In this document: piece after piece, positions 1-64,000 of the stretch
Numbering within the stretch: the stretch's first letter is position 1
Layout of the letters: each line of letters begins with the position of its first letter
Source: Thermoanaerobaculia bacterium
GTDB lineage: Bacteria > Acidobacteriota > Thermoanaerobaculia > UBA5066
DNA length: 64,000 nucleotides
Assembly: GCA_022071945.1 (NCBI GenBank)
Contig: JAJVIN010000001.1
Location: forward strand, 372,001-436,000
Direction: 5' to 3'
Position numbers and translations under genes: made by a program
The notes under the pieces: model-generated
Told to the model about the DNA's origin: nothing
The model's database searches: none
Seen by the model: only the letters and a program-made list of their open reading frames with translations

Positions 1-589
1 GCGAGAGCGCCTCGAGGATCGCCTCGTGCTCGGCGATGTCGTCCGTGTCCCGGTCCGGCAGCGGTGTCGCGGCCGTCTTCCTGAAGCTGTCGAGGAGCAT
101 GGCGGGGAAGGCTGTCCAGAGCTGTTCCAGCAACCGGATCAGATACGGCCGCCGGCTCGCCTTGAAGATGACCGTGTGGAACTGGCGGTTGAGGTCCCGG
201 TACTCGGCGAGATGCTTGGGGGCCAGCCGCCTCTTCATCTTCGCGGCGAGCTGCCGGAGCGTCCCGAGCTCGTCGGCCGTGATCTCCGTCGCGGCGGCCC
301 GGATCGCCAGGGCCTCGATGGCGGCGCGGGCCGCGTAAACATCCCGCACGTCGGCAAGGGTGAGAGAACTGATCCTCACGCCGCGGTACGGCTCGTGGAC
401 CACGAGCCCCTCGGCGGCCAGCTCCCGGAACGCCTCGCGCACCGGCATCTGGCTGACGCCCATCTCACGCGCGATCTGTTCCTGCCTCAGCCACGTCCCG
501 GGCGTGAGCCGCCCTTCCAGGATCCCCCTGCGAAGGCGGTCCGCGACGAGGCGGCGAAGCTGCCGGGCTGCGGGAAGCGTGTCGCTCAT
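1..589 (-). CDS. GntR-family transcriptional regulator, FCD subfamily (3' end cut by window edge)
   Basis: This is a DNA-binding repressor of the FadR/FCD type, in which an N-terminal winged helix binds DNA and a C-terminal helical domain senses a small carboxylate. The translation from the ATG at 589 shows the classic GntR helix-turn-helix (QEQIAREMGVSQMPVREAF, about residues 36-54), followed by an FCD-like helical domain rich in Arg and Ala. The reading frame is still open at the left edge, so the last C-terminal residues are missing. There is no Shine-Dalgarno before the ATG, but a good -10 box lies only seven bases upstream (see the regulatory entry), which suggests a leaderless mRNA. Target genes are not identifiable; autoregulation is likely. 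Confidence 0.88.
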   Translation of the reverse strand, partial: MSDTLPAARQLRRLVADRLRRGILEGRLTPGTWLRQEQIAREMGVSQMPVREAFRELAAEGLVVHEPYRGVRISSLTLADVRDVYAARAAIEALAIRAAATEITADELGTLRQLAAKMKRRLAPKHLAEYRDLNRQFHTVIFKASRRPYLIRLLEQLWTAFPAMLLDSFRKTAATPLPDRDTDDIAEHEAILEALS

Positions 590-596
590 GCCGGCG

Positions 597-642
597 ATCA
601 TATTGGATCTAATATCCGATCTCAAGGGAAATTAGATCCAAT
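597..642 (-). promoter_or_regulatory. Promoter with two GntR-type operator sites upstream of the GntR gene
   Basis: On the minus strand TTGAGA (625-620) and TATGAT (602-597) are separated by exactly 17 bases, a near-consensus sigma-70 promoter. ATTGGATCTAAT (602-613) and ATTAGATCCAAT (631-642) are perfect reverse complements of each other. Each is itself a 10/12 palindrome around GATC, like known FCD-family operators. One site overlaps the spacer and touches the -10 box, and the other sits just upstream of the -35 box, 29 bp centre to centre. The predicted start of transcription falls at or next to the ATG. Autorepression is inferred from this geometry. Confidence 0.7.
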
Positions 643-719
643 TTCTCTCGAACTTCGCCTGCCCCTGCACCGCACGCGCCGAAGACACGTCGTCCCGAGT
701 CGTCCGAGTGGAGCCCCCC

Positions 720-1931
720 TCAGCCGGGGTCGCTGACGCGGTAGATCATCGCGAGGCCCTTGACGCCGCCTTGACGGAGCTTCCGGAACAGGGCGAGAGC
801 CTCCGAAAAAGTCTCGAAGCGGCCCGTCAGGACACAGTGCCGGACCCCCAGCGCGCCCGGCTCGCTCGAGGCGACGAAGACCGGCTCGGGCGAGCGGCTC
901 TTCCACTCGATCGTCGCGACCGAGGCGAGACCGCGATCCTGGTACGAATCGAGAAGCACCGAGTAGACCGGCTGCTTGCCGGCCCAGTCCCGGGTTTTGA
1001 ATCCCGCTGCCGCCGACGGCTCGGGCATCTCCTTTTTCGACCCGGGCTGGAGCGCTTCCCAGATCGCGCTCGAGGCGGTCGGAGCCGGGCGCTGCTCGAA
1101 CAACTCGGAGGGCGGGACGAGCGTGACCTGCGCCATCGGGGAAGGCGGGGCCGCGAGATAAAAGTCGCCGATCACGTCCGAAAAGATCCACGGCCGCTGC
1201 CGGCCCCCCGATGCCGAAAAGACGCGAGCCTTGACCTCGTCGAAGACCTGGGTCGCCTTCACGCCCCGCTTGCGAAGAGCCTCGACGAGGTACTTCGTGA
1301 AGAGGCCGTTCGATTCCCCAGGGTTGTCCGAAGCCGTCTTCCCCGGCCCCGTCGCCAGGACGATCAGCGTCCCCTGGCCGCCCTCCATGGCGGCCAGCCC
1401 CGTCATCCCGGAACGGGTGGTCTTGAAGGGATTGTCCCGGCAGGCATCGATCACGAGGATGCTGAGGGCCGGCTTCGCCGCCTCCATCCGCTCCCGGATC
1501 ATCTCGATCGAGAGCCCTCGCTCCTTCGCCGAGATCTCGTCGTCCGCCTGAAAGTCGACCGGGACCACGTAGTTGACGTTCTCGATCTGGATCCCGTGCC
1601 CCGAGTAATAGAAAAACGCCGTGTCGCCAGGAGAGATCTGAGAGGTGAACCGGCGAATGGCGCGCTCGGAATCGGCCCGCGCGAGATTCTCGAACTGCGA
1701 CACCGAGAAGCCGATCTCGCGCAGGACCGCCGCGACAGAACGAGAGTCGTTGACGGCGTTTCTGAGCGGAATCCCCGGATAGAGGTTGTTGCCGATCGCC
1801 AGGGCGATGCGCCTCGAGGAAGAGCCCGCGGACTGGGGCAGCGGGGGAAGCCGCCGCTCCCCCGTCTGGGCCAGCAGGGAAAGCGCAAGAAGACCGGCGA
1901 GGACACCACAGAGCTTCGGAAGGGACCGCAC
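720..1931 (-). CDS. Secreted caspase-family (C14) protease with SPOR-like C-terminus
   Basis: This is a prokaryotic caspase-like cysteine peptidase, predicted to be exported. From the GTG at 1931 the protein has 403 residues and a hydrophobic N-terminal segment (about residues 8-22) that looks like a signal peptide. The p20-like core has the catalytic His in FFYYSGHG (His112) and the catalytic Cys in VIDACRDNPF (Cys164). The last 80 residues (from about 323) resemble a SPOR peptidoglycan-binding domain, which I hold only moderately. The frame stays open to an ATG at 2081, but that extension is Arg/Gly/Pro-rich and would bury the signal peptide. A TATAAA sits six bases before the GTG. It is divergent from the caspase operon that begins at 2189. 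Confidence 0.83.
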   Translation of the reverse strand: MRSLPKLCGVLAGLLALSLLAQTGERRLPPLPQSAGSSSRRIALAIGNNLYPGIPLRNAVNDSRSVAAVLREIGFSVSQFENLARADSERAIRRFTSQISPGDTAFFYYSGHGIQIENVNYVVPVDFQADDEISAKERGLSIEMIRERMEAAKPALSILVIDACRDNPFKTTRSGMTGLAAMEGGQGTLIVLATGPGKTASDNPGESNGLFTKYLVEALRKRGVKATQVFDEVKARVFSASGGRQRPWIFSDVIGDFYLAAPPSPMAQVTLVPPSELFEQRPAPTASSAIWEALQPGSKKEMPEPSAAAGFKTRDWAGKQPVYSVLLDSYQDRGLASVATIEWKSRSPEPVFVASSEPGALGVRHCVLTGRFETFSEALALFRKLRQGGVKGLAMIYRVSDPG

Positions 1932-2188
1932 CCGCCGTTTATACCTAATCCCGTTGGCTCTTCGGGAGGGACGCTCCGTCTCCCCAACGAGCCGGCGGCC
2001 GGGTGCCCGGCTCCGTCCCCCCGGTCCCAGGAGCCCAACACCAGCGCACGCGAATCGAAAGATCGAAAAACGGGGCGTCATCCTTCATCATAGCCGCCAC
2101 CCACGTGTGCTCGAGCGGGTCTCGTGACAGTCGATGTCTCCCGCTGCCTCGATCCCGCATCCCCGAACGCCGTCAAGGAGACCGATCC

Positions 2189-2854
2189 ATGAAACGACCC
2201 TACTTCCACCTGTTCGCCCTCGTGGCGTCGCTCTCGATCAGCTCCTCCGCGCTCTCGCAGATCCCTGGCAGAAAGCCGCTCAGCGCACGCGACCTTTACT
2301 ACGCTCCGGGCCAGGGACAGCAAGGGAGCAAGATCTCGATCAAGCTGAACCGGGGAGGAACGATCACGATGGTCCCTCCCGGCTACCGGTTCCGGTCCGG
2401 CGATCAGATCCGCCTCGTCTTCTCGACGAACTTCACGGGCTACGTCGGAATCTCCAACCAGGGCTCGACGGGAGCCGTCACCCTGCTGTATCCGCCGGCC
2501 GGCGACTTGGGACAGGTCACCCCCTCCAGCAATTTCGAGGTGCCCGGGCAGGGCTGGCTCCAGTTCGACAACAAGCCGGGCCGCGAGCGGCTCGTCGTCG
2601 TCTTGTCTCCGAAGCCCATTCCCGTAATCGCCGCGGCTTCTTCCCCGGCCACGCCCCAGCCAGCTGGCGCCACGACTCCGCAGCAGCAGGCGGAGATCCT
2701 TGCGCAGCTCAACAGCAAGGCCCTCGAGGAGACCCGCCGGATGCAGGGCGGGCGTGACCTCTCCTTCATTCCGGATGGGGACTCGATCTACGCCAACTCG
2801 GGCGCCGCCGTCCAGAAGCCCTGGGGCTTCGAGCTCTTCCTCACACACGAATGA
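2189..2854 (+). CDS. Exported DUF4384-type protein, first gene of caspase operon
   Basis: This 221-residue protein of unknown function has a signal peptide (MKRPYFHLFALVASLSISSSALSQ) and, at about residues 50-115, the pattern YRFRSGDQIRLVFSTNFTGY followed by a Gly-Tyr-Val strand and LLYPP. That pattern matches DUF4384, a domain often linked to bacterial caspases. A Gln/Ala/Pro-rich linker and a short C-terminal block follow. The ATG at 2189 has AAGGAG eight bases upstream. Its stop overlaps the next start as ATGA, implying translational coupling to the caspase downstream. A longer in-frame start at 2003 gives no signal peptide and was not used. Confidence 0.82.
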   Translation: MKRPYFHLFALVASLSISSSALSQIPGRKPLSARDLYYAPGQGQQGSKISIKLNRGGTITMVPPGYRFRSGDQIRLVFSTNFTGYVGISNQGSTGAVTLLYPPAGDLGQVTPSSNFEVPGQGWLQFDNKPGRERLVVVLSPKPIPVIAAASSPATPQPAGATTPQQQAEILAQLNSKALEETRRMQGGRDLSFIPDGDSIYANSGAAVQKPWGFELFLTHE

Positions 2855-4308
2855 GACCGCTGGCATCACCCCTGGGACGATTCCCCGCGGTGTTCGCGGC
2901 CCTGGCCGTCCTCGTCGGCAGCCCCCTTCTCCCGCTGCCCGCCGCGGGGGCGCCGCCCAGCGCGCTCCCACCGAAATCCACGGGAGGAACGAGACGGGCC
3001 GTCATCACCGGCATCAACGACTACGGCTACATCAAAAAGCTCAAGGGCTGCGTGGCCGACGCCCATCACATGCGAGACGCCCTCGTCTCCAAGTTTGGAT
3101 TCGACCCGGCCAACGTCCGCCTCCTCCTCGACAAGGACGCGTCGAGAACGGACATCCTTCAGGCGTTGCGGAGCTCGGTCGCGGCCAGCGGCCCCGGCGA
3201 CCTCTTCGTCTTCTACTACTCGGGCCATGGAAGTGTCTTCCCCGACGACCTGTCTCCGATCCAGGATGAGACTCGAGTCATCCAGGCCGGACCGTACATC
3301 CCGAGAACGGGGCGCTACGACTCGGCCCTCTGCTCGTGGGACACGGGCGGGCCCTCTACGAATCCGAAACCGTGGGAGAACCTGATCCTCGACGACGAGC
3401 TCAACGAGATCTTCGCGGGGGCCTCGGAGAGGGGCGTCGCCGTCACGCTGATCTCCGACTCTTGCCACTCCGGCTCTCTGGCGCGCGAGCTCCCCAGGGA
3501 CACCGCCATCAAGTTCGTCTCTCCCCGAGAAGCTCTGAGGGGAAGCCTGGCCCCAGCGCCGCGCTCGGCCGGGCCCACCACCCCGAGAGCGCCCGGCAAG
3601 GGCTTCATCGCGCTCGGCGGCTGCAAGGACGAACAGACATCCAAGGACAGCCCCAACGGCGGGCTCTTCACCACGGCGCTCCTGGCAGTCGTGGAGGACC
3701 TCTCGCACAAGAACAAGGGAGCCCTGACCTACGAAACGGTTTTCGCCCAGACCAAGGGCATCGTGATGGAGCTCTCCCGGAAAATCTTCGGCGAGCTGCA
3801 GGAACCTTCGCTAGATGACCGGTTCTTCGGAGCTTCCCTCTCAACTCCCCTGTTCACCGCCCCCGGCTCGCCCTCCCCGCCCGTCCCCGCCACGGCGCCT
3901 CCCGCGCCGGTCCCCACCTCGATTCCCGCCTCACCGCCCGCGACCGTGCCCCCCGCAACGCCGCCAACCCCGGCATCGGTTCCGGCCGCGACCGCCGCGG
4001 CTCCCGTGATCCGCCGAGTCGTCATCCGGATTCGCGACCATGCCGGAAACCCCGTTGCGGGCGCCGCCATCGCCCTTCTCCCCGCCTCGTTCCCCGCCGG
4101 CAAGGAGATCCGGCCCTCGGATGCGCTGGCCCTCGGGCGGACAGGCGAGAAGGGCCTCTACGACAGCGGGGCCGTTTCTCTTTCGCCCGGCCTCTATCGG
4201 GCCAGGATCGTCGCTCCCGGGTTGCGGACGTTCGACGGCCCCGTAACGCTCGAGGGCGGAATCGAAGCGGCGACCGCCGTTCTTTCCTTTGACTTGGACA
4301 AGGATTAG
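2851..4308 (+). CDS. Exported caspase-family protease with Pro-rich linker and Ig-like C-terminal domain
   Basis: This is a metacaspase-like C14 peptidase of 485 residues. A signal peptide covers about residues 1-33. The catalytic domain (about 47-335) contains VFYYSGHGS (His126) and ISDSCHSGS (Cys205), with an intact dyad and the acidic residue before Cys that is usual for Arg/Lys-specific caspases. A Pro/Ala/Thr-rich linker (about 338-385) leads to a C-terminal beta-sandwich of the carboxypeptidase-regulatory-like type (about 388-485, RDHAGNPVAGAAIALLP). Linkers of this kind usually separate an enzyme from a surface-binding domain. The gene is coupled to its upstream partner by a 4-bp overlap and lies 8 bp from the next gene. 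Confidence 0.88.
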   Translation: MRPLASPLGRFPAVFAALAVLVGSPLLPLPAAGAPPSALPPKSTGGTRRAVITGINDYGYIKKLKGCVADAHHMRDALVSKFGFDPANVRLLLDKDASRTDILQALRSSVAASGPGDLFVFYYSGHGSVFPDDLSPIQDETRVIQAGPYIPRTGRYDSALCSWDTGGPSTNPKPWENLILDDELNEIFAGASERGVAVTLISDSCHSGSLARELPRDTAIKFVSPREALRGSLAPAPRSAGPTTPRAPGKGFIALGGCKDEQTSKDSPNGGLFTTALLAVVEDLSHKNKGALTYETVFAQTKGIVMELSRKIFGELQEPSLDDRFFGASLSTPLFTAPGSPSPPVPATAPPAPVPTSIPASPPATVPPATPPTPASVPAATAAAPVIRRVVIRIRDHAGNPVAGAAIALLPASFPAGKEIRPSDALALGRTGEKGLYDSGAVSLSPGLYRARIVAPGLRTFDGPVTLEGGIEAATAVLSFDLDKD

Positions 4309-4316
4309 GAGAACCG

Positions 4317-5816
4317 GTGGCGAGGGCTTTCTGCTGGATCCTGACTGCAGCCCTGTTCCCGGCGCTGTCTGCCGCGGGAGCTGACAGAGCTCTGGTCATC
4401 GGGATCGAGCGGTACGCAAGCACCGCGGTTCCACCCACGGCCGGGAGCGAGCGAGATGCTCGGGAGCTCTCGCGGTTTCTGACGGCGCGCATGGGCTTTC
4501 CGCCCGGCTCGGTCCGGATGCTCCTCAACGAAGAGGCCACGGCCTCGCGCATCGAGAAGGAGTTTCAGAGCTGGCTCATCGCGGGCTCCGGCCCGGGTGA
4601 CCGGGTCTTCTTCTCGTATTCGGGACACGGCTCCCGAGTTCCTCGCACGGACGGCGCCGGCGATTTCCACAACACGCTCGCTCCCTACGACGTGGACCCG
4701 GAGTCCGGGGCTCATCAGGTTCTGGACACCACGATCCGAAGGCTCGTGAACCAGCTCGCGGGGCGGCGGGCCGTTCTCCTCTTCGACTCCTGTCACTCAG
4801 GCAGCATCGCCCGCTCCCTATCCTCCGCCCAGGCGGGAAAGCGAGCGTTCAGCGGCCGGTACCTCCCGACTCCAGCGGAAATCTCGGCTTTCCGTGGATC
4901 CAATTCCGGGTCCCTCGGCCGCGAGAGTTTCGTCGTGACGGCAACCGGCAGTTCCCGCTCCGTTCCAGCCAAATCCGCGGACAGGGGGATGTTCTTGACG
5001 ACGACCATGGAAGGCGCTGGAAGCGGCGTCATCTCCATCGCCGCTGCCGCGGACCACCAGGTCGCGTTTCCGTTCCAGGCTCCGGACGGCAAGGTGATGG
5101 GCGCCCTGACGTGGGCGTTTCTCGAGTCCGTCGGCGGCGGAGCCTCTCCGTTCGGCAAGGTGAGGACCGAAATCCCGGCCGCGATCGCGCGGCTCCAGGC
5201 GGCCGGTCTCCTGCAGGGCGAGCAGGTGCCACAGTTCGACGTCCGGACGACCGACACGCTCTCCCTCGAGAGTCAGCCTCTCTTCGGAACCTGGCAGACG
5301 GCGGCGGCAACGGCGATGCAAAATCCGGCCTGCCCCGGCCGGCTCTCCCTGCGGATGGCACCCAAGCGTCCCGGCGAACCCTATCGCGAGGGGGAGACCT
5401 TCGCCTTCGACGTGGAATCCTCGATGCAGGGTTACCTCTACCTCCTGGTCTTCAGCGAGGGGCGCAAGGCGAGCTGTTTGATTCCAAACGTTCTCGACCG
5501 GGATCCGAGGATCTCCGCCGGCAAGAGCAGGTTTCCCAGGAAGGGCGAGGAGTTCGTCGTCACGTGTCACCCCGCCCCGTGCGGAACGGACGTCGCCGTC
5601 GCCATCGTCAGCGAACAGCCGCTCGGACTCGGCGAGAAGGAAAACTACGCGTGGGACGAGATCTTCGGACGCCTCCGGTTGAAGGAGCTGGAGGCGTATC
5701 TCGGCGTGCCTGCCGTGGCTGGCGCGCCTGCCCGCAGGAAAGCCACCGCCGGGCCAACTGCTCCCGCGGGCACATGGCAGGCCGCCACCGCCATCTTCGA
5801 GAGCCGCAAACGATGA
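4317..5816 (+). CDS. Exported caspase-DUF4384 fusion protease
   Basis: This is the second plus-strand caspase, 499 residues from a GTG at 4317 preceded by TAGGAG. A short signal peptide (about 1-20) precedes the C14 domain with VFFSYSGHGS (His104) and LLFDSCHSGS (Cys159). The C-terminal part (about 345-440) repeats the DUF4384 pattern (EPYREGETFAFDV, then GYLYLLVFSEG and LIPN) seen as a stand-alone protein in the first gene of the operon. Several cysteines late in the protein could form disulfides after export. Its stop overlaps the next ATG (ATGA), so the two are probably translated together. The active-site signature is very close to that of the preceding caspase, which suggests tandem duplication followed by divergence of the tails. 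Confidence 0.88.
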   Translation: MARAFCWILTAALFPALSAAGADRALVIGIERYASTAVPPTAGSERDARELSRFLTARMGFPPGSVRMLLNEEATASRIEKEFQSWLIAGSGPGDRVFFSYSGHGSRVPRTDGAGDFHNTLAPYDVDPESGAHQVLDTTIRRLVNQLAGRRAVLLFDSCHSGSIARSLSSAQAGKRAFSGRYLPTPAEISAFRGSNSGSLGRESFVVTATGSSRSVPAKSADRGMFLTTTMEGAGSGVISIAAAADHQVAFPFQAPDGKVMGALTWAFLESVGGGASPFGKVRTEIPAAIARLQAAGLLQGEQVPQFDVRTTDTLSLESQPLFGTWQTAAATAMQNPACPGRLSLRMAPKRPGEPYREGETFAFDVESSMQGYLYLLVFSEGRKASCLIPNVLDRDPRISAGKSRFPRKGEEFVVTCHPAPCGTDVAVAIVSEQPLGLGEKENYAWDEIFGRLRLKELEAYLGVPAVAGAPARRKATAGPTAPAGTWQAATAIFESRKR

Positions 5817-6691
5817 AGGCATGCCTGCTTCTGGCGTTCCTGGCCTTTCCCGCCGCCGCCCTCACGTGCGACGAGCGCGCCCTCGAGCTCGAACGGAGAG
5901 CTCACCTCCTCGAGAGCCGGGAATTCGTCCGCGTTGCGTCGCAGCTCGTCTCCGACTGCCCGGCGAACGCACGGGCGCGGAATCTTCTCGCGACCGCCCT
6001 GGAGAGTTCCGGCGATCTCTCCGGCGCGGCAAGCCAGTACCAGGAGGCAGAGCGGCTCGATCCGAAGTGGGCCTACCCGCACCTCGGTCTGGGAGACATC
6101 GCCGCCGCGCGCAAGGACTTCGAGACGGCGAAGGAGCAGTACCTGCAGGCGTCCAGGCTCGCCGCGAACCCCGGCGAGCGTTCCGACGCCGCGCGTTCGC
6201 TCGAGAGTCTCCCGGGAAGCTCGCGATCCTATTCGTTCAAGTCCGCGGGAAGTATCGAGAAGCTCCTCGACATCGGCCACGATCACCGGGGACGGCGCGG
6301 AGCTTCCGTGAGGATCCCCAGCCCGTCTCTCGATTCCTTTGTCTCGGAGTCTGGAATCGCGGTGAACTTCACGATCGAATTCGATTTCGACTCCGCCGCT
6401 GTCCGTCCCGCTGCCATCCCGCAGCTGATCGAGCTCGCCGCGGCCCTGAAGAAGGCCGCGGCCAAAGAACGCTACGTCATCGAAGGGCATTCGAGCTCGG
6501 AGGGCGACCTGGCTCACAACACGCGTCTCTCGCTCGAAAGGGCCAAGAGCGTCCTGGCGACCCTCGTCGCGGGTGGAGTCAGCCCGGCGATCCTCTCGCC
6601 GCGAGGCGCCGGTCCGTCGCGCCTGGTCCTGGAGAACGGAGTCGAAAACAAGGAGAAGAGCCGGAGAGTCACGCTCTTCCGGCCCTTCTGA
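5813..6691 (+). CDS. TPR-OmpA periplasmic protein, last gene of caspase operon
   Basis: This 292-residue exported protein has a signal peptide (about 1-17), TPR-like helices (about 25-125, including SSGDLSGAASQYQEAERLDP) and a C-terminal OmpA/MotB-like peptidoglycan-binding domain (about 185-292). The OmpA domain has the expected IEFDFDSAAVRP start, the IEGHSSSEG loop, the LSLERAKSV helix and a final RRVTL strand. The GH-S-S motif replaces the more common GHTD. TPR plus OmpA suggests a scaffold that binds the cell wall and recruits partners, so it may position the exported caspases encoded just upstream. It overlaps the preceding stop by four bases. Confidence 0.85.
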   Translation: MKACLLLAFLAFPAAALTCDERALELERRAHLLESREFVRVASQLVSDCPANARARNLLATALESSGDLSGAASQYQEAERLDPKWAYPHLGLGDIAAARKDFETAKEQYLQASRLAANPGERSDAARSLESLPGSSRSYSFKSAGSIEKLLDIGHDHRGRRGASVRIPSPSLDSFVSESGIAVNFTIEFDFDSAAVRPAAIPQLIELAAALKKAAAKERYVIEGHSSSEGDLAHNTRLSLERAKSVLATLVAGGVSPAILSPRGAGPSRLVLENGVENKEKSRRVTLFRPF

Positions 6692-6706
6692 TCCTGGCGC
6701 TTTTTG

Positions 6707-6724
6707 GAAGGGTCTCGACCCTTC
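6707..6724. terminator. Hairpin between convergent genes (weak terminator candidate)
   Basis: GAAGGGT and ACCCTTC form a perfect 7-bp stem with a CTCG tetraloop, between the end of the TPR-OmpA gene and the end of pstB1. Neither strand has a T-tract after the stem, so an intrinsic terminator is not proven. Confidence 0.35.
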
Positions 6725-6779
6725 AGCGAGTCATGGTGACGGCGGCCCGGCCTCTGTGAGGTTGCGGCCGAGCCCGCCC

Positions 6780-7556
6780 TCAGCCGTAGCGTCCCTCGAT
6801 GTACTCGAGCGTCTTGGGGTTCCTGGGATTGAGGAAGAGGTCCTCGGTCTTGGCGTGCTCGACCACTCTGCCCATCAGCATGAAGATGCTCTCGTCGGAG
6901 GCGCGGCGAGCCTGCGACATGTTGTGGGTGACGATGACGATCGTGTAGCGGCCCTTCAGCTCGAACATCTGCTCCTCGATCGCTCGCGTCCCCTCGACGT
7001 CGAGAGCCGAACAGGGTTCGTCCATCAGGATGACCTCGGGCTTGAGAGGCAGAAGCCGCGCGATGCAGAGCTTTTGTTGCTGCTCGAGCTGGAGCGAGGT
7101 GGCCCTCGCGTCGAGCCGGTCCTTCAGGTCCTTCCAGAGTCCCACCTCGGTGAGGGCCTTTTCCACGGCGGTATCCAGCTCGGAACGCTTCAGCTCCCGC
7201 CTTTTCGAGTGGATCCTCAGTCCGAAGACGACGTTCTCGTAGACGGAAACGGGCAGGGGATTCGGCCTCTGGAAGACCATTCCGACCGCCTTGCGGAGCT
7301 CGACCAGGGAGACATCGGAATCGTAGATGTTCTTGCCGAGAATCTCGATTCCCCCGGAGGTCCTCACGTAGTCGTACCGCTCGTTGACACGATTGAAGCA
7401 GCGCAGGAGGGTTGTCTTCCCGCATCCCGAGGGTCCGATGAGAGAAGTGATCTGGCCTTCCTTGACCTCGATCGAAACGTCGATCAGGGCCTGGAACGAG
7501 CCGTACCAGAGCGAGAGCCCCCGGGTGACGATGGCGTTCCGGCCGTTCTCTCTCAT
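6780..7556 (-). CDS. pstB: Phosphate ABC transporter ATPase PstB1, degenerate signature motif
   Basis: This is the 258-residue ATP-binding subunit of the Pst high-affinity phosphate importer, acting on the cytoplasmic face. Walker A (GPSGCGKT, 41-48), the Q-loop (MVFQRPNP, Gln96), Walker B (VILMDEP) and the H-loop (IVTHN, His211) are intact. The ABC signature, normally LSGGQQQR, reads LQLEQQQK (155-162), losing both glycines and the serine. Its start overlaps the stop of pstB2 by 4 bp. It ends the phosphate operon. The lesion is complementary to the defects in pstB2, which suggests an obligate heterodimer rather than a dead gene. Confidence 0.9.
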   Translation of the reverse strand: MRENGRNAIVTRGLSLWYGSFQALIDVSIEVKEGQITSLIGPSGCGKTTLLRCFNRVNERYDYVRTSGGIEILGKNIYDSDVSLVELRKAVGMVFQRPNPLPVSVYENVVFGLRIHSKRRELKRSELDTAVEKALTEVGLWKDLKDRLDARATSLQLEQQQKLCIARLLPLKPEVILMDEPCSALDVEGTRAIEEQMFELKGRYTIVIVTHNMSQARRASDESIFMLMGRVVEHAKTEDLFLNPRNPKTLEYIEGRYG

Positions 7557-8317
7557 CCGAAGATCCCGTTCACGTACCCGTAGGTCCGGCGATCGGCGGG
7601 GTTGTCAGAGAAGACGACGTCCGTCGATCCGACCTCGACGATGTCGCCATTCCAGAGGAACATCGTCCGGTCCGCGAGACGCCTGGCCTGCTGCACCAGG
7701 TTGGTGACCAGGATGATGGTGACCCTGGACTGGAGCTCCTTCAGGACATCCTCGATTCGCATGGTCGTCACCGGATCGATGGCGATCGAAAACTCGTCGA
7801 GGCAGAGGATCTCGGGATCGTGGGAGAGGGCACGGGCGATCGTGAGCCGCTGCTGTTGCCCGCCCGACAGAGCGGTCCCGAGGCTGCCGAGCCGGTCCTT
7901 GACCTCGTCCCAGAGCGCAGCCTGGCGCAAGCACCTCTCCACGATGGCCTCGAGCTCTCCCCGGGCCTTCATGCCGGCACAGCGGGGAGCGAAGGCCACG
8001 TTGTCGAAGATCGTGAGCGGGAGCCCGACCGGGAGCGGGGCGACCATCCCGACCTTCCGTCTCAGGGCGAAGACGTCCTTCACGCGGCGCACGTCGAGCC
8101 CGTCGATCTTCACCGTGCCGGTGACACTGGCCTCGGCAACCTGATCGATCGTCCGGTTCAGGCATCGGAGCAGAGACGTCTTCCCCGACTGCGCCGGGCC
8201 GATGATGGCGAAGATCTCGTTCTCTTTCACGTCGAACGAAATCCCGTGCAGGACTTCCTTCGTGCCGTAGGCAACCCTGAGGTCGCTCACTTCGATGGCG
8301 AGTCGGGACGCCGTCAC
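7553..8317 (-). CDS. pstB: Phosphate ABC transporter ATPase PstB2, degenerate Q- and H-loops
   Basis: This 254-residue second PstB-like ATPase retains Walker A (GPAQSGKT, 40-47), a perfect signature (LSGGQQQR, 150-157) and the Walker B aspartate and glutamate (ILCLDE). The Q-loop reads MVAPLP, with no glutamine, and the H-loop reads LVTNL, with Asn206 where histidine should be. DEPTSALD is altered to DEFSIAID. These are the positions that remain intact in pstB1. The gene lies 4 bp after pstA and overlaps pstB1 by 4 bp. Family assignment is firm; the asymmetric ATPase role is inferred. Confidence 0.9.
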   Translation of the reverse strand: MTASRLAIEVSDLRVAYGTKEVLHGISFDVKENEIFAIIGPAQSGKTSLLRCLNRTIDQVAEASVTGTVKIDGLDVRRVKDVFALRRKVGMVAPLPVGLPLTIFDNVAFAPRCAGMKARGELEAIVERCLRQAALWDEVKDRLGSLGTALSGGQQQRLTIARALSHDPEILCLDEFSIAIDPVTTMRIEDVLKELQSRVTIILVTNLVQQARRLADRTMFLWNGDIVEVGSTDVVFSDNPADRRTYGYVNGIFG

Positions 8318-8321
8318 ACTC

Positions 8322-9233
8322 TCACCACTTCTTCCGGCCGCGGAGCCAGATCCGCAGGACGATGGCGCTCGCGTTGACGAGGAGAACCGACCCGAGAAGG
8401 ACGACCGCCGTCGCGTAGGGGATCGATTCCTTCACGTTCGGGACCTGGGTCGACACCGTGTAGAGGTGCATCGACAGGGCCATGCACTGATCCCCGAGGC
8501 GGTAGGGGAAGAGGTCCCCCCTGCTCACCGCCTTGAAGAAGACGGCTCCGGTGAACATGACGGGCGCAGTTTCGCCCGCGGCCCGGCTCACCTGCAGGAT
8601 GATGCCGGTGAGGATCCCCGAGATGGAGTTCGGCAGGACGACGGCCCGGATGGTCTGCCAGCGCGTGGCCCCGACGTTGGCACAAGCGTCCCGGAAGGCC
8701 CTCGGAACCGCCGAGAGGGCCTCGCGCGTGCTGGCGATGATGACGGGCAGCGTCATGATCGCGAGCGTGAGGGAAGCGGACAGGATGGAGAAACCGAACC
8801 TGGCTCCATAGACGAACGCGCCGAGGCCGAACAGGGCGTGCACGATGCTGGGCACTCCGGCCAGGTTGATGACCGCCATGTTGATGAGACGATTCAGCCA
8901 GCTCTCCCGGGCGTATTCGTTGAGGTAGATCGCCGCCAGGACACCGATCGGGGCCGAGATCGCAAGCGAGAGGCCGACGAGGTAGAGCGTGCCGACGAAG
9001 GCGGACCAGATCCCGCCTTCCCTCATCCCCTTTCTCGGGATGTCGGCCAAGAACTCCCATCCGAGGCTCGGCCACGCCTTGTAAAGGAGGTACACGATGA
9101 TGGCCACGAGCGGCAGCACCATGGCGAGAGACATCGCGCCGAAGACCCACTTCGCCACCGTTTGCGCCCGTTCGCGGCGGGCCACCTGGTGAGTCCGGGT
9201 GAACCGCTCGGAGGGGGGAGTCACGGATTCCAT
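8322..9233 (-). CDS. pstA: Phosphate ABC transporter permease PstA
   Basis: This 303-residue inner-membrane permease has about six hydrophobic segments, the first at residues 28-50. The binding-protein-dependent permease core includes the EAA-type loop (ALSAVPRAFRDACANVGATRWQ in pieces, about 170-192) that docks on the ATPase. It pairs with PstC to form the phosphate channel. It starts 6 bp after pstC and ends 4 bp before pstB2, consistent with one transcript. Nothing in it looks damaged, and its length is normal for PstA. Confidence 0.93.
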   Translation of the reverse strand: MESVTPPSERFTRTHQVARRERAQTVAKWVFGAMSLAMVLPLVAIIVYLLYKAWPSLGWEFLADIPRKGMREGGIWSAFVGTLYLVGLSLAISAPIGVLAAIYLNEYARESWLNRLINMAVINLAGVPSIVHALFGLGAFVYGARFGFSILSASLTLAIMTLPVIIASTREALSAVPRAFRDACANVGATRWQTIRAVVLPNSISGILTGIILQVSRAAGETAPVMFTGAVFFKAVSRGDLFPYRLGDQCMALSMHLYTVSTQVPNVKESIPYATAVVLLGSVLLVNASAIVLRIWLRGRKKW

Positions 9234-9239
9234 GGAACC

Positions 9240-10178
9240 TCACTTCCTCCGGATTCCGCGCACGGCCAGATCCGCGGCCACGTTGACGACGAGGGTGATG
9301 GCGAACAGGAGGACGCCGGTCAGGAAGAGGACGCGATAGTGGCTCGACCCGGCCGGGGCCTCGCCGAGCTCCGCCGCGACGTTCGCGGTCAGGGTGCGGA
9401 CCGAGTCCAGGAGGCCGTGCGGGATCTGCACGGCGTGCCCGGTTGCCATCAAGACCGCCATCGTCTCCCCCACCGCTCTGCCCACGCCGAGGAGAACCGC
9501 GGCCAGAAGTCCGTTCTTGGCCGCGGGCAGCAGCACGCGGAACACGGTCTCCCAGCGGGTCGCGCCGAGGGCGAGCGCCGCCTCGCGGTACGAGTCGGGC
9601 ACGGCCTTCAGGGCGTCTTCCCCTATCGAGACGATGACGGGAACACTCATCAGCGCCAGGATGAACCCGCCGTTGAGGAGGTTGACTCCGACAGCCGTGC
9701 CGGTGACGGAGACGATCAGCTTGCTCATGACGGTCAGCCCGATGAAGCCCCAGACGACACTCGGGATCGCCGCGAGGAGCTCGATGACGATCTTGAGAGT
9801 CTCCTTGATCTTGGGTGAGCAGAACTCCGAGATGAAGATGGCCGCTCCGAGGCCGAAAGGGACGGCCAGGACGATCGCGACGCCCGTGACGGAAAGAGTG
9901 CCGATCGTCAGGGCGAAGGTCCCGTACCTGACGTTGTTGACGGAGGTCGGGTACCACTCCTTGCTGAAAAGGAACTCCGCGAAATCGAAATCGGGATCCC
10001 ACAGGACGGGGACCGCCTCGCGGAAGATGAAGAAGAAGATGGCCGCGACGAAGAAGACGGCGGAGACTCCGCTCAGCCGGATGACGAACTCGATGATCCG
10101 CTCGATTGCAATCGAGGCCTTCGGCCGCTGGGGCCGAGGCGCCCCCACTGTCCGCCTGCCTTCGGAGACAGCGCTCAT
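9240..10178 (-). CDS. pstC: Phosphate ABC transporter permease PstC
   Basis: This 312-residue permease has a first transmembrane segment at about residues 33-52 (LSGVSAVFFVAAIFFFIF) and several more after a periplasmic region. The EAA loop (ALKAVPDSYREAALALGATR, about 205-224) is well conserved. It forms the translocation pathway with PstA and receives phosphate from PstS. The basic N-terminus before the first helix is usual for PstC. It lies 46 bp after pstS and 6 bp before pstA. Confidence 0.93.
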   Translation of the reverse strand: MSAVSEGRRTVGAPRPQRPKASIAIERIIEFVIRLSGVSAVFFVAAIFFFIFREAVPVLWDPDFDFAEFLFSKEWYPTSVNNVRYGTFALTIGTLSVTGVAIVLAVPFGLGAAIFISEFCSPKIKETLKIVIELLAAIPSVVWGFIGLTVMSKLIVSVTGTAVGVNLLNGGFILALMSVPVIVSIGEDALKAVPDSYREAALALGATRWETVFRVLLPAAKNGLLAAVLLGVGRAVGETMAVLMATGHAVQIPHGLLDSVRTLTANVAAELGEAPAGSSHYRVLFLTGVLLFAITLVVNVAADLAVRGIRRK

Positions 10179-10224
10179 ACCGCGGGTGCTGGGAGCTTTC
10201 GCATTCGTCCCGCCCTCGGGCTCA

Positions 10225-11142
10225 TCACTTGGTTGCCCCAGCCGGGTTCAGCGGCACGTCGCCATTCTCGGCGAGGATCTTCTGTCCCGCCGGGGAGAGG
10301 ATCCAGTCGATGTACTTCTTGACCTCGCCCTGGGGCTCGCCGAGCGTGTACAGCTGGAGCGACCGCGCGAGCGGGTAGACCTTCGAGATGGTGTTGGCGA
10401 CCGTGGCCTCATAGGCCGGCTCGCCCGGCTTGGCCGAAAGCTTGAGGATCTTGACCGCCGGCGTGGCGTAGGCCATGCCGCTGTAGCCGATCGCGGTCTT
10501 CGACGAACCAACCAGCTCGACGACCTCCTTCGAGCCGTTCATGTCGCGGGACCCGAGCTTGAAGTCCCTCTTGCCGAGGACGTGCTCGCGGAAGAACTCG
10601 TAGGTGCCCGAGCTCGACTGGCGGCTGACGCGGATGATGGTGTCATCGCTGGCGCCCGGAATCGTGACCCCGGCATCGGACCACTTCGTCAGCTTCCCGT
10701 CCTCCGCGAAGATCTCGGCGAGCTGCGGAAGCGAGATCTCGGTCATGGGGTTGTCCTTGTGCACGTAGATGGCGAGGCCATCGAAGCCGACGATGAACTC
10801 CTTCGGTTCCTTGCCCGTGTTCTTTTTCGCCCTCTCCGCTTCCTCGGGCTTGATGTTCCGGCTCGCGTTGGCGATGTCGACCGTTCCCTTCTCCAGGGCC
10901 GCGATCCCGACTCCCGAGCCGCCACCCGAGACCTCGACGCCGACGTTCGGAGCAGCGACCTTGTACGCCTCGGCCCAGGCCTGGGCGACATTGACCATGG
11001 TGTCGGATCCGCGGACCTGAATCGTCGTCATGGCAGGGCCGCCGCCGCTCTTGCCACAGCCCGGGGAGAAGAGGGCGAGAAGCGTCCCTCCCAGGAAGGC
11101 GCCGCTCAGGGCCAGGGTGGTCACGATTCGGTTTCGAGTCAT
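10225..11142 (-). CDS. pstS: Phosphate-binding lipoprotein PstS
   Basis: This is the periplasmic phosphate receptor of the Pst importer, 305 residues. I chose the ATG at 11142 because it gives a signal sequence ending in a lipobox-like SPGC and has AAAGGA just upstream; the open frame extends further but only through sequence antisense to the frame of the upstream gene. The PBP-like domain begins with TTIQVRGSDTMVNVAQAW and contains GGGSGVGIAAL and SRQSSSGTYEFF, typical phosphate-contacting loops. It lies 50 bp after the phoU-like gene and leads pstC. No clear PhoB box is visible upstream. Confidence 0.92.
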   Translation of the reverse strand: MTRNRIVTTLALSGAFLGGTLLALFSPGCGKSGGGPAMTTIQVRGSDTMVNVAQAWAEAYKVAAPNVGVEVSGGGSGVGIAALEKGTVDIANASRNIKPEEAERAKKNTGKEPKEFIVGFDGLAIYVHKDNPMTEISLPQLAEIFAEDGKLTKWSDAGVTIPGASDDTIIRVSRQSSSGTYEFFREHVLGKRDFKLGSRDMNGSKEVVELVGSSKTAIGYSGMAYATPAVKILKLSAKPGEPAYEATVANTISKVYPLARSLQLYTLGEPQGEVKKYIDWILSPAGQKILAENGDVPLNPAGATK

Positions 11143-11192
11143 GTCGAGAGTCCTTTCCGTCCTGCCCGCAAGGGTGAGCTCAAGGCGAGGCG

Positions 11193-12293
11193 TCAGCCGT
11201 GGTTGGAATCGCGGATGGCCGAGACGAGATCGCGGATCTGACCCTCGATGAAGTCGTAGGTCCGCTGCATCGCTTCGGAAACCGCCGCCGGACCGCCTGC
11301 TGCCTGGGTCGGGTTCTCTGTACTCCAGTCCAGGAGCACGGTGTGCCGCGGCCGCCTCGGAAACGCGCGTCTGGCCTCGGCGGCTAAGAGCACGATCACG
11401 TCGGAATGGTCGATGTTGGGGATCTGGGCTAGCGACTTGGGAACGGAACGGGCCACGTTGAAGCCCTTCTTCGCCATGAACTCCACCGTGGAGGGGTGCA
11501 GAGGCCTCGGATCCACTCCCGCGCTGGAAAAGGAGAAGTTCGGAATGCGAAGGGCGTTCCCGATTGCCTCGGCCATGAGGCTCCGGCAATCGTTGTGCTC
11601 GTCGATGAAGAGAACGTTGAAGACATTCGACCCCGGGTGCTTGGCGATCTCGCCCGTGCACATGTAGAGGGTCTCCATGCTGATGTTGCGAGCCTGGTCC
11701 GAGACCCGCTCGAGCCGCCGGGCGATCATCACGAGAGGGTTGAGGGCTTCAAAGGGGAGCTGGCCCTCGCGGTAGAGAACTGTCAGTTCCCTCGTGAGCG
11801 TGTCTCGCAACAAATCCACGGCGTCGTCGGCCTCGATCGTTCGGCGGGCCAGCTCGGCATCCTGATTGACGAACGCCTGGATGGCATCGTGGAGCATCGG
11901 GACGGCCAGGCCGACCACCTGCTTGAGCCGGTCGAGAGGGAGCTCGGCATCGACCTCGGTCAGCTTCAGGGCCTGACGCGCAATCGATTCCGCGTAGTCA
12001 CCGACGCGCTCGAGCTCCAGGTTGATCTTGATCGTGGCATAGGCGAAACGGAGCAGGCTCGCCGCGGGCTGATGCTTGACCAGGAACGCCAGGCACATCT
12101 TGTCGAGCTGCTTTTCAGCTTCGTCGATGTACTGGTCCCTGAGGATCACCGCGAAGGCGAGCTGCCGGTTCCTCTCGACGGCGGCCCGGATGCTGGCCAG
12201 GATGGCCCTTTCCGCGAGCCCTCCCATCTCGATGACCTTGTCCCTGATGAGCGCCAGATCCTGACGCAGCGATGCCTCGAGGTAGGTGGACAT
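11193..12293 (-). CDS. phoU: PhoU fused to an inactive low-molecular-weight phosphatase-like domain
   Basis: The N-terminal 215 residues are PhoU, a three-helix-bundle duplication with the metal-binding signatures ELERVGDYAESIA (about 94-106) and RRLERVSDQARNI (about 192-204). PhoU signals phosphate status from the Pst transporter. The C-terminal 140 residues resemble low-molecular-weight tyrosine phosphatases and ArsC-type arsenate reductases, but the P-loop reads FIDEHNDCRSLMAEA where the family has a Cys at the third position. Asp231 replaces the nucleophile, so catalysis should be lost. I chose the ATG at 12293, which has GAGG ten bases upstream; an in-frame ATG at 12311 is possible. It is the first gene of the pst operon, whereas phoU usually comes last. 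Confidence 0.88.
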   Translation of the reverse strand: MSTYLEASLRQDLALIRDKVIEMGGLAERAILASIRAAVERNRQLAFAVILRDQYIDEAEKQLDKMCLAFLVKHQPAASLLRFAYATIKINLELERVGDYAESIARQALKLTEVDAELPLDRLKQVVGLAVPMLHDAIQAFVNQDAELARRTIEADDAVDLLRDTLTRELTVLYREGQLPFEALNPLVMIARRLERVSDQARNISMETLYMCTGEIAKHPGSNVFNVLFIDEHNDCRSLMAEAIGNALRIPNFSFSSAGVDPRPLHPSTVEFMAKKGFNVARSVPKSLAQIPNIDHSDVIVLLAAEARRAFPRRPRHTVLLDWSTENPTQAAGGPAAVSEAMQRTYDFIEGQIRDLVSAIRDSNHG

Positions 12294-12591
12294 TTCAGAA
12301 GGACCTCGCATTCCTGCTCGTGGTTTTCGGGAGGATCGTCACGTCGTCTATCCAGGAGCTCCCCGGGGAAAGAGCCAGAATCGGGAACCGCTCGCCACGA
12401 GCCCGCGGCCCCCCGCCCCTCGACGCCAGCGACCCGTTCCCCGAGGCTACCAGAGATGTGAAATCCCTGTGAAGCGCTGGGCCCGCCCGCGAACGGAGGT
12501 CGAAGCGGTCCAGCCGGGAAACTCCGGATGGTATCGTCTGTCACCCGCTTGCCGGGCCCCGGCCCGGGCGCGAGCGGGCCAGGAGGACCCG

Positions 12592-14334
12592 ATGAACTTC
12601 TCCATCAAGGTCGACCCCGCGACGTGGCAGCGCTACATCTCCTCGAGAGTGAAAGGCGCCGAGCTCCTGTCGGACCCCTTCACCAACAAGGCCTCGGCCT
12701 TCACGAAGCGCGAGCGGGCTCAGCTGGGACTTCTGGGACTCTTGCCGCCCGCCGTCTCCACCATGGAACAGCAATTGACCCGGGTGTACGAGAACTTCCT
12801 CGACCGTCCGACCCCGCTCGGAAAGTACGGTTTTCTCGCCAGCCTTCACGACCGTAACGAGACCCTCTTCTTTCGTCTCGTCCACGAACGCATCGACGAG
12901 ATGTTGCCCATCGTCTACACCCCCGTCGTCGGCGAGGCCTGCCAGCAGTTCTCGCACCTGTACAGGAGGACCCGCGGTCTCTACATCTCCTACGACCAGC
13001 GCGACGCGATCGAGGAGATCCTCCGCAACACCTACACGGCGGACCCCTCGGTCATCGTCGTCACCGACGGAGAGCGGATCCTCGGCCTGGGAGACCAGGG
13101 CGTCGGCGGAATGGGGATCCCGATCGGCAAGCTCTGTCTCTACACGATCTGCGCGGGCGTTTCCCCCTACAGCACCCTCCCCATCATGCTGGATGTCGGC
13201 ACCGACAACGAGGAGCTCCTGAAGGATCCCCTCTACCTGGGCCTCAGACACAAGCGAATCCGCGGTCAGGAGTACCAGGAGTTCGTGGACCGCTTCGTTG
13301 CCGCGGTGAAGAAGACCTACCCGAACGTCGTTCTTCAGTGGGAGGACTTCCTGAAGGAGAACGCGATCACCCAGCTGGAGCGATTCCGCAACGTCTTGCC
13401 CAGCTTCAACGACGACATCCAGGGGACGGCGGCCGTCGCCGTCGCGGGCATCTACGGCGGCATGCGGCTCTCGGGCCAGTCGATCCGCGATCAGCGGCTC
13501 GTCTTCGCCGGGGCGGGAGCCTCGGCCCACGGCATCGCCGACCTGTTCTGCGCGGCCCTGACCAGCGAAGGGCTCTCCCACGAGGAGGCCCGGCGGCGGG
13601 TCTTCACCGTCGACACGAAGGGACTCGTCACCCGCAACCGGCCCGGACTGGAGGGTTTCAAGGCGGCCTTCGCGCGCGATCCCGAGGAAACGGCCGGATG
13701 GGACTGCCGGGACCACTCCCGCATCACACTCGAGGAAACCATCCTCAACGCGAGGGCCTCGATCCTCATCGGAGTCTCGGCCACCCCGGGCACGTTCACC
13801 GAGCCGGTCGTGCGCTCGATGGCCAGGCTGAACGAACGGCCCCTGATCTTCCCGCTCTCGAACCCGACCTCGAAGAGCGAGTGCTCGGCCAAGGACGCCA
13901 TCGAGTGGTCCGAGGGCCGTGCCATCGTCGCCTCGGGCAGCCCCTTCTCGCCCGTCACGTACGCCGGGAAGACCTACCGGATCGGCCAGTGCAACAACGC
14001 CTTCATCTTCCCCGGCGTCGGCCTCGGCGCCTGCGTCGCTCATCCCCGCTACATCAGTGACGGGATGTTCCTCGCCGCCGCGAAGACCCTGGCTGCGAGC
14101 GTGACGGCCGATGACCTCGCCGAGTCGGCCGTCTTCCCGAAGCTGACCCGCATCCGCGACTGCTCCCACGCCATTGCCTGTGCCGTCGTTCGAAGCGCCG
14201 TCGCGGACGGATACGCCGACGAGGAGATCCTCATGAACCTCGAGGAGACCGTCCGCCGGTCGATGTGGTTCCCCGAGTACCTCCCCATTCGCTACGAGCC
14301 CTGGGAGGGACCGAGCCTGCCGGCTCCGCGCTGA
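12592..14334 (+). CDS. NAD-type malic enzyme
   Basis: This 580-residue enzyme oxidatively decarboxylates malate to pyruvate in the cytoplasm and closely resembles SfcA/MaeA-type large malic enzymes. Visible motifs are IVYTPVVGEACQQFS (catalytic Tyr region), GLGDQGVGGMGIPIGKL, FNDDIQGTAAV (metal-binding) and the nucleotide-binding FAGAGASAHGIADL. The C-terminal FPLSNPTSKSEC and QCNNAFIFPGVGLG motifs are intact. The ATG at 12592 has AGGAGG six bases upstream; the frame stays open upstream to 12286, but that part has no similarity to the family. It is divergent from the phoU-pst operon across 298 bp, in which I see no clear Pho box or other structure. Confidence 0.95.
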   Translation: MNFSIKVDPATWQRYISSRVKGAELLSDPFTNKASAFTKRERAQLGLLGLLPPAVSTMEQQLTRVYENFLDRPTPLGKYGFLASLHDRNETLFFRLVHERIDEMLPIVYTPVVGEACQQFSHLYRRTRGLYISYDQRDAIEEILRNTYTADPSVIVVTDGERILGLGDQGVGGMGIPIGKLCLYTICAGVSPYSTLPIMLDVGTDNEELLKDPLYLGLRHKRIRGQEYQEFVDRFVAAVKKTYPNVVLQWEDFLKENAITQLERFRNVLPSFNDDIQGTAAVAVAGIYGGMRLSGQSIRDQRLVFAGAGASAHGIADLFCAALTSEGLSHEEARRRVFTVDTKGLVTRNRPGLEGFKAAFARDPEETAGWDCRDHSRITLEETILNARASILIGVSATPGTFTEPVVRSMARLNERPLIFPLSNPTSKSECSAKDAIEWSEGRAIVASGSPFSPVTYAGKTYRIGQCNNAFIFPGVGLGACVAHPRYISDGMFLAAAKTLAASVTADDLAESAVFPKLTRIRDCSHAIACAVVRSAVADGYADEEILMNLEETVRRSMWFPEYLPIRYEPWEGPSLPAPR

Positions 14335-14412
14335 TCACGAGGGGGACCCGGCTCCAGGGCGAACGCGCCGAGCTCGGACGGCAACGGATCGAAGTCTGTT
14401 TCGAACGCCTCT

Positions 14413-15255
14413 TCACTCCGTGCCGAAATCGTCCTCGTGCTCGACCATGAAGACGTTCGAGAAGAGGTTTGCGCGGACCTGCAGCCCGCGCTGCGTCTGG
14501 GAGAGGAAGACGAGCGAATCCCCGATGTACGGGTAAACACAGTTCCAGTAGAAGCGGGCGTAGTTGTGCCTCAAGTCGCCCGGATGCTTGTAGCCGAGCG
14601 CCTTGTTGACTCCCGTCTCCTCGAACTCGTAGAAGAGAGCCGGAATCTTGACGAGGTACCGAGGATCCGAGAGCTGGCCGATCAGATCGGCCGCCCGGAC
14701 CAGGCTGGGATACCCCGCCACCTCGCGAGGATCCTCGTCAGCGGGGACGGGGAACCTCGTGCACTGGATGTATCTCTTGACGGCCTCGACTTCGATCTGC
14801 GCGTTGCGCCCGAAGCGCTCCTCGATGAAGAGCTGCCCCCGGTCGACGTGATAGGGCGTGAGCGACGCATCGGTTGCGCCGGGCTTGAGCGTGACGGTTT
14901 CATCGGCCTTCCCGGTCGCGCAGACGAGTCCGCGGTCCCGCCGGCAGACTCCCCTGACGTAACCGATGTCGTGGCAGAGGAGCGCGACCATGACCTGCAG
15001 CCAGTCTCTCGGGGCCACGCCCCCCTGCTTGATGTGCTGGCCCCTCAAGAGCTCCTGGCCGACGAGGGTGACCAGAATCGTGTGTTCCACGTTGTGATAG
15101 AGGGCGTCACTTCTCGAGATGATCTCGAGAGCGCTCGAGGCAACCCAGGCGATGATGTTGGGGTACTCGGGTTGGAGCTCGCCCCAGGTCCGGCGGTACC
15201 CGTCCCGCAGCTCCACGACAAAGGCTTCGCTCATCGACTCGATCGTGTTCAGCAT
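14413..15255 (-). CDS. HD-domain metal-dependent phosphohydrolase
   Basis: This 280-residue cytoplasmic protein has an HD metal site: YHNVEHT (His54 and His58) followed by LLCHDIGYVRG (His95, Asp96), the spacing used by cyclic-nucleotide or nucleotide phosphohydrolases. The rest is helical and shows no receiver or membrane domain. The substrate cannot be told from sequence. It is convergent with malic enzyme and lies downstream of htpG on the same strand, but a strong hairpin separates it from htpG, so it may be transcribed on its own. Confidence 0.82.
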   Translation of the reverse strand: MLNTIESMSEAFVVELRDGYRRTWGELQPEYPNIIAWVASSALEIISRSDALYHNVEHTILVTLVGQELLRGQHIKQGGVAPRDWLQVMVALLCHDIGYVRGVCRRDRGLVCATGKADETVTLKPGATDASLTPYHVDRGQLFIEERFGRNAQIEVEAVKRYIQCTRFPVPADEDPREVAGYPSLVRAADLIGQLSDPRYLVKIPALFYEFEETGVNKALGYKHPGDLRHNYARFYWNCVYPYIGDSLVFLSQTQRGLQVRANLFSNVFMVEHEDDFGTE

Positions 15256-15315
15256 GGGGCGCTCCTTGATCTGACGCTAATCCGGGACGAACGCCCCGGT
15301 CAAGCAAGGCCGGGT

Positions 15316-15349
15316 GCGCCGGGTCCTGTTCGCGGACAGGACCCGGCGC
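15316..15349 (-). terminator. Strong 14-bp hairpin after htpG
   Basis: GCGCCGGGTCCTGT (15316-15329) and ACAGGACCCGGCGC (15336-15349) are perfect complements around a 6-base loop, 40 bases downstream of the htpG stop. There is no clear T-tract on the minus strand, so it could be a terminator that works without one, or an attenuator for the HD gene. Confidence 0.5.
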
Positions 15350-15388
15350 GGGATCAGCGTCTCGGGCGGGGCCTTCAGGGGGCGCGGC

Positions 15389-17296
15389 TCAGCGACCGAG
15401 GTCGCGCACGAGAAGGTCGTTGATCCTCCCGGCCATCGCGGCCGGGTCCTTGACCCTCGACCCTTCTGCGATCAGCGCTTGCTCGTAGAGCAGCTGGCTG
15501 CATTCCTTCAAACGGGGATCGTCCGGGGTCTTTTCGTGAACCGCCCTGAGAGCCTCGACAGCCGGATGGTGGGCGTTCAGCTCCAGGATTCGCCCGGTCT
15601 CCGGGACCTCGGCCGCGTGCCCCGCCCTTCTGAGGATCCGTTCCATGTTGGCCCCGATGGCCCCCTCGCCCGCGACGAGGCACGAGGCGCTCTGACGCAG
15701 TCGCTGGGAGAGGCGGACCTCCTTCACTCCCTCGATCCAGCTCGCGAAAGCCAGCAGGAGGGGACGGAATCTCGCCTCGTCCGCGGTCTCCTCCTGCTTC
15801 GCGATGGCCTCTGGCAGCTCGTCCTGGTCGGCGGCCTTCAGGAGCTTCCCCTTGTACTCACGAAGCTGTGGAAGGACGAACTCGTCGATCGGATCTGTCA
15901 GGAGCAGAACATCCCAGCCCTTCGCCTTGAAGGCCTCCAGGACCGGCGCGTTCTCAATGGCCGGACGGCTCTCACCGGAGAGAGTCCAGATGTCCGACTG
16001 CTCCCCGGGCATCGCCGCAACGTATTCGGCGAGCGTCGTCGTCTTGCCCGCCTCGGTCTTGACCGATTCGAAGAGAAGGAGGTCCGCGATGGCTTCCCTA
16101 TGCTCCGCGTCCCGCGCGATTCCCTCCTTCAGGACGGGCCCGAGCTCGCGGAAGAACGTGGCGAAGGTCTCGGCGGATTCGCGTCTGAGGTCCTCGAGCG
16201 CCCGCAAGACGTTCTTGACGACGTTCTTCCGGATGCGGTCCAGGATTGGGTTTTTCTGAACGGTCTCTCGCGAGACGTTCAGGGGAAGGTCCGGGCAGTC
16301 GACCACGCCCTTGACGAATCGGAGCCAGGGAGGCAGCAGGGCCTCGCAGTGTTCCATCACGAGCACCCTGCGGATGTAGAGCCTCGGACCAACCTTCGTC
16401 TCGCCAAACCGCATCTCCAGGGGCATCCGGGACGGGATGAAGAGGAGGACCTTGAATTCCGTCGTCCCCTCCCCGGCGTAATGGATGACCTTCGCGGGCT
16501 TCTCGAAGTCTCCCGAGACCTGACGGTAGAAGGACGCGGCATCCTCCTCGGAAACCTCTGATTTCGATTTGAGCCACAGGGCTTTCTGGGAGTTGAGCGT
16601 CTCTTCCACCCGGGTGGTCGAGCCTTCCGCGCCTGCTTCTCCTGCCGGCCTCTCGACCTCCATGACGATCGGGTGCTCCACGAAGTCGGAGTACTGCTTG
16701 ACGAGCTGTTTCAGGCGCCAGGTATCGAGAAACTCACGGGCGTCCTCCTTGAGATGGAGGGTGACCGCGGTTCCCCGCGCTTCCCTCTCGGAGGGGCCCA
16801 CCGTGAAGGTCCCGAGCCCATCCGACTCCCACTGGACGGCCTCGTGGCCGGCCTCCGCGGACTTCGAAACGACGGTCACGCGATCGGCCACCATGAAGGC
16901 CGAGTAGAACCCGACCCCGAACTGGCCGATGAGCTCCGGACGTGTCTTGGCATCCACCTCTGCGAGGCTCTTGAGGAACGACTTGGTGCCCGACTTGGCG
17001 ATCGTCCCGAGGTTCTCGACCGCTTCCGCCGCCGACATCCCGATCCCGTTGTCGAGGATCGTCAAGGTGCCCGCCCCACGGTCGGGGACGAGGCGGATCT
17101 TCCAGTCCGGATCGCTGCTCACGAGCGAGCTGTCGGAAAGGGACCGGAACCGCAGTCGGTCGATCGCGTCGCTGGCGTTGGAGATCAGCTCGCGAAGAAA
17201 GACCTCCCGGTGGGTGTAGAGCGAGTGAGTGATGATCTCGAGAACCTGGCGAAGCTCGCTTTTGAACTCGAGGGTTTCAGGGTGCTTTTCTGTCAT
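15389..17296 (-). CDS. htpG: Molecular chaperone HtpG (Hsp90)
   Basis: This 635-residue cytosolic Hsp90 is an ATP-driven chaperone dimer. The N-terminal GHKL ATPase domain is obvious: ELISNASDAIDRLRF, TILDNGIGM and GQFGVGFYSAFMVAD. The middle domain contains the catalytic Arg region LPLNVSRETVQ, followed by a C-terminal dimerisation domain. The start at 17296 has GGAGG eight bases upstream; an in-frame start at 17413 adds 39 residues with no family similarity. Length is normal for bacterial HtpG. Confidence 0.95.
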   Translation of the reverse strand: MTEKHPETLEFKSELRQVLEIITHSLYTHREVFLRELISNASDAIDRLRFRSLSDSSLVSSDPDWKIRLVPDRGAGTLTILDNGIGMSAAEAVENLGTIAKSGTKSFLKSLAEVDAKTRPELIGQFGVGFYSAFMVADRVTVVSKSAEAGHEAVQWESDGLGTFTVGPSEREARGTAVTLHLKEDAREFLDTWRLKQLVKQYSDFVEHPIVMEVERPAGEAGAEGSTTRVEETLNSQKALWLKSKSEVSEEDAASFYRQVSGDFEKPAKVIHYAGEGTTEFKVLLFIPSRMPLEMRFGETKVGPRLYIRRVLVMEHCEALLPPWLRFVKGVVDCPDLPLNVSRETVQKNPILDRIRKNVVKNVLRALEDLRRESAETFATFFRELGPVLKEGIARDAEHREAIADLLLFESVKTEAGKTTTLAEYVAAMPGEQSDIWTLSGESRPAIENAPVLEAFKAKGWDVLLLTDPIDEFVLPQLREYKGKLLKAADQDELPEAIAKQEETADEARFRPLLLAFASWIEGVKEVRLSQRLRQSASCLVAGEGAIGANMERILRRAGHAAEVPETGRILELNAHHPAVEALRAVHEKTPDDPRLKECSQLLYEQALIAEGSRVKDPAAMAGRINDLLVRDLGR

Positions 17297-17492
17297 CTCG
17301 AAATCCTCCGAGAACATGGACTTTCCCGATGATAGGAGGAGCCCCAGGGGATGGTCGAGGACCCGTGTCCCCCCTGAAGTCCACCCGCGCGTCCTCTCCA
17401 GGATCCGCACCACGTCCGCGCCGGCCCCTTCGCCGGCAGCCGCCGCGCCGAAAGGTGAACGCTGTCTCCGACTGTGCGAGAATCCGCGCCCT

Positions 17493-17654
17493 ATGTGTCA
17501 CCGCGTGAGATGCACCCGCTGCGGCAAGCCCTCCTGGGCCGGTTGCGGCCGCCACGTCGAGGAAGCCCTCGCGGGCGTCCCGAAGGAAGAGCGCTGCACC
17601 TGCCCTCCCCCCGAATCTCTCCTCGATCGTCTCTTCGGCCGCAAGCCCAGCTGA
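17493..17654 (+). CDS. Small conserved Cys-rich protein
   Basis: This 53-residue protein reads MCHRVRCTRCGKPSWAGCG and then HVEEALAGVPKEERCTC. It has seven cysteines, in a CxxC-type pattern with a nearby His, and probably binds zinc. Small proteins with this CGKP-x-x-AGCG-x-HVE pattern are, to my knowledge, widespread in bacteria but without an established function. It runs convergently with the selenoprotein gene, whose stop is 14 bp away. The ATG lacks an obvious Shine-Dalgarno. Confidence 0.7.
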   Translation: MCHRVRCTRCGKPSWAGCGRHVEEALAGVPKEERCTCPPPESLLDRLFGRKPS

Positions 17655-17668
17655 GGAATGGGCGGCGC

Positions 17669-18220
17669 TCAGCGCCGCGATGACGGCTCTGGCAGAAGGC
17701 CCGGCAGGGCCTCGAAGTCGGGGTGATCCCCGGCGTGGGCGAAGTCGTGCTTCCAGAGGATCTGGTCCCTGATGGCGTAGAAGAGCCCGGGCATCTGCAT
17801 CGGGTCCCCGACCGGCACACCCACTCCGTGTCCCTTGGACATCGCCCGCAGGGAGCAGGCCATCACCGAAGGACCCAGCACTTCCCAGGTCGATCCCTGG
17901 CGGACCTCGAACCCCTTGTAGAAAACCCTCTCGGTATCGGAGACGGCGCGAGCTTCCTTCCAGCGGTCGGGGAAAAAGCCGGCCGCGTCCTCGGGCGTCC
18001 CCATGTGAAAGAAGAGAACCTTCGGGTACTCCGGGTTCTTTTCACTGATCCGTCGCAGGTCGCCGACCTGCTCTCGACAAAAGGGTCACCCAAAGTGGCG
18101 CAGGAAGACGAGGAGAGTCGGAGTGTCGCCGAGCTGGTCCTTGAGGGTTCCCTCGATCAGATTCCAGCCCGCAACCGGAGTCTCCAGGAGTGTTTTCGGG
18201 ATCTTCTTCACGGAATGCAT
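17669..18220 (-). CDS. Thioredoxin-fold (AhpC/TSA, PRXL2/SelL-like) protein with in-frame UGA, probable selenoprotein
   Basis: Reading through one TGA (18088-18086) gives a single 183-residue frame: LVFLRHFG, then UGA, then PFCREQVGDLRRISEK. In relatives known to me this position is Cys in FLRHFGCxFCRE, the redox CxxC of peroxiredoxin-like thioredoxin-fold proteins; here it would be U45-P-F-C48. The 138 residues after the UGA are well-formed protein with no further stop, including the typical GLFYAIRDQILWKHDF end. A SECIS-like hairpin follows the UGA at suitable spacing. The ATG at 18220 or the GTG at 18211 (AGGA eight bases upstream) could be the start. The alternative is a nonsense mutation of a Cys codon. 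No Sec machinery genes are in the window. Confidence 0.78.
18055..18071 (-). promoter_or_regulatory. SECIS-like stem-loop just after the in-frame UGA
   Basis: On the minus strand, 14 bases after the UGA, GCAGGT and ACCTGC form a 6-bp stem around the loop CGGCG. The apical loop therefore lies about 20-24 bases after the UGA and has G as its second base. Both features fit the accepted model for bacterial SECIS elements, which SelB binds inside the coding region. Confidence 0.55.
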
Positions 18221-18327
18221 CCTACGACAGAGTGGAGGACCCCGGCGAGGGCCGGCTCCCTCGCAAGGGGATCGTGGGAGATGCAACAATCCGGGGGCGT
18301 GGGCCCGCGCACGGAGGTGAACCGTAC

Positions 18328-19098
18328 ATGCCGCACAGCATCAGCCTGATCACGACCCTGGCCGCCATCGCCCTGGTCCTGGCGTTCCGTTACCCGCTCG
18401 CGACGGCGCTGACGATCGGCGCCAGCCTTGCGCAGATCGGGGAGTTCTCCTTCATCCTGGCGGGCCTCGGGATGAGCCTCGGGATCCTCCCCGCGGCGGG
18501 CCAGAACATAATCCTGGTCGGAGCCATCATCTCGATCGCGCTCAACCCCGTCGTCTTCTCGACGATCGAGCCTGTTCGATCCTGGCTTCTCAAACACTCC
18601 GGCCTGGCGAGACGTCTCGATGTCCGCCAGCCCGAGACGGCTGCGCTGCCTTCGACTGTCGACGAGGCGCGTCTGACCGGCCAGGTCGTGCTCGTGGGCT
18701 ACGGCCGCGTCGGCCGCCGCATCGCCGAGGCTCTCCTGGAAAAGGGCATTCCATTCGTGGTCGCCGAGCAGAGCCGCGAAGCCGTCGAGGCGCTGCGCAA
18801 GAGGGATATCCCGGCGGTTTCCGGCGACGCATCGGACCCGATGGTCCTGGCTCAGGCGCACGTGATTCGAGCCGCCCTTCTCGTCATCGCGACTCCCGAC
18901 CCCGTCAAGGTGAGGAAGATCGTGGAGGTCGCGCGGCAGATGAACCCCCACATCGAGATCGTTTTGCGCACGCACACGGAAGAGGAGGCGGACTACCTTC
19001 GCAAGGAGGCCGCCGGAGAGGTGTTCATGGGCGAGCACGAACTCGCGCTCGCGATGGCGTCGCACGTCATGAAGCGCATGGAGCACCCGGCACGCTGA
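18328..19098 (+). CDS. Truncated CPA2-type cation:proton antiporter (KefB/YbaL-like) with TrkA-N domain
   Basis: From the ATG at 18328 (GGAGGT nine bases upstream) the 256 residues match only the C-terminal half of a KefB/YbaL-type antiporter. About three transmembrane segments (residues 5-85, with ASLAQIGEFSFILAGLGMSLG) are followed by a TrkA-N/RCK nucleotide-binding domain (VLVGYGRVGRRIAEALLEKG, about 113-230). Roughly the first 300 residues of a normal family member, including most of the ion pathway, are missing. The bases upstream belong to the divergent selenoprotein gene. It is either a remnant left by deletion or a reduced RCK-membrane protein. Ion transport is unlikely. Confidence 0.75.
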   Translation: MPHSISLITTLAAIALVLAFRYPLATALTIGASLAQIGEFSFILAGLGMSLGILPAAGQNIILVGAIISIALNPVVFSTIEPVRSWLLKHSGLARRLDVRQPETAALPSTVDEARLTGQVVLVGYGRVGRRIAEALLEKGIPFVVAEQSREAVEALRKRDIPAVSGDASDPMVLAQAHVIRAALLVIATPDPVKVRKIVEVARQMNPHIEIVLRTHTEEEADYLRKEAAGEVFMGEHELALAMASHVMKRMEHPAR

Positions 19099-19171
19099 AT
19101 CCAGCGATCGGGCCGCCCAGGACAGAGGGGACTCTCAAGATGGGAAGCCTCTGGCCGGCGATGAGGGGACA

Positions 19172-19201
19172 GGAGGTCCTCCGCCCGGAGGTCCTCCGCC
19201 C
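19172..19201. repeat. Tandem 15-bp direct repeat, two copies
   Basis: GGAGGTCCTCCGCCC occurs twice head to tail (19172-19186 and 19187-19201). The first 11 bases of each are a perfect palindrome (GGAGGTCCTCC). It lies about 60 bp upstream of the DUF1579-like gene, whose own ribosome-binding site is GGAGGTCCC. Confidence 0.8.
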
Positions 19202-19260
19202 TCACGAGTCCGGGTTCGCACCTTTTCAAGGGGTCGGCTAGGATTCCCCGCGGAGGTCCC

Positions 19261-19956
19261 ATGATTCGGATGTCGCGTTTCTCTTCCTCTCCCTCGCGGC
19301 CGTCTCCGCGGTTTTTCGGCGTCCTTCTGGCCGGATTGACGGCTGCCTTTGCTGTCCCTTCCCGCGCGGCGGACCAGGACAGCATTCTTCAGAGGCCCAC
19401 CGTCCTGGAGAGGGTCGAGGAGCGATTCGAGAAGAACCCCGATCTGAAGGAGCAGCGGGAGTCGCGGCCCGAGGCCCTGGACAAGCTCGCCTGGATGGAA
19501 GGGAAGTGGGACATGACCCTGACCTACTTCCAGACATCCAAGACCCCTCAGCGCGTCGAAAAGGGGGCGAGAGAGACGAAGTGGGAGCTCGACCGCCGGT
19601 GGATGGTCTCGCGAGAGACCGTGCCCGGAAAGCTCGCTGTCGAGTACCTCGGGTACGACCCGTGGCGAAAGAACTGGGTTCGCCAGTACGTCACGAGCTG
19701 GGGCCGGGGCGGCATGCAGATCATGTTCGGCCAGGAAGGGTGGCGCGAGAACACTCTCCCCTTCACCGGAACCGTCTACTTCTGGGGCGAGCCGGCCGAG
19801 ATTTCCCTCAGGCTCGTCAAGATGAGCGACGACGCTTTCATGGAGATCTACGAGGAGAAACTCCCGGGCGGAGTCCTTCGTCCCATCATCGAGCTCAGTT
19901 TCAAGCGTCAGAAGCCGGCCGCGGCGCCCGCCGCTCCGGCCGCCAAGAAGAAGTAG
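19261..19956 (+). CDS. Exported DUF1579-like protein
   Basis: This 231-residue protein has an N-terminal signal (hydrophobic LLAGLTAAFAVPSRA, cleavage near residue 37). After a charged helical stretch comes a lipocalin-like beta-rich body (LDKLAWMEGKWDMTLTYF, then WELDRRWMVSRE and YLGYDPWRKNWVRQYV) that resembles DUF1579-type proteins. It ends in an Ala/Pro/Lys-rich tail. GGAGGT precedes the ATG. It runs convergently with the MscS gene. A small-ligand-binding role is only a guess from fold similarity. Confidence 0.65.
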   Translation: MIRMSRFSSSPSRPSPRFFGVLLAGLTAAFAVPSRAADQDSILQRPTVLERVEERFEKNPDLKEQRESRPEALDKLAWMEGKWDMTLTYFQTSKTPQRVEKGARETKWELDRRWMVSRETVPGKLAVEYLGYDPWRKNWVRQYVTSWGRGGMQIMFGQEGWRENTLPFTGTVYFWGEPAEISLRLVKMSDDAFMEIYEEKLPGGVLRPIIELSFKRQKPAAAPAAPAAKKK

Positions 19957-19980
19957 CGAGAACCGCCCCGGCCCGGGACC

Positions 19981-21714
19981 TCAGCTGTTTCCTCCCGATT
20001 TCGCCGCCGGATCGGAACGCACGGCCGGCGGCTCGAACCACTTCTCCCTCGGCACGACCTTCTCCTTCCTCGGGTCGAGGACGTAGTGAGGCGACATGAT
20101 CTGGACGCCGTGCTCGTTGAAGGCATCCTGAATGGCGGCGTGAAGAGCGGCCATCACCGGCACCCGGTATTCGGGACGCTCGATTCGGGCGTTCAGCTCG
20201 TACTCGACGTAAAAGTCGCCGAGCGACCACTGCCTGACGAAGGGGGCGGGGTCCTTCTTCAGCCCTCCCGTGCGGCTGGCCGCCAGGCACAGGAGCGCCT
20301 CGACCTGCCTCCAGGGGGTGTCGTACCCGATCGTCACCCGGGTACTGAGAAGGGGACCGGCCGCGTCCGGTGAGCGGGAGAAATTCCTCGTCGTCGCCGC
20401 CGCGACGACGGAGTTGGAAAGAGCGACCTCATCGTTCCAGGGAGTCTGGATCCTCGTGACGAAGATCCCGAGGCCCGTGACGATCCCCTCCACATCACCC
20501 ACGCGGATGTAGTCGCCTTCCTTGAAAAGGCGCGCGTAGAGAATCATCAGGCCGCTGAGGGCCTGTCCGACGATGGTCGTCGAGCCGAGCGAGATCATCA
20601 CGCCCACGAAGACGCTCACACCCTTGAAGGCCTCCGTGCCGCTCCCGGGCAGGTAGGGATAAGCCATGATGAGGGCAAAGATCCAGAGCGCCGCGTGAGT
20701 GATGCGGCGCGTCGGGGCAACCGTTTCGGCCAGGGTCTGCGAAGCACGGACCCGTCCGCTTTCCACCGCTTCGAAAAACGAATCGGCCAGGCGGATGAAG
20801 AACCGGGTCAGGATGACGATGACGGCGACCACGGCCAGATCGGGAACGGCCTCCAGCGCCCGGATCCCCAGATTCTTCACGCCGGAGGCCAGGTACCCTC
20901 TGAGTTGCTCACCCCAGGGACGGGTGTAGGCGAAACTCCGGAGCACCACCGCGAGCCAGACGTAGGTCGCCACGGCGGCGGCGCCGCGCGTCAGAAGCCA
21001 GACGAGCCTCCTCGCCAGCCCCGTGAAGAACCTGGCGGACGCGAACCCTATTCCCGCGGCGTCGAGCCTCTCGGCCAGGAACTCGGCAACGGTCCGCAGT
21101 TTCGAGGAGGCCCACACGCGGAGCTTCTCGAGAATCCAGAGGACCGCCCCCAAGGCAATGGAAACCAGCAAGGCCCGAAGGAGGCCCGCCAGGAACCCCC
21201 GCCAGCTCCGCTGCTCTCCCGCCTCGGCGAGCGCGGTCTGGAGGTTCCCCACGACGCGGCCCGCGAACACGGCGAGAGACTGGCCGTCCCCCTCGCCCAC
21301 GTCTCCTGGAGCCAGCAAGAGCACGCCCTTTTCCCCCACCATCACGACGACCCCGACAGATTCGGACCGGACGGTGATCGGACCGCTCTCTCCCCTGCGG
21401 GCGATCTCGGCCAGGGCACGAGAGGCGTCCTGAGCTCGCTGGGCCGGGGGCCGTCCCAGAACGATCGCCCTCAGCTCCACGATTTCCCGGTTCCCCAGTC
21501 TGACCGTCGCTTCCGGGGCACGAACCCGTGATTCCGTCGCCGGTTCCGCCAGGCCCGAAATGGAGACAGTCAGGGACATCAAGACGGCCGCGACCACCGC
21601 CGCATACCGCGCGGGGCCGTTCGGGACCGGCCAGCGAGTCCCCAGGAGTGTGCACAGGCGAGCCAGAGACCCAAGCGCTTTGCCCGCCATCGATCGAATC
21701 ACTCTTCTGTACAT
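19981..21714 (-). CDS. MscS-family mechanosensitive channel
   Basis: This inner-membrane protein has about 577 residues. After a signal-like segment and a periplasmic N-terminal region (about 50-165) come five or so transmembrane segments (about 170-400). The MscS beta domain follows (FKEGDYIRVGDVEGIVTGLG, WNDEVALSNSVVAAATTRNFSR), then a C-terminal alpha/beta domain. The pore helix region reads GVMISLGSTTIVGQALSGLMIL. The family releases osmolytes on hypo-osmotic shock. The start at 21714 is tentative; the ATG at 21690 is an alternative. The frame stays open further upstream, but only antisense to the OmpA gene. Confidence 0.88.
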   Translation of the reverse strand: MYRRVIRSMAGKALGSLARLCTLLGTRWPVPNGPARYAAVVAAVLMSLTVSISGLAEPATESRVRAPEATVRLGNREIVELRAIVLGRPPAQRAQDASRALAEIARRGESGPITVRSESVGVVVMVGEKGVLLLAPGDVGEGDGQSLAVFAGRVVGNLQTALAEAGEQRSWRGFLAGLLRALLVSIALGAVLWILEKLRVWASSKLRTVAEFLAERLDAAGIGFASARFFTGLARRLVWLLTRGAAAVATYVWLAVVLRSFAYTRPWGEQLRGYLASGVKNLGIRALEAVPDLAVVAVIVILTRFFIRLADSFFEAVESGRVRASQTLAETVAPTRRITHAALWIFALIMAYPYLPGSGTEAFKGVSVFVGVMISLGSTTIVGQALSGLMILYARLFKEGDYIRVGDVEGIVTGLGIFVTRIQTPWNDEVALSNSVVAAATTRNFSRSPDAAGPLLSTRVTIGYDTPWRQVEALLCLAASRTGGLKKDPAPFVRQWSLGDFYVEYELNARIERPEYRVPVMAALHAAIQDAFNEHGVQIMSPHYVLDPRKEKVVPREKWFEPPAVRSDPAAKSGGNS

Positions 21715-21912
21715 GCCGCTGAGTATCGGCCAGCACGGCGCATCTCGGTTATTGCCGGGATTCGACAATCCGCCACGGGCTGGCAGAGAGCTGGCCATCC
21801 TCATCGCGGGACGTGAACACCGTGAAGGATTCGGAGGAGAATAGAGGCGTAAAGACCCAGGGGCGGAACCAGATTCTGCCTCGGGCCATCCGAGAGGAAT
21901 AGGAGTGTGTCC

Positions 21913-23400
21913 ATGAAGAAGATTCTTTCCCTGGCCGGCGCGATTGCCGTAGCCCTGGCTCTTGTCTCGGGGACGGCATCGGCTGTCGAAGTGAAACTCG
22001 TCGGGGTGACCTACCCGGACGGCAAGAAAGTCGAAGTTCCGTTCACCAAATCGTCCATCGCCCCGAAGGCAGCCGTTCTCTCGGGAGTCGTCAAGTTCGC
22101 CGGGACGCAGGGTGATGTCCGCCTCGAGTGGGAGAAGATGGAACCGGCCGTCATGTTTGCCGGGAACATCACATCCTACGCGGTGTGGGCGATCACGCGT
22201 GACGGGCGTCCCGAGAACCTGGGCGAGCTGCCCGTTCGCGAGAAGAAGTCCGGGAAGGCCGACTACAGAACCGGCAAGAAGAACTTCGCCCTGATGGTCA
22301 CGGCCGAGGTCCTGCCGGGCACCGTCTACCCCTCCGAGCTCGTCATTTTCACCTCCGGCAAGGTGGACGAGAAGACGACGGCAACGAACTCGGAGTTCGT
22401 GGCCGATCTGAGATTCCCTCTGCCGGGAGTCATCAAGCCGGGCAATCCGTCGATCGCAAACCTCTCGTATGTGCCGGGCGGCGAGCCGATCGAGCTCCAG
22501 CAGGCCAGGAAGGCCTATGAAATGGCGGTCCAGATCGACGCGAAGTCCGTCGAGCCGAAGGCCCTCGATGCCGCCAAGCAGCAGCTGGAACAGGCCACCG
22601 CTTCGTCGGTGAAGGGCTCGAAGAAGATCGTCGTCGACTACTCGCAGCGTTCGCTCGAGAGCTCGGGCCTGGCGATCCGGGTGAAGGTCAATAAGATCCT
22701 CGAGGACATCGCGGCCGAAGAGGCGGCGCGCAAGAGGGCGATGGACGAGGCCAAGCGCAAGGAGCTCGAGGCCGCCAAGGCGAAGGCCGCCGCCGCCGAG
22801 GCAGACAAGGCGAGGCTCGCCGCCGAGGTCGACAGACTCAAGGCCGAGCGCGAGTCGCTCCGTCAGTCGCTCATCGACTCCGTTGGAAAGACCATGCAGA
22901 TCACCGAGAGCGCTCGGGGCGTCGTCGTTGGCATGACCGACGTCGTGTTCGATGTCAACAAGTCCACCCTCAAGCACGACTCCGAGATTTCGCTCGCCAA
23001 GGTCTCGGCCATCATGACGGTGTTCCAGAAGTTCAACGCCAGGGTCGAGGGCTTCACCGACGCCACCGGCAGCGACGAGCTCAACATGAAGCTCTCGGCC
23101 GAGCGCGCCCGTTCGGTCGCGGACTTCCTCGTCGCCCAGGGCGTGCAGCCGGAACGCCTCGCCCACGCCGGATACGGAAAGGCCAATCCGGTCGGCCCCA
23201 ACGAGACGGCCGAGGGACGGGCGAAGAACCGCCGGGTCGAGATCGTCTTGAGCCAGGGACCCGTCGAGCCGACCCCGGGCGGCATGACGGCCCCCGCGAA
23301 GCCCGCCGTGGCCGCGAAACCGGCTGCCAAGGCTGCCGGGGCGCCGGCTACGGCGGCGCCGAAGCCAGAGGCACCCAAGGCAGCGGAGCCCAAGAAGTAG
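21913..23400 (+). CDS. OmpA-family exported protein with coiled coil and Ala/Pro/Lys tail
   Basis: This 495-residue protein has a clear signal peptide (MKKILSLAGAIAVALALVSGTASA). A beta-rich N-terminal region (about 25-190) is followed by a long charged coiled coil (about 200-320, EEAARKRAMDEAKRKELEA) and an OmpA peptidoglycan-binding domain (about 335-455, with FTDATGSDELNMKLSAERAR and AKNRRVEI). The tail is rich in AKPAAKAAG. It should anchor the envelope to peptidoglycan. AGGAG lies seven bases before the ATG; the GTG at 21907 is less likely. It is divergent from the MscS gene and ends at a strong terminator. Confidence 0.85.
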   Translation: MKKILSLAGAIAVALALVSGTASAVEVKLVGVTYPDGKKVEVPFTKSSIAPKAAVLSGVVKFAGTQGDVRLEWEKMEPAVMFAGNITSYAVWAITRDGRPENLGELPVREKKSGKADYRTGKKNFALMVTAEVLPGTVYPSELVIFTSGKVDEKTTATNSEFVADLRFPLPGVIKPGNPSIANLSYVPGGEPIELQQARKAYEMAVQIDAKSVEPKALDAAKQQLEQATASSVKGSKKIVVDYSQRSLESSGLAIRVKVNKILEDIAAEEAARKRAMDEAKRKELEAAKAKAAAAEADKARLAAEVDRLKAERESLRQSLIDSVGKTMQITESARGVVVGMTDVVFDVNKSTLKHDSEISLAKVSAIMTVFQKFNARVEGFTDATGSDELNMKLSAERARSVADFLVAQGVQPERLAHAGYGKANPVGPNETAEGRAKNRRVEIVLSQGPVEPTPGGMTAPAKPAVAAKPAAKAAGAPATAAPKPEAPKAAEPKK

Positions 23401-23429
23401 TCGCCACCCTCGTCGTCCCGTTCCAAACC

Positions 23430-23456
23430 AAAGGGGCCGCGTTCGCGGCCCCTTTT
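23430..23456 (+). terminator. Intrinsic terminator after OmpA-family gene
   Basis: AAGGGGCCGC and GCGGCCCCTT form a perfect 10-bp stem with a GTTC loop, extended by an A-T pair and followed by TTTT. The A-run on the left arm could also let it work for the convergent minus-strand gene. Confidence 0.9.
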
Positions 23457-23574
23457 CACTTCGAGCCCTCTGGAGAAGGAGCGAGCGGCGCCTCGACGGC
23501 GCCGCTCGAATGCATCCTGGGAGAAAGCCACGGCGAAGGGTCCGCTCGGACCCCTCCCGGCCGCGAGGGCTCCC

Positions 23575-23955
23575 CTACTTCTTGATGGAAAGCATCAACT
23601 TGCCCTGGTTCCCCTTGGTCGACGAGATCCCCGTTATTCCTTCAGCCGTGCACTTGCCTGTCCAGACGTTGTGGGTCTTCGAGTTCGTCACCATGAAGGT
23701 GTCGCCCATCAGCGCCCCGGGCATCTGGACGGTCTGCTTGCCGTCGGTGACCTTGAAAACGAGATAGGTGTCATCGCGCTCGACGACCGTCGCCGTGGCC
23801 TTGGACTGGGTTCCGTTGTTGTACTGGATCACGACCTCGATGCTGGCACCCTTCTTCAGCATGGTCTCGCACTGCGCCTCCGCGGCAGGGGCCGCCAGAA
23901 ACGAGAACCCGGCAACTGCCGCGGTGAGCGCCAGGAATCGCGCGATTTTCCTCAT
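23575..23955 (-). CDS. Small exported protein of unknown function
   Basis: This 126-residue protein from the ATG at 23955 (AAGGAGG upstream) has a signal peptide (MRKIARFLALTAAVAGFSFLAAP, cleavage near AEA-QC). A Cys near the mature N-terminus (CETMLKKG) and one near the C-terminus (WTGKC) could form a disulfide. The middle, IEVVIQYNNGTQSKATATVVERDDTY, suggests a small beta-barrel similar in style to SH3-like or Sm-like folds. I do not recognise the family. It is convergent with the OmpA-family gene. Confidence 0.6.
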   Translation of the reverse strand: MRKIARFLALTAAVAGFSFLAAPAAEAQCETMLKKGASIEVVIQYNNGTQSKATATVVERDDTYLVFKVTDGKQTVQMPGALMGDTFMVTNSKTHNVWTGKCTAEGITGISSTKGNQGKLMLSIKK

Positions 23956-24012
23956 TGAAAGACCTCCTTGATTCATCGTAACCCAGCCCAGATTCTTTTT
24001 GAATCGCGGCCC

Positions 24013-24073
24013 GGCCGCTCGGCCGCGATCGGCCGCTCGGCCGCGATCGGCCGCTCGGCCGCGATCGGCCGCT
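24013..24073. repeat. 18-bp tandem repeat, 3.4 copies
   Basis: GGCCGCTCGGCCGCGATC repeats without mismatch at 24013-24030, 24031-24048 and 24049-24066, followed by a 7-base partial copy. The array abuts the stop codon of the DUF4136 lipoprotein gene. Each unit contains overlapping CGGCCG palindromes and a GATC. Confidence 0.92.
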
Positions 24074-24622
24074 TCAGCCCTTCATCGGAGGGATTCCCTC
24101 GAGCATCTTGCCGAGGATCTTCGCGAAGTCATCCTGCGTCTTGTCTCCGTGCAGCCGCAGGACGTCTTTCGCCCACCCCCGGTAGACGAGGTTCTTGCCC
24201 TTGCCGTCGACCACGTCCACCACGAGCATTCCGGTCTTGAACGACCGCGAATCCGCGTGGACGCCCCCCGCATAGCCGCCCCAGGGATCCCACGCCACGA
24301 GCGTGTAGCCCCACCTCACCGCATCGACCGTCCCGTCGACGCTGACCTGGGTGGCGATCAGGATGTCGGCGTTCTCGGGCGTGGAGAGAACATAGCCCTT
24401 CTTCGTGAAGCTCTCCTTGACGAGCGGGTTGATCCGCTGATTGAGGAACTCGACCTGCGCGGGCGAACGCCCCATCAGTCCAGCGGGGGCGTCGTAGAAG
24501 GCGAACGTCTTCTTGCCGGCAAAGGAAGTTCCGGGCGCCGCGGCGGACTTCACTTCCAGGGATGAACAGCCCGAAACCGTCAGGACGAGGGCGGCAAAGG
24601 TCAGGATATTTCGGAACTTCAT
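24074..24622 (-). CDS. DUF4136 lipoprotein
   Basis: This 182-residue protein has a signal peptide ending in a lipobox (LTVSGC, Cys20), so it is probably anchored in the outer or inner membrane. The mature part follows the DUF4136 pattern: TSFAGKKTFAFYD, a helix with NQRINPLVKESFTKKGY, a beta strand with ADILIATQVSV and the terminal TGMLVVDVVDGKGKNLVYRGWAKDV. The ATG at 24622 has AAGGA upstream. Function is unknown. It is one of three DUF4136 proteins in the window, and its 3' end meets an 18-bp tandem repeat. Confidence 0.82.
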   Translation of the reverse strand: MKFRNILTFAALVLTVSGCSSLEVKSAAAPGTSFAGKKTFAFYDAPAGLMGRSPAQVEFLNQRINPLVKESFTKKGYVLSTPENADILIATQVSVDGTVDAVRWGYTLVAWDPWGGYAGGVHADSRSFKTGMLVVDVVDGKGKNLVYRGWAKDVLRLHGDKTQDDFAKILGKMLEGIPPMKG

Positions 24623-24761
24623 CGAGGATTTCCTTTCATGGACGGGCAGGTGAGCCGCGGCGTGCGACGCGGTGCGAGCGCGGCGAATCGTATACCGAAC
24701 CCGTTGACGTCCCCGCCCTCGCGCCGTAGCGTAGCGGATCGCGATTGTCGCGTGGTCTGAC

Positions 24762-25919
24762 ATGAAAGAACTCTCTGATTGCCGAATCCTGATCGTCGAT
24801 GATGTCCGGGCAAACGTTCAGCTCCTCGCGGAAGCTCTTCGAGACGAGTACAAGGTCAGCTTCGCCCTCGACGGCGAGGCGGCGCTCAAGGCCGTCGACT
24901 CCCTCAAGCCAGACCTCATCCTCCTCGACATCGTCATGCCGGGTCTCGACGGATACGCGGTTCTCCAGAGGCTCCGGTCAGCGGAGCCCACCCGGGAGCT
25001 CCCCGTGATGTTCCTCAGCTCACTGGAGGACGTGTCGAACAAGGCGAGGGGTTTCGAACTCGGCGCCAACGACTATCTGACGAAGCCCTTCGAGCTTCTG
25101 GAAGTGAAGGCTCGCGTCAAGTCGCTCCTCAAGGCCAAGTCCTACGCGGACGCGGTCAAGGCCGCTCTCGAGCGCGATCTCTCGATCGCGAAGGAAATCC
25201 AGCTCGGCATCCTGCCGACCGACCCTTCCGAGTGCGCGCGCGGGACGGCCCTCGACGTGGCAGCCATCCTGGAATCCGCCCAGCAGGTCGGGGGGGACCT
25301 CTTCCTGACTCTGCGAACGGCGCCCGAGAAGGTCCTCGTCGCCGTCGGCGACGTGTCGGGAAAGGGAGTCCCGGCTTCGCTCTTCATGGCGGTCACGATG
25401 ACGCTCCTTCGGAGCCTGGCCACGGAGGGCACGGAGCCCGCCGCGATTCTCGAGCGGCTGAACCGTCACCTTTCCGGACAGAACCCGAGGGGGATGTTCG
25501 TGACCCTCTCGTGTGCTCTTTTCGATCTGACGGAAATGACAGTGACTCTGGCGAGCGCCGGTCACCCCTCGCCCGTCCTCCTCTCGCCGGGAAGGGCCGC
25601 CGAGATGCCGTTCCCGACGACGGGTACCGTCTGCGGACTCTTCCCGAGATCTCCCTACGGCCAGACATCGCGGCCATTCCAGCCCGGTGACTGCCTGGTC
25701 TTCTACTCCGACGGTGTTTCCGAGGCGTTCTCCCCCGAAGACGAGGAGTTTGGCTACGAGCGCCTCATGGAGACCGTCGACGGCCACAGAGACCAGGATG
25801 CGAAAGGCATCACCGCGGAGGTTCTGTCGGCGGTCCGGGAACACGCGGCGGGAAGGAAGCAGTCGGACGACATCACCGTCCTGGCGGTCCGGCACATGAT
25901 CGAGGGCACGGCTTCCTGA
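24762..25919 (+). CDS. Response regulator with PP2C-type (RsbU/SpoIIE) phosphatase output
   Basis: This 385-residue cytoplasmic protein has a receiver domain (about 8-122; acidic DD near residue 15, phosphoacceptor Asp in LLDIVMPGLDG, Lys in LTKPF). A linker helix (EIQLGILP) leads to a PP2C phosphatase domain (about 170-382) with GDVSGKGVPASL, ASAGHPSP, YSDGVSEAF and QSDDITVLA. Relatives dephosphorylate anti-sigma-factor antagonists when the receiver is phosphorylated, feeding partner-switching stress pathways. No such partner is encoded nearby. It is convergent with the HD-GYP regulator (13 bp between stops), and its kinase may be the hybrid kinase at 27-32 kb. Confidence 0.92.
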   Translation: MKELSDCRILIVDDVRANVQLLAEALRDEYKVSFALDGEAALKAVDSLKPDLILLDIVMPGLDGYAVLQRLRSAEPTRELPVMFLSSLEDVSNKARGFELGANDYLTKPFELLEVKARVKSLLKAKSYADAVKAALERDLSIAKEIQLGILPTDPSECARGTALDVAAILESAQQVGGDLFLTLRTAPEKVLVAVGDVSGKGVPASLFMAVTMTLLRSLATEGTEPAAILERLNRHLSGQNPRGMFVTLSCALFDLTEMTVTLASAGHPSPVLLSPGRAAEMPFPTTGTVCGLFPRSPYGQTSRPFQPGDCLVFYSDGVSEAFSPEDEEFGYERLMETVDGHRDQDAKGITAEVLSAVREHAAGRKQSDDITVLAVRHMIEGTAS

Positions 25920-25932
25920 CCGGGCGGATGCC

Positions 25933-27048
25933 TCAGCTATCTGGATCTCCATCCCGATAGCTCCGGGAAATCGCCGCGAACTCGTCCCGGATCCTCGCGA
26001 AGGCGTCCACGATGTCGGGATCGAAGTGGGTTCCCCGGGCGGCGGTGATCCGCTCACACGCCACCTCGTGAGGGAACGCGGGCTTGTACACACGGCGGCT
26101 GATCAGGGCATCGTAGACATCCGCGACCGCCATGAGCCGGGCCGCGACTGGGATCGTTTCTCCCGAAAGCCCCTCCGGATACCCGGAACCATCCCACTTC
26201 TCCTGGTGGGAGTAAGCAATTTCCTTGGCGCAGTCCAGGAAATCCACCTTCATTCCGAGCCGTTCCTCGGCGTTTTCGATGGCCTGACGGCCGAGCGTGG
26301 TGTGCGTCTTCATGATCTCGAACTCGTCCGGGTCGAGCTTCCCCGGCTTGAGCAGGACCCGGTCCGGAATGCCCACTTTCCCGATGTCGTGAAGGGGAGC
26401 GGACTTGTAGAGGAGATCGATGTACGGATCCGTTAGCCGGGCCGCGAAACGCGGGTGATGCCTCAGGGCGAGAGCGAGCTCCCGGATGTAGAGCTGAGTT
26501 CTGCGGATGTGGTTCCCGGTCTCGTTGTCCCTCGTTTCGGCCAGGGAACCGAGCGCGAGCATGGTGACGTCCTGGATGGCGCGGATCTCCCGCGTGCGTC
26601 TCGCGATTTCGGCCTCGAGAAAGTCGTTCTTGTCGCGAAGGAAGTCGCGGGCGGCCTTCAGCTCGAGATGGTTGCGGACTCGCGCGAGGACGATGGGCGG
26701 GCTGATGGGCTTCGTGATGTAGTCGACGGCCCCGAGGTCGAGGCCCATGGTCTCGTCCTCGACCTCGGTCTTCGCGGTCAGGAAGATGACGGGGATGTCG
26801 CGCGTCATGCCGTCCGCCCGCAGACGCCTCATCACCTCGTATCCGTCCATCCCCGGCATCATGATGTCGAGGAGAACGAGGTCCGGCTGCGGAGCGTTCC
26901 TCGCGATCCGCAGCGCATGCTCGCCAGACGGAGCGATCTTCACCCGGTAGAGGCCCTTCAGGAGGCCCGTCATCACCGTCAAGTTCTCGGGCGTGTCGTC
27001 GACGACGAGCACCGTCTTCTTCGCCGGGTAGTCCTGCTCCACGGACAT
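25933..27048 (-). CDS. Response regulator with HD-GYP c-di-GMP phosphodiesterase output
   Basis: This 371-residue protein has a receiver domain (about 11-125, phosphoacceptor Asp61 in LLDIMMPGMDG) and a linker coiled coil (130-160). The HD-GYP domain (about 165-365) has LHDIGKVGIPD (His220, Asp221) and a well-formed GYP motif in WDGSGYPEGL. HD-GYP proteins break down cyclic di-GMP, favouring motility over biofilm. The ATG at 27048 has GAGGAG upstream; the frame extends to 27201 through sequence antisense to the kinase frame. It starts 10 bp after the hybrid kinase stop, so kinase and regulator are one operon. Confidence 0.93.
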   Translation of the reverse strand: MSVEQDYPAKKTVLVVDDTPENLTVMTGLLKGLYRVKIAPSGEHALRIARNAPQPDLVLLDIMMPGMDGYEVMRRLRADGMTRDIPVIFLTAKTEVEDETMGLDLGAVDYITKPISPPIVLARVRNHLELKAARDFLRDKNDFLEAEIARRTREIRAIQDVTMLALGSLAETRDNETGNHIRRTQLYIRELALALRHHPRFAARLTDPYIDLLYKSAPLHDIGKVGIPDRVLLKPGKLDPDEFEIMKTHTTLGRQAIENAEERLGMKVDFLDCAKEIAYSHQEKWDGSGYPEGLSGETIPVAARLMAVADVYDALISRRVYKPAFPHEVACERITAARGTHFDPDIVDAFARIRDEFAAISRSYRDGDPDS

Positions 27049-27058
27049 GAGCTCCTCC

Positions 27059-30000
27059 TCAGTTGACCCCGCGGCCAGCGACTCCGAGCGTCCTTTCGAG
27101 CTTCTCGAGAGCGGCCAGCGCGGACTCGAAGTCGAGCGACTCGATGGCGGTCTTGACGGCCCTCTGTTCCCCGCTCGCCACCGGTCCCAGCTTCTGGGCA
27201 AGCTGGGCGAAGGTCTTGTCGGCGTCGAAGTCGCCCTCGGCCAGAAGCCGTCCGAGATCGCCCGTCAGTCTGCGAACGGCCTCTGTGTCGACAGCAGCGG
27301 CTTCGCTCGCGGGCGCGGCCTCGAAGCTCTTCCCGGTCTCGTCCAGAACGGCCAGCGCGGCCGTGAAGTCGAAGCTCGAGAGCGGTTTCTTCAATGCAGA
27401 GATGCCGCTGCCCAGAGCCGCGCGAAGGAGGGATTCGGACTCTTCGAAGACACCAACGGCATCCGAGTCGTCTTCCTGGAGAAGCTCTCGAAGGCGCCGG
27501 AGCACGTGCAGGACCCGCTCCCGATCAACGGGACCGAGAGGCTCCTGGGCGGCGGGCACCTCGTCGGGGAGGGCCGTCCGGATGGCTGCAAAGAGGCGCT
27601 CCTCCTCGGCTGCCGCCTCCTCGATCCACCCGGCCACGTCGGCCACCGTCTTCCCCGCCGCGGCCGCGTTCTCGAGTTGAGCCGCGAGGGCTCGCAGCTT
27701 CTCGGCACCGACCGTGCCCGCGATCCCCTTGATGTTGTGCGCGGTCCGCCGCGCGAGCTCATGGTCCTCTGAGGCGAGACTCTCCCGGTAGACGCGGATG
27801 GACCCGGACTGGCCCGTCGCGAACTTCTTCAGGAGCTTCTCGTACGACTCTCGTTTCCCGAGCACTCGCCGGAGTCCCCCGGCGACGTCGAGCCCCGCGA
27901 TGGAGGAGAGCGGGTCCCCCTCCCCAGGCTCGAGAGCTCCCACGCTTTTTGCTTTCTCGGCCTCGACCGGGACCTCTCTCCGCGGATCGGGCTTGATCCA
28001 CGCAAGCAGGACGTTGACGAGGGCCTCCGGATCGATCGGCTTGGCGATGTGGCCGTTCATCCCGGCCGCCAGGCAGAGGTCTCTGTCGCCCGCCATGGCG
28101 TTTGCCGTCATCGCCAGGATCGGGAGGTCCGAGAACTTCGGGTCTTTCCTGATCCGCTTCGTCGCCTCGATCCCGTCCATCACCGGCATCTGCATGTCCA
28201 TCAGGACCACGTCGTAGGGCTTCTCCTCGAGCATCGAGAGGGCGATCCGCCCGTTCTCCGCCAGGTCCGTCACGAGACCGGCCTCGGTCAGAAGCTCGAG
28301 GGCAACCTGCTGATTCAGGTCGTTGTCTTCCACGAGGAGGACTCGGGCCCCCTTGATGGCCTCGGTCGAGGGGATTCCCTTTGTGGTTCCCGTCAGGCTC
28401 TTTCCGGTGAGGGGGCCAGCGAGCTGGCCGCCAGCCAGTTGGCCGCCGAGAGCCCGCATCGCGGCGTCGAAGAGGATGGACGGACTGACCGGCTTGACGA
28501 GGACGAGCTCGACGCCGGCGTTTCTGGCCTCCAGGAAGACCTCCTCCCGTCCATAGGCGGTGACCATCACGACATGCGGCTGTCTCCCGAGGGCCATCTG
28601 CCCGATCCGGCGCGCCGTCTCGGTTCCGTCCATCTCCGGCATTCGCCAGTCGAGAAAGACGATCTCGAAAGGATCCCCCACCGTGTCCGCCTCGGAGATC
28701 AAGGAAAGGGCCTTTTCCCCAGATTCGGCCTCTTCCGTCCGGAAGGTCATGCTCCTGAGGATCTCGACAAGGATGTGCCGGGCCTGGGGATTGTCGTCGA
28801 CGACCAGGACTTTGCGTTCCCTCAGATCTGGAGAGGGAAGGAACTCCCGCTTTCGTGACGAGCCCTTCCCGAGGCGGGCGGTGAACCAGAAGGTGCTCCC
28901 CTTCCCGGGCTCGCTCTCCACACCCACCTCGCCTCCCATCAACCCCGCGAGCCTCTTGGAGATGGCAAGGCCGAGTCCTGTCCCGCCGTGTTTACGCGTC
29001 GTCGACGAGTCGGCCTGCTGGAAGGACTGGAAGAGCCGCGCCTGTTGCTGCTTGCTCAGTCCGACACCGGTGTCCTTGACCTCGAAGCGCAAAAGGACGT
29101 CCTTCTCGGACTCCTCCACTTTCCGGACCCGGATCAAGATCTCGCCCTTCTCCGTGAACTTCACCGCGTTATTGGCGTAGTTGATGAGAATCTGTCCCAG
29201 CCTGAGGGGGTCTCCTCTCAAGTGCGGCGAGAGGCCCGGATCGACGTCGAAGATGAGCTCGAGGCCCTTGGCCGCGGCCTTGTCCCCGATGAGGTCGGCG
29301 AGGTTCTCCATGACCTTGTCGAACTCGAAGTCGATCGTCTCGACGTCGAGCTTTCCGGCCTCGATCTTCGAGAAGTCGAGGATGTCATTGATGATGCCGA
29401 GGAGGTGCTGAGCGGAGCGCTGGATCTTCTCGACGTAGTCCCTCTGCTTGGTGTTCAGGTCGGTCTTCGCCGCGAGGTGCGCCATGCCGATGATGGCGTT
29501 CATAGGCGTCCGGATCTCGTGGCTCATGTTGGCGAGAAAGTCCGCCTTGGCCTTCGAAGCGGCCTCGGCGACATCGCGGGCCCCCACGAGCTCCATCTCG
29601 AGTTCCTTGAAGGACGTGATGTCCTGCGTGACGCCGTACATGTCGGTGGGCTTACCGCTTTTGTCCGTGACGACGTGCCCGCTCGCGTGAATCCAGACGA
29701 CCCGGCCGTCCACCGGGCGTTTGTAGGCGTAGATGGAGTCGTATTCCGGCAGGGTCCCCTCTATCGCACCGTTGAAGTTCGCCAGAGTGGCCTCGGCGGC
29801 CAGATCGTCGCCTTCCTTGACGCGCGAGAACCACTCCTCCATGACGCGGTACCGGTAGTCGGGAGGCCGGGGTTCCTCTCCGAAGATGGCCGCGGCGCGA
29901 GCGGAGCTGTTGTACCAGCCCGAGCCATCCAGGGGGACGTGCCAGTAGCCCGACTTCGTCAGCTCGAGCGCCTGGTCGGAGAGGAAGTTGACTCTCCGGA

Positions 30001-31885
30001 TCTCGTCCTCCATTCGCTTGCGTTCGGTGATGTTCCTGAAGCTGATCACGGCGCCGATGACGGTCCCGTCCCTGAGGATCGGCGTCGCCGAGTACTCGGC
30101 CGGGAACGAGACCCCGTCACGCGTCCAGAACACCTCGTCCCCCACGACGCTCGCCTTGCCCTCGCGAAAGGCCCTTCCCATCGCGCACTCTTCGGGCGGG
30201 AACGGACTGCCATCCGCCCGCGAGTGATGGAAGGTGGCGTGCGAGGGCAGCCCGATCATCTCGTGAGGCTCGTAACCCAGGATCCGGCACCCGGCCGGGT
30301 TGACGAAGGTGATCCGCCCGTCGGTGTCGAGTCCGAAGATCCCCTCGGTGATCGAGGAGAGGATGAGGCGGCTCCGCTCCTCGGTGGACTTCAGCTCGGC
30401 GGTCCTCTCGGCGACCATTCGTTCGAGGCCCGCGCTGAGCTCCTTCAGCTTCCTTTCGTTCTCGACCTGCGCGGTGATGTCCGTGGCGACTGCTCCGAGC
30501 GCGACGATGCTCTTCTGGTCGGCGCCCTTCACGGGAAAACACACCGTCAGGAAGCTCCGCGTCTGCCCGTCGGATACCCACTCCTCCAGGACCTCGACCG
30601 CCCTTCCGGATTCGATGACCTGGCGCTCGAGGGCCTGGCGCCGCGTCGCGACGGCGAACGACAGGATATCGGCATCGGCCTTCCCGAGGATCTGAGACTC
30701 GGGGAGTTGCACGATCTTCTGCCAGGCTTCGTTGGCAACGAGGTACCTGCCATCCCGCCGTTTCAGCACGATCGCGGCGGAGGTGTTGCCGAGGATGGAC
30801 CGGAAGCGCTGCTCGTCGTCGAGGACCCGCTTTCGGCTGACATCGAAGACGAGGGCCACGGCGACGAGAAGGAACGCGGTCACGAGCGCCAGCGACAAGA
30901 TCGTCTTCTTCGCGCTGACGTAGGACGCGTAGGCCTCGGCCTCGTCGATCTTGACGATGAGGGCAACGTCTAGGTTCGGCATCCACTGCCCGGCGCCGAC
31001 CGCCCTCACGTACCGGTAATCGCGGTAACCGTCGAGATCGAGGGCCGGCTGCCCGGACTCGATCGAGCGCCTCACGAGCTGCGTCAGCGGCGCCGCGGCA
31101 GACGCTGAGAGCTTTCCATCCGGCCTCTGTTCCGGCGTTCGGGCCGACACCGCGAAGATCGACGAGGTGCCCTCCTCGAGGAGTCCGAGATGGACGAGGT
31201 CGGGCTCGAAGCGGCTCGGGCTGACCATCCTGCCCTGCGGATCAACGGCGTAGGCCTCGCCGGTCGCGCCGACCCAACCGCTCTTCAGGGCCTCGTTGAA
31301 GATCTTCAGCGGGTCGAGCCTGAAGCAGATCCATCCCACCGAATCGCCCTCACGCTCGACCGTGGCGCAAGCGAACTGCGTGGGCGCCCCGACCCGGACG
31401 ACTCCTCGAGCATCCGGCCAGGGAATCCTCGAGGGATGCGGCGGAGTCAGCGCCGCTCCGCGCAGCAGCCGCTCCTTGAACCTGACGTCGTCGGAAAGGA
31501 AAGAGCGTGTACCGACGGACTCGGCATGGTCCGAGGCCCGGATTACGCCCTGGCGGTCGATGAGGTCATAGCCCAGGTAGCCACGCACGGCGACCATGGG
31601 CAAGAGAAACTCCTTCAGAGTTGCCTCGGGAACGGGTGTTCGTCCGGGAGCGTACCCCTCGAAGGCCTCCTTGACCCGATCCATCTCGGCTATCGCCCGG
31701 ACTCCGGCCCGCTGATCCTCGACCCAGAGATCGAGAACGCGAGCCGTGGATGAGAGCGCCGTTCGAAGCTGGCTCTCGAGCCTGCCACGCTGCTGCCGGG
31801 AGATGCTCCACGTCGCGAGGCCCGAGACGGCGAGGACGACAAGAACGGCCAGGGCGGTCAGGGTCTTGGTTCCGGGAGTCTTCAT
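27059..31885 (-). CDS. Multidomain hybrid sensor histidine kinase
   Basis: This 1608-residue membrane kinase starts with a transmembrane segment (about 8-28), a periplasmic Cache-type sensor (about 35-310) and a second membrane segment (about 328-348). Three PAS regions follow (about 355-470, 500-622 and 635-760). The kinase core has the H-box [15 protein letters not shown] (about 786-800) and an HATPase domain ([19 protein letters not shown], about 890-1005). Two receivers follow (Asp about 1079 in [11 protein letters not shown], Asp about 1230 in [11 protein letters not shown]), then an Hpt domain ([16 protein letters not shown], His about 1383). The last 150 residues hold two similar helices ([13 protein letters not shown] and [13 protein letters not shown]). 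It is co-transcribed with the HD-GYP regulator. Confidence 0.93.
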
Positions 31886-31998
31886 GATGTTCGGAACGCG
31901 TTCTCCTCGGCGGATTCGTCCAGTGGAAGCGTCAGGTCATCCGCGGCGTCGGCCTGATGGAGCAGGAACGGGATTCACGATGACAGCTCCCATCGGGA

Positions 31999-32017
31999 AA
32001 CACGGCCCAGCCGTGTT
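31999..32017 (-). terminator. Hairpin after the secreted-protein gene
   Basis: AACACGG and CCGTGTT form a 7-bp stem around a 5-base loop, about 35 bases downstream of the minus-strand stop at 32053 and before the hybrid kinase. On the minus strand TT and then CCCG follow, so the T-tract is weak. Confidence 0.4.
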
Positions 32018-32052
32018 CCGGAACGGGAGAGAAGGGGCTTCGCCGGGACTCT

Positions 32053-32751
32053 TCAGCGAGGGGTTGGCGCTGGCGCCTTGGGCACATCTCCCGGCCGCGA
32101 GACGGTCCCACCCGCCGGAGCATAGGCGTCGGTTTGCCCGGGCACTCCCTGGTACGTCCAGTTCCCCTTGTCTGGCCCCCCTCCAGCGGGCGGCGCCTGG
32201 CCCGGAGCGCCGGAGGCCGGCACGACACCGCTCTTGAAGTTCGCCTCGCCCTGAAGCGCCACGGAGCCCAGCTCGATCTCCTGCGCCTTGAAGGCCTCGA
32301 GCCCCTGGAGCTTCGTCACACCCTTCACGTCGGCCTTCCGGACCGTCATCAGGTTGCCTCCCTTCCACGCGTGGAACTGGTAGGAGTTGCCCTTCAGGAC
32401 CGGCTCGTCCTTCGAAAGCATCGTTCCAGACGGGATCATCTCGAGCCGGTAGACGAGTTCCTTCTCGAGATCGCGAGAACGCTGCGTGATCTTCTTGACC
32501 TTCGACTTCGGGATGCGCGTCTCGGTTTTCTCGGGGAATGAACGAAAGACATAGGTGTCGCCATCCAGAACCGGCTTGTCGAGGGAGAACATCGTTCCGG
32601 TTGGCTCCAGGTCGATCTGGTGAATGGACGTGGCCGCCGCCTCCGGCGCGGGCACTGCCGGCTTGGCGGCCGGGGTTCCCGCTGGACTCTGGGCGAGAAG
32701 CGACAGCGGCAGGAGATACGCCAGAGACAACAGTCGAGGACTGTACTTCAT
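32053..32751 (-). CDS. Exported protein with two internal repeats, function unknown
   Basis: This 232-residue protein has a signal peptide (about 1-20). Two similar blocks of about 40 residues follow: PTGTMFSLDKPVLDGDTYVF ending in KSKVKKIT, and PSGTMLSKDEPVLKGNSYQF ending in KADVKGVT. Each looks like a small beta unit built around GTM-x-S-x-D-x-PVL. The C-terminal third is Gly/Pro/Ala-rich and probably disordered. I do not recognise the family. It is divergent from the AraC-type regulator 163 bp away. Confidence 0.65.
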   Translation of the reverse strand: MKYSPRLLSLAYLLPLSLLAQSPAGTPAAKPAVPAPEAAATSIHQIDLEPTGTMFSLDKPVLDGDTYVFRSFPEKTETRIPKSKVKKITQRSRDLEKELVYRLEMIPSGTMLSKDEPVLKGNSYQFHAWKGGNLMTVRKADVKGVTKLQGLEAFKAQEIELGSVALQGEANFKSGVVPASGAPGQAPPAGGGPDKGNWTYQGVPGQTDAYAPAGGTVSRPGDVPKAPAPTPR

Positions 32752-32887
32752 GGAACCGCCTCCGTTGAGGCCTCAGCTTAGCATGCGATCGGGCCCGCCC
32801 GGCGGCGGCCCCCGGGCACCTTCCCCGGGGCCCTTTCGGGGCAGACGGTGGAGCCCGCATGGGACTTCCCGGGTCAGGAGCGGCCGG

Positions 32888-32900
32888 GCACGAATCGTGC
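32888..32900. promoter_or_regulatory. Perfect 13-bp inverted repeat upstream of the AraC-type gene
   Basis: GCACGAATCGTGC is a perfect palindrome around a central A, ending 14 bases before the ATG of the regulator and next to its AAAAGG ribosome-binding site. It could be an operator for autoregulation or an RNA hairpin masking the start. This is inference only. Confidence 0.35.
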
Positions 32901-32914
32901 TAAAAGGTTGCGGC

Positions 32915-33955
32915 ATGGGGGATTCTGCGCCGTCCGAAACGACTCGTTTCTCATCTGGCGTGCTCCGGATGCGGTTTTCGTCTTACGACCAGATCGTCGA
33001 TGCGATCCGGGACGTCAACCTGGAGGCCTTCATCCTACGGCAGGAACACCGCCCCTGGGAGCTCTCCCAGTTCAGTCTCGGCTCCAGCCTCGTGCAGTAC
33101 GGCTTGGATGGCGCCCCCCACGGCGCGGTGGGCCGCGTCGACCCGCACAGGGTGGCCTACTACCTCTCCGGCGCGAGCACGAGCCTGCGCAACTGCAACG
33201 GCCAGGAGATCGACAGCGGACAGGCCTTCCGGTGGGGGCCGAACGCGGAGTTCGGCATCAACACACGTCGCGCCGGGGACTGGTTCGCCGTGATGCTCGA
33301 TCCCGAGGCGATCATCCGGGCGGTGGCCGCCATGACCGGCACCGAGCCACCGGTTCTGAAGTTCCCGCCGGCTGCCGCAACCGCGTCGCCCGTCCGGGTC
33401 GCGCGATTCCGGACCCTGCTCTTCGAATCGATGAATGCCGTGGCTGAGGCCGGACCGTCCGGTCTCGCTCCCCACGCAGCCCGGCGCCTGGAAGAGACCC
33501 TCACGTGGGAAGCGGTGAGACTGTTCGTGGAAGGGCGCCCTGCCCCGAGGGCCGGACGGCCCAGGCGGGACCGGGCCCGGATCCTCTTCGAGATCGAAAG
33601 CCTCCTGGAGTCTCGCCCAAGCGAGCCGGTCTACCTCTCGACGCTCTGCGAAGCCCTCGCGATGCCGGAGCGAACGCTCCGCCATTTTTTCGACGAGCAG
33701 TTCGGCTTGAGCCCCGTCAGGGTTCTCAGATGCAGAAGGTTGTGCCAGGTCAGAGAAGCACTCCTGGCCGCGCCCTTCGGAGCACGCGTTTCCGACATCG
33801 CCGGCCACTACGGCTTCTGGCACATGGGTCAATTCGCCGCGGACTACCGGAGACTCTTCGGCGTCAGACCGTCGGGAACGCTCCGTCAGAAACTGCCTTC
33901 GCGGCTCTCACCCGATCTGGCCGCCCGGCGGCTCACCGGGCTCCCACAGAACTGA
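32915..33955 (+). CDS. AraC-family transcriptional regulator
   Basis: This 346-residue regulator has an N-terminal ligand-sensing region without a clear cupin (about 1-210) and a C-terminal pair of helix-turn-helices (about 235-330). The second HTH is the AraC signature (ALLAAPFGARVSDIAGHYGFW and then HMGQFAADYRRLFGVRPS). The overall shape resembles EutR-like activators. The ATG at 32915 has AAAAGG eight bases upstream. It is convergent with the FadL-like porin gene and divergent from the repeat protein, so its targets are not obvious. Confidence 0.88.
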   Translation: MGDSAPSETTRFSSGVLRMRFSSYDQIVDAIRDVNLEAFILRQEHRPWELSQFSLGSSLVQYGLDGAPHGAVGRVDPHRVAYYLSGASTSLRNCNGQEIDSGQAFRWGPNAEFGINTRRAGDWFAVMLDPEAIIRAVAAMTGTEPPVLKFPPAAATASPVRVARFRTLLFESMNAVAEAGPSGLAPHAARRLEETLTWEAVRLFVEGRPAPRAGRPRRDRARILFEIESLLESRPSEPVYLSTLCEALAMPERTLRHFFDEQFGLSPVRVLRCRRLCQVREALLAAPFGARVSDIAGHYGFWHMGQFAADYRRLFGVRPSGTLRQKLPSRLSPDLAARRLTGLPQN

Positions 33956-33984
33956 CCTTCGGTGACGGCCGGGCCCAGCGGGAA

Positions 33985-35391
33985 TCAGAAGGCGTAGGAG
34001 AACGAGTACAGGACACCCCAGTTCTCGATCTTGAACTTCGTGTAGGCCAGGGTTCCACCGACGAGATCCGGAACCGCACGCTCGCCCGAGGTGCCGAATT
34101 GGTAGGTCACTCCGAGCGAACCCGCGATCTTGTGAGCCGATCCGCTCACACCGAGTGAAACCGAGTTGAGGTCGATCCTGTCGAAGAATTCGTCCTCGTC
34201 CCCGACCGGAGACCTGTCGGTCGCATAGCCAGCGTGGACCTTCCAGATCCCTCTTCGGTCGAGATTGACGTGCCCGCCGGCGGAGACATTCACGATGCTT
34301 CGCCCCGAGAACGCCCGGCCCGGAAACGGTGTCAGCGTGACCCGGGCGCCGGAGCCATCGCCGGCATCCTCGATGAAGACCACGGAGCTCGGGCTCGAGA
34401 AGCCGTCGTAGCGCGAGACGGCCGACTGCGCCTTCACGTCGACCTCGAGCTCGAACGCACTCGTCACCCAGGCCAAGCCGAGAGTGCCCTCGAAGGGAAG
34501 CCTGTACTCGAAGTCCGTCGTCTCACCGTCGAAGAACGAGGCCTGAACCGAGGCCGCCCCTCTCTGGTACACGAAGTCAGCCGAGAAAGAGCCGGACGGG
34601 ACTATCTGCACGCCCGGGGTTCGAAGGACCGCCCCGAACTTGACCTCCTCCGAGATGTCCGCCTGGACTCCGAGGCCGAGACGGAGGGAGCCCTGGCCGG
34701 CGCTCGCTCGATTGGAGGCGACGAGCGTCTCGACGTGGGACCCCGTCTCCCGCCTGAAGCTCAGGGACTGGACATTCCTCAGAGTGAGCACGTCGCAGAG
34801 GATCCCGCCCCCGAATCGCCACGCCCCGCCATTCGTGTAGCCCGCGTTGATCCCGACCGTCGTCCGGTCGAATTCGGCATCGCCCGCGAGGGTGGTCCGC
34901 TCGCGAAGATCACCCGGTTTGACGAATCGGAAGTCCGTCTCCTGCCGCCAGGCCGCGGTTCGGGTCAGAGCGAACCCGACCGTCCAGTTCTCGTTCCCGA
35001 AAGGTTTCTTGATCAAGAATCCGACGGCCGCGGGCAGGACGTCCACCGCGCTGGAGTGGCTTTCCGCACCCTCCGGCTCGACGGACACGAACCGCAGCGT
35101 CCCGGCGCTGACGCTCGCCGACGAGCCCCCGCTCCCCGCGAGTCCAGCCGGGTTGAACCAGGACGCATCCGAGTTGCTGACCCGGGCGGTGAAGGCGTTC
35201 CCCTCGAGACCCCCCACCGCTCCGACGGGAAGGCTCTCCGGATTCGGGAGGAGAACGTTCGGCGGCAAGAGAACGACCGGGCCATCCCCCCTCGAGGGTC
35301 TCGCGAGCGAGACGAGAAGAAGCCCGACCGCTGCTCGCGCAAGACCCCGGACTACGCGGTGATTCTGTAGGTTGCCGCGACCTGGATTCAT
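33985..35391 (-). CDS. FadL/OMPP1-type outer-membrane transport protein
   Basis: This 468-residue beta-barrel has a signal peptide (about 10-36) and the N-terminal NAFTARVSNSDASWFNPAGLAG (in pieces), which is the FadL hatch signature with its NPAGLA motif. Alternating beta strands run to a terminal YSFSYAF with Phe at the very end, as required for BAM-dependent insertion. The family takes up hydrophobic compounds such as fatty acids or aromatics. The ATG at 35391 has AGGAG upstream. The neighbouring DUF3943 protein may be functionally linked, but no pathway is evident. Confidence 0.85.
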   Translation of the reverse strand: MNPGRGNLQNHRVVRGLARAAVGLLLVSLARPSRGDGPVVLLPPNVLLPNPESLPVGAVGGLEGNAFTARVSNSDASWFNPAGLAGSGGSSASVSAGTLRFVSVEPEGAESHSSAVDVLPAAVGFLIKKPFGNENWTVGFALTRTAAWRQETDFRFVKPGDLRERTTLAGDAEFDRTTVGINAGYTNGGAWRFGGGILCDVLTLRNVQSLSFRRETGSHVETLVASNRASAGQGSLRLGLGVQADISEEVKFGAVLRTPGVQIVPSGSFSADFVYQRGAASVQASFFDGETTDFEYRLPFEGTLGLAWVTSAFELEVDVKAQSAVSRYDGFSSPSSVVFIEDAGDGSGARVTLTPFPGRAFSGRSIVNVSAGGHVNLDRRGIWKVHAGYATDRSPVGDEDEFFDRIDLNSVSLGVSGSAHKIAGSLGVTYQFGTSGERAVPDLVGGTLAYTKFKIENWGVLYSFSYAF

Positions 35392-35532
35392 CGTTCTCCT
35401 TCTCCGCCGCGTGGTTGCCCGGGCCCCGGGGTCTTCCGCGACGGTCCTCCCGGCCCCTCGAGGCGGGTGGGGGACACGGCCTGTGGGCGAACTCCACGCC
35501 TGGTCCGGCGTCATCCCGGCCCGGTCCCGTTC

Positions 35533-36438
35533 CTATTCCGGCTGCCTGTAGCCGTTGTTGATGACGTAGGAAGGATTCAGAAAGAAGACGAGAGCCTTTT
35601 TCCAGAAGTTCAGACTCCCCTTCTGAAGGATCGAGACGGACCACCTGTGAAAGAGCTCACCGAGAAGGGACCCGGCGATCGGGGTCATGATCAAGTCCTG
35701 GATGCTGGGCTGCTCCGCGACCGCCTCGATGACGTACTCCCACATCAGAGTCTGGAAGAGGGTGAACTTGACGGACTGCCAGCTCGTCCCGCCCTGGGAC
35801 CGGATCATGTTGTAGTAGAACGCGCCGGCGTAGGGGTGACCCAGCCAGTTGTGAAAGAAGATGTCGCCGTCCCAGACGGGCGGCGAGCTCCACGCCCTCT
35901 TGAAGTTCGACGTCCCCCTCTCGAGTGCCGTGTCGTCCCAGTTCGTGTACTGGCTGGGCAAGACCGCCAGGACAGCCGCGCACAGGAGCTCGGATCCTGT
36001 GATGATGACCGTCCCCCGCATGAACTTCTTGCTGTACGGGCTCGAGGCGTTTCGGACCCCCCTGAGGACATTCGCGTCCGGGGTTTCCACGTACGCGGGA
36101 GCAGGAGGAAGCGCGCCCCAGATCGGATTGGGATCGGCCCCTGCCGGGAGTCCAGAGGCCGCGGGGTCGAGGCTGAATCGGAACGTCTGAGTGGAGTAGC
36201 TGTTTTCCGCGGCGAAATCCAGGCGCAGAGTCGAGATGCCGAGCCCGAAGCTCGGAGGGGCCGGGCCCAGGTTCCAGAAACCCGAGGAGGCACCGGGCTC
36301 CAGCCCATACAGAAGGCTGTACTTTGCGAACGCAGCTCCGGGTGCGAGGCTGGCGACCCAGAACAGCACAGCCACGGCCATTCTGACGAGCCTTTCCACC
36401 CGGGTCAGTTGAAGCCGAAGGCGAAGATTTGCAAACAC
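35533..36438 (-). CDS. DUF3943 envelope protein
   Basis: This 301-residue protein has a signal peptide (MAVAVLFWVASLAPGAAFA, residues 20-38 from the GTG at 36438; the ATG at 36381 is an equally good start). The body carries the DUF3943 hallmark: DIFFHNWLGHPYAGAFYYN, then WEYVIEAVAEQPSIQDLIMTP and GSLLGELFHRWS. These proteins are probably outer-membrane or lipid-facing, but their function is unknown. It is divergent from the GH63 gene and on the same strand as the FadL gene. Confidence 0.82.
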   Translation of the reverse strand: MFANLRLRLQLTRVERLVRMAVAVLFWVASLAPGAAFAKYSLLYGLEPGASSGFWNLGPAPPSFGLGISTLRLDFAAENSYSTQTFRFSLDPAASGLPAGADPNPIWGALPPAPAYVETPDANVLRGVRNASSPYSKKFMRGTVIITGSELLCAAVLAVLPSQYTNWDDTALERGTSNFKRAWSSPPVWDGDIFFHNWLGHPYAGAFYYNMIRSQGGTSWQSVKFTLFQTLMWEYVIEAVAEQPSIQDLIMTPIAGSLLGELFHRWSVSILQKGSLNFWKKALVFFLNPSYVINNGYRQPE

Positions 36439-36593
36439 TGTCGTTTAGGCTCTCCACGGCGAAGAGCCTCTCCTGCGACAAGCATACGATCTCGCGGGTT
36501 TCGTGCCAAGCCAGGGATCTCCCTGGCGGGCTCCGTGGGAGAATCCGTCAAGATCCAAGACACGGTGACCGTTCGCGAGAACAGGAGGCGAAG

Positions 36594-39329
36594 ATGCCTG
36601 AGCAATCTGGAGTCCCCGGGATCATCGACACGGCCGAACAGAGGCGCCTGAACACGGCACGGGTGTCAGGAATCCCGTGGAAAAAGTGGGGGCCGTACCT
36701 TTCCGAAAGGCAATGGGGCACTGTCCGCGAGGACTACAGCCGCGATGGAAACGCCTGGGACTACTTCACACACGACCAGTCTCGTTGCCGGGCCTATCGC
36801 TGGGGAGAAGACGGAATCGCCGGGATTTCCGACGACAAGCAGAGGCTCTGCTTCTCGGTCGCGCTGTGGAACGAGAAGGACCCGATCCTCAAGGAGCGCC
36901 TCTTCGGTCTGACCAACAGCGAGGGGAATCACGGCGAGGACGTCAAGGAGTACTACTTCTACGTCGACTCGACCCCGGTCCATTCGTACATGAAGTACCT
37001 CTACAAGTACCCGCAGAGAGAGTTCCCCTACCGGGACCTCGTGGAGACGAACCGGCGCCTGTCCCGCGAGCAGTTCGAGTACGAGCTCATCGACACGGGC
37101 GTCTTCTCGGAGGACCGCTACTTCGACGTCTTCATCGAGTTCGCCAAGGAGGGCCCAGAGGACATCCTGGTGAGAATCACGGCCCACAACCGGGGGCCAG
37201 AGGCCGCCCGGCTGCACGTGTTGCCAACCCTCTGGTTCCGGAACACCTGGTCGTGGGAGGCCTCGGAGGAAAAGCCCATCATCCGTGACGATGCGGGCGT
37301 TCTTCGGGCCTCTCACCAGGACCTGGGGGAGTACGCCTTCGCCTCGGAGGGAACACCCGAGCTCCTCTTCACGGAGAACGAGAGCAACGCGTCTTCTCTC
37401 TGGGGCCAGCCAAACTCCTCACCCTACGTGAAGGACGCCTTCCACCGCTACGTCGTCCTCGGAGAGCGCGAGGCGGTGAATCCTGCCCACACGGGTACCA
37501 AGGCCGCCGCGCGCTACATCCTGGACGTCCCGGCGGGCGGGTCGGCGACGGCCCGGGTGCGCCTTTCGGCCCAGCTTCCAGAGGATCCGTTCGGAGAGAA
37601 CTTCGAGCGCACGTTCGCGGCCCGCCTGGCGGAGGCGGACGAGTTCTACGACCGGATCACTCCACGCTCCTTCACCGAGGACCAGCGGAGGGTCCACCGG
37701 CAGGCCCTGGCCGGGATGCTCTGGGGCAAGCAGTACTACTACTTCGACCTGGAGAGATGGCTGAGAGAGCACGAGGCTCACCCCCTCGCAGGACCCGGGG
37801 GGCAAGGCGTGAGGAACTCCGAGTGGTTCCACATGCTCAACAGCGACGTCATCTCGATGCCGGACAAGTGGGAGTACCCCTGGTACGCCGCGTGGGACCT
37901 CGCGTTCCACACCGTGGCCCTCTCACTCGTCGACTTTGATTTCGCCAAGGAGCAGCTCCTCCTGATGCTGCGGAACCTTTACTTCCACCCGAATGGACAG
38001 ATCCCCGCCTACGAGTGGAACTTCAGCGACGTGAACCCGCCGGTTCACGCCTGGGCGACGCTGTTCCTCTACAAGATCGAGAGAGATCTGGGCCGGCCGG
38101 ACATCAAGTTCCTCGAGAGGTCCTTTCAAGGCCTGATGCTGAACTTCAACTGGTGGGTGAACCGGAAGGACCCTCAGGGCCGGAACGTCTTCGCGGGCGG
38201 CTTCCTCGGCCTGGACAACATTGGCGTCTTCGACCGGAGCGCGCAGCTCCCGACCGGTGGTCATCTCGAGCAGGCTGACGGGACGGCCTGGATGGCCTTC
38301 TACTGCCAGAACATGCTCGAGATCGCCTTCATCCTCGCCGAGGAAGATCCCATCTACGAGGAACTCGCGTTCAAGTTCCTGCAGCATTTCATGTGGATCT
38401 CCTACTCGATGGACCGGATCGGCGACCACCACGACGAGATGTGGGACGAAGAGGATGGATTCTTCTACGACCTTCTCAGGCTCCCGGGGGGACACTCCAC
38501 GCGCCTCAAGGTGCGGTCGATGGTCGGCCTCCTGCCGCTCTGCGCGGCAACGGTCTTCGAGGCGGACGCCATCGAGAAGCTCCCGAAGCTCCGTGAGCTG
38601 ATCGGAATCTTCCGGAAGCGCCACCCGGAGGTGGTCGCCCACGTCGCCCCGACCGACGAGGGGTTCATCGGCCATTCCGGCCGCAGGCTCCTCTCTGTTC
38701 TCAACAAGAAGAAACTCGAGCGAGTCCTCGGCTATCTCCTGGATGAGAACGAATTCCTGGGCCCGTACGGCATCCGTTCCCTTTCCCGGTACCACCAGGA
38801 TCACCCGTTCGTCTATTGGCTGAACGGTCAGCCGCTGACGGTCTCGTACCTCCCCGCCGAGTCGAACACGGGGATGTTCGGAGGCAACTCGAACTGGCGG
38901 GGACCTGTCTGGATGCCCGTCAACGCCCTCATCGTCAGGGCCCTTATCAACCTCTACGGTTTCTATGGCGACGGCTTCACGGTCGAGTGTCCGGCCGGCT
39001 CCGGGGTCAGGATGAACCTCTTCGAGGTCGCCCAGGAGATCACACGCCGGCTCTCCGCGATGTTCCTCAGGGACGAGAATGGCCGGAGACCCGTTTACGG
39101 AGGAACGGAGACCTTCCAGAAGGACCCCCACTGGCGCGACCTGATCCTCTTCTACGAGTACTTCCACGGGGACAATGGAGCGGGTCTCGGCGCCAGCCAC
39201 CAGACAGGCTGGACCGGCGTCATCGCCCGTCTGATGGATCTGTTCGGCCGGGCGACCGCGCACGACATCCTGGCAACGAAGAAGGAACGGTTCGAGGAAC
39301 GGATCCTCCGCGAACAAGTGGGAGGATAG
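36594..39329 (+). CDS. GH63/MGH1-type glycoside hydrolase (glucosidase-like)
   Basis: This 911-residue cytoplasmic enzyme has no signal peptide. AGGAGG lies five bases before the ATG at 36594. The N-terminal part (YFTHDQSRCRAYRWGEDG) and the (alpha/alpha)6 barrel region are typical of MGH1-like GH63 enzymes: KWEYPWYAAWDLAFHTVAL, NGQIPAYEWNFSDVNPPVHAWA and GNSNWRGPVWMPVN. Acidic residues in the AWD and EWNFSD segments are the likely catalytic pair. Bacterial members act on alpha-glucosides or on glucosyl/mannosyl-glycerate; the exact substrate is not readable. It runs convergently with a GH13 gene only 5 bp away. Confidence 0.87.
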   Translation: MPEQSGVPGIIDTAEQRRLNTARVSGIPWKKWGPYLSERQWGTVREDYSRDGNAWDYFTHDQSRCRAYRWGEDGIAGISDDKQRLCFSVALWNEKDPILKERLFGLTNSEGNHGEDVKEYYFYVDSTPVHSYMKYLYKYPQREFPYRDLVETNRRLSREQFEYELIDTGVFSEDRYFDVFIEFAKEGPEDILVRITAHNRGPEAARLHVLPTLWFRNTWSWEASEEKPIIRDDAGVLRASHQDLGEYAFASEGTPELLFTENESNASSLWGQPNSSPYVKDAFHRYVVLGEREAVNPAHTGTKAAARYILDVPAGGSATARVRLSAQLPEDPFGENFERTFAARLAEADEFYDRITPRSFTEDQRRVHRQALAGMLWGKQYYYFDLERWLREHEAHPLAGPGGQGVRNSEWFHMLNSDVISMPDKWEYPWYAAWDLAFHTVALSLVDFDFAKEQLLLMLRNLYFHPNGQIPAYEWNFSDVNPPVHAWATLFLYKIERDLGRPDIKFLERSFQGLMLNFNWWVNRKDPQGRNVFAGGFLGLDNIGVFDRSAQLPTGGHLEQADGTAWMAFYCQNMLEIAFILAEEDPIYEELAFKFLQHFMWISYSMDRIGDHHDEMWDEEDGFFYDLLRLPGGHSTRLKVRSMVGLLPLCAATVFEADAIEKLPKLRELIGIFRKRHPEVVAHVAPTDEGFIGHSGRRLLSVLNKKKLERVLGYLLDENEFLGPYGIRSLSRYHQDHPFVYWLNGQPLTVSYLPAESNTGMFGGNSNWRGPVWMPVNALIVRALINLYGFYGDGFTVECPAGSGVRMNLFEVAQEITRRLSAMFLRDENGRRPVYGGTETFQKDPHWRDLILFYEYFHGDNGAGLGASHQTGWTGVIARLMDLFGRATAHDILATKKERFEERILREQVGG

Positions 39330-39334
39330 GAGTA

Positions 39335-40813
39335 TCAGCCCCGTTCCAGCCTGAAGAAGTGCGATCCCCAGGGCCCCAGATCGACGAAGAGCCGCCCCTC
39401 TCGCAAGTCGTCCCCGGACCTCTGGTATGACTGTGTGCTCAGCGAGTCCGTCAGGAACCAGTCAGCCCCTCCCAGATCTTCCCAGGGCACTTGCACCATG
39501 GCGGAGGAGGCCTGGCCGCTCAGGTTCACGATGATGAGTCTTCGGTCCCCTTCCTCTCTGAAGCACCAGGCCACGATGTTCAGATAGCTCGGGTTGTCCG
39601 GCCACCCGCGCCTCTCGCAGAGGGACCATTCCCCCGACCTGAACACGGGCGCGTCGATTGCTCGAAGGAGTCTCTCGTAGAACTCGAGAAGCTCGGCCTG
39701 GACCGGCTCTTTGGGACGCCGTCCGAGAAAGACTGGCAGCTTCACCTTGGCCCCCTCGAACTGTCCCTGATGAAACAGTCTGGCCCCGGGGAGCGTGTAG
39801 GTCGCCAGGGCCGCGGCTCTCTCCCGCTCCGGGGACAGGAGGGCGGCGGCTCTCGGCTCGTCGTGGTTCTCGAGAAACCGCAGGAGCCTTGCCTGGTAGC
39901 CGAGGTCCGCGCACAGGTGAAGCTTCACGCTCTCGGCATCGCCATGCTCGAGCCGGTCATAGAGCCGCTTGTCGTAGCAGAAGTCGAACCCCGCTTGCTG
40001 GAGGTCCCACTCGAGATCCCAGTACGCCTCCGCGATGAAGAGGAAGTCGCCGTTGGTCTCGCGGGCCGACCGGATCCTCCCCCTCCAGTACTCCTCCGCC
40101 GGCCAGTCCCTGACGTGCCCCCCCCACGTGTGGCCGAAAACAGAGGTGAGGAAGAGCATGGCCATGTCGCACCGAACCCCGTCGCACTGCCTGGCGATCG
40201 AAACCAGTGTCTCCGACGCTGCGTCGCGAAGCCCCGGTGAGAAGGCATTCAGCTGCAGAACGTCCGGCCAGGCCGGGAAGTAGGGGTCGCGGCCGCACGC
40301 GAAGACCCTGCCCGAGAGAGCGAGGAATGACGAAGGCGCGTTTCTGGCGTCGTCCTCGGTTCCCTCCACGAAATACTCGGGGTGCTCACTCACCCATGGG
40401 TGATCGGGCGCCACGTGATTCGGGACGAAATCGAGGATGAGCCGGATCCCGCGCCGCGCGAGCTCCTGGCGGGCAGCCGCGAGGCCCTCGGGGCCTCCGA
40501 GTCTCTGGTCGGCCACATAGCGTCTGACGCAGTAGGGGGAGCCGACGTTATCGGGATCCGTGTAGTCGGGCAGAGCCGTTCTGAAATCAGCCCGGAGGCC
40601 CGGGTCGCCGTTCGCGATCGCGATGCCCGCCGGGCTCCTCTCCCAGACGCCCATGAGCCAGACGGCGTCGAATCCCCGGCGGGCCAGGCGGTCCCACTCC
40701 TCTTGCGGGACCGACCCCAGCGTCACCGTGACGCCGAGCTCGGCACTCAACCCGGTGAGCCAGACCCACGTGTTGATCTCGTAGATCGTGGGGTAGCGGG
40801 GCCAATGAGACAT
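39335..40813 (-). CDS. GH13 alpha-amylase-family enzyme
   Basis: This 492-residue enzyme has no signal peptide and so is probably cytoplasmic. The TIM-barrel motifs are LILDFVPNHVAPDHPW (region I), DGVRCDMAM (nucleophile Asp216), FIAEAYW (acid Glu262) and FLENHDEPR (Asp318). A C-terminal beta domain ends in FFRLERG. The family cleaves or transfers alpha-glucosyl units; specificity is unclear. The ATG at 40813 has AAAGGA eight bases upstream. It follows the SulP gene by 74 bp on the same strand and nearly touches the GH63 gene on the other. Confidence 0.88.
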   Translation of the reverse strand: MSHWPRYPTIYEINTWVWLTGLSAELGVTVTLGSVPQEEWDRLARRGFDAVWLMGVWERSPAGIAIANGDPGLRADFRTALPDYTDPDNVGSPYCVRRYVADQRLGGPEGLAAARQELARRGIRLILDFVPNHVAPDHPWVSEHPEYFVEGTEDDARNAPSSFLALSGRVFACGRDPYFPAWPDVLQLNAFSPGLRDAASETLVSIARQCDGVRCDMAMLFLTSVFGHTWGGHVRDWPAEEYWRGRIRSARETNGDFLFIAEAYWDLEWDLQQAGFDFCYDKRLYDRLEHGDAESVKLHLCADLGYQARLLRFLENHDEPRAAALLSPERERAAALATYTLPGARLFHQGQFEGAKVKLPVFLGRRPKEPVQAELLEFYERLLRAIDAPVFRSGEWSLCERRGWPDNPSYLNIVAWCFREEGDRRLIIVNLSGQASSAMVQVPWEDLGGADWFLTDSLSTQSYQRSGDDLREGRLFVDLGPWGSHFFRLERG

Positions 40814-40887
40814 GGGCAGTGTCCTTTCTCGCCGGCCTGGAACCGAGGGGGCACGGGGCGGATGCGTGAACGGTCCGCCCCGGTGGT

Positions 40888-42582
40888 TCAGTTCTTCCCG
40901 GCCCGATCGAGCAGCGCCGGATACTTCTGTACGGCCTGCTCGAGGTTGAAGAACATCCGCTCCCGGCCGAGGACCTGTCCGAGCGCGGATCGCTCCACGG
41001 CCGCGCGAGCCTCCGGGTTCAGCGCGGCCAGGCAGATGAGGACACCCTGCGCCCTCATCCTCTCCTCGGCTTCGATGAGGGCCTTCAGCGCCGTGTACTC
41101 GAGGTCAATGACCGCGCTGAAATCGATCACCACCACTTTCGCATTCGATTCCTGGATGAGACGCGTCAGGTCATCCCCGATTCTTCGCAGGTTGAGAAAG
41201 AAGACCCGGCCGATGATCCGGACCATGAGGAGTCCCGGGAACGTCTCGTCGTCTGAATGCTCGGCGGAAGCTCGCCGGTAGACGTCCGTTCCCCGCTTGC
41301 GGCCAACCGGGTAGACCGCGGGATGGGCGGCCTGCACCGCCAGGGACACGACGGACACGAGGACGGCTATCAGGATCCCCTTGAGTGTCCCGAGCAAGAC
41401 GACCCCGGCCGTGGCCGCCAGCGCCCAGAGGAACTCGGTCCTGCGGACCTTGAGAATCTCGACGAACTCGGGGACCTTGATGAGGCCGACCGTCGTTGCG
41501 ATCACGACAGCCGCAAGCGCCGTGCCCGGCATCAGGCTGATGAGGGGCGCGAGAAACAAGAGGCTCGCGAGGGTCACGGCCGCCGTGACGAGCCCCGTGA
41601 GTTGGGTGCGGGCGCCTGCCGAACGGTTGACCGCGCTCTGCGAGGTTCCTCCCCCGCCGGGCATGCAGCCGAAGAGACCCCCAGCGACGTTCGCGAAGCC
41701 GAGCGCCGTCAGCTCGCGGCTGGCGTCGGGCTGCGGTTCGCCTCGCTGTCGAAATGCCCGGCCGACGGCGACCGTCTCGATGAAGCTCATCAGCGCGATA
41801 CCGGCTGCCCCCGGCCAGAGAGTCTCGACGAGAGAGATCATGGGCGGAGAGAAGGGAGGAATTCCGCTCGGAACGTTCCCGACCGTTGAGATCCCGAGCT
41901 TCTCCAGCCCGAGGAGGCTGGAAGCAGCCACGGCGGCCACGACGGCAAACAGGGGCGCCGGCAGCTTCGGAGCCAGGTGCTCCAGAAGGACGATGCCGGC
42001 CAGGAGCGCGCCTCCGAGAATGACGGTGGGGATGGAGGTCTCGGGGAGGTGACGGAAGAGCTCCACGACGTTCTTGAAGAACCCGCCCTTCGGAATGTGG
42101 ACTCCGAGGAGCTTTGGAAGCTGGTCGAGAACGATGACGAGCCCGATGCCCGCCTTGAATCCGGTCAGGACCGGATCGGAGATCAGGTTGGCGACGGCGC
42201 CGAGTCTGAGGATCCGTGCCGCGATCAACATCAACCCGACGAGAACGGCCAGCGTCGCTCCGACCGCGAGGGGAGGGATGTTGTTCCCCGTGGGATCCAC
42301 CAGGGCGATCTGGGCCGCCGTCAGAATCGCGATCGTGCTCGTCGTGCTCATGCTCATCGGACGGGAGGTGCCCAAGAGCGCGTACACGACGGCCGGAATG
42401 AATGCCGTCGCGAGCCCGGCCTGGATCGGGAGCCCCGCGATCGTCGCGTATGCGAGGGACTTCGGAACGACGACGGCCGCCGTCGTCAAACCGGCAACGA
42501 GATCGGCCCCCAGCCACTCCTTGTTGTAGGGCCGCGCCCAGTCGAGGAACGGGAGGGTCTTCTCTTGATGAGTCTCAGCCAT
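40888..42582 (-). CDS. SulP-family anion transporter with STAS domain
   Basis: This 564-residue inner-membrane transporter has about 12-14 hydrophobic segments beginning near residue 25 (LVAGLTTAAVVVPKSLAYATIAGLP, in pieces, is the SLC26/SulP signature). The C-terminal STAS domain (about 435-550) contains VVVIDFSAVIDLEYTALKAL. Family members carry sulfate, bicarbonate or dicarboxylates; the ion is not clear here. The ATG at 42582 with AAAGGA upstream was preferred over 42630. Confidence 0.92.
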   Translation of the reverse strand: MAETHQEKTLPFLDWARPYNKEWLGADLVAGLTTAAVVVPKSLAYATIAGLPIQAGLATAFIPAVVYALLGTSRPMSMSTTSTIAILTAAQIALVDPTGNNIPPLAVGATLAVLVGLMLIAARILRLGAVANLISDPVLTGFKAGIGLVIVLDQLPKLLGVHIPKGGFFKNVVELFRHLPETSIPTVILGGALLAGIVLLEHLAPKLPAPLFAVVAAVAASSLLGLEKLGISTVGNVPSGIPPFSPPMISLVETLWPGAAGIALMSFIETVAVGRAFRQRGEPQPDASRELTALGFANVAGGLFGCMPGGGGTSQSAVNRSAGARTQLTGLVTAAVTLASLLFLAPLISLMPGTALAAVVIATTVGLIKVPEFVEILKVRRTEFLWALAATAGVVLLGTLKGILIAVLVSVVSLAVQAAHPAVYPVGRKRGTDVYRRASAEHSDDETFPGLLMVRIIGRVFFLNLRRIGDDLTRLIQESNAKVVVIDFSAVIDLEYTALKALIEAEERMRAQGVLICLAALNPEARAAVERSALGQVLGRERMFFNLEQAVQKYPALLDRAGKN

Positions 42583-42728
42583 TCCGGCCGTCCTTTCGTG
42601 CCGCGACTCCCGCCGCTTCATGAAGGCCACGATTCGAGGAGCGCCGCCGGGGAGCCCGGGCCTAAAGACCGGCGGGATTCCGGCTCTCGAACCCGGTGCG
42701 TGTCGAAAAGATCAGGGCTTGTGGATGT

Positions 42729-42752
42729 CTCCCGGGTTCGGCGCCCCGGGAG
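42729..42752. terminator. Hairpin downstream of DUF2950 gene
   Basis: CTCCCGGG and CCCGGGAG form a perfect 8-bp stem with an 8-base loop, about 60 bases beyond the DUF2950 stop. A TTTT follows on the plus strand, four bases after the stem, rather than on the minus strand. It may terminate both directions weakly. The remaining gap up to the SulP start holds nothing else recognisable. Confidence 0.4.
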
Positions 42753-42812
42753 CGCCTTTTCTCGCTCCCAGAACGCCGCGCCGGTCAACAAGTGTTTCGT
42801 CCCTGCCGTCGG

Positions 42813-43832
42813 CTAGGGCGAGACTTCGTCAACGGATGTCCAGCCTTCCCCGGGGTTGTAGCGCTCCATGCACTTCACCATGCCGGTAAAGTCTGGCCCC
42901 AAGTCTTGCTGGTAGACGATGCCGTCGTGGCTCACGATGAAGGTCTTGACCCCGGTCACCCGGTACTGGGCGGGCCAGGCCACGAGGGCGAATCCCCCGA
43001 TCATGTATCCCTTGATGACGAAATCGAGCTCGCCCAGCGGCGCGTTCGGCCCTTGCCCCTTGAGGACCTTGAAGAAGTAGCCGTGGAAGGGTTCACCCTT
43101 CATGTCATGGCCTTCCTCCAAGCGTTTCGCCACCCGCTCGCCGACCGGACCGCCGTAGGTTCCGTCGGCATTCCGCCAGCTCAGCCCATCCTTCTTTCCA
43201 TCCGAGCTGATGATGCGCTGGGCGTATTCGAGAACTCCGTTACCGTCACGGTCGGCCTCGGCATACTGCCGCTGCGACTCGACATAACCCCGGCAGACCT
43301 CGATGGCGTTGAGCTCGTTCCGGCCAATCCGGCGCAGGAGAACCTCCTGGCGGCCGGCGGCGGGGTCGAAGCGCCAGTGGTTGCCGAACTTCACGAGCGG
43401 AATCGGAAGCGGCCAGTCGTCAGGCCCAGCATGGAGGATCGTGACCTTCGGGTCCTTGGCGCTGGCCTTGAAGACAGCCTTCTGGCGAGCGAGGGCCGCG
43501 AATTCCTTTGCGATCTGCTTGTCCGCCGCCGTGTCCTGGGTTTGGACGAGATCGAGACCCTCCAGTCCCAGGATCTCGGTGAACGCCTTGATGTCATAAG
43601 ACTCCGCCGCCGCCGCCAGGGCCTCTCCTGCTTCCTTGGGGGTCGCGAAGAGTTTCTGCTGGGGCATCGACGCGGCCGGCTGTTTCTTTGCGGCCGCCGG
43701 GGCGAGCTTGGAAGTCGAAGGAGGAGCTGGGGCGGTCGTCTGGGCGGGAGCGGAGAGAGCCGCCACGGAGCAGAGCAGGGCGGCCGTGCTCGTCGCGAGC
43801 CAGCCGCGGAGATTGAAGAACTCGTGCCTCAT
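42813..43832 (-). CDS. DUF2950 exported protein
   Basis: This 339-residue protein has a signal peptide (about 10-31) and an Ala/Pro/Lys linker, then a DUF2950 body (about 60-339). Recognisable pieces are FATPKEAGEALAAAAESYD, RRIGRNELNAIEVCRGYVESQRQYA (split here), YFFKVLKGQGPNAPLG and GYMIGGFALVAWPAQYRVTGVK. AGGAGGT precedes the ATG, within 6 bp of the end of the DUF3300 gene, so the two form an operon. The function of the family is not established. Confidence 0.87.
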   Translation of the reverse strand: MRHEFFNLRGWLATSTAALLCSVAALSAPAQTTAPAPPSTSKLAPAAAKKQPAASMPQQKLFATPKEAGEALAAAAESYDIKAFTEILGLEGLDLVQTQDTAADKQIAKEFAALARQKAVFKASAKDPKVTILHAGPDDWPLPIPLVKFGNHWRFDPAAGRQEVLLRRIGRNELNAIEVCRGYVESQRQYAEADRDGNGVLEYAQRIISSDGKKDGLSWRNADGTYGGPVGERVAKRLEEGHDMKGEPFHGYFFKVLKGQGPNAPLGELDFVIKGYMIGGFALVAWPAQYRVTGVKTFIVSHDGIVYQQDLGPDFTGMVKCMERYNPGEGWTSVDEVSP

Positions 43833-43838
43833 CTTTCG

Positions 43839-45203
43839 TTACCTCCTCCGGCCGCCGCCGCCACCGCGCGACATACCACCGCCACCGCCTCTGGACATGC
43901 TGCCGCCACCGCTGAAGCTCGAGGAACCCCGCGAGCTACTCGCCCCAGCGGAACGCCCGCTGAAACCGTCGGCTCCGCCGCTGAAGCCGCTGCTCCCTCT
44001 GGAGCTCGAGCTCGACGGGATGTCACGGCTCCCCATGCGGTCGCTGCCGCCGCCTGTCGACCTGGTGCTGGCCCCGGCACCGCCCGCGGAGCGGTCACTG
44101 ACACCGGCACCGCCTCGGCTCGAGGCACCGCCCGTGGAGCGGTCGCTCACGCCTGCCCCGCCCCGGCTTCCGGCACCTCCGGCGGAGCGATCGCTGACTC
44201 CGGCAGCGCCACGACTCCCAGCTCCTCCCGCCGAACGGTTGGAAACGCTGTCCCCTCGCGCCGTGCCGCCGAACTTGTTCGCCGTGGCCCGGTCGCCATA
44301 GGGGGTCCCGCCCCGGTGGGACGAGTTGTGTTGCCAGGAGTTCCCGCCGCGGTTTCCGCTCTTGTTGTTGATGTTCGTGTTTCGGTTGAAGTTGTTGTTG
44401 ACGTTGATATTGATGTCGTTGTGGCCCCACCCGCAGCCGCCCCACGCGCCGCCCCACGCGGCTCCGAGCATCACGCCGAAGCTGAATGAGACGAAGGCGG
44501 CGCCGGGAACGTACGGCGGGTAATAGACTGGCGGATACGGATAGACAGGCGGGCCGTACACCACCGTCGGACTGTACGAGGGAACGTAAATCACCTCGGG
44601 ATTGGACGGCTCCACGATGACGACGGTCTTCTGCTCGATGACCTTTTCCTCGACCTTGACCTGTTCGCTCGATTTCAGGGCTCCCGTACCCTGAGCCTTC
44701 TTCCGCATGCGCTGGATCGCGTCCATGACCTCGCTCTTCTGGGCGAGGAACGCGTTGCCCAAGTCCGTCGTCCACTGGATGTCATCGGCGAGACGCTTCA
44801 CGGCATCCGGGAACGCTGCCATGGACTGGATGGCGGGGTCCCACGGCTGCTTGGCGACGGCGTCCGCCAGCGCCTTGTCCTTCAGGTTCGGGTTCTTTGC
44901 CATCCACTGCTGGAGCTGCACGATTTCCAGTGGATACGTCGAGGCGGCAAGTGTCTGGGCCAGGAGTGGGTCCGGGTAGAGGGCGATCGGCGCGACGAGA
45001 GAGTCGAGCTGGTCGGCCGTCAGCTTCACCTCGGCCGGAGCTGCGTCAGCTGGCGCCGCGGCTGGCTGGGCGGCGGGCGCCGCCGGGGGCGGTGCCTGCG
45101 CCTGCTGGGCGTAACCCGGGCAGTCCCATGCTACGAGGGAAAGCGCGCAGAGGACCGAGACGGCCCCCTGAGCGGTTGAATGTCGTGTCGAGCCGGCACT
45201 CAT
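43839..45203 (-). CDS. DUF3300 exported protein with Gly/Ser-rich repetitive tail
   Basis: This 454-residue protein has a signal peptide (about 10-33), an Ala/Pro/Gln linker and the DUF3300 domain (about 58-245: LDSLVAPIALYPDPLLAQTLAASTYP in pieces, QPWDPAIQSMAAFPD, NPEVIYVPSYSPTVVYG). After a Gly/Trp hydrophobic patch and an Asn-rich stretch comes a low-complexity tail. That tail has 16-residue repeats (VSDRSAGGAGSRGGAG, residues 320-377) and ends in Gly/Ser/Arg. CAAGGAGG precedes the ATG. It is paired with DUF2950, an association I know from other diderms. Confidence 0.87.
   Translation of the reverse strand: MSAGSTRHSTAQGAVSVLCALSLVAWDCPGYAQQAQAPPPAAPAAQPAAAPADAAPAEVKLTADQLDSLVAPIALYPDPLLAQTLAASTYPLEIVQLQQWMAKNPNLKDKALADAVAKQPWDPAIQSMAAFPDAVKRLADDIQWTTDLGNAFLAQKSEVMDAIQRMRKKAQGTGALKSSEQVKVEEKVIEQKTVVIVEPSNPEVIYVPSYSPTVVYGPPVYPYPPVYYPPYVPGAAFVSFSFGVMLGAAWGGAWGGCGWGHNDININVNNNFNRNTNINNKSGNRGGNSWQHNSSHRGGTPYGDRATANKFGGTARGDSVSNRSAGGAGSRGAAGVSDRSAGGAGSRGGAGVSDRSTGGASSRGGAGVSDRSAGGAGASTRSTGGGSDRMGSRDIPSSSSSRGSSGFSGGADGFSGRSAGASSSRGSSSFSGGGSMSRGGGGGMSRGGGGGRRR
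44073..44246. repeat. 48-bp coding tandem repeat in the DUF3300 gene, about 3.6 copies
   Basis: The repeat encodes the 16-residue unit VSDRSAGGAGSRGGAG with minor changes (VSN and RST variants). Near-identity at DNA level suggests recent slippage, so copy number may differ between strains. Confidence 0.8.
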
Positions 45204-45512
45204 CAGTTGCCTCCTTGAGTGAGGGGTTCGTTCGTGGCGCCAAGTGAGTGAGGGGTCGCTTCTCGCTGGATCCTCCCGGGCCGGAAGGGATGTCGGCTCT
45301 TCAGGCCGCCTGGCGTTTCCAGATAGGCGCGCATGGATACCGAACGAGCTTACACGTTCTGGAAGGACCAGGCGTGGCCTTCCTCCAGTTTTGGGCTCGC
45401 GTACGTTCTCGCAGGAAGGCGAGGATCAAGAATCGGCGAATTGAACTCTCTTCCAGGTGCGCCCTTCTCGACTCCCGATTGCTGGTAGATTGCCCGTTTG
45501 AGGTGATTGATC
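45204..45512. other. Divergent intergenic region (309 bp)
   Basis: This gap separates the DUF3300 gene from the AI-2E-type permease gene and must hold both promoters. An 11-base direct repeat (GAGTGAGGGGT) occurs twice near 45214-45255. I see no convincing -35/-10 pair, small gene or RNA structure. Confidence 0.5.
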
Positions 45513-46601
45513 ATGGCCGAGCCCCGGAATGACCTCGCCCGCATCGTTTTCTCCGTCCTTTGTCTGTGCGCCCTCCTCCTGGCATCCGTGTGGATCGTCT
45601 TGCCGTTCATGGCCGCGATCGTGTGGGGGGCCACCATCGTGATCGCGACGTGGCCGGTCCTCATCTCCCTGCAGAAGCGCCTGCGAGGGAGCCGGGGCCT
45701 TGCAACGGCCGTTCTGGTCGTCGTCTTGCTGAGCATCGTTTTCGTGCCGTTCCTGATGGCGATGGCCTCCCTGTTCGGAAGCCTGGACGACATCACGGCC
45801 AAGCTGAAGGCCCTCGAGACGATGCAGGTTCCGCCCCCGCCCGAGTGGGTGGCGAAGGTTCCCGTGGTCGGGACCAAGGCGAGTGACTACTGGCGGAGCA
45901 TCGGCGGGGAGGGGATGAAGGACCTCGTCGCGCAAGTGGCTCCCTACGCCAGCAGCATCCTCAAGTGGTTCGCCGGGAAGGCCGGCAGTGTGGGGGCCGC
46001 CCTTGCTCAGTTTCTTCTGACGATCGTCGTGGCGGCCGTCTTCTACTCGAACGGCGAGGCGGCGGCCGACCGCGTGATCAGGTTCGCGCGCCGTCTGGCG
46101 GGAGATCGTGGAGAGGGGGTCATGCGCCTGGCTGGTCAAGCCATCCGCGGGGTCGCCCTCGGGGTGGTCGTGACGGCAATCGGACAGACCCTGATCGCCG
46201 GTGTCGGTCTGGCCATCGCAGGCGTCCCGCTCGCGAGCATCCTCACCGTTCTCATCTTCGTCCTCTGCATCGCGCAGATCGGCCCGATCCTGATCATGTT
46301 GCCCGCCGTGATCTGGCTCTTCATCAGCGATCAACCCGGCTGGGGAACCTTTCTTCTCGTCTGGACAGTGATCGTGGGAACGATGGACAACGTCGTCCGG
46401 CCCATCCTGATCAAGAAGGGCGCCGACCTCCCCCTTCTGCTCATCTTCACAGGTGTCATCGGGGGCCTGATCTCGCTCGGCCTGATCGGCATCTTCGTTG
46501 GTCCCGTCATCCTGGCGGTCAGCCACACCCTCATGGAAGCCTGGCTCGACGATGCCGAGAAACTCCCCGGCTCCAATGGACAGCAAGAATCGCGGACCTG
46601 A
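45513..46601 (+). CDS. AI-2E-family (YdiK/PerM-type) membrane transporter
   Basis: This 362-residue inner-membrane protein has about eight hydrophobic segments: two at the N-terminus (about 10-60), one at about 65-85 and the rest after residue 150. The conserved C-terminal motif of the family is present (PAVIWLFISDQPGWGTFLLVW and DNVVRPILIKKGADLPLLLIFTGVIGGL, in pieces). Family members export small molecules or ions; substrates are uncertain. The ATG at 45513 has GAGGTGA six bases upstream. The K+ channel gene follows after 3 bp, so they are coupled. Confidence 0.87.
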   Translation: MAEPRNDLARIVFSVLCLCALLLASVWIVLPFMAAIVWGATIVIATWPVLISLQKRLRGSRGLATAVLVVVLLSIVFVPFLMAMASLFGSLDDITAKLKALETMQVPPPPEWVAKVPVVGTKASDYWRSIGGEGMKDLVAQVAPYASSILKWFAGKAGSVGAALAQFLLTIVVAAVFYSNGEAAADRVIRFARRLAGDRGEGVMRLAGQAIRGVALGVVVTAIGQTLIAGVGLAIAGVPLASILTVLIFVLCIAQIGPILIMLPAVIWLFISDQPGWGTFLLVWTVIVGTMDNVVRPILIKKGADLPLLLIFTGVIGGLISLGLIGIFVGPVILAVSHTLMEAWLDDAEKLPGSNGQQESRT

Positions 46602-46604
46602 CAG

Positions 46605-47282
46605 TTGAATCCACGCGTCAGGCAAATCGTTCGCTCCTACCTCGAGAAGCGGCACGCCGTCCTCTTCTTTTCGCTCCTTCTTTCCCTGGTGGTGGTGCCC
46701 GTCCTGGCCGCGCTGGGCTTCAGCAGCACCATTCTCGAGGCGTTTCTCCTCTTGAACATTCTCCTGGCGGCCACCGGAGCCGAGAAAAGGGGAAGGGCCC
46801 TTTTCCTGGTCGTCGTGGGGGTCGTTTTCGCGGCTCGCCTGATCGGACTTCTCCTCGGAAGCCGCGGGGTCAGCGACGGGGCGTCCTTCGCGGTCGCGGC
46901 GCTGATGCTGTCGGCGGCCGTCAGTTCCTTTCGCTTCGCCATGCGGTCGAAGACGGTGGATTCCGAGCACATCTACGCCGCCCTTAGCGCCTATCTTCTG
47001 GCCGCGCAGTTCTTCGGAATTCTGGCCACGACGCTCGAACAGGTCGTTCCCGGCTCGTACTCCGGCGCCTCTCTGACGCAACCCGGCAGCTTCCCGATCC
47101 CCCAGGGGATCTACTTCAGCTTCGTCACGATCGCGACTCTGGGCTACGGCGACATCGTCCCCGCCACGGATCTCTCGCGCGGGATCACCGTGGTCGAGGC
47201 TGTCGCGGGGCAGCTCTACATCGCCGTTCTCGTCGCCCGGCTCGTTTCCGGCTACGGCGCCAAGGGGGCGGCGTCCGACTGA
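46605..47282 (+). CDS. Potassium channel-family protein
   Basis: This 225-residue protein from a TTG at 46605 has about four N-terminal membrane segments (about 18-110) and then a pore module (about 125-215). The selectivity filter is TLGYGD (178-183) with the preceding pore helix IYFSFVTIA and a following inner helix. No RCK or cyclic-nucleotide domain is attached. The start codon lies 3 bp after the upstream stop and is probably translated by coupling. Its 3' end overlaps the convergent membrane-protein gene by 31 bp. Confidence 0.85.
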   Translation: MNPRVRQIVRSYLEKRHAVLFFSLLLSLVVVPVLAALGFSSTILEAFLLLNILLAATGAEKRGRALFLVVVGVVFAARLIGLLLGSRGVSDGASFAVAALMLSAAVSSFRFAMRSKTVDSEHIYAALSAYLLAAQFFGILATTLEQVVPGSYSGASLTQPGSFPIPQGIYFSFVTIATLGYGDIVPATDLSRGITVVEAVAGQLYIAVLVARLVSGYGAKGAASD

Positions 47283-47947
47283 GGGCCGCCGCCCTCCAGG
47301 TGAGAGGTTCTGAGGTTGGACAGGAGCACGTGCGCGCCAACCAGAAGGGCCCAGAACGGGAAGACCAGGGGGCTCCACGAGAACCGGCCGCTCGTCAAGA
47401 GCAACAGGAGGGCGGCACCGTAGCCCGAGACCGCGAGCCATCCGGGAAGGAACTTGGTCCTCACGGCGATCGTGCAGGTCGAGATCATGAAGACCCCGGC
47501 CATCTTCATCGCGTAGACGTTCATCAGCTGGTAGGCCACGGTGCGCCCAAACGAGTAGAGACCGGACTCCACGAGCTGGTCTCGCATGGTTCCATGGAGC
47601 ATCAAGAGCGTTCCCGCCACCGCGGCGGATGAAAACAGCATGGCGAGGAACAGGAGGCCGCTGCCGAGAAAGACGGTCGCGAAGAACTTGTCCTCGAGCA
47701 CCCCCATGCGGTCCCTGAGGACTCCCATGAACCAGAGGAACGCGATGCCCGCGAAAGGGAGCAGGCTGAGGGCGAGCTGGACCTGCCTCCAGCCGCCCGG
47801 CAAGAGCGGGTGGGCGTCTCCCGGATTCGCCGGCACGGCCGACCGGATCAAGACCAGAGCGGTGAAGAGAAGCAGCGAGAAGGCGATTCCGGCGATCGCT
47901 CCCGCCCGCGGCGCTTTCAAGCTCTTCCGGATCAGCGCATCTTCCAT
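47252..47947 (-). CDS. Polytopic membrane protein of unknown function
   Basis: This 231-residue protein has about six transmembrane segments (about 18-36, 55-75, 90-115, 140-160, 165-185, 190-210). Its ATG at 47947 has GGAGGGAGCGGG just upstream; the frame extends to 48268 but without membrane or family features. The sequence (LSLLPFAGIAFLWFMGVLRDRMG) looks like a small integral membrane protein seen in actinobacteria and acidobacteria. I cannot name it. It is convergent with, and overlaps by 31 bp, the K+ channel gene. Confidence 0.65.
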   Translation of the reverse strand: MEDALIRKSLKAPRAGAIAGIAFSLLLFTALVLIRSAVPANPGDAHPLLPGGWRQVQLALSLLPFAGIAFLWFMGVLRDRMGVLEDKFFATVFLGSGLLFLAMLFSSAAVAGTLLMLHGTMRDQLVESGLYSFGRTVAYQLMNVYAMKMAGVFMISTCTIAVRTKFLPGWLAVSGYGAALLLLLTSGRFSWSPLVFPFWALLVGAHVLLSNLRTSHLEGGGPQSDAAPLAP

Positions 47948-48212
47948 CCCGCTCCCTCCTCCGGGCTCCCGACCATCATGCGTCCCGTCCCCGGTTGGCC
48001 TGTCGGGTCTCTCGTCGCGGGTATAGTCGCATTCCTCATGGGGTCTCTTCACGCCGCCGGGCCTTCCCTGCCCGTAAGCCGAAGACGCCGCGCAACGGCT
48101 CCTCCCTCGGGAACCGCGACACGGAAAGGCCCTTGTTAGTGGGACAGACCCGCCGGGAACCCTCGGGGAACAGCCTGCCCGGCAAGTTCGCACGTCGCGA
48201 GGAACCAACAGA

Positions 48213-49310
48213 GTGAGGTTCTTCATGTGGAAACAGGTCCTCCCGGCAATTCTCCTTACCGGCGCCATCCTTTCCCCTGGCAGGGCCGGTTCCCAAGAGC
48301 CCGCGCCGCATCAGGTTCCCGCCCTGGCGCGGATCGTGATCCTCGCCACCGGAGGCACGATCGCCGGCGTGCAGCCGAAGGAAGGCGAGGCCGCCTATCG
48401 GTCGGGGCAAGTCTCTGTCGATTCGCTCGTCCGGGCCGTGCCTGACCTCGAGAAGCTCGCCTCGATCACGGGCGAGCAGATCGCCAGCATCGGCAGCCAG
48501 AACATGAGTGACTTCGTCTGGATCAAGCTCGCGCGCCGCGCCTCGGAGCTCCTCCTTTCCCCTGACGTCGACGGCCTCGTCATCACCCACGGCACGGACA
48601 CTCTCGAGGAGACGGCATTCTTCCTGAGCCTCGTTCTGAAGACAGACAAACCCGTCGTCGTCGTCGGGTCGATGCGTCCTTCAACGGAACTGAGCGCCGA
48701 CGGACCTCTCAACCTCTACAACGCCGTCGCCGTTGCCGCCGATCCGAGGGCGGCGGGCCGGGGCGTCCTGGTCGTCGCGAACGACACCCTTCATGCGGCG
48801 CGGCTCGTCCAGAAGGCTCACACAACCGCGGTCCAGGCATTCGTTTCGGCAAACCGCGGCCCCGCGGGAGAGCTCCTGAAAGGAGCGAAGACCACCTACT
48901 TCTTGCCTCCCTCCGCCACGGCCTCCTCGAGAACTTTCCCGATCGCCGGGCTCTCCGCCCTTCCGCGCGTCGACATCATCTACGCGCACGAGAACGCTGA
49001 CGGAACCTTCGTGAAAGCCGCGGTGGCCGCCGGAGCGAAGGGTCTCGTCCTCGCGGGCGTCGGAGATGGAAACGGGACAAACGAGCTCATCGAGGCCCTC
49101 GCCGAGGCGGCCCGGAGCGGAGTGGCGGTGGTGAGGAGCACGCGTGTCGGAAGCGGGATCGTCCGGCGCAACATCGAGGTCGACGATGACAGCCTCGGTT
49201 TCGTCGCAGCGATGGATCTGAACCCCCAGAAGGCCCGCGTTCTCTTGCGGCTGGCCCTGACGAAGACGAAGGATGTGAAGGAGATCCAGAGGATATTCGA
49301 GGAGAACTGA
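48213..49310 (+). CDS. Exported type II L-asparaginase
   Basis: This enzyme of up to 365 residues hydrolyses asparagine to aspartate and ammonia, here probably in the periplasm because of a signal peptide (about 5-25). The two active-site threonine motifs are intact (ILATGGTIAGV at about 44-54 and VITHGTDTLEET at about 128-139), as are SMRPSTELSADGPLNL and the C-terminal GIVRRN-like loop. The start is either the GTG at 48213 (AGGA about ten bases upstream) or the ATG at 48225 (GAGG six bases upstream). The gene stands alone between a divergent membrane-protein gene and PPK2. Confidence 0.93.
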   Translation: MRFFMWKQVLPAILLTGAILSPGRAGSQEPAPHQVPALARIVILATGGTIAGVQPKEGEAAYRSGQVSVDSLVRAVPDLEKLASITGEQIASIGSQNMSDFVWIKLARRASELLLSPDVDGLVITHGTDTLEETAFFLSLVLKTDKPVVVVGSMRPSTELSADGPLNLYNAVAVAADPRAAGRGVLVVANDTLHAARLVQKAHTTAVQAFVSANRGPAGELLKGAKTTYFLPPSATASSRTFPIAGLSALPRVDIIYAHENADGTFVKAAVAAGAKGLVLAGVGDGNGTNELIEALAEAARSGVAVVRSTRVGSGIVRRNIEVDDDSLGFVAAMDLNPQKARVLLRLALTKTKDVKEIQRIFEEN

Positions 49311-49449
49311 ACAGTGGCTCTCGGGTTCTTGTTGAGGGTCCCGCGAGGCCCTCGACCCTTTGGTCGCAGCTCTCCGTGCCAGCCGTTGTGCAGTAGGATG
49401 GACATGAAGGAAATCGCCTTCCACAACGAGAGGGATCAAAGGAGGAGAT

Positions 49450-50319
49450 GTGGGCAAGAAGGCCGGCAAGAAGAAGAGCAAGAAGGCAGCCGAAGCCGTC
49501 GAGGCGGCAGTGCCGGGCGGAGGGGGCGATGGCCAGGAATCGGGCGCCAGGCTCGGAAACAAAGACTACGAAAGAGAGCTGAAGACACTCCACGTCGAGC
49601 TCGTCAAGCTCCAGCGCTGGGTCGTCCATGCGGGTCTGAAGGTGTGCATCGTCTTCGAGGGCCGGGACGGTGCCGGCAAGGGCGGGACAATCAAGGCCAT
49701 CACCGAGCGAGTGAGCCCCCGCGTCTTCCGGGTGGTCGCCCTTCCGGCGCCGACCGAACGGGAAAAGACGCAGATGTACATTCAGCGATACCTCCCCCAC
49801 TTCCCGGCAGCCGGTGAAATCGTGATCTTCGATCGGAGCTGGTACAACAGGGCGGGTGTCGAACGCGTCATGGGCTTCACCCCCGAGGACAAGGTGAAGG
49901 CCTTTCTCAACGCGGTTCCCCTCGTCGAGAAGGCAATGGTCGAATCGGGCATCATCCTCATCAAGTACTGGCTGGAGGTGAGCCCCGAGGAACAGACGCG
50001 CCGCCTCACCGCGCGGTTCGAGGACGGCCGGAAGACCTGGAAGCTGTCGCCGATGGATCTCAAGTCGTATAGCCGGTGGTACGACTACTCGCGAGCCCGG
50101 GACGACATGTTCGCGGCCACCGACACCGCCTGGGCTCCCTGGTTCGTGGCCCGGTCCGAGGACAAGAAGCGAGTCCGGCTCAACATCATCAGCGACCTCC
50201 TCTCCAGAATCCCCTACCAGGATCTGCCGGTCGAGAAGATCGACCTGCCGAAGAGGCAGAAACCGGGTGACTACGTCGAACCCAAGTACCCGTACAAGTA
50301 CGTCGAAGAGAAGTTCTGA
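49450..50319 (+). CDS. ppk2: Polyphosphate kinase 2 (PPK2)
   Basis: This 289-residue cytoplasmic enzyme transfers phosphate between polyphosphate and nucleoside diphosphates. After a Lys/Ala-rich N-terminal tail (about 1-35) comes the P-loop kinase fold: Walker A in FEGRDGAGKGG (about 69-79), lid region, and DRSWYNRAGVERVMGF (about 128-143), the PPK2 signature. A single PPK2 domain and the motif context fit class I (ADP-accepting) enzymes. The GTG start at 49450 is set by AAAGGAGGAGAT immediately upstream. It complements the phosphate-uptake operon in the same window, although the two are far apart. Confidence 0.93.
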   Translation: MGKKAGKKKSKKAAEAVEAAVPGGGGDGQESGARLGNKDYERELKTLHVELVKLQRWVVHAGLKVCIVFEGRDGAGKGGTIKAITERVSPRVFRVVALPAPTEREKTQMYIQRYLPHFPAAGEIVIFDRSWYNRAGVERVMGFTPEDKVKAFLNAVPLVEKAMVESGIILIKYWLEVSPEEQTRRLTARFEDGRKTWKLSPMDLKSYSRWYDYSRARDDMFAATDTAWAPWFVARSEDKKRVRLNIISDLLSRIPYQDLPVEKIDLPKRQKPGDYVEPKYPYKYVEEKF

Positions 50320-50453
50320 CAAGGCTCTATTCCCCAAATGGGTTGGAGGGCGGCTCGAATCCCTCCTCCAGCCCGAGACTCGAGCCCGGCAGGTTCGAGA
50401 GACACGCCAGGCTCCCCCCCGCGAAGCATGAACCGCGGAAAGGAGACCCGCTC

Positions 50454-51056
50454 ATGACGTCCCGCACAACTTTTCGCCTGTCCTTCGTGCTCTCCCTCGC
50501 ACTTGGCGTGTCCGGAACGCTCCGGGCCCAGGAGACTCCGAAACCGGCCAACACGCCCGTCCTGACTCCCTCGACGATGCACGTCACCGTTCCCGGCGAG
50601 GCCGGGAAGCCCGCGCAGCAAGGGTGGGTCAAGCCAGGCGGTGAGATCAAGACCGACGAATACGGGAACCCGATCCAGAATCTGGGCCCCCCGAACCTGA
50701 CCCCCGTTCCAGGTGCTCAGCCCGCTCCACCCGCCAAACCGAAGAAAGCTGCCCCGTCCACCGGAGCAGCCGCCCCGGCGCCCTCCGTTTCGATTCCCGT
50801 TGGTCCGGCTCCTTCCGGCCCAGCGGTCGCGACAGGCGCGAACATCGTCAATATCCGGGGCGTCCTCAAGACTTTCGAACCCGGGAAGTCGCTGACGATG
50901 ACCGTCCGGGGCACGGGAAAAGACGTGACCTACACCCTGGCACCGAATGCTCAGGTTCCCGAGGGGCTAAAGGCGGGGGACCCAGTGCGAATCCGGGTTC
51001 AGGCGGCCGAAAAGGGCAAGGTCGTCGACAGAGTGCAAATCGTCACGCCGAAGTGA
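50454..51056 (+). CDS. Exported Pro/Ala-rich protein with C-terminal OB-like domain
   Basis: This 200-residue protein has a signal peptide (about 1-25, LSFVLSLALGVSGTLRAQ). A Pro/Ala/Lys-rich disordered middle (about 30-130) leads to a compact C-terminal beta domain (about 130-200: IVNIRGVLKTFEPGKSLTM and then KVVDRVQIV) that looks like a small OB-type or S1-like barrel. AAAGGAG precedes the ATG. It is convergent with the sortase gene (19 bp). I do not recognise the family. Confidence 0.62.
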   Translation: MTSRTTFRLSFVLSLALGVSGTLRAQETPKPANTPVLTPSTMHVTVPGEAGKPAQQGWVKPGGEIKTDEYGNPIQNLGPPNLTPVPGAQPAPPAKPKKAAPSTGAAAPAPSVSIPVGPAPSGPAVATGANIVNIRGVLKTFEPGKSLTMTVRGTGKDVTYTLAPNAQVPEGLKAGDPVRIRVQAAEKGKVVDRVQIVTPK

Positions 51057-51075
51057 CCCGGACCTCGTGTGGTGC

Positions 51076-51729
51076 TCAGGGAGTCTGCGCGGCAGGACTC
51101 TCGGACAGCACGGCGCGAACGATGAACCGCTGTGGGGCGTCGCCCACGAAGTAGAACGGGTAGCACGTCACGAGGGTCAGCACGGGCTCGGCCGAGGGGT
51201 CGAGGACGTGGACGTCCTCGGGCGCGACGATCGTGATCGACTTGACCGTGTAGGTCATCCTTCCCGTCCCGGTTTCGAGCTCGAGTAGATCGCCGAGAGC
51301 GATGTCCTTCAAACCCCGGAAAAAGCCGTCCCGATGGCCCGCGATCCCTACATTGCCCGGCTTGTCCGGCCTGGCCGTGCCCTCGATGTAACCCACTCCC
51401 CTGTTCAGGTTCAGCTCGCTCGTCCCCTCGAAAACCGGAACCTCGAGCTTGATCTGGGGGATGTGGAGAACCGCAAGAGCCTCTCCGGACCTCTCTTTTC
51501 GGCTCGCGAGATACGCCTTCACCCGCTCGGGAGACCACAGGCTCGTGTCGGGAGGAGCTCCCGACAGCCGGTCCCTGAAGGTCGTCATGGCCAGCTTGCT
51601 CTGGACCCTGCCGAGTAAAACGGTTCCCCCGACGAGGCAGAGCAAGCCGATTCCTCCAGCAATCAGGACGAACTCGAGCCTGCGGAGCCACCAAGGGGAG
51701 GCGTCTTGACGCCCAACTGATCTCTTCAT
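51076..51729 (-). CDS. Class D-like sortase
   Basis: This 217-residue membrane-anchored transpeptidase has one N-terminal transmembrane segment (about 18-41) and a sortase beta-barrel (about 83-207). The catalytic triad is intact: His132 in NVGIAGHRDGFF, Cys189 in LTLVTCYPF and Arg201 in APQRFIVRA. The TCYPF-x-YxGDAPxR pattern is typical of class D sortases. The gene directly upstream on the same strand encodes its likely substrate with an LPKTG signal. An intrinsic terminator lies between them, so sortase expression may depend on read-through or on its own promoter. Sortases are uncommon in diderms, where they may join proteins to periplasmic or cell-wall acceptors. Confidence 0.9.
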   Translation of the reverse strand: MKRSVGRQDASPWWLRRLEFVLIAGGIGLLCLVGGTVLLGRVQSKLAMTTFRDRLSGAPPDTSLWSPERVKAYLASRKERSGEALAVLHIPQIKLEVPVFEGTSELNLNRGVGYIEGTARPDKPGNVGIAGHRDGFFRGLKDIALGDLLELETGTGRMTYTVKSITIVAPEDVHVLDPSAEPVLTLVTCYPFYFVGDAPQRFIVRAVLSESPAAQTP

Positions 51730-51749
51730 CGAGACTCTACGTGCCCACC

Positions 51750-51790
51750 AAAAGAAAAAGGGCCCCGCGGACGGTCCGCCGCGGAGCCCC
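51750..51790 (-). terminator. Intrinsic terminator between LPXTG gene and sortase gene
   Basis: On the minus strand GGGCTCCGCGG pairs with CCGCGGGGCCC (one G-U wobble) around a short loop, followed by TTTTTCTTTT. It lies right after the LPXTG-gene stop and before the sortase start, so it should limit sortase transcription from the upstream promoter. Confidence 0.85.
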
Positions 51791-51798
51791 TGCCAAAA

Positions 51799-52518
51799 CT
51801 AGCGAGAAAGGCGGTACTTGCGGAGCCCGGAGCCGAGGGCGACGGAGGCGGCGCCCAGAAGCCCGAGGAGAGCGAGCGGGCTGCCCGTCTTCGGGAGCTT
51901 CTTGGGCTCTTCGGCCGGAGCCGGAGCAGCCGGGGCAGGAGCCGGCTCGGCCTTCGGGGCCGGGGCGGGCTCAGCCTTCGGAGCCTCGGCGGGGCCAGCG
52001 CCCGTCGCGGACTTCGAGGTCGCCGACTCGAGCTTGTGAGACGTGTGAACGATCGTCGCGGTGAGCTTCATGCCCGGGGTCAGGTCGGAGAGGGCGGTCT
52101 CACCGCGGCCCTCGACGTTGAAGCGGAAGCCGGTCGGGACCTTGTAGGTATGCAGGCCGTCCTTTTCCTTGGTGACGAGCGTCGAACCCTGAACCTTGAA
52201 GACCTCTGCTTCCTTGATCGTCGTGGTCTTCACTTCGACGGGCTTGGTGGTGGTGGTGATCGTCTGGGTCAGAACCGTGCCGATCTTCAGCTCGTCGAGA
52301 CCAACTTCCTTGCCATCCACCATGGCCTTCTTGCCGGCGGGAACCTGGAACTCCTTCACGGAGCCATCGGCCAGCTGGACGATGACGGAGTTCGCGGTCT
52401 TGCCGATGACGGTGCCCTGCTTGACCTCGGTCGTGACCGTGGCCTGCGCGAGGGCGGTGGCCGTCATACCGAGGGTGATGGCGGCGGCCGCGAGGGTCAA
52501 TGTGAGAGAACGCTTCAT
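51799..52518 (-). CDS. LPXTG-anchored surface/periplasmic protein, sortase substrate
   Basis: This 239-residue protein has a signal peptide (about 1-25) and a beta-rich body (about 28-165: VIGKTANSVIVQLADGSVKEF and TYKVPTGFRFNVEGRGETA). An Ala/Pro/Glu/Lys spacer with PKAEPAPA repeats (about 175-207) leads to a complete cell-wall sorting signal: LPKTGS (208-213), a hydrophobic helix (214-230) and a basic tail RKYRLSR. GAGGAGG precedes the ATG. Its position directly upstream of a sortase gene makes it the obvious substrate. The function of the body is unknown. Confidence 0.88.
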   Translation of the reverse strand: MKRSLTLTLAAAAITLGMTATALAQATVTTEVKQGTVIGKTANSVIVQLADGSVKEFQVPAGKKAMVDGKEVGLDELKIGTVLTQTITTTTKPVEVKTTTIKEAEVFKVQGSTLVTKEKDGLHTYKVPTGFRFNVEGRGETALSDLTPGMKLTATIVHTSHKLESATSKSATGAGPAEAPKAEPAPAPKAEPAPAPAAPAPAEEPKKLPKTGSPLALLGLLGAASVALGSGLRKYRLSR

Positions 52519-52808
52519 GAATTTTCCTCCTCTTGTTTCCCGATTGATCTTCTCAGGGGTGAATCCCCTGGAAAGGACCGGAATGACCATTACTTGAACG
52601 TAGTCTCGGCCCTGGTCCCCTGGCAGGGAACGACCTAGTCGAGACCATGGGGACGCACACAGCGTAATACTAGGCACATCCGGCCAAGCTCGCAAGGGGA
52701 GAGGGCTATCTGCCGAATCCTGATGGGACCACGTCTCGAAGACGCCGGCCGGCGGAGACCCTAGAATGGCGCCTCGCGGCCTCTTGGGCCGAACTCGAAA
52801 GGAACCAG

Positions 52809-53339
52809 ATGAGACTGACGCGAATAGGATTCACGGGCCTCCTGCTGCTGGCCCTGACGGCTGGCTGCTCGAGCTTGAAGACGAGCACCGACTACGTTCC
52901 GGGCACAGACTTCGGTGGCTTCAAGACCTTCTCGTTCGCGGAGGGTGCCAAGCCCAGGAACCCCGTGGCCCGGCGGAGCATCGAATACGCCGTGGCTCTC
53001 GCGCTGGAAGGGCGCGGATTCAAGCAGATGGAAAAGGGCGGCGACTTGACGGTCTTCGGCCACTTCATCGCCGACACCCGGACTCAGATCGACAGCTACG
53101 GGTACAGCATGACCGGCTGGTACGGCTGGGGTTGGTCGGCCGTTGCGCCCGCCGATGTCCGGGTCATTCCGGTCGGGACGCTCCTCCTCGACCTCGTCGA
53201 CGCCAAGTCGAACAAGCTCGTCTGGAGGGCGATGGTGCAAGATGACATCTCGACCACGATCGAGCCCGAGGAGCGCGAGAAGAAGGCCATCAGAATCGCC
53301 AAAGAGCTCTTCGCCGGCTTCCCGCCTGTCCCGAAGTGA
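52809..53339 (+). CDS. DUF4136 lipoprotein
   Basis: This 176-residue lipoprotein has a signal peptide with lipobox LTAGC (Cys20). The mature part has the DUF4136 frame STDYVPGTDFGGFKTFSFAEG, a helix with RRSIEYAVALALEGRGF, and the closing IPVGTLLLDLVDAKSNKLVWRAM. Between them is a Tyr/Trp/Gly patch (YGYSMTGWYGWGW). AAAGGA lies upstream of the ATG. It is closely related to the DUF4136 gene at 55831-56358, including that patch, and starts a group of beta-barrel genes. The 290-bp gap before it holds promoters and a GTCTCG/CGAGAC inverted pair near 52603-52645. Confidence 0.83.
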   Translation: MRLTRIGFTGLLLLALTAGCSSLKTSTDYVPGTDFGGFKTFSFAEGAKPRNPVARRSIEYAVALALEGRGFKQMEKGGDLTVFGHFIADTRTQIDSYGYSMTGWYGWGWSAVAPADVRVIPVGTLLLDLVDAKSNKLVWRAMVQDDISTTIEPEEREKKAIRIAKELFAGFPPVPK

Positions 53340-53437
53340 AGACCTGGCGGTCTCGACGCCGTAACCCCATGAGTTCGCCACCGTCCTTCCCGGTCGCCCG
53401 AAATCTGGCCCCTCCTGGGCCCGCCGACCCCAGCCGT

Positions 53438-53497
53438 CACACCCGGTGTCGTGACACCCGGTGTCGTCACACCAGTTGTAAGTGCAACCAATGTCGT
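53438..53497. repeat. 15-bp degenerate tandem repeat, about four copies
   Basis: CACACCCGGTGTCGT (53438), GACACCCGGTGTCGT (53453), CACACCAGTTGTAAG (53468) and TGCAACCAATGTCGT (53483) form a direct array that decays toward the gene. The core ACACCCGGTGT is itself nearly palindromic. It lies just upstream of the first beta-barrel gene and may be a multi-site operator. Confidence 0.75.
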
Positions 53498-53526
53498 CGC
53501 AGCAGATGAAGAAAGAAAGGACAACT

Positions 53527-54102
53527 GTGCATAAGGCCCTTCGTGTCGCGTTGTTTTCAGCCGCCCTCGGTCTCTTCACTTCCCAGTCCGGGCTCGCCGG
53601 CGGGATTCTGGGCCTCGATCTCGGAGTCCACGGCGGAGCCACCGGTGCCCAGGATTCCGAGACGAACAACTTCATCGGCGGGGTCCAGGCCAGGCTCCAC
53701 CTCATCTCCTTCCTGGGCGTCGAGCTGCGCGGTTCCGCTTTCCAGAGCTCCTACGAGGGACCGCTCTCCCAGAGCGCGGACCTTACGACCTACCCGATCC
53801 AGGGTTCGCTGATGCTCTACCCGATTCCGCTCCCGAAGCTCTCGATCTACGTGCTGGGCGGCGGCGGGTACCACAGCTACGATTTCGAGTACAGATCGAG
53901 CGGCTCCTCTCTCGTCTCGGTGACGGGAGGCCAGTGGGCCGCGCACGCGGGCGCCGGGATCGACATCAGGCTATCCAAGGCTTTCTTCCTGAACTTGGAC
54001 GGCCGTTACGTATTCCTCGACGTCTCCGAACTGAGCCAGATCACGGGCAAGGATTTCGACTACTGGTCCGCGACGGTCGGGCTGAACTGGCGTCTGTTCT
54101 GA
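53527..54102 (+). CDS. Small outer-membrane beta-barrel protein
   Basis: This 191-residue protein from the GTG at 53527 (AAAGGA upstream; an in-frame ATG at 53506 is possible) has a signal peptide (about 1-23, ALRVALFSAALGLFTS). Amphipathic beta strands follow (GGVQARLHLISFLGVELRGSAF in pieces, AHAGAGIDIRL, LDGRYVFLD) and it ends in GLNWRLF, with the terminal Phe of BAM substrates. It resembles eight-stranded OmpW/OmpX-like or outer-membrane-beta-barrel family proteins. Function is not readable. It is in line with the DUF4136 gene upstream and the next barrel gene. Confidence 0.78.
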   Translation: MHKALRVALFSAALGLFTSQSGLAGGILGLDLGVHGGATGAQDSETNNFIGGVQARLHLISFLGVELRGSAFQSSYEGPLSQSADLTTYPIQGSLMLYPIPLPKLSIYVLGGGGYHSYDFEYRSSGSSLVSVTGGQWAAHAGAGIDIRLSKAFFLNLDGRYVFLDVSELSQITGKDFDYWSATVGLNWRLF

Positions 54103-54148
54103 GTCCTCGCCAGCTACCGCGGACAAAATCTCGAGAGGAGTTCCTGAG

Positions 54149-54994
54149 ATGAAGAGAATCCTGAGCCTCACCGTCCTGACCCTGGGTCTCTCCCTTTCCG
54201 CTTCTGGGGCAGACTTCCCCGAGGGGGCCGTCAAGCCCTTCCAGTTCAATCTGGGGGGGTCCTGGAATTCGTTCGACACCCAGGCCCGCCTCGACGTGAC
54301 TCGGGGGGGCGTGGTCACTGCTGGTACCACCGTCGACTTCGAGAAACTCCTGGACATCCCCGTGATGGACCAGAACTTCATCGTGACTGGACAGTGGCGG
54401 TTCAGCCGCGTCAGCTACGTCCAGGCGGGTTTTCAATCCATGAAGCGGGCCGGGACCCGGCTCGCCACCGAGGAGATCCGGTGGGACGACGCGACGTACG
54501 GCGTTGGCGTCCAGATCGATGGGAACTTCGACAGCACGGAGGTCTACCTCGGTTATCGCTGGGATGCATTCAAGGCCGACAACGTGAAGCTCGGGATGAC
54601 GATTGGCGTCTCCTACTACGAGATTGCCTCCGGTCTCCTTGGCGCGGCCACCGTCACCTATCCCGACGGCTCGGTCAAGTCGGAAATGGCCAGCAAGGGT
54701 TTCGAGGTGAAGCTCCCGGTCCCGGTGATCGGCCTCGTGGGTGAGGGAGCCATCTCGAGCCAGTTCACCTTCAACTTCTACGCCCGGGCCCTCTTCATCA
54801 ACACCGGTGACTTCAGCGGCGGGACCGTCGCCGGCGGAATCACCTTCAAGTGGTACTTCATGGAGAACCTGGGTCTCGGAGCCGGAGCCGACATCACGAG
54901 TCTCCAGATCAAAAAGTACGTCGACGACCAGAACACCTGGTCGGCCCGGTACTCCTTCTCGGGTCCGAAGCTCTTCGTCATCGCCGCCTTCTGA
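54149..54994 (+). CDS. Outer-membrane beta-barrel protein
   Basis: This 281-residue protein has a signal peptide (MKRILSLTVLTLGLSLSASG, cleavage near residue 21). Repeated amphipathic strands follow (FQFNLGGSWNSFDTQARLDV, STEVYLGYRWDAF, VGEGAISSQFTFNFYARALF in pieces, VAGGITFKWYFMENLGLGAG) with a final KLFVIAAF ending in Phe. GAGAGGAG lies upstream of the ATG. It sits 46 bp after the previous barrel gene, so the two are probably co-transcribed. No catalytic motif is seen. Confidence 0.75.
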   Translation: MKRILSLTVLTLGLSLSASGADFPEGAVKPFQFNLGGSWNSFDTQARLDVTRGGVVTAGTTVDFEKLLDIPVMDQNFIVTGQWRFSRVSYVQAGFQSMKRAGTRLATEEIRWDDATYGVGVQIDGNFDSTEVYLGYRWDAFKADNVKLGMTIGVSYYEIASGLLGAATVTYPDGSVKSEMASKGFEVKLPVPVIGLVGEGAISSQFTFNFYARALFINTGDFSGGTVAGGITFKWYFMENLGLGAGADITSLQIKKYVDDQNTWSARYSFSGPKLFVIAAF

Positions 54995-55072
54995 TCCGAG
55001 AAGCCCGGCCCGGCGTCGCGTCCCCCGCACGGCGCCGGGCCGGGACACTTGACCGAGAAGGCCCCGGAAACG

Positions 55073-55102
55073 GAAGAGGCCCGCCGCAAGGCGGGCCTCT
55101 TC
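55073..55102. terminator. Bidirectional hairpin between convergent barrel genes
   Basis: GAAGAGGCCCGCC and GGCGGGCCTCTTC form a perfect 13-bp stem with a GCAA tetraloop, between the stops at 54994 and 55123. The A/T-containing ends of the stem and the GTCT after it give only a weak T-tract, but the position fits a two-way terminator. Confidence 0.75.
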
Positions 55103-55122
55103 GTCTCGGCAGATGGGCGCGA

Positions 55123-55785
55123 TCAGAACTTGATGATCAGACCGGCGCTGGCGTCCGTCTGGTAGAGGTAGTTATTGTTGTAGTAGTTGTAGCAGCCCCA
55201 GTACGGGTCGCAATAGATGTAACCGCTGTCCGATGAGTTGATGTAAACGGGCATCCATCGGACTCCGAGGCGGGCGCCGATCCGGTCGTTGAAGTAGAAC
55301 TTCGCTCCGCCACCGATCGTGGCCGAGAAGCGGGTCAGCGAGTCGTAGGGCGAATCCGGAGAGAGGATCGAGGCTCCGATCAGGAGGTCGAAGTACCCGC
55401 GAACCTTGTCACCGTTCCTCCCGGACTGCCACAGGCCACCGATCTGGATCGTGTCGATGCTGAGGTCCGTATCGATGTCCACCGCGCCGCCCGGACGGTT
55501 TCCCAGGTAGGACGCCTCGAGACTCGTGGACTGATGGCTCCAGAGGAACTCGATCGCGGCATTCTGGTGAACCTGGTACTCGAAGGTCAGGCCGAAGCTC
55601 ATGTTGTCCTTGACGCTGACCTCGTCGATGTAGGTGTTTCCACCGGACGAGGCTGTCCCTCCCCAGCGGTATCCCACCATCGGGGTGATCTCGAACCGCC
55701 CGCTCTGGGCAGCGGCGGTCTCTGCCACGCCAGCCAGGGCGAGTGACGCCAGGACGAAAGTTGCCGTAAGGATTGGTTTTCTCAA
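55123..55785 (-). CDS. Outer-membrane beta-barrel protein
   Basis: This 220-residue protein has a signal peptide (about 1-26, FVLASLALAGVAETAAA). Beta strands begin with RFEITPMVGYRWGG and end with TDASAGLIIKF (terminal Phe). Near the C-terminus is an unusual Tyr/Asn/Cys loop (YIYCDPYWGCYNYYNNNYLY) whose two cysteines may form a disulfide. The SIDTIQIGGLWQSG and RIGARLGVRW strands fit an eight-stranded barrel. It lies on the minus strand just after the DUF4136 gene (45 bp), mirroring the plus-strand pair. Confidence 0.78.
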   Translation of the reverse strand: MRKPILTATFVLASLALAGVAETAAAQSGRFEITPMVGYRWGGTASSGGNTYIDEVSVKDNMSFGLTFEYQVHQNAAIEFLWSHQSTSLEASYLGNRPGGAVDIDTDLSIDTIQIGGLWQSGRNGDKVRGYFDLLIGASILSPDSPYDSLTRFSATIGGGAKFYFNDRIGARLGVRWMPVYINSSDSGYIYCDPYWGCYNYYNNNYLYQTDASAGLIIKF

Positions 55786-55830
55786 AATCCAGGACTCCTT
55801 CTTTGAATGGGCGCACCCGCGCCGGACTCT

Positions 55831-56358
55831 CTACTTCTTCTTCGGCGGGAAGTCCTTGAAGAGCTCCGCGGCGACCTCGGCGGCTTTCTGCTGGCGTTCT
55901 TCCGGAGTCGCCGACGTCGAAATCTGGTCCTTGGCTATGCCGCGCCAGACGACCTTCTTCGTGGAGGTGTCGACGAGATCCACGACAAGGGTGCCGGTCG
56001 GGATCTGCTGGACGGTCGTCGTCTGCATTCCACCGCCCCATCCCCAGCCGTGCCAGCCGCCGTAGCCGTACCCCGAGGTGTTGATCTGCGTCTCCTTGCC
56101 CAGCACGAAGTGCGGGAAGAGGTTCAGATCCGCGCCCTCTTCGGTCTGCTTCAGGCCCCGCTGCGAAAGGGCGTTGACCAGGGCTGAACGCGCCCGGTCC
56201 GCCGAAATCGTGTCTTTCGGGGCGCTTCCCGCCTTTATGGCGAATGTCTTGTACTTCGAGAAGTCCGTCGCGGGGTCATAGTCGGTGCTGATCTTCAACG
56301 TCGAGCACGCGGCGGACGCAATCGCGAGGGTCACGACGAGATAACGAGCCAACTTCAT
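55831..56358 (-). CDS. DUF4136 lipoprotein
   Basis: This 175-residue lipoprotein has a lipobox ASAAC (Cys18). Its body follows the same plan as the 52809 gene: STDYDPATDFSKYKTFAIKAG, RARSALVNALSQRGL, the aromatic patch YGYGGWHGWGWGGG and PTGTLVVDLVDTSTKKVVWRGI. It ends in DFPPKKK. The two are evident paralogues on opposite strands. The role of DUF4136 is unknown; genomic pairing with small barrels suggests envelope assembly or stress. The 271 bp upstream, toward the TamA stop, show nothing recognisable. Confidence 0.83.
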   Translation of the reverse strand: MKLARYLVVTLAIASAACSTLKISTDYDPATDFSKYKTFAIKAGSAPKDTISADRARSALVNALSQRGLKQTEEGADLNLFPHFVLGKETQINTSGYGYGGWHGWGWGGGMQTTTVQQIPTGTLVVDLVDTSTKKVVWRGIAKDQISTSATPEERQQKAAEVAAELFKDFPPKKK

Positions 56359-56629
56359 GTGTGTCCTCCTTCTTGGTTTTCCACGGACAAGTTACATGGG
56401 ATCCCGATACTCGGGGAAGGGATTTCACTGCGCTCACGGACCTTCAGGCGGCCGGCATCACCCTGCCCAGGGCGCCAGCTGCCCGAAAAGGACTCCGCGA
56501 GAGCCAGCCGTGTTCGCCGCGCGTCCTCGCCGGTGACTTCGCCTTCTGAAACATACGCCAGGGAGAGGGCCAAAGATCAGCGGCCGGGCACCGGAGCAGT
56601 TGCCGGATCTCGATACTCCGTTCCTTCTT

Positions 56630-59371
56630 TCAGAATGCATGCCCCAGGGAAATGTGCCACACGGCGCTCGATTCGCCGGCCTCCTTGTCGAGCTTGTATC
56701 CGACGTCGAAGCGAAGGGGACCCACGGGGGTGCCGAGCCTCAATCCGGCTCCCGCTGCCCAGCGTAAGTCACCGAGCTCGATCTTCGCCGGGGAGTAGGC
56801 ATTCCCGACATCGAGGAAGACTCCCCCGGCAATGGGCCCGAACAAGGGAAAGCGAACTTCGACATTCCCGAGCACGTAGGACTCTCCTCCGAGCGGCGAC
56901 CCGTCGGACCCTGACGGCCCGAGCTGTTTCTCCTCGAACCCGCGGTGGGTGTTCGCGCCGCCGATGTAGAACCGCTCGCCCACGGGAAGATCCGAACCCG
57001 AGTGCGTCGAGGCGTAGCCGAGTCGAACGGCCGCGGCCACGGTCCACATGTCCGAGAGAGTCTTGAACGAGCGCCCGTCGAACTCCCAGCGGTCGTAATC
57101 GGTGTCTCCCCCCAGAACTCTTCTCGAGACCTTGTCTCTGACCATGAGGTACGTGCCCGTCCGCGTCTGAAACGGGTCGTCCCGGTGGTCGAGCGAGATG
57201 GAGGGAGTGATGGAACCGATCTGCACCGTCAGGGGCGCCAGTTCCTCGGCGACATCCGGCTCGATGTCGATGGGCTTTTGCCGTTCGATTGTGTAGATGA
57301 GCGTCACGCGCCGCTTGGTATCGAGCTCCCACGTCAGCCCCAATTCGCCCGAGACCTCGAGGAGGGTGTACCCCTCGTACGTTTCATCCCTGGTGTAGCT
57401 GGTCTTGATGGTTCCAAAGAGGCGTTTTCCGAGGATGCGAAGGGGCCGCGCCATCTCGAGTCCGATGTTCTGACGCTCCGTGCCCGCCAGGACGGACACA
57501 CTTCCCAAGAGTCCGCGACCGAACAGGTTCCGCTCGCCCAGCGTCCCTGCCACCTCGATGCCTCTCTGGGTATTGATGTCGAGCCCGTACTCGACGAAGG
57601 CGGTTGGGCGCTCGGCGACCTCGATGACGGCGATCTTCTGGGGAGGGTCGGCTCCCGGTACGTCCTCGGTCCGGACCGTGGCGCTGTCGAACAGACCGCT
57701 GGCCGACAGGCGCGTCTGGTGATCGGCCACCTTGGCGGGATCGATGGGATTCCCCCTTTTCTCGTCTCCCTCCGACAGAATGCGCCCGGCGCCGGTCTTG
57801 AAATTGTTCCTGACGATCGAGCGCGTGAGCAGGAAGCGAGTCCCCTCCAGAACCTCGAAGGCCAGGGCAACTCCACCCTTCTCCCCCCCTTCGGCTTTCG
57901 GGGTCACGGTTGCCGAGACATAGCCGAGGGCGGCGTAGGCCTTCCGGACCGCGGCCGCGGCCTCTTCCGCCTCGCCGGGCCAGTAGGGCTTCCCCTCGGC
58001 AAGCTTCGTCAGCTTCCTGAGGGCGGCCTCCGAGATCACCGTGGCGCCAGGGAACGCGAGAGTCCCGATGACCTGCCGGTCCCCTTCCTCGATCGTGAAG
58101 ACGACTTCCCGCTCCTTTTCGGTCCCTTCCAGCCGCGACGTAATCTTGGCTTGTGGGAATCCATGTCTCGCGTAGTGGGTCACGAGGGCGGCTTCACTAT
58201 CCGCCAGCGCGAGAGGTCCGGGACGCGACTTCGAGAGGCCCAGAAGCTGGGGCGGAGAGACGAAGACGACTTTCGAGAGCTCTTTCCCGGTGAAGGATTC
58301 GTTGCCTTCGAACCGGACGGCCGAGACGAAAGAGCGCTGGCCGGGCGTTGCCTCGAGGATCACCGTCTTGCGCTTCTCTTCCGCAACGGTCTTCGGCTTG
58401 ACGGCCGCATCGAGGTAGCCCCGCTCCTTCATGCCCTCGGCAGCCGACCGGGCCAGCCGGTTGACGACACCGTCCGTCAAGGGGACGTTGCGCCGCTTCC
58501 AGGCTTCCGAGACCTCGTTCATCACCGCGCGGCCCACGCCGTCTCCCTCGAGCCGTTCCCTGGGGCCCAGGTCGAGAGTGACCTTGACAGCCCTGTCCTC
58601 GCCCTCCGGTCCGGCCGGCTCCTCCGTGATGAGGAAGGCGGCCTGCTTGAACCCGATCTCGCGGAGCCGTTTCTGTTCCTTCTTGGCCACCTTCTCGAGC
58701 TTGGCCCTGTTGAACCTCGCCACCTTGGCGGACCAGCGGTAGACGAGGAACTTCCCCTCCATCGTCATCCACGTCAGCAGCGGAACTCCAGACGATTCCA
58801 CGGAGAGAGACGCGAGTTTGGGGAGCCGGATCTCGGCCACGCTGATTCTCACGATCGTGGCGCCATCGGGCCCCGGTTCGAGCGGCTCGGCCGAGACCCG
58901 CGGCTTCGGCAACCCGGCCCGGATGTAAGCCTCCTCGACCTGAGGTGGGACGCTCTTGACCATCTCATCCGTCAACGGCCGCCAGGCCTTCAGATCGAGG
59001 CGGCGCAGAAGCTCTTGTCTGGGGAGCTGGGTCACGCCGGCCACTTCGACCTTCCTCACGAACGGCCGGGGAACGAGCGAGACCGTCACGACAACCCGCC
59101 CGCCTTCCTCGGAGAACCGGGGAGCCACCGTGGCGAAACGGCCCGTCCGCAGGACATTGGCCTCCGTCTCCTTCAGGGCCGCCTCGTCCCACGGCCCCGG
59201 CACCTCGCGGGCCAGGAGCTGCCTGATCTCCGCCTTCTTCAAGAGTTTTGGCGGCTCGAAACGAACCTCGTCGACCCGCCGTTGCCCCGCTCCCTCGGCG
59301 ACACACACCACCGGCCACGAGATGAGGACGGCGGCGAACACGGCCGCCGAGAACCGGCTAGTTGAATTCAC
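56630..59371 (-). CDS. tamA: TamA/Omp85-family outer-membrane assembly protein with long POTRA region
   Basis: This 913-residue protein has a signal peptide (about 1-25). Some 550 residues of alternating alpha/beta follow, which I read as six or seven POTRA-like repeats (beginning near 33, 103, 188, 270, 348, 433 and 513). The 16-stranded barrel occupies about 590-913, with the loop-6 motif in GGANTHRGFEEKQLG and the terminal VWHISLGHAF. TamA normally has three POTRAs and BamA five. The GTG start overlaps the tamB stop by 14 bp, which supports a TAM-type role: moving lipids or proteins to the outer membrane with TamB. It could instead be an Omp85 homologue of another subtype. Confidence 0.87.
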   Translation of the reverse strand: MNSTSRFSAAVFAAVLISWPVVCVAEGAGQRRVDEVRFEPPKLLKKAEIRQLLAREVPGPWDEAALKETEANVLRTGRFATVAPRFSEEGGRVVVTVSLVPRPFVRKVEVAGVTQLPRQELLRRLDLKAWRPLTDEMVKSVPPQVEEAYIRAGLPKPRVSAEPLEPGPDGATIVRISVAEIRLPKLASLSVESSGVPLLTWMTMEGKFLVYRWSAKVARFNRAKLEKVAKKEQKRLREIGFKQAAFLITEEPAGPEGEDRAVKVTLDLGPRERLEGDGVGRAVMNEVSEAWKRRNVPLTDGVVNRLARSAAEGMKERGYLDAAVKPKTVAEEKRKTVILEATPGQRSFVSAVRFEGNESFTGKELSKVVFVSPPQLLGLSKSRPGPLALADSEAALVTHYARHGFPQAKITSRLEGTEKEREVVFTIEEGDRQVIGTLAFPGATVISEAALRKLTKLAEGKPYWPGEAEEAAAAVRKAYAALGYVSATVTPKAEGGEKGGVALAFEVLEGTRFLLTRSIVRNNFKTGAGRILSEGDEKRGNPIDPAKVADHQTRLSASGLFDSATVRTEDVPGADPPQKIAVIEVAERPTAFVEYGLDINTQRGIEVAGTLGERNLFGRGLLGSVSVLAGTERQNIGLEMARPLRILGKRLFGTIKTSYTRDETYEGYTLLEVSGELGLTWELDTKRRVTLIYTIERQKPIDIEPDVAEELAPLTVQIGSITPSISLDHRDDPFQTRTGTYLMVRDKVSRRVLGGDTDYDRWEFDGRSFKTLSDMWTVAAAVRLGYASTHSGSDLPVGERFYIGGANTHRGFEEKQLGPSGSDGSPLGGESYVLGNVEVRFPLFGPIAGGVFLDVGNAYSPAKIELGDLRWAAGAGLRLGTPVGPLRFDVGYKLDKEAGESSAVWHISLGHAF

Positions 59372-62300
59372 GCTTGATCCGGAACCCTCCGGAGAGAGTT
59401 CCGTCCTGATTCTGACGGACCCGGCCCTTCACGCGGGACGACACTCGCCACCGCATCTCGAACGCGTCCGCGGTCTCACCGCTCATCCCCTTGAAGTACG
59501 TCGCCGTCAGGCCCCCGCCGAGGTCCTTGGCGACGGAGAAGAGGAACTTCTCTCCTTCCGGGCTCGTCGGCAACGGCACGACCTCCATGTCCGTGCTCTT
59601 TCCGAGCGACCCGAGAAGGGGCGTGGCGGCGCCGCGGACCGCCATGCTCGCCGCGGCATCCGCGAGTGCCGCGGACCCGCCGCCCGAGCCGCCAACCAAA
59701 AGGGTCATGATGTCCGCCTGGCTTCTTCCCTTGGAGGAGCTCAGGAGCAGCTGGGCATTGGAGGCCTGCCCCCGAATCGTCACGGTGATCTCTTCCTCCG
59801 CCTTCGTCGTCGTCGCCACGACGATGAGGTCGGGATCGATGTTCAGGGGGTCCGAGAAATCGGCTCGAGCCTGGGTCAGCTCCCATTTGGACCCGAGAAG
59901 GTTCATGGATCCGCCCGACAGGGCCGCGATCGAACCCAGGACGACCGGATCGTCAAGGGTTCCCTTGACCTGAAGAACTCCTCCCGCATCGGCCTCCCCC
60001 AGGTTCCCCTGGAGGTGGATGGCGTCTTTGGCCACGACTGCGATGTCCAGCGAGAGATTCACCTTCTGATTCTCGTCCTTGTTCTTCCTCTCGGTCCGGA
60101 CCACTCGCCGGCTCTTCAGCGACTTCAGGATCCCATTCAGATCGAGGGCGGGGATATACGTCGCATCGTCGACCCGCACTTGTCCGTTCACGGCCAGGTT
60201 GGGCCATGTGCCCTTCAGGGCGATGTCCGCTGAGCTCCTGACCTGCAGGTCGCGGATCACCTCCATGTCGACGTCCCGGACCCTCAGAGTGGCGTCGATC
60301 GTCTTCGGGCTCCTGTCCTTCAGGCCCAGGGAGCCCTGGATCAAGACGGGTCCCCCCGCTATCTCCGCCGACAGCTTCTCGAGGGTCACGATTGTGGGTG
60401 TCGCGGTCAGGCTCGCTTCCAGCTTCTCGATGGGAGCCGGAAACGAGGGGCCGTCCAGGATCCCCCCCGTGAGGAGGAGCTTGCCCGAGACGTGAGGCCG
60501 GGCCAGGCTGTTGGTCACCTCGATGTCCGCGGTCAACTGCCCCTTCGCCCTGTCCAGGGCCGAGACGAAGCCGAGAGCACCCTCGAGGTCGAAGAGCGCC
60601 GAGAGCCTGAGCTTTTCGTTCGAATCCCCCTTCATGGGAAGCCTGCCGGAGAGGTCGAACGTCGCGTTCTGCCCTCTCAGCTCGAACGAGGAGACCACGA
60701 GACGATCGTTCTCGTAATCGAGACGCACGGGTTGAGTCGCGGAAAACGTCCGGCCCTCGGTGCTCGCCCTGAGCTCCCGGATCTCGGCACTCACGCTGAA
60801 GCTTTCGGGTGCAACCGCGCGGCCGCGGGCCCGGATGCTGCCCGTGACCGTCGCCTCGAGGTCCTTCGGGGCACCCGCCGTCCTCAGGAACGGTCCCGGA
60901 TCGAGAGCGGAAAGCTCGAGCGTCGCGGTGACGGGCCACGACTCCGAGATCGTCGCGGTCGCATCGAGACGAACCTGTCCGTCGAGAGTCGAAGCCAGGG
61001 CTTGGATCTCGTCTCCCCGGCGGCTCGCCTCGAGCTCGACCCTCTCGAGCCGGTACTCGCCCTTCCTCACCCCGGTGATGTGGAGACGCGCGAAGAGATC
61101 TGCTCCTTCCTTCAGCCCGAGGGTCAGGTCGATCCGCTCCACCGAGGCGTCGCCCGCCCCGATTCCCTTCGCCGACACGCTGCCGGTGGCGGCCGGCTTC
61201 CTGAGACTTCCCGAAAGCTCCACATCCGCCGAGAGCGTGCCTGAGAGGGCCGGAGCATCCGGGACGAAGGCGTGCCAGGCGGCCAGGTCCGGCACGGCGA
61301 GACGGGTGCGAAGCGAAACCTCGCTCCCGTCGACCGCCATTCTTCCGGAAACAGAAAGAGACGTACCCTCATCCGCGTCCAGCTGGAATCGCCTGATGTC
61401 CACGGTGTCTCCCGTGACTCCCGCCTCGATGCCTGGCGAGCTGACCTTCCTGCCGGCCACGGCCAAGGACAGACTCGAGATCACGACGGAGGCCTCCGCC
61501 TTTCCCGACGGCCAGCGGGTGGCGTGAGCCTCTCCGGACAGTTCTCCGGAAAACTCCTTGAACCGCTCCGGGAGGAACCCGGCAAGGACCGAGAGGTCGA
61601 GCCGATCGACTGTGACGTCCGCCTGTGCAGGCGCCCGGGGAGGCATCTTCCCCGTCGCCTTGATCCGGCCGTCCGGGGTCTCCAGGGTCGCCTGGATTGT
61701 CTCGCCCATCGTGGCGTGGGCGATCACATCGGGAAACCGCTGGCGGGCATAGGTGATCCCGCAAACACGGAGGTCCACTTCGGGGGACGAGCCCTTGCTC
61801 GACGGAAGCGTGCCCCTGGCGTCGGCTTCCGCCTCGATTCCGTAGGCAGCAACCGAGCCGCTATCGACCTCGAACCGCCTTCCTTCGACCCGGGCGTCGA
61901 GATCGACGCGATCGATGGCGGCTCCGGAGACGACGAGGGACCGGCCCCGGACTTGCCCGGTCACGGCCGGCCGCTCCAGCGTGCCCGAGCCCCGAAGGCT
62001 GGCCTCTACGGAGCCCTTTCCTTCGATCCCCGCCAGGGCGAGATAGGGGGCGATCTGGGGGGCGACGATCTCCAGACGGCCCTCGAAGGCGGTGCGCGCG
62101 AGGTCATACTTCCCCTCCGCCGCGACGGACGCCGGTCCGTCCTTCAGCGTGAGGCTCTCCACGTTGACCAATCCCTTGTTGAGATCAAGCTTGGCAAGGA
62201 CTTCGGGGGAGACGGTCCCGGCGGGGACCCGGGCCTCTCGAGCAAGTGAGGCTTCAACCGACACGACTGCCGCGGAGAGCCGGGGCTCGGGGAGGTTTCC

Positions 62301-63494
62301 CGCCACAGTCGCCGAGAGGCGTCCCGCGATTCGCGGTCCCTTCTTCGCCGGGGGCAGCAGCTGGCCGATGTCGATCCCTTCCAGGCGGCTCTGAAACGCG
62401 ATGTCCGCGAGGCCGGGCATCACCGTGGCCGTCGCCTCGAGATGGGCCGAACCTCCCGCCAGATTCAGGTCGAGAATCCCCTTCCGCAACCTCCCGCCGG
62501 CCATGTCCGCCACGAGGTCGAGGCGCTCGATCGATCGCCCGTACCCGGTCAGCTCCCATCCCCGGATGGTCCCCGAGACATCGGGAATCGCCGCTTCGGA
62601 CCCGGCGGCTTTCAGCCTCGCCTCGACCCGTCCGCCAAGGGAGCTTCCCGGCGCGAGACGGGCGCCGATCCTATCGAGGGAACCCTGCAGACTCAGATCG
62701 GCGACATACGACGGAGTCGAGAGGACGTCTCGGAGTTCCGCCTGCACCTCGAGAGCCAGATCGAGAGCCTGACCCGACACTCTCCCTTCCGCTTTCCCGG
62801 ACCCGCGCACGAGGTTCCACTCCGCTCTGACGGAAGTGCCGCCCAGAGGGTCCTGCCCGGCGGCGCCGATTCTGATCTCCGCGATCGAAAGACTGCCCTT
62901 CGAGTCCAGAGCAGGGAGCTCGAGCGCGGCGTCGAGCGCCACGTCCTTCACCTCGAAGTGCCTCTTCCGCTCTCCTCGCTCCATGAGATCGAGCCAGGCG
63001 CGAGCAAGCTGAACCCTCCTGACGGTGACGCGGGGCCGTTCCCTCTTCTCCTTCTCGGGCTCGGAAGGAGGCAGGCGGACAGGCAGGATCAGGTGGCCCT
63101 TCTCGTCCAGCAGCAGGGCCGCCCCGAGCCGGTCGACCGTCAAGCTCTCCACCTCGATTCGGCCTTCGAGGAGCGCCGGAACCGACAGGTCGACGCGAAG
63201 CGAACCGAGGGAGGCGGAGGTTCCCGCTCTTTCCTGCGTGCCCGTGACGGTCACGCCTTCGAGTTCCAGGGAACCGTTCCAGAGATTCCAGTTGAGCCTC
63301 TCGAGCCCGATTTTTGCTTCAAGAGCGCCTGCCGCCCTTTCCGCGACGAGGCGCGAGATGGAGCGCTGGACGGGCGGCAAGCTCAGGAGGAGAAGAACGA
63401 GGAGGACGAGACCAGGGAGAACGGCCGCCCAGGCCAGCACTCGCGGCCAGCGCCGGGGCTTCGCAGGCCTGGGGACGGCTTCTTCCCCGCTCAC
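59358..63494 (-). CDS. tamB: TamB-family translocation/lipid-transport protein
   Basis: This 1378-residue protein has a single N-terminal membrane anchor (about 17-42, LAWAAVLPGLVLLVLLLLSLPP). A very long beta-rich middle of repeated GxLxxxATxxxSxPxLxx-like strands forms the groove expected of AsmA/TamB bridge proteins. The C-terminal TamB domain (about 1090-1378) has TWPNLAVNGQVRVDD, GGSMNLLGSKWELTQARADF and IDPDLIVVATT, and the last strand GGFRIKREFN. It should span the periplasm and dock on TamA. The start is a GTG at 63494. It is the first gene of the pair. Confidence 0.92.
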   Translation of the reverse strand: MSGEEAVPRPAKPRRWPRVLAWAAVLPGLVLLVLLLLSLPPVQRSISRLVAERAAGALEAKIGLERLNWNLWNGSLELEGVTVTGTQERAGTSASLGSLRVDLSVPALLEGRIEVESLTVDRLGAALLLDEKGHLILPVRLPPSEPEKEKRERPRVTVRRVQLARAWLDLMERGERKRHFEVKDVALDAALELPALDSKGSLSIAEIRIGAAGQDPLGGTSVRAEWNLVRGSGKAEGRVSGQALDLALEVQAELRDVLSTPSYVADLSLQGSLDRIGARLAPGSSLGGRVEARLKAAGSEAAIPDVSGTIRGWELTGYGRSIERLDLVADMAGGRLRKGILDLNLAGGSAHLEATATVMPGLADIAFQSRLEGIDIGQLLPPAKKGPRIAGRLSATVAGNLPEPRLSAAVVSVEASLAREARVPAGTVSPEVLAKLDLNKGLVNVESLTLKDGPASVAAEGKYDLARTAFEGRLEIVAPQIAPYLALAGIEGKGSVEASLRGSGTLERPAVTGQVRGRSLVVSGAAIDRVDLDARVEGRRFEVDSGSVAAYGIEAEADARGTLPSSKGSSPEVDLRVCGITYARQRFPDVIAHATMGETIQATLETPDGRIKATGKMPPRAPAQADVTVDRLDLSVLAGFLPERFKEFSGELSGEAHATRWPSGKAEASVVISSLSLAVAGRKVSSPGIEAGVTGDTVDIRRFQLDADEGTSLSVSGRMAVDGSEVSLRTRLAVPDLAAWHAFVPDAPALSGTLSADVELSGSLRKPAATGSVSAKGIGAGDASVERIDLTLGLKEGADLFARLHITGVRKGEYRLERVELEASRRGDEIQALASTLDGQVRLDATATISESWPVTATLELSALDPGPFLRTAGAPKDLEATVTGSIRARGRAVAPESFSVSAEIRELRASTEGRTFSATQPVRLDYENDRLVVSSFELRGQNATFDLSGRLPMKGDSNEKLRLSALFDLEGALGFVSALDRAKGQLTADIEVTNSLARPHVSGKLLLTGGILDGPSFPAPIEKLEASLTATPTIVTLEKLSAEIAGGPVLIQGSLGLKDRSPKTIDATLRVRDVDMEVIRDLQVRSSADIALKGTWPNLAVNGQVRVDDATYIPALDLNGILKSLKSRRVVRTERKNKDENQKVNLSLDIAVVAKDAIHLQGNLGEADAGGVLQVKGTLDDPVVLGSIAALSGGSMNLLGSKWELTQARADFSDPLNIDPDLIVVATTTKAEEEITVTIRGQASNAQLLLSSSKGRSQADIMTLLVGGSGGGSAALADAAASMAVRGAATPLLGSLGKSTDMEVVPLPTSPEGEKFLFSVAKDLGGGLTATYFKGMSGETADAFEMRWRVSSRVKGRVRQNQDGTLSGGFRIKREFN

Positions 63495-63876
63495 GGTTCC
63501 GTCCCCGTTTCTGGAGTCACGGCAACGCCCACGGCTCGATTCTAGCCTTCACCCCAGAAACGGCAGTTGAACAACAGAATCGCGTGGCAACCCTTCTCCC
63601 GTGGGGACTTACGAGAAAACGCGGCGTCGCCGGAAAGGGGATTCCGTCCCACGCGGCGCGGGAGAGGGCCCGGGAGGGGGCGCCCCCACCCTCCCCTCCC
63701 CCGCCCCCCCGCGGGGGAGCGAACAGCCAGGGTGGGACGACGGTCCCCGGGATCTCAACGGGAGCCGACCCTCGGCAACACGAGGGGAACCGGTCTCTCG
63801 AAGCGATAATGACTCGAGTCATCGGGGCGGGAACGTTGTGTTTGTCCCCGAGAACCGGAACCAAGAAGGAGGATGT
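63495..63876. other. Intergenic region (382 bp) with a G-quadruplex motif
   Basis: This divergent gap must carry promoters for tamB and osmC. On the minus strand at 63683-63710 the run is G7-C-G5-A-G4-A-G3-T-G5, a canonical quadruplex pattern with one-base loops. A GAGTCAT-containing stretch (around 63810-63820) lies nearer osmC. I find no gene or RNA in it. Confidence 0.65.
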
Positions 63877-64000
63877 ATGAAGAGAAGCGCTCAGGCTGCA
63901 TGGCACGGCGGATTGAAGGATGGTCACGGCACCTTCGGCGTGGAGAGCGGTGCGATCAAGGACATGAAGTTCAGCTTCCGGACTCGTTTCGAGAGTGATC
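63877..64000 (+). CDS. osmC: OsmC/Ohr-family protein (5' end only)
   Basis: The first 41 codons read MKRSAQAAWHGGLKDGHGTF and then GVESGAIKDMKFSFRTRFES, matching the N-terminus of OsmC-type peroxiredoxins, which reduce organic hydroperoxides with two cysteines. Those cysteines lie beyond the window edge. AAGGAGGA precedes the ATG by a few bases. The gene is divergent from tamB. Confidence 0.88.
   Translation, partial: MKRSAQAAWHGGLKDGHGTFGVESGAIKDMKFSFRTRFESD

Follow-up and report, generated by a model that had tools for sequence, protein, structure and literature searches.

Three apparently exported orthocaspases clustered with DUF4384 and TPR-OmpA partners: a possible compact form of a recurrent module of diderm bacteria

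What would a bacterium do with three caspase-family proteases that all seem destined for its envelope? We address this question for a locus at positions 720-6691 of the window, the 64,000-nucleotide stretch of DNA that was analysed as a whole. Three dyad-bearing caspases (A, B and C) had been placed here by the original prediction together with a DUF4384 protein and a TPR-OmpA protein, and both the Pfam matches and the motifs bear this out (Table 1). We give an even chance to the reading that the locus is a compact version, without serpin or trypsin, of a recurrent and undescribed extracytoplasmic orthocaspase module.

Table 1. Features of the locus (feature, positions in the window, strand, remarks)
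Caspase A	720-1931	minus	C14, DACR[DN]NP type; likelier start GTG 1931
Divergent intergenic region, caspase A / plus-strand operon	1932-2188		
Free DUF4384 protein, 221 aa	2189-2854	plus	Pfam DUF4384; predicted exported
Caspase B	2851-4308	plus	Pfam C14; predicted exported
Caspase C-DUF4384 fusion	4317-5816	plus	GTG start; Pfam C14 + DUF4384; predicted exported
TPR-OmpA protein	5813-6691	plus	Pfam OmpA; predicted exported

The C14 and DUF4384 matches of the genome are confined to one locus

ATGA overlaps join the free DUF4384 gene to the caspase B gene (2851-2854) and the caspase C gene to the TPR-OmpA gene (5813-5816), and 8 bp (4309-4316) separate caspase B from caspase C. These coordinates agree with the coupling of the plus-strand genes proposed earlier. 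The caspase A reading frame, on the minus strand, stays open up to ATG 2081 (720-2081), but GTG 1931 is the more likely start, because the hydrophobic leader starts there and most homologue alignments begin nearby. No sigma-70-like promoter and no terminator were found in the divergent gap. The whole 6.17 Mb assembly holds only three C14 and two DUF4384 matches. Because every one of them sits within this locus, their clustering is not a matter of chance.

Caspases A, B and C retain the catalytic dyad

All three caspases score above the curated Pfam C14 cut-off of 21.4 bits (caspase A, 129.5 bits, E=2e-37; caspase B, 83.9 bits, E=1.8e-23; caspase C, 70.3 bits). Their motifs are YSGHG and DACRDNP in caspase A, and YSGHG and DSCHSGS in both caspase B and caspase C. 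H112 and C164 of caspase A are invariant in a 17-row alignment (A4; numbering from GTG 1931), as are the H104/C159 dyad, D157 and D47 of caspase C among 26 homologues (alignment A3). D47 and D157 have aligned counterparts in metacaspases of yeast and Arabidopsis and, going by TbMCA2, we take them to be the acidic positions of the S1 pocket. Because caspases A-C have the His/Cys dyad and caspase C, the one in which the S1 positions were examined, has both acidic residues, the three proteases should cut after Arg or Lys.

Metacaspases are the best matches in both phmmer and Foldseek, and the best PDB folds for the caspase C model (pLDDT 76.6) are Arabidopsis metacaspase 9 and GSU0716 (Foldseek). 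The caspase fold, the His/Cys dyad and the acidic pocket positions of caspase C are shared with bacterial orthocaspases and type I metacaspases (C14). The present locus differs from these in that its apparently exported paralogues are clustered and accompanied by DUF4384 and OmpA proteins, and in the missing acidic loop of caspase C, which reads PRTDG---AGDFHNT where metacaspases and most homologues have PDxNGDExDGxDE. In metacaspases this loop is linked to Ca2+ activation, and it is no strict requirement, as calcium-independent metacaspases exist.

Of the C-terminal tails in the original prediction, a possible SPOR ending on caspase A is not supported: the last ~130 aa have no match to that or any other Pfam family, are modelled at a pLDDT of about 30-60, poorly even with 17 sequences, and have no homologous tail in the related loci compared. 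Likewise, an Ig-like tail on caspase B is not supported at threshold, the one match being to CarboxypepD_reg (E=0.025), under the curated cut-off. A homologue of caspase B that includes the tail is encoded in the related locus L071 (E=9e-54). A-type caspases occur in the module loci L084, L093 and L112, and a caspase A homologue occurs in L149.

Predicted export signals and envelope partners

Each of the five proteins is hydrophobic near its N-terminus and has no transmembrane stretch beyond that, unlike two cytoplasmic controls. With N-terminal hydrophobicity as the basis of the call, they appear to be exported to the cell envelope, in keeping with the export signals earlier ascribed to all the caspases.

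DUF4384 was expected once free and once fused to a caspase, and at a curated cut-off of 27 bits it is indeed recognised in the free protein (32.0 bits) and in caspase C (47.2 bits). A near full-length homologue of the free protein is encoded directly upstream of a caspase-DUF4384 gene in L061 (E=8e-27), and L070 encodes three free DUF4384 proteins. A sequence search of DUF4384 against solved structures returned no credible match, and fold comparison returned weak Ig-like and CBM matches only (E 0.01-0.1).

The OmpA domain of the TPR-OmpA protein scores 52.8 bits, above the curated cut-off, and a homologue of this protein is encoded by a gene overlapping the caspase-DUF4384 gene in L070 (30% identity, E=3e-16). 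In OmpA_C domains, a conserved Asp and Arg hold diaminopimelate. The loop here reads GHSSSEG...RLSLERAKSV, with Ser in place of the Asp of the canonical GHTD and with the Arg region kept; OmpA partners in most relatives keep the canonical GHTD peptidoglycan motif. The loss of the canonical Asp leaves the peptidoglycan anchoring proposed earlier uncertain for this OmpA domain, although its Arg region stands.

These features also bear on a simpler function. Gingipains are caspase-fold, Arg/Lys-specific proteases, and the caspases studied here might, like them, be secreted processing or digestive enzymes, acting in the maturation of surface proteins or in the breakdown of external protein, with OmpA and DUF4384 providing surface display. 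The predicted leaders on all five proteins, the S1-type acidic residues retained in caspase C and the mostly canonical peptidoglycan motifs of the relatives' OmpA partners are consistent with this role. We nevertheless consider it unlikely, since the adjacent serpin, the kinase and the multiple, partly dyad-less paralogues of related loci would be superfluous for such a protease, and a general look at the genes adjoining the locus showed no evident substrate or secretion gene.

Recurrence of the combination in distantly related diderms

None of the same-family and same-order genomes searched contains the locus, and none gave a caspase match. The combination of caspase, DUF4384 and OmpA is found in Schekmanbacteria, in Desulfobacterota and in Alpha-, Beta- and Gammaproteobacteria. 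OmpA lies within 5 kb of 12 of the 23 short caspase-DUF4384 genes, compared with 3 of 51 other caspases (p=1.6e-5), and free DUF4384 lies near 11 of these 23 genes, compared with 7 of the 51 (p=0.003). The same domains also occur fused, as OmpA-caspase-DUF4384 in L081 and as a single DUF4384, TPR and OmpA protein in R. johnstonii 3841. Recurrence in distant diderms is thus well supported and, together with the OmpA fusions, it favours an envelope over a cytoplasmic proteolytic system, as had been proposed. The exact four-gene plus-strand set was not seen intact outside this genome; L070 comes closest, with three of the four genes and a homologue of the caspase B tail. Conserved co-occurrence of these genes in related genomes, by which the original prediction was to be judged, accordingly holds for the combination in distant genomes, but not for close relatives or for the exact set.

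We define the proposed module by a short exported caspase-DUF4384 protein whose gene has both an OmpA and a free DUF4384 gene no more than a few kb away, all of which the locus at 720-6691 contains. Long caspase-DUF4384 proteins (mostly 720-770 aa, chiefly cyanobacterial) were set aside as mostly solitary. A chance gathering of genes, or a decaying locus, with no joint function would agree with the lack of the locus in every same-family or same-order relative. This explanation is scarcely credible given that the frames are intact, the 4-bp overlaps and catalytic residues are kept, all copies in the genome lie in one place and the combination recurs independently.

The distribution of the module is patchy, and some copies are carried by plasmids that are mobilizable or conjugative, with VirB genes next to one of them. 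Such a pattern, along with the partial match that each of the three caspases gives to the caspase model of PADLOC, would suit an envelope suicide or anti-phage effector that kills or remodels the cell upon envelope breach, in the manner of cytoplasmic caspase defence modules. These matches, however, reach no further than the first third (positions 5-168) of the 453-position profile, which models caspases generically. The only other PADLOC matches are ZorB-like and arise from the OmpA domain. Caspase-based bacterial immunity includes CRISPR- and gasdermin-linked proteases that are cytoplasmic and work with sensors or nucleases. The proteins here share the caspase fold, but their export signals would put the proteases outside the cytoplasm, they are accompanied by OmpA, and no defence partner is seen among the five proteins and no defence gene was identified in the flanks examined. 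We therefore regard a defence role as quite unlikely, and a named defence system was rejected as the identity of the locus. The literature search found no paper describing the caspase/DUF4384/OmpA/serpin/trypsin combination, and no match for a CRISPR-linked caspase cascade. The earlier statement that the architecture matches no named system is upheld.

Trypsins and serpins in related loci suggest a restrained cascade

The strongest clue to mechanism is provided by trypsins and serpins in the relatives. A serpin adjoins the module in seven loci (L078, L093 with two serpins, L099, L178, L180, L181 and Rhizobium), immediately downstream of a protease gene and often overlapping it. A trypsin is fused in L178, L180, L181 and Rhizobium and encoded nearby in L070, L085 and L099. 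The gene order in R. johnstonii 3841, where the operon is RL_RS32735-32715, and in R. etli CFN 42 is DUF4384-TPR-OmpA, caspase, trypsin-caspase-DUF4384, serpin and kinase. All eight serpin loops have Arg or Lys followed by Ser, Ala or Gly ([RK]-[SAG]) near P1-P1', residues that would fit Arg/Lys-specific proteases. The caspases linked to serpins form a different clade from caspase C, and some partner caspases, in L180 and L181, have no recognisable dyad. Serpins on Psychrobacter and Porphyrobacter plasmids were not accepted as module members, as no annotated caspase adjoins them. The original prediction, made from the present sequence alone, could not reveal these neighbours.

The position of the serpin could also point to offence with self-protection, in which the proteases attack cells nearby while the producer is shielded by the serpin, or by something equivalent, as it would be by an immunity protein. 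We give this little credence: no component dedicated to secretion or delivery was found, the OmpA partner speaks for retention, and the serpin-less locus studied here would be left without immunity.

For the extracytoplasmic module that we favour, we propose that Sec-type leaders would export all five proteins, and that a scaffold located at either the outer membrane or the cell wall may be built from free DUF4384 and TPR-OmpA, an idea suggested by these two being one protein in Rhizobium. Caspase C would dock on this scaffold through its own Ig-like DUF4384 domain, and the caspases, released, we infer, by an envelope signal, would probably act serially or in pairs on envelope or incoming proteins. 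Because many relatives combine a trypsin, fused to or beside the caspase, with an adjacent serpin that has an Arg/Lys reactive centre, the general design may be a proteolytic cascade that carries a suicide inhibitor as its brake. We take the cascade from relatives at only 20-40% identity, as the assembly lacks a serpin altogether and no trypsin lies beside the locus; with the brake missing, control here would come from elsewhere. More broadly, the module could be an undescribed, horizontally moving envelope cascade reminiscent of coagulation or complement, in which exported orthocaspases, often trypsin-fused, are held by DUF4384-TPR-OmpA and restrained by serpins, with a reduced, serpin-free form here. 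We advance this fuller picture tentatively and put it at somewhat short of an even chance.

Prokaryotic serpins are described in the serpin phylogeny paper (PMC8233489) as obscure in both functional diversity and specificity. Because OmpA, trypsin and serpin genes recur next to exported orthocaspases or fused to them, the roles of exported bacterial caspases and the targets of bacterial serpins become tied together in one concrete hypothesis. The full version lies on plasmids of the two Rhizobium strains named above, both model strains, which opens the module to testing.

Comparison with described orthocaspases and serpin-metacaspase pairs

Alphaproteobacterial trypsin-p20-DUF4384 proteins have been described as QC pseudo-orthocaspases (PMC6426788). 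These have a p20 with a C-terminal DUF4384, as here, and correspond to the trypsin fusions that the Rhizobium module contains, whereas the caspase C fusion has no trypsin and keeps its His. OmpA has 0 occurrences in that paper, which is not among the full-text matches for serpin and orthocaspase. An OmpA domain is present in 14 metacaspase operons surveyed by Asplund-Samuelsson et al., 2012 (PMC3501461); the passages found of that survey give this as a count only and do not describe DUF4384 or serpin and trypsin partners. Plant and algal serpin-metacaspase pairs are eukaryotic and not operon-encoded, and differ further from the present genome in that it is serpin-less, but they set a precedent for the serpin brake of its relatives: AtSerpin1 inhibits the metacaspases AtMC9 and AtMC1, and CrSERPIN inhibits CrMCA-I (PMC10609998).

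Gene content and protein features of the locus

The five-gene content given by the original prediction, an exported three-caspase locus with DUF4384 and TPR-OmpA partners, is confirmed with small corrections to gene limits, as is the plus-strand coupling by two ATGA overlaps and an 8-bp gap. The caspase domains of A, B and C, the free and the fused DUF4384 and the OmpA domain all score above curated Pfam cut-offs, and the catalytic motifs of the claimed His/Cys dyad are found in each of the three caspases. The claim of export signals is consistent with an N-terminal hydrophobic stretch in all five proteins, with none deeper in; the neighbouring PstB and GntR proteins differ in this pattern. 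Of the suggested tails, the Ig-like match in caspase B falls below the Pfam threshold and SPOR in caspase A is unsupported. The predicted fold of caspase C is nearest Arabidopsis metacaspase 9; because it lacks the acidic loop common to metacaspases and most caspase C homologues, calcium may be unneeded. DUF4384 is predicted to form an Ig-like beta-sandwich, with weak fold matches only. Elsewhere in the window, adjoining the pst genes, a fusion protein combines PhoU with a low-molecular-weight phosphotyrosine phosphatase domain.

Positions of features in the window and in loci from other genomes (L numbers)
Feature	Source	Positions	Strand	Domains or remarks
Caspase A	window	720-2081 (likelier start GTG 1931)	minus	C14
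Free DUF4384 gene	window	2189-2854	plus	DUF4384
Caspase B	window	2851-4308	plus	C14
Caspase C-DUF4384 fusion	window	4317-5816 (GTG start)	plus	C14 + DUF4384
TPR-OmpA gene	window	5813-6691	plus	OmpA
PhoU-phosphatase fusion	window	11193-12311	minus	
Adjoining serpins	L093	11422-12630, 14374-15744		Arg/Lys-type reactive loops
Adjoining serpin	L099	3632-4885		Arg/Lys-type reactive loop
Adjoining serpin	L078	11973-13034		Arg/Lys-type reactive loop
Operon-like run	L189, R. johnstonii 3841 pRL11	3889-13634		
Operon-like run	L190, R. etli CFN 42 p42e	2778-12563		
Module beside VirB genes	L187, Azospirillum sp. TSA2s plasmid p2	1-11132		
Sigma factor and kinase genes upstream of caspase run	L061	6806-9220		
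Caspase cluster	L063, Aminicenantes	964-7372		
Caspase cluster	L073, Aminicenantes	9974-16339		
Lysozyme amid caspases	L188, R. leguminosarum pRLTp73_3	2698-14597		

Searched in full, the 6.17 Mb genome has no C14 domain beyond these three and no DUF4384 domain beyond these two; every one of them lies within the 6 kb of the locus, whose GC content (0.669) is close to that of the rest of the window (0.650). None of the other same-family or same-order genomes searched has a C14 match, and the nearest full-length relatives of caspase C (about 35-42% identity) come from other Acidobacteriota classes and Schekmanbacteria, with whose proteins it forms a fully supported clade (100/100). This distribution leaves two readings: the locus was acquired long ago, or it is a relic that its kin have lost.

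Recurrence of the caspase/DUF4384/OmpA module

We compared 80 loci from one profile scan of a named-genome collection (84,980 species), reading neighbourhoods with HMMs built from few seeds, the window proteins; relatives' genes are simple ORF calls, and some MAG contigs are short. An OmpA gene lies within 5 kb of, or is fused to, 12 of 23 short (<=680 aa) caspase-DUF4384 genes versus 3 of 51 other caspases (Fisher p = 1.6e-5), and a free DUF4384 gene accompanies 11/23 versus 7/51 (p = 0.003), where contig ends cutting loci depress the counts and the p-values serve as a guide only, since loci are phylogenetically non-independent. The counts are not circular, as loci were picked by the focal gene and not by its neighbours. 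Examples come from Schekmanbacteria (L070, with three free DUF4384 genes and TPR-OmpA overlapping caspase-DUF4384), L076, Thiotrichaceae (L082), Hyphomicrobiales (L085), Desulfobacterales (L087), Azospirillum (L089), Desulfogranum mediterraneum DSM 13871 (L080) and Pseudoduganella (L112, with an A-type caspase, OmpA and caspase-DUF4384); L081 carries an OmpA-caspase fusion. A-type caspases with the DACR[DN]NP motif in L084, L093 and L112, and a homologue in L149, support counting the divergent caspase A as part of the window locus. It is a rare module: under strict thresholds, each of three ~280-genome samples contains only a handful of matching genomes. DUF4384 fusion alone was ruled out as its criterion, long cyanobacterial caspase-DUF4384 proteins being solitary. 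On plasmid p2 of Azospirillum sp. TSA2s (L187), the module directly adjoins VirB conjugation genes.

Serpins, trypsins and the rhizobial version

A Pfam tally of 59 other neighbour genes held a surprise: four of them encode serpins and three encode trypsins, with CHAT proteins accounting for two more. In L078, L099 and, with two copies, L093, the serpin genes directly adjoin caspase-DUF4384 or DUF4384/OmpA genes; serpins occur in 8 of the 23 genomes searched, these module-adjacent copies being four of about ten serpin genes. A second profile search, in Alphaproteobacteria, retrieved L178, L180 and L181, which encode OmpA and a trypsin-caspase-DUF4384 fusion, then a serpin; L180 and L181, where serpin and fusion genes overlap by 4 bp, add a caspase in which no dyad motif was seen. 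All eight adjacent serpins examined have, by eye, Arg/Lys then Ser/Ala/Gly no more than two residues from P1-P1', reactive loops that would fit trypsin and Arg/Lys-specific caspases.

Annotated records of two rhizobial plasmids, pRL11 and p42e, show the order DUF4384(-TPR-OmpA), caspase, trypsin(-caspase-DUF4384), serpin and Ser/Thr kinase, with domain make-up verified in R. johnstonii 3841. Over at least 80% of length, the trypsin-caspase protein matches 88 plasmid records and the serpin 89; about 88 records, nearly all Rhizobium, carry both genes at full length. The first gene is one chain joining counterparts of the window operon's two small flanking proteins, and this is the strongest indication that TPR-OmpA and the free DUF4384 protein probably act together. 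The trypsin-fused caspase domain (p20) has SGQG where SGHG is expected, like the published QC class (PMC6426788).

Proposed mechanism and relation to known systems

Beside the observed gene content, motifs, recurrence and fusions, we propose that the window proteins are exported, that DUF4384 would link caspase C to a DUF4384/TPR-OmpA scaffold, and that the caspases would cleave after Arg/Lys. Ser replaces the canonical OmpA-loop Asp in the window, so this protein may or may not be anchored to peptidoglycan. The module's multiple proteases may work serially or as active/inactive pairs, the latter suggested by the dyad-less partners in L180/L181 and the rhizobial SGQG. Where encoded, the serpin would be the brake, by analogy with plant and algal serpins, which restrain metacaspases, Arabidopsis metacaspase 9 being a target of AtSerpin1 (PMC10609998). 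The window has no serpin and no adjacent trypsin, so its proteases would have to be restrained by other means.

The window locus belongs among orthocaspases. OmpA was counted in 14 metacaspase operons in 2012 (PMC3501461), and caspase-DUF4384 and trypsin-p20-DUF4384 fusions are already listed (PMC8283722, PMC6426788, PMC7475262). Open-licence papers yielded no description of the combined module or its serpin, and there is a real chance that the whole module is a new kind of system.

Other caspase clusters

In L061, genes for an ECF sigma factor and a Ser/Thr kinase lie immediately upstream of a run of DUF4384, caspase-DUF4384, TPR-M48, caspase and WD40-caspase genes. In the two Aminicenantes clusters, apparently exported and lacking OmpA, caspase-DUF4384 is followed by another caspase and then by a large protein with TPR, PEGA and NHL domains (read in L063). 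On the conjugative plasmid pRLTp73_3, a lysozyme gene sits amid four caspase-family genes, possibly a separate kind of caspase cluster.

Follow-up and report, generated by a model that had tools for sequence, protein, structure and literature searches.

A PhoU protein fused to an ArsC-type domain without its catalytic cysteine, encoded beside an asymmetric PstB pair in Acidobacteriota

PhoU is a negative regulator of the phosphate transporter Pst and of PhoR/PhoB. The protein described here joins a PhoU to a domain whose closest described relatives are the thioredoxin-coupled ArsC proteins of the pI258/B.subtilis type, which have the fold of low molecular weight (LMW) phosphatases. Phosphatase domains that lost the catalytic cysteine and use the fold for binding or regulation are described from eukaryotes, namely STYX, MK-STYX and the D2 domains of receptor PTPs (PMC9464862). 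These belong to another phosphatase superfamily and another kingdom, and the analogy to the present protein is one of logic only. The transporter genes next to the fusion resemble a second known system, the heterodimeric ABC exporters in which one of the nucleotide-binding sites is degenerate; the available review covers exporters only (PMC7756269). Among Pst transporters, the tandem PstB1/PstB2 of E.faecalis is the only such pair studied according to its authors, and both proteins keep all reported motifs (PMC12096839). No paper dealing specifically with PhoU-ArsC fusions or with a degenerate-site PstB was found in the open-access papers searched, which are a part of all literature.

The fusion gene is located at 11193..12293 on the minus strand of the window, i. 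e. the whole stretch of 64,000 nucleotides of a Thermoanaerobaculia genome (6.17 Mb) that was analyzed. Its reading frame runs from an ATG at 12293 to 11193, encodes 366 amino acids and is matched by Pfam as well as NCBIfam models. Residues 10-216 (11646..12266, minus strand) contain two PhoU repeats (PF01895, 4.5e-32) and pass the full-length PhoU model of NCBIfam (TIGR02135, phoU_full, 1.4e-46) with 158.8 bits, the equivalog cut-off being 130.25. Residues 227-356 (11226..11615, minus strand) match the LMWPc family (PF01451, 3.1e-9) with 37.6 bits against a gathering cut-off of 23.2. Both Pfam matches are above their gathering cut-offs, which bears out the original prediction of a PhoU fused to an LMW phosphatase/ArsC-type domain. 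The best NCBIfam model for the second domain was arsC_pI258 (TIGR02691, 5e-15), which at 55.9 bits stays under its cut-off of 174.3, and solved ArsC structures match the family profile across the whole of residues 227-356, with 1y1l as the best (2.7e-13). By these sequence profiles, from which the ArsC-type fold is assigned, the C-terminal domain is of the LMW phosphatase type and closest to the ArsC arsenate reductases. An AlphaFold2 model from a two-sequence alignment (the window protein and that of locus L034) had a pLDDT of about 30 in this domain. The idea of a receiver origin had been prompted by the residues VLFIDEHN, which resemble the N-terminal end of the receiver domain in response regulators, and by a plasmid match in tblastn that spanned a PhoU and continued into the neighbouring PhoB. 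It was not supported: Pfam gives LMWPc and no receiver, and the matches in the PDB are ArsC proteins.

Relatives were collected from 148 genomes of the class and a 396-genome sample of the phylum Acidobacteriota; outside the phylum the survey covered plasmids, where no record spanned 80% of the window fusion. A full or nearly full pseudo-fusion was present in 37 genomes. Clade A comprises 16 fusions with 42-74% identity to the window protein, the 74% relative being from a Thermoanaerobaculaceae MAG, and clade B comprises 21 with about 29-37%. In the tree of the LMW domains, A and B stand alone on one side of a branch supported by 100/99. In the tree of the PhoU domains they are likewise set apart (100/100) from all other PhoU proteins sampled. 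Both trees were built without an outgroup root, so that a clade is here one side of a supported branch.

The P-loop of active LMW phosphatases and ArsC proteins has the form C-x5-R, canonically followed by Ser. In the window protein the corresponding loop (11580..11603, minus strand) is F229-I-D231-E-H-N-D-C236-R237-S238, with Asp231 in the place of the nucleophilic Cys, as had been noticed from the sequence at the outset. The same column is free of Cys in all 37 orthologues, each from a distinct Acidobacteriota genome: 33 have Asp, two members of clade A have Gly, one protein has Glu and one member of clade B has Ser. The codon of Asp231 is GAC, two substitutions away from a Cys codon. A sequencing error, which would have explained the missing Cys away, was therefore rejected.

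The Cys is not the only catalytic feature affected. Neither the second nor the third relay Cys of ArsC has a counterpart in the window protein, which is free of cysteines in the region aligned to them. In place of the general-acid DP motif the window protein has NP; most of clade A retains DP, and clade B has lost the motif. Yet the domain is maintained, as its dN/dS is 0.10-0.31 (Nei-Gojobori, 11 pairs; in the deeper ones the synonymous changes approach saturation), and the residues kept in most or all orthologues include N234, S238, SAG 257-259, P262, G277, P285 and W323. As far as can be told from the sequences, these losses together with purifying selection mean that the C-terminal domain can no longer work as a Cys phosphatase or as an arsenate reductase but is maintained by selection, which supports the original reading as a pseudo-phosphatase. 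That it is still an enzyme, working through Cys236 or another residue, is very unlikely indeed. Cys236, which had been named as a possible substitute nucleophile, is kept in 13/16 proteins of clade A but is missing in the other three and in 14/21 of clade B (present in seven), so that it was rejected as the nucleophile for lack of conservation across the family. Moreover LMW-PTP loops ordinarily have a second Cys at this place, which is off the nucleophile position, and the relay that ArsC chemistry uses is missing.

The original prediction held further that the rest of the loop, including the Arg, is kept, and that the domain could serve as an oxyanion sensor. The first part is correct for the window protein and for the majority of clade A. 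However, Arg237 is absent in three of the 16 members of clade A and in all 21 of clade B, i. e. in 24/37 proteins, and one further loop of clade A is one residue shorter. A conserved P-loop Arg, as expected of an oxyanion-binding pseudophosphatase, is thus not a property of the family, and phosphate binding by the P-loop cannot be its shared role. What is left of the proposal concerns clade A, where the dead P-loop would bind phosphate, arsenate or a phosphorylated side chain, leave it unhydrolysed and signal to the PhoU part. It speaks for this that the window protein and most others of clade A retain the Arg, the Asn, the Ser and the length of the loop, that the gene is located in a phosphate operon, and that in STYX-type pseudophosphatases a Cys-less C-x5-R loop can serve in binding (PMC9464862). 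Besides the losses of Arg, the exchange of Cys for Asp would bring a negative charge to the anion seat, which would be expected to repel oxyanions. We regard a sensor of this kind as unlikely.

A different use of the same loop would be binding of a metal ion or other small ligand by the pair Asp231-x-x-Asn234. D231 (33/37) and N234 (35/37) are conserved in both clades despite the loss of Arg237, and PhoU proteins are metal-binding. Against this stand the Gly at position 231 in two proteins and the Ser in a third; moreover Asn234 is a normal residue of LMW-PTP P-loops, so that only the Asp is new. A re-purposed loop therefore appears quite improbable. It could also be argued that the domain is a structural leftover whose sole effect is to stabilize or lengthen PhoU, with neither a specific ligand nor a specific partner. 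It evolves faster than the PhoU part, whose dN/dS reaches up to 0.19 in the same pairwise comparison. The PF01451 match is weaker or absent in some family members, and in clade B erosion has gone so far that the domain may escape Pfam, as in L065, which has no LMWPc match. But the domain is kept in 37 genomes and in both clades, with the dN/dS given above and with invariant residues, and we find a mere leftover rather unlikely.

PhoU-ArsC fusions with an intact Cys do exist. Two of them, L069 (G249) and L081 (G552), come from other Acidobacteriota families and are 85% identical to each other. They share with the pseudo-fusions the order of the domains and the association with a pst operon. They differ by the loop LCVHNSARS with intact Cys and Arg, by a relay-like CSEEIC pair and an EDP motif, and by their position as the last gene of a canonical single-PstB pst operon, with another LMW phosphatase gene upstream. 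The fusion of L069 lies at 1480-2595 (minus strand) of its locus, and its arsenate-reductase residues are apparently intact. Since the intact pair groups with stand-alone ArsC proteins in the LMW tree and among ordinary PhoU in the PhoU tree, the intact-Cys fusion is an independent event. Neither tree supports these proteins as the direct ancestor of the pseudo-fusions or as a refutation of the Cys loss. On plasmid PL131 of the archaeon Natronomonas pharaonis (L191) there is an unfused row pstS-C-A-B-phoU-phoU-LMW phosphatase, the last gene with an intact Cys; the part from pstB onwards lies at 5162-8077. The independent fusion and this unfused row indicate that PhoU and ArsC-like proteins associate repeatedly. 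For the pseudo-fusions, the most likely course of events is that the PhoU of the family ancestor acquired an ArsC-type LMW phosphatase domain in a single fusion, after which the catalytic Cys would have been lost and fixed mostly as Asp, the domain being retained as a non-catalytic module.

A pst operon setting is what the fusion has in common with ordinary PhoU. In the window it is followed on the minus strand by pstS (10225..11142; TIGR02136), pstC (9240..10178; TIGR02138) and pstA (8322..9233; TIGR00974), all three over the respective cut-offs, and then by pstB1 (7553..8317) and pstB2 (6780..7556), the two genes sharing 4 bases at the end of pstB1. The link to pstS-C-A-B1-B2 is conserved, and the order fusion-pstS-pstC-pstA-pstB1-pstB2 is that of clade A. 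In clade B, pstS usually comes first and the fusion second (L099 has the order of clade A), so that the statement that the gene leads its operon applies to the window and clade A but not to the whole family. Genes for a kinase or regulator (phoR/phoB) are absent beside the window fusion. On contig 31 the host genome has a second, canonical operon in which pstS-C-A-B are accompanied by genes for a PhoB-like regulator, a PhoR-like kinase and a PhoU of one domain; its single PstB has LSGGQ and VTH. This set is likely the Pho-regulon sensor of the cell. Three neighbouring ORFs elsewhere in the window (720-2081, minus strand; 2851-4308 and 4317-5816, plus strand) resemble caspase-like proteins (peptidase C14), judged by eye from YYSGHG and DSCHSG.

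The two PstB proteins of the window differ in their ATPase motifs. PstB1 keeps LSGGQ but has lost the Gln of the Q-loop (APLPVG) and has VTN in the H-loop, whereas PstB2 keeps Q-loop and H-loop and has LQLEQ instead of LSGGQ. The same division was found in 16/16 fusion operons in which both PstB are readable; these include L169, which has only a fusion end at the contig edge. PstB1 always has LSGGQ, no Q-loop Gln and Asn for the H-loop His, and PstB2 always has the Q-loop and an altered signature (LQLEQ, LSLEE or LALEE), with the His kept in all but one. The exception, L096 (PstB2 at 6408-7157), has VTY, i. e. Tyr for His besides the altered signature, which may be genuine or may stem from the assembly. 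Tandem PstB operons without a fusion showed the same complementary pattern (17/17), with a milder PstB2 signature in two (LSGEQ, LTGEQ), and single-PstB operons had canonical motifs (8/8); the non-fusion operons were drawn from the best PstB2 matches and the counts are thus not a random sample. In all, 33 tandem operons across many Acidobacteriota families have complementary motif loss, and the asymmetric pair is therefore independent of the fusion and wider in its spread. In L168 (G205), L167 (G358), L162-L164 and L174 (family f8), asymmetric PstB occur with an ordinary PhoU that is divergent, or with none found in the stretch examined. Complementary losses in two ATPase subunits are also the mark of the degenerate-site exporters, but here they occur in a Pst importer and are known from sequence. 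The E.faecalis pair keeps all its reported motifs. From the motif losses, one ATP site of the ABC importer is predicted to be dead: if PstB1 and PstB2 form a heterodimer, the Walker A, Walker B, Q-loop and His of PstB2 together with the LSGGQ of PstB1 would make up a consensus site, and the other site would be stripped of motifs from both sides.

How can the fusion and the asymmetric PstB pair be related? We propose, with a probability of about one half, that the fused PhoU is dedicated to the asymmetric transporter, the second one of the cell, and that its dead domain serves in docking or regulation. The dedication is suggested by the canonical operon having a kinase and a regulator and the window operon having none beside it. 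By analogy to PhoU elsewhere, the PhoU part would act on the adjoining transporter, and the pseudo-ArsC domain would help to target or tune the fused PhoU for this transporter and to keep the protein separate from the canonical Pst that is linked to PhoR/PhoB. A docking module is supported by the universal loss of Cys and the frequent loss of Arg with other residues conserved, purifying selection, the separation in the trees, the pst linkage, the complementary PstB in 16/16 operons and the second canonical operon. Against it, the asymmetric pair in 17 operons without a fusion means that such a transporter can do without the fused domain, and the Arg retained in most of clade A would permit ligand binding there. 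A more specific model, tentative and on balance doubtful, would be an Acidobacteriota-type Pst importer with one working ATP site which, in one branch, is controlled by the dead ArsC-type domain of the dedicated PhoU contacting PstB1/PstB2.

By what means PhoU reads out the state of Pst has long been an open question. A natural family of PhoU proteins that acquired a large domain of a dead enzyme, and that are linked to a Pst in which the ATPase labour is apparently divided, offers handles on both the ATP site and the contact that is sensed. If the proposal is true, a bacterial pseudophosphatase would have become fixed in a nutrient-signaling protein, the degenerate ATP site, which reviews treat mainly in exporters, would have a case in an importer, and a pseudo-enzyme would regulate an ABC importer.
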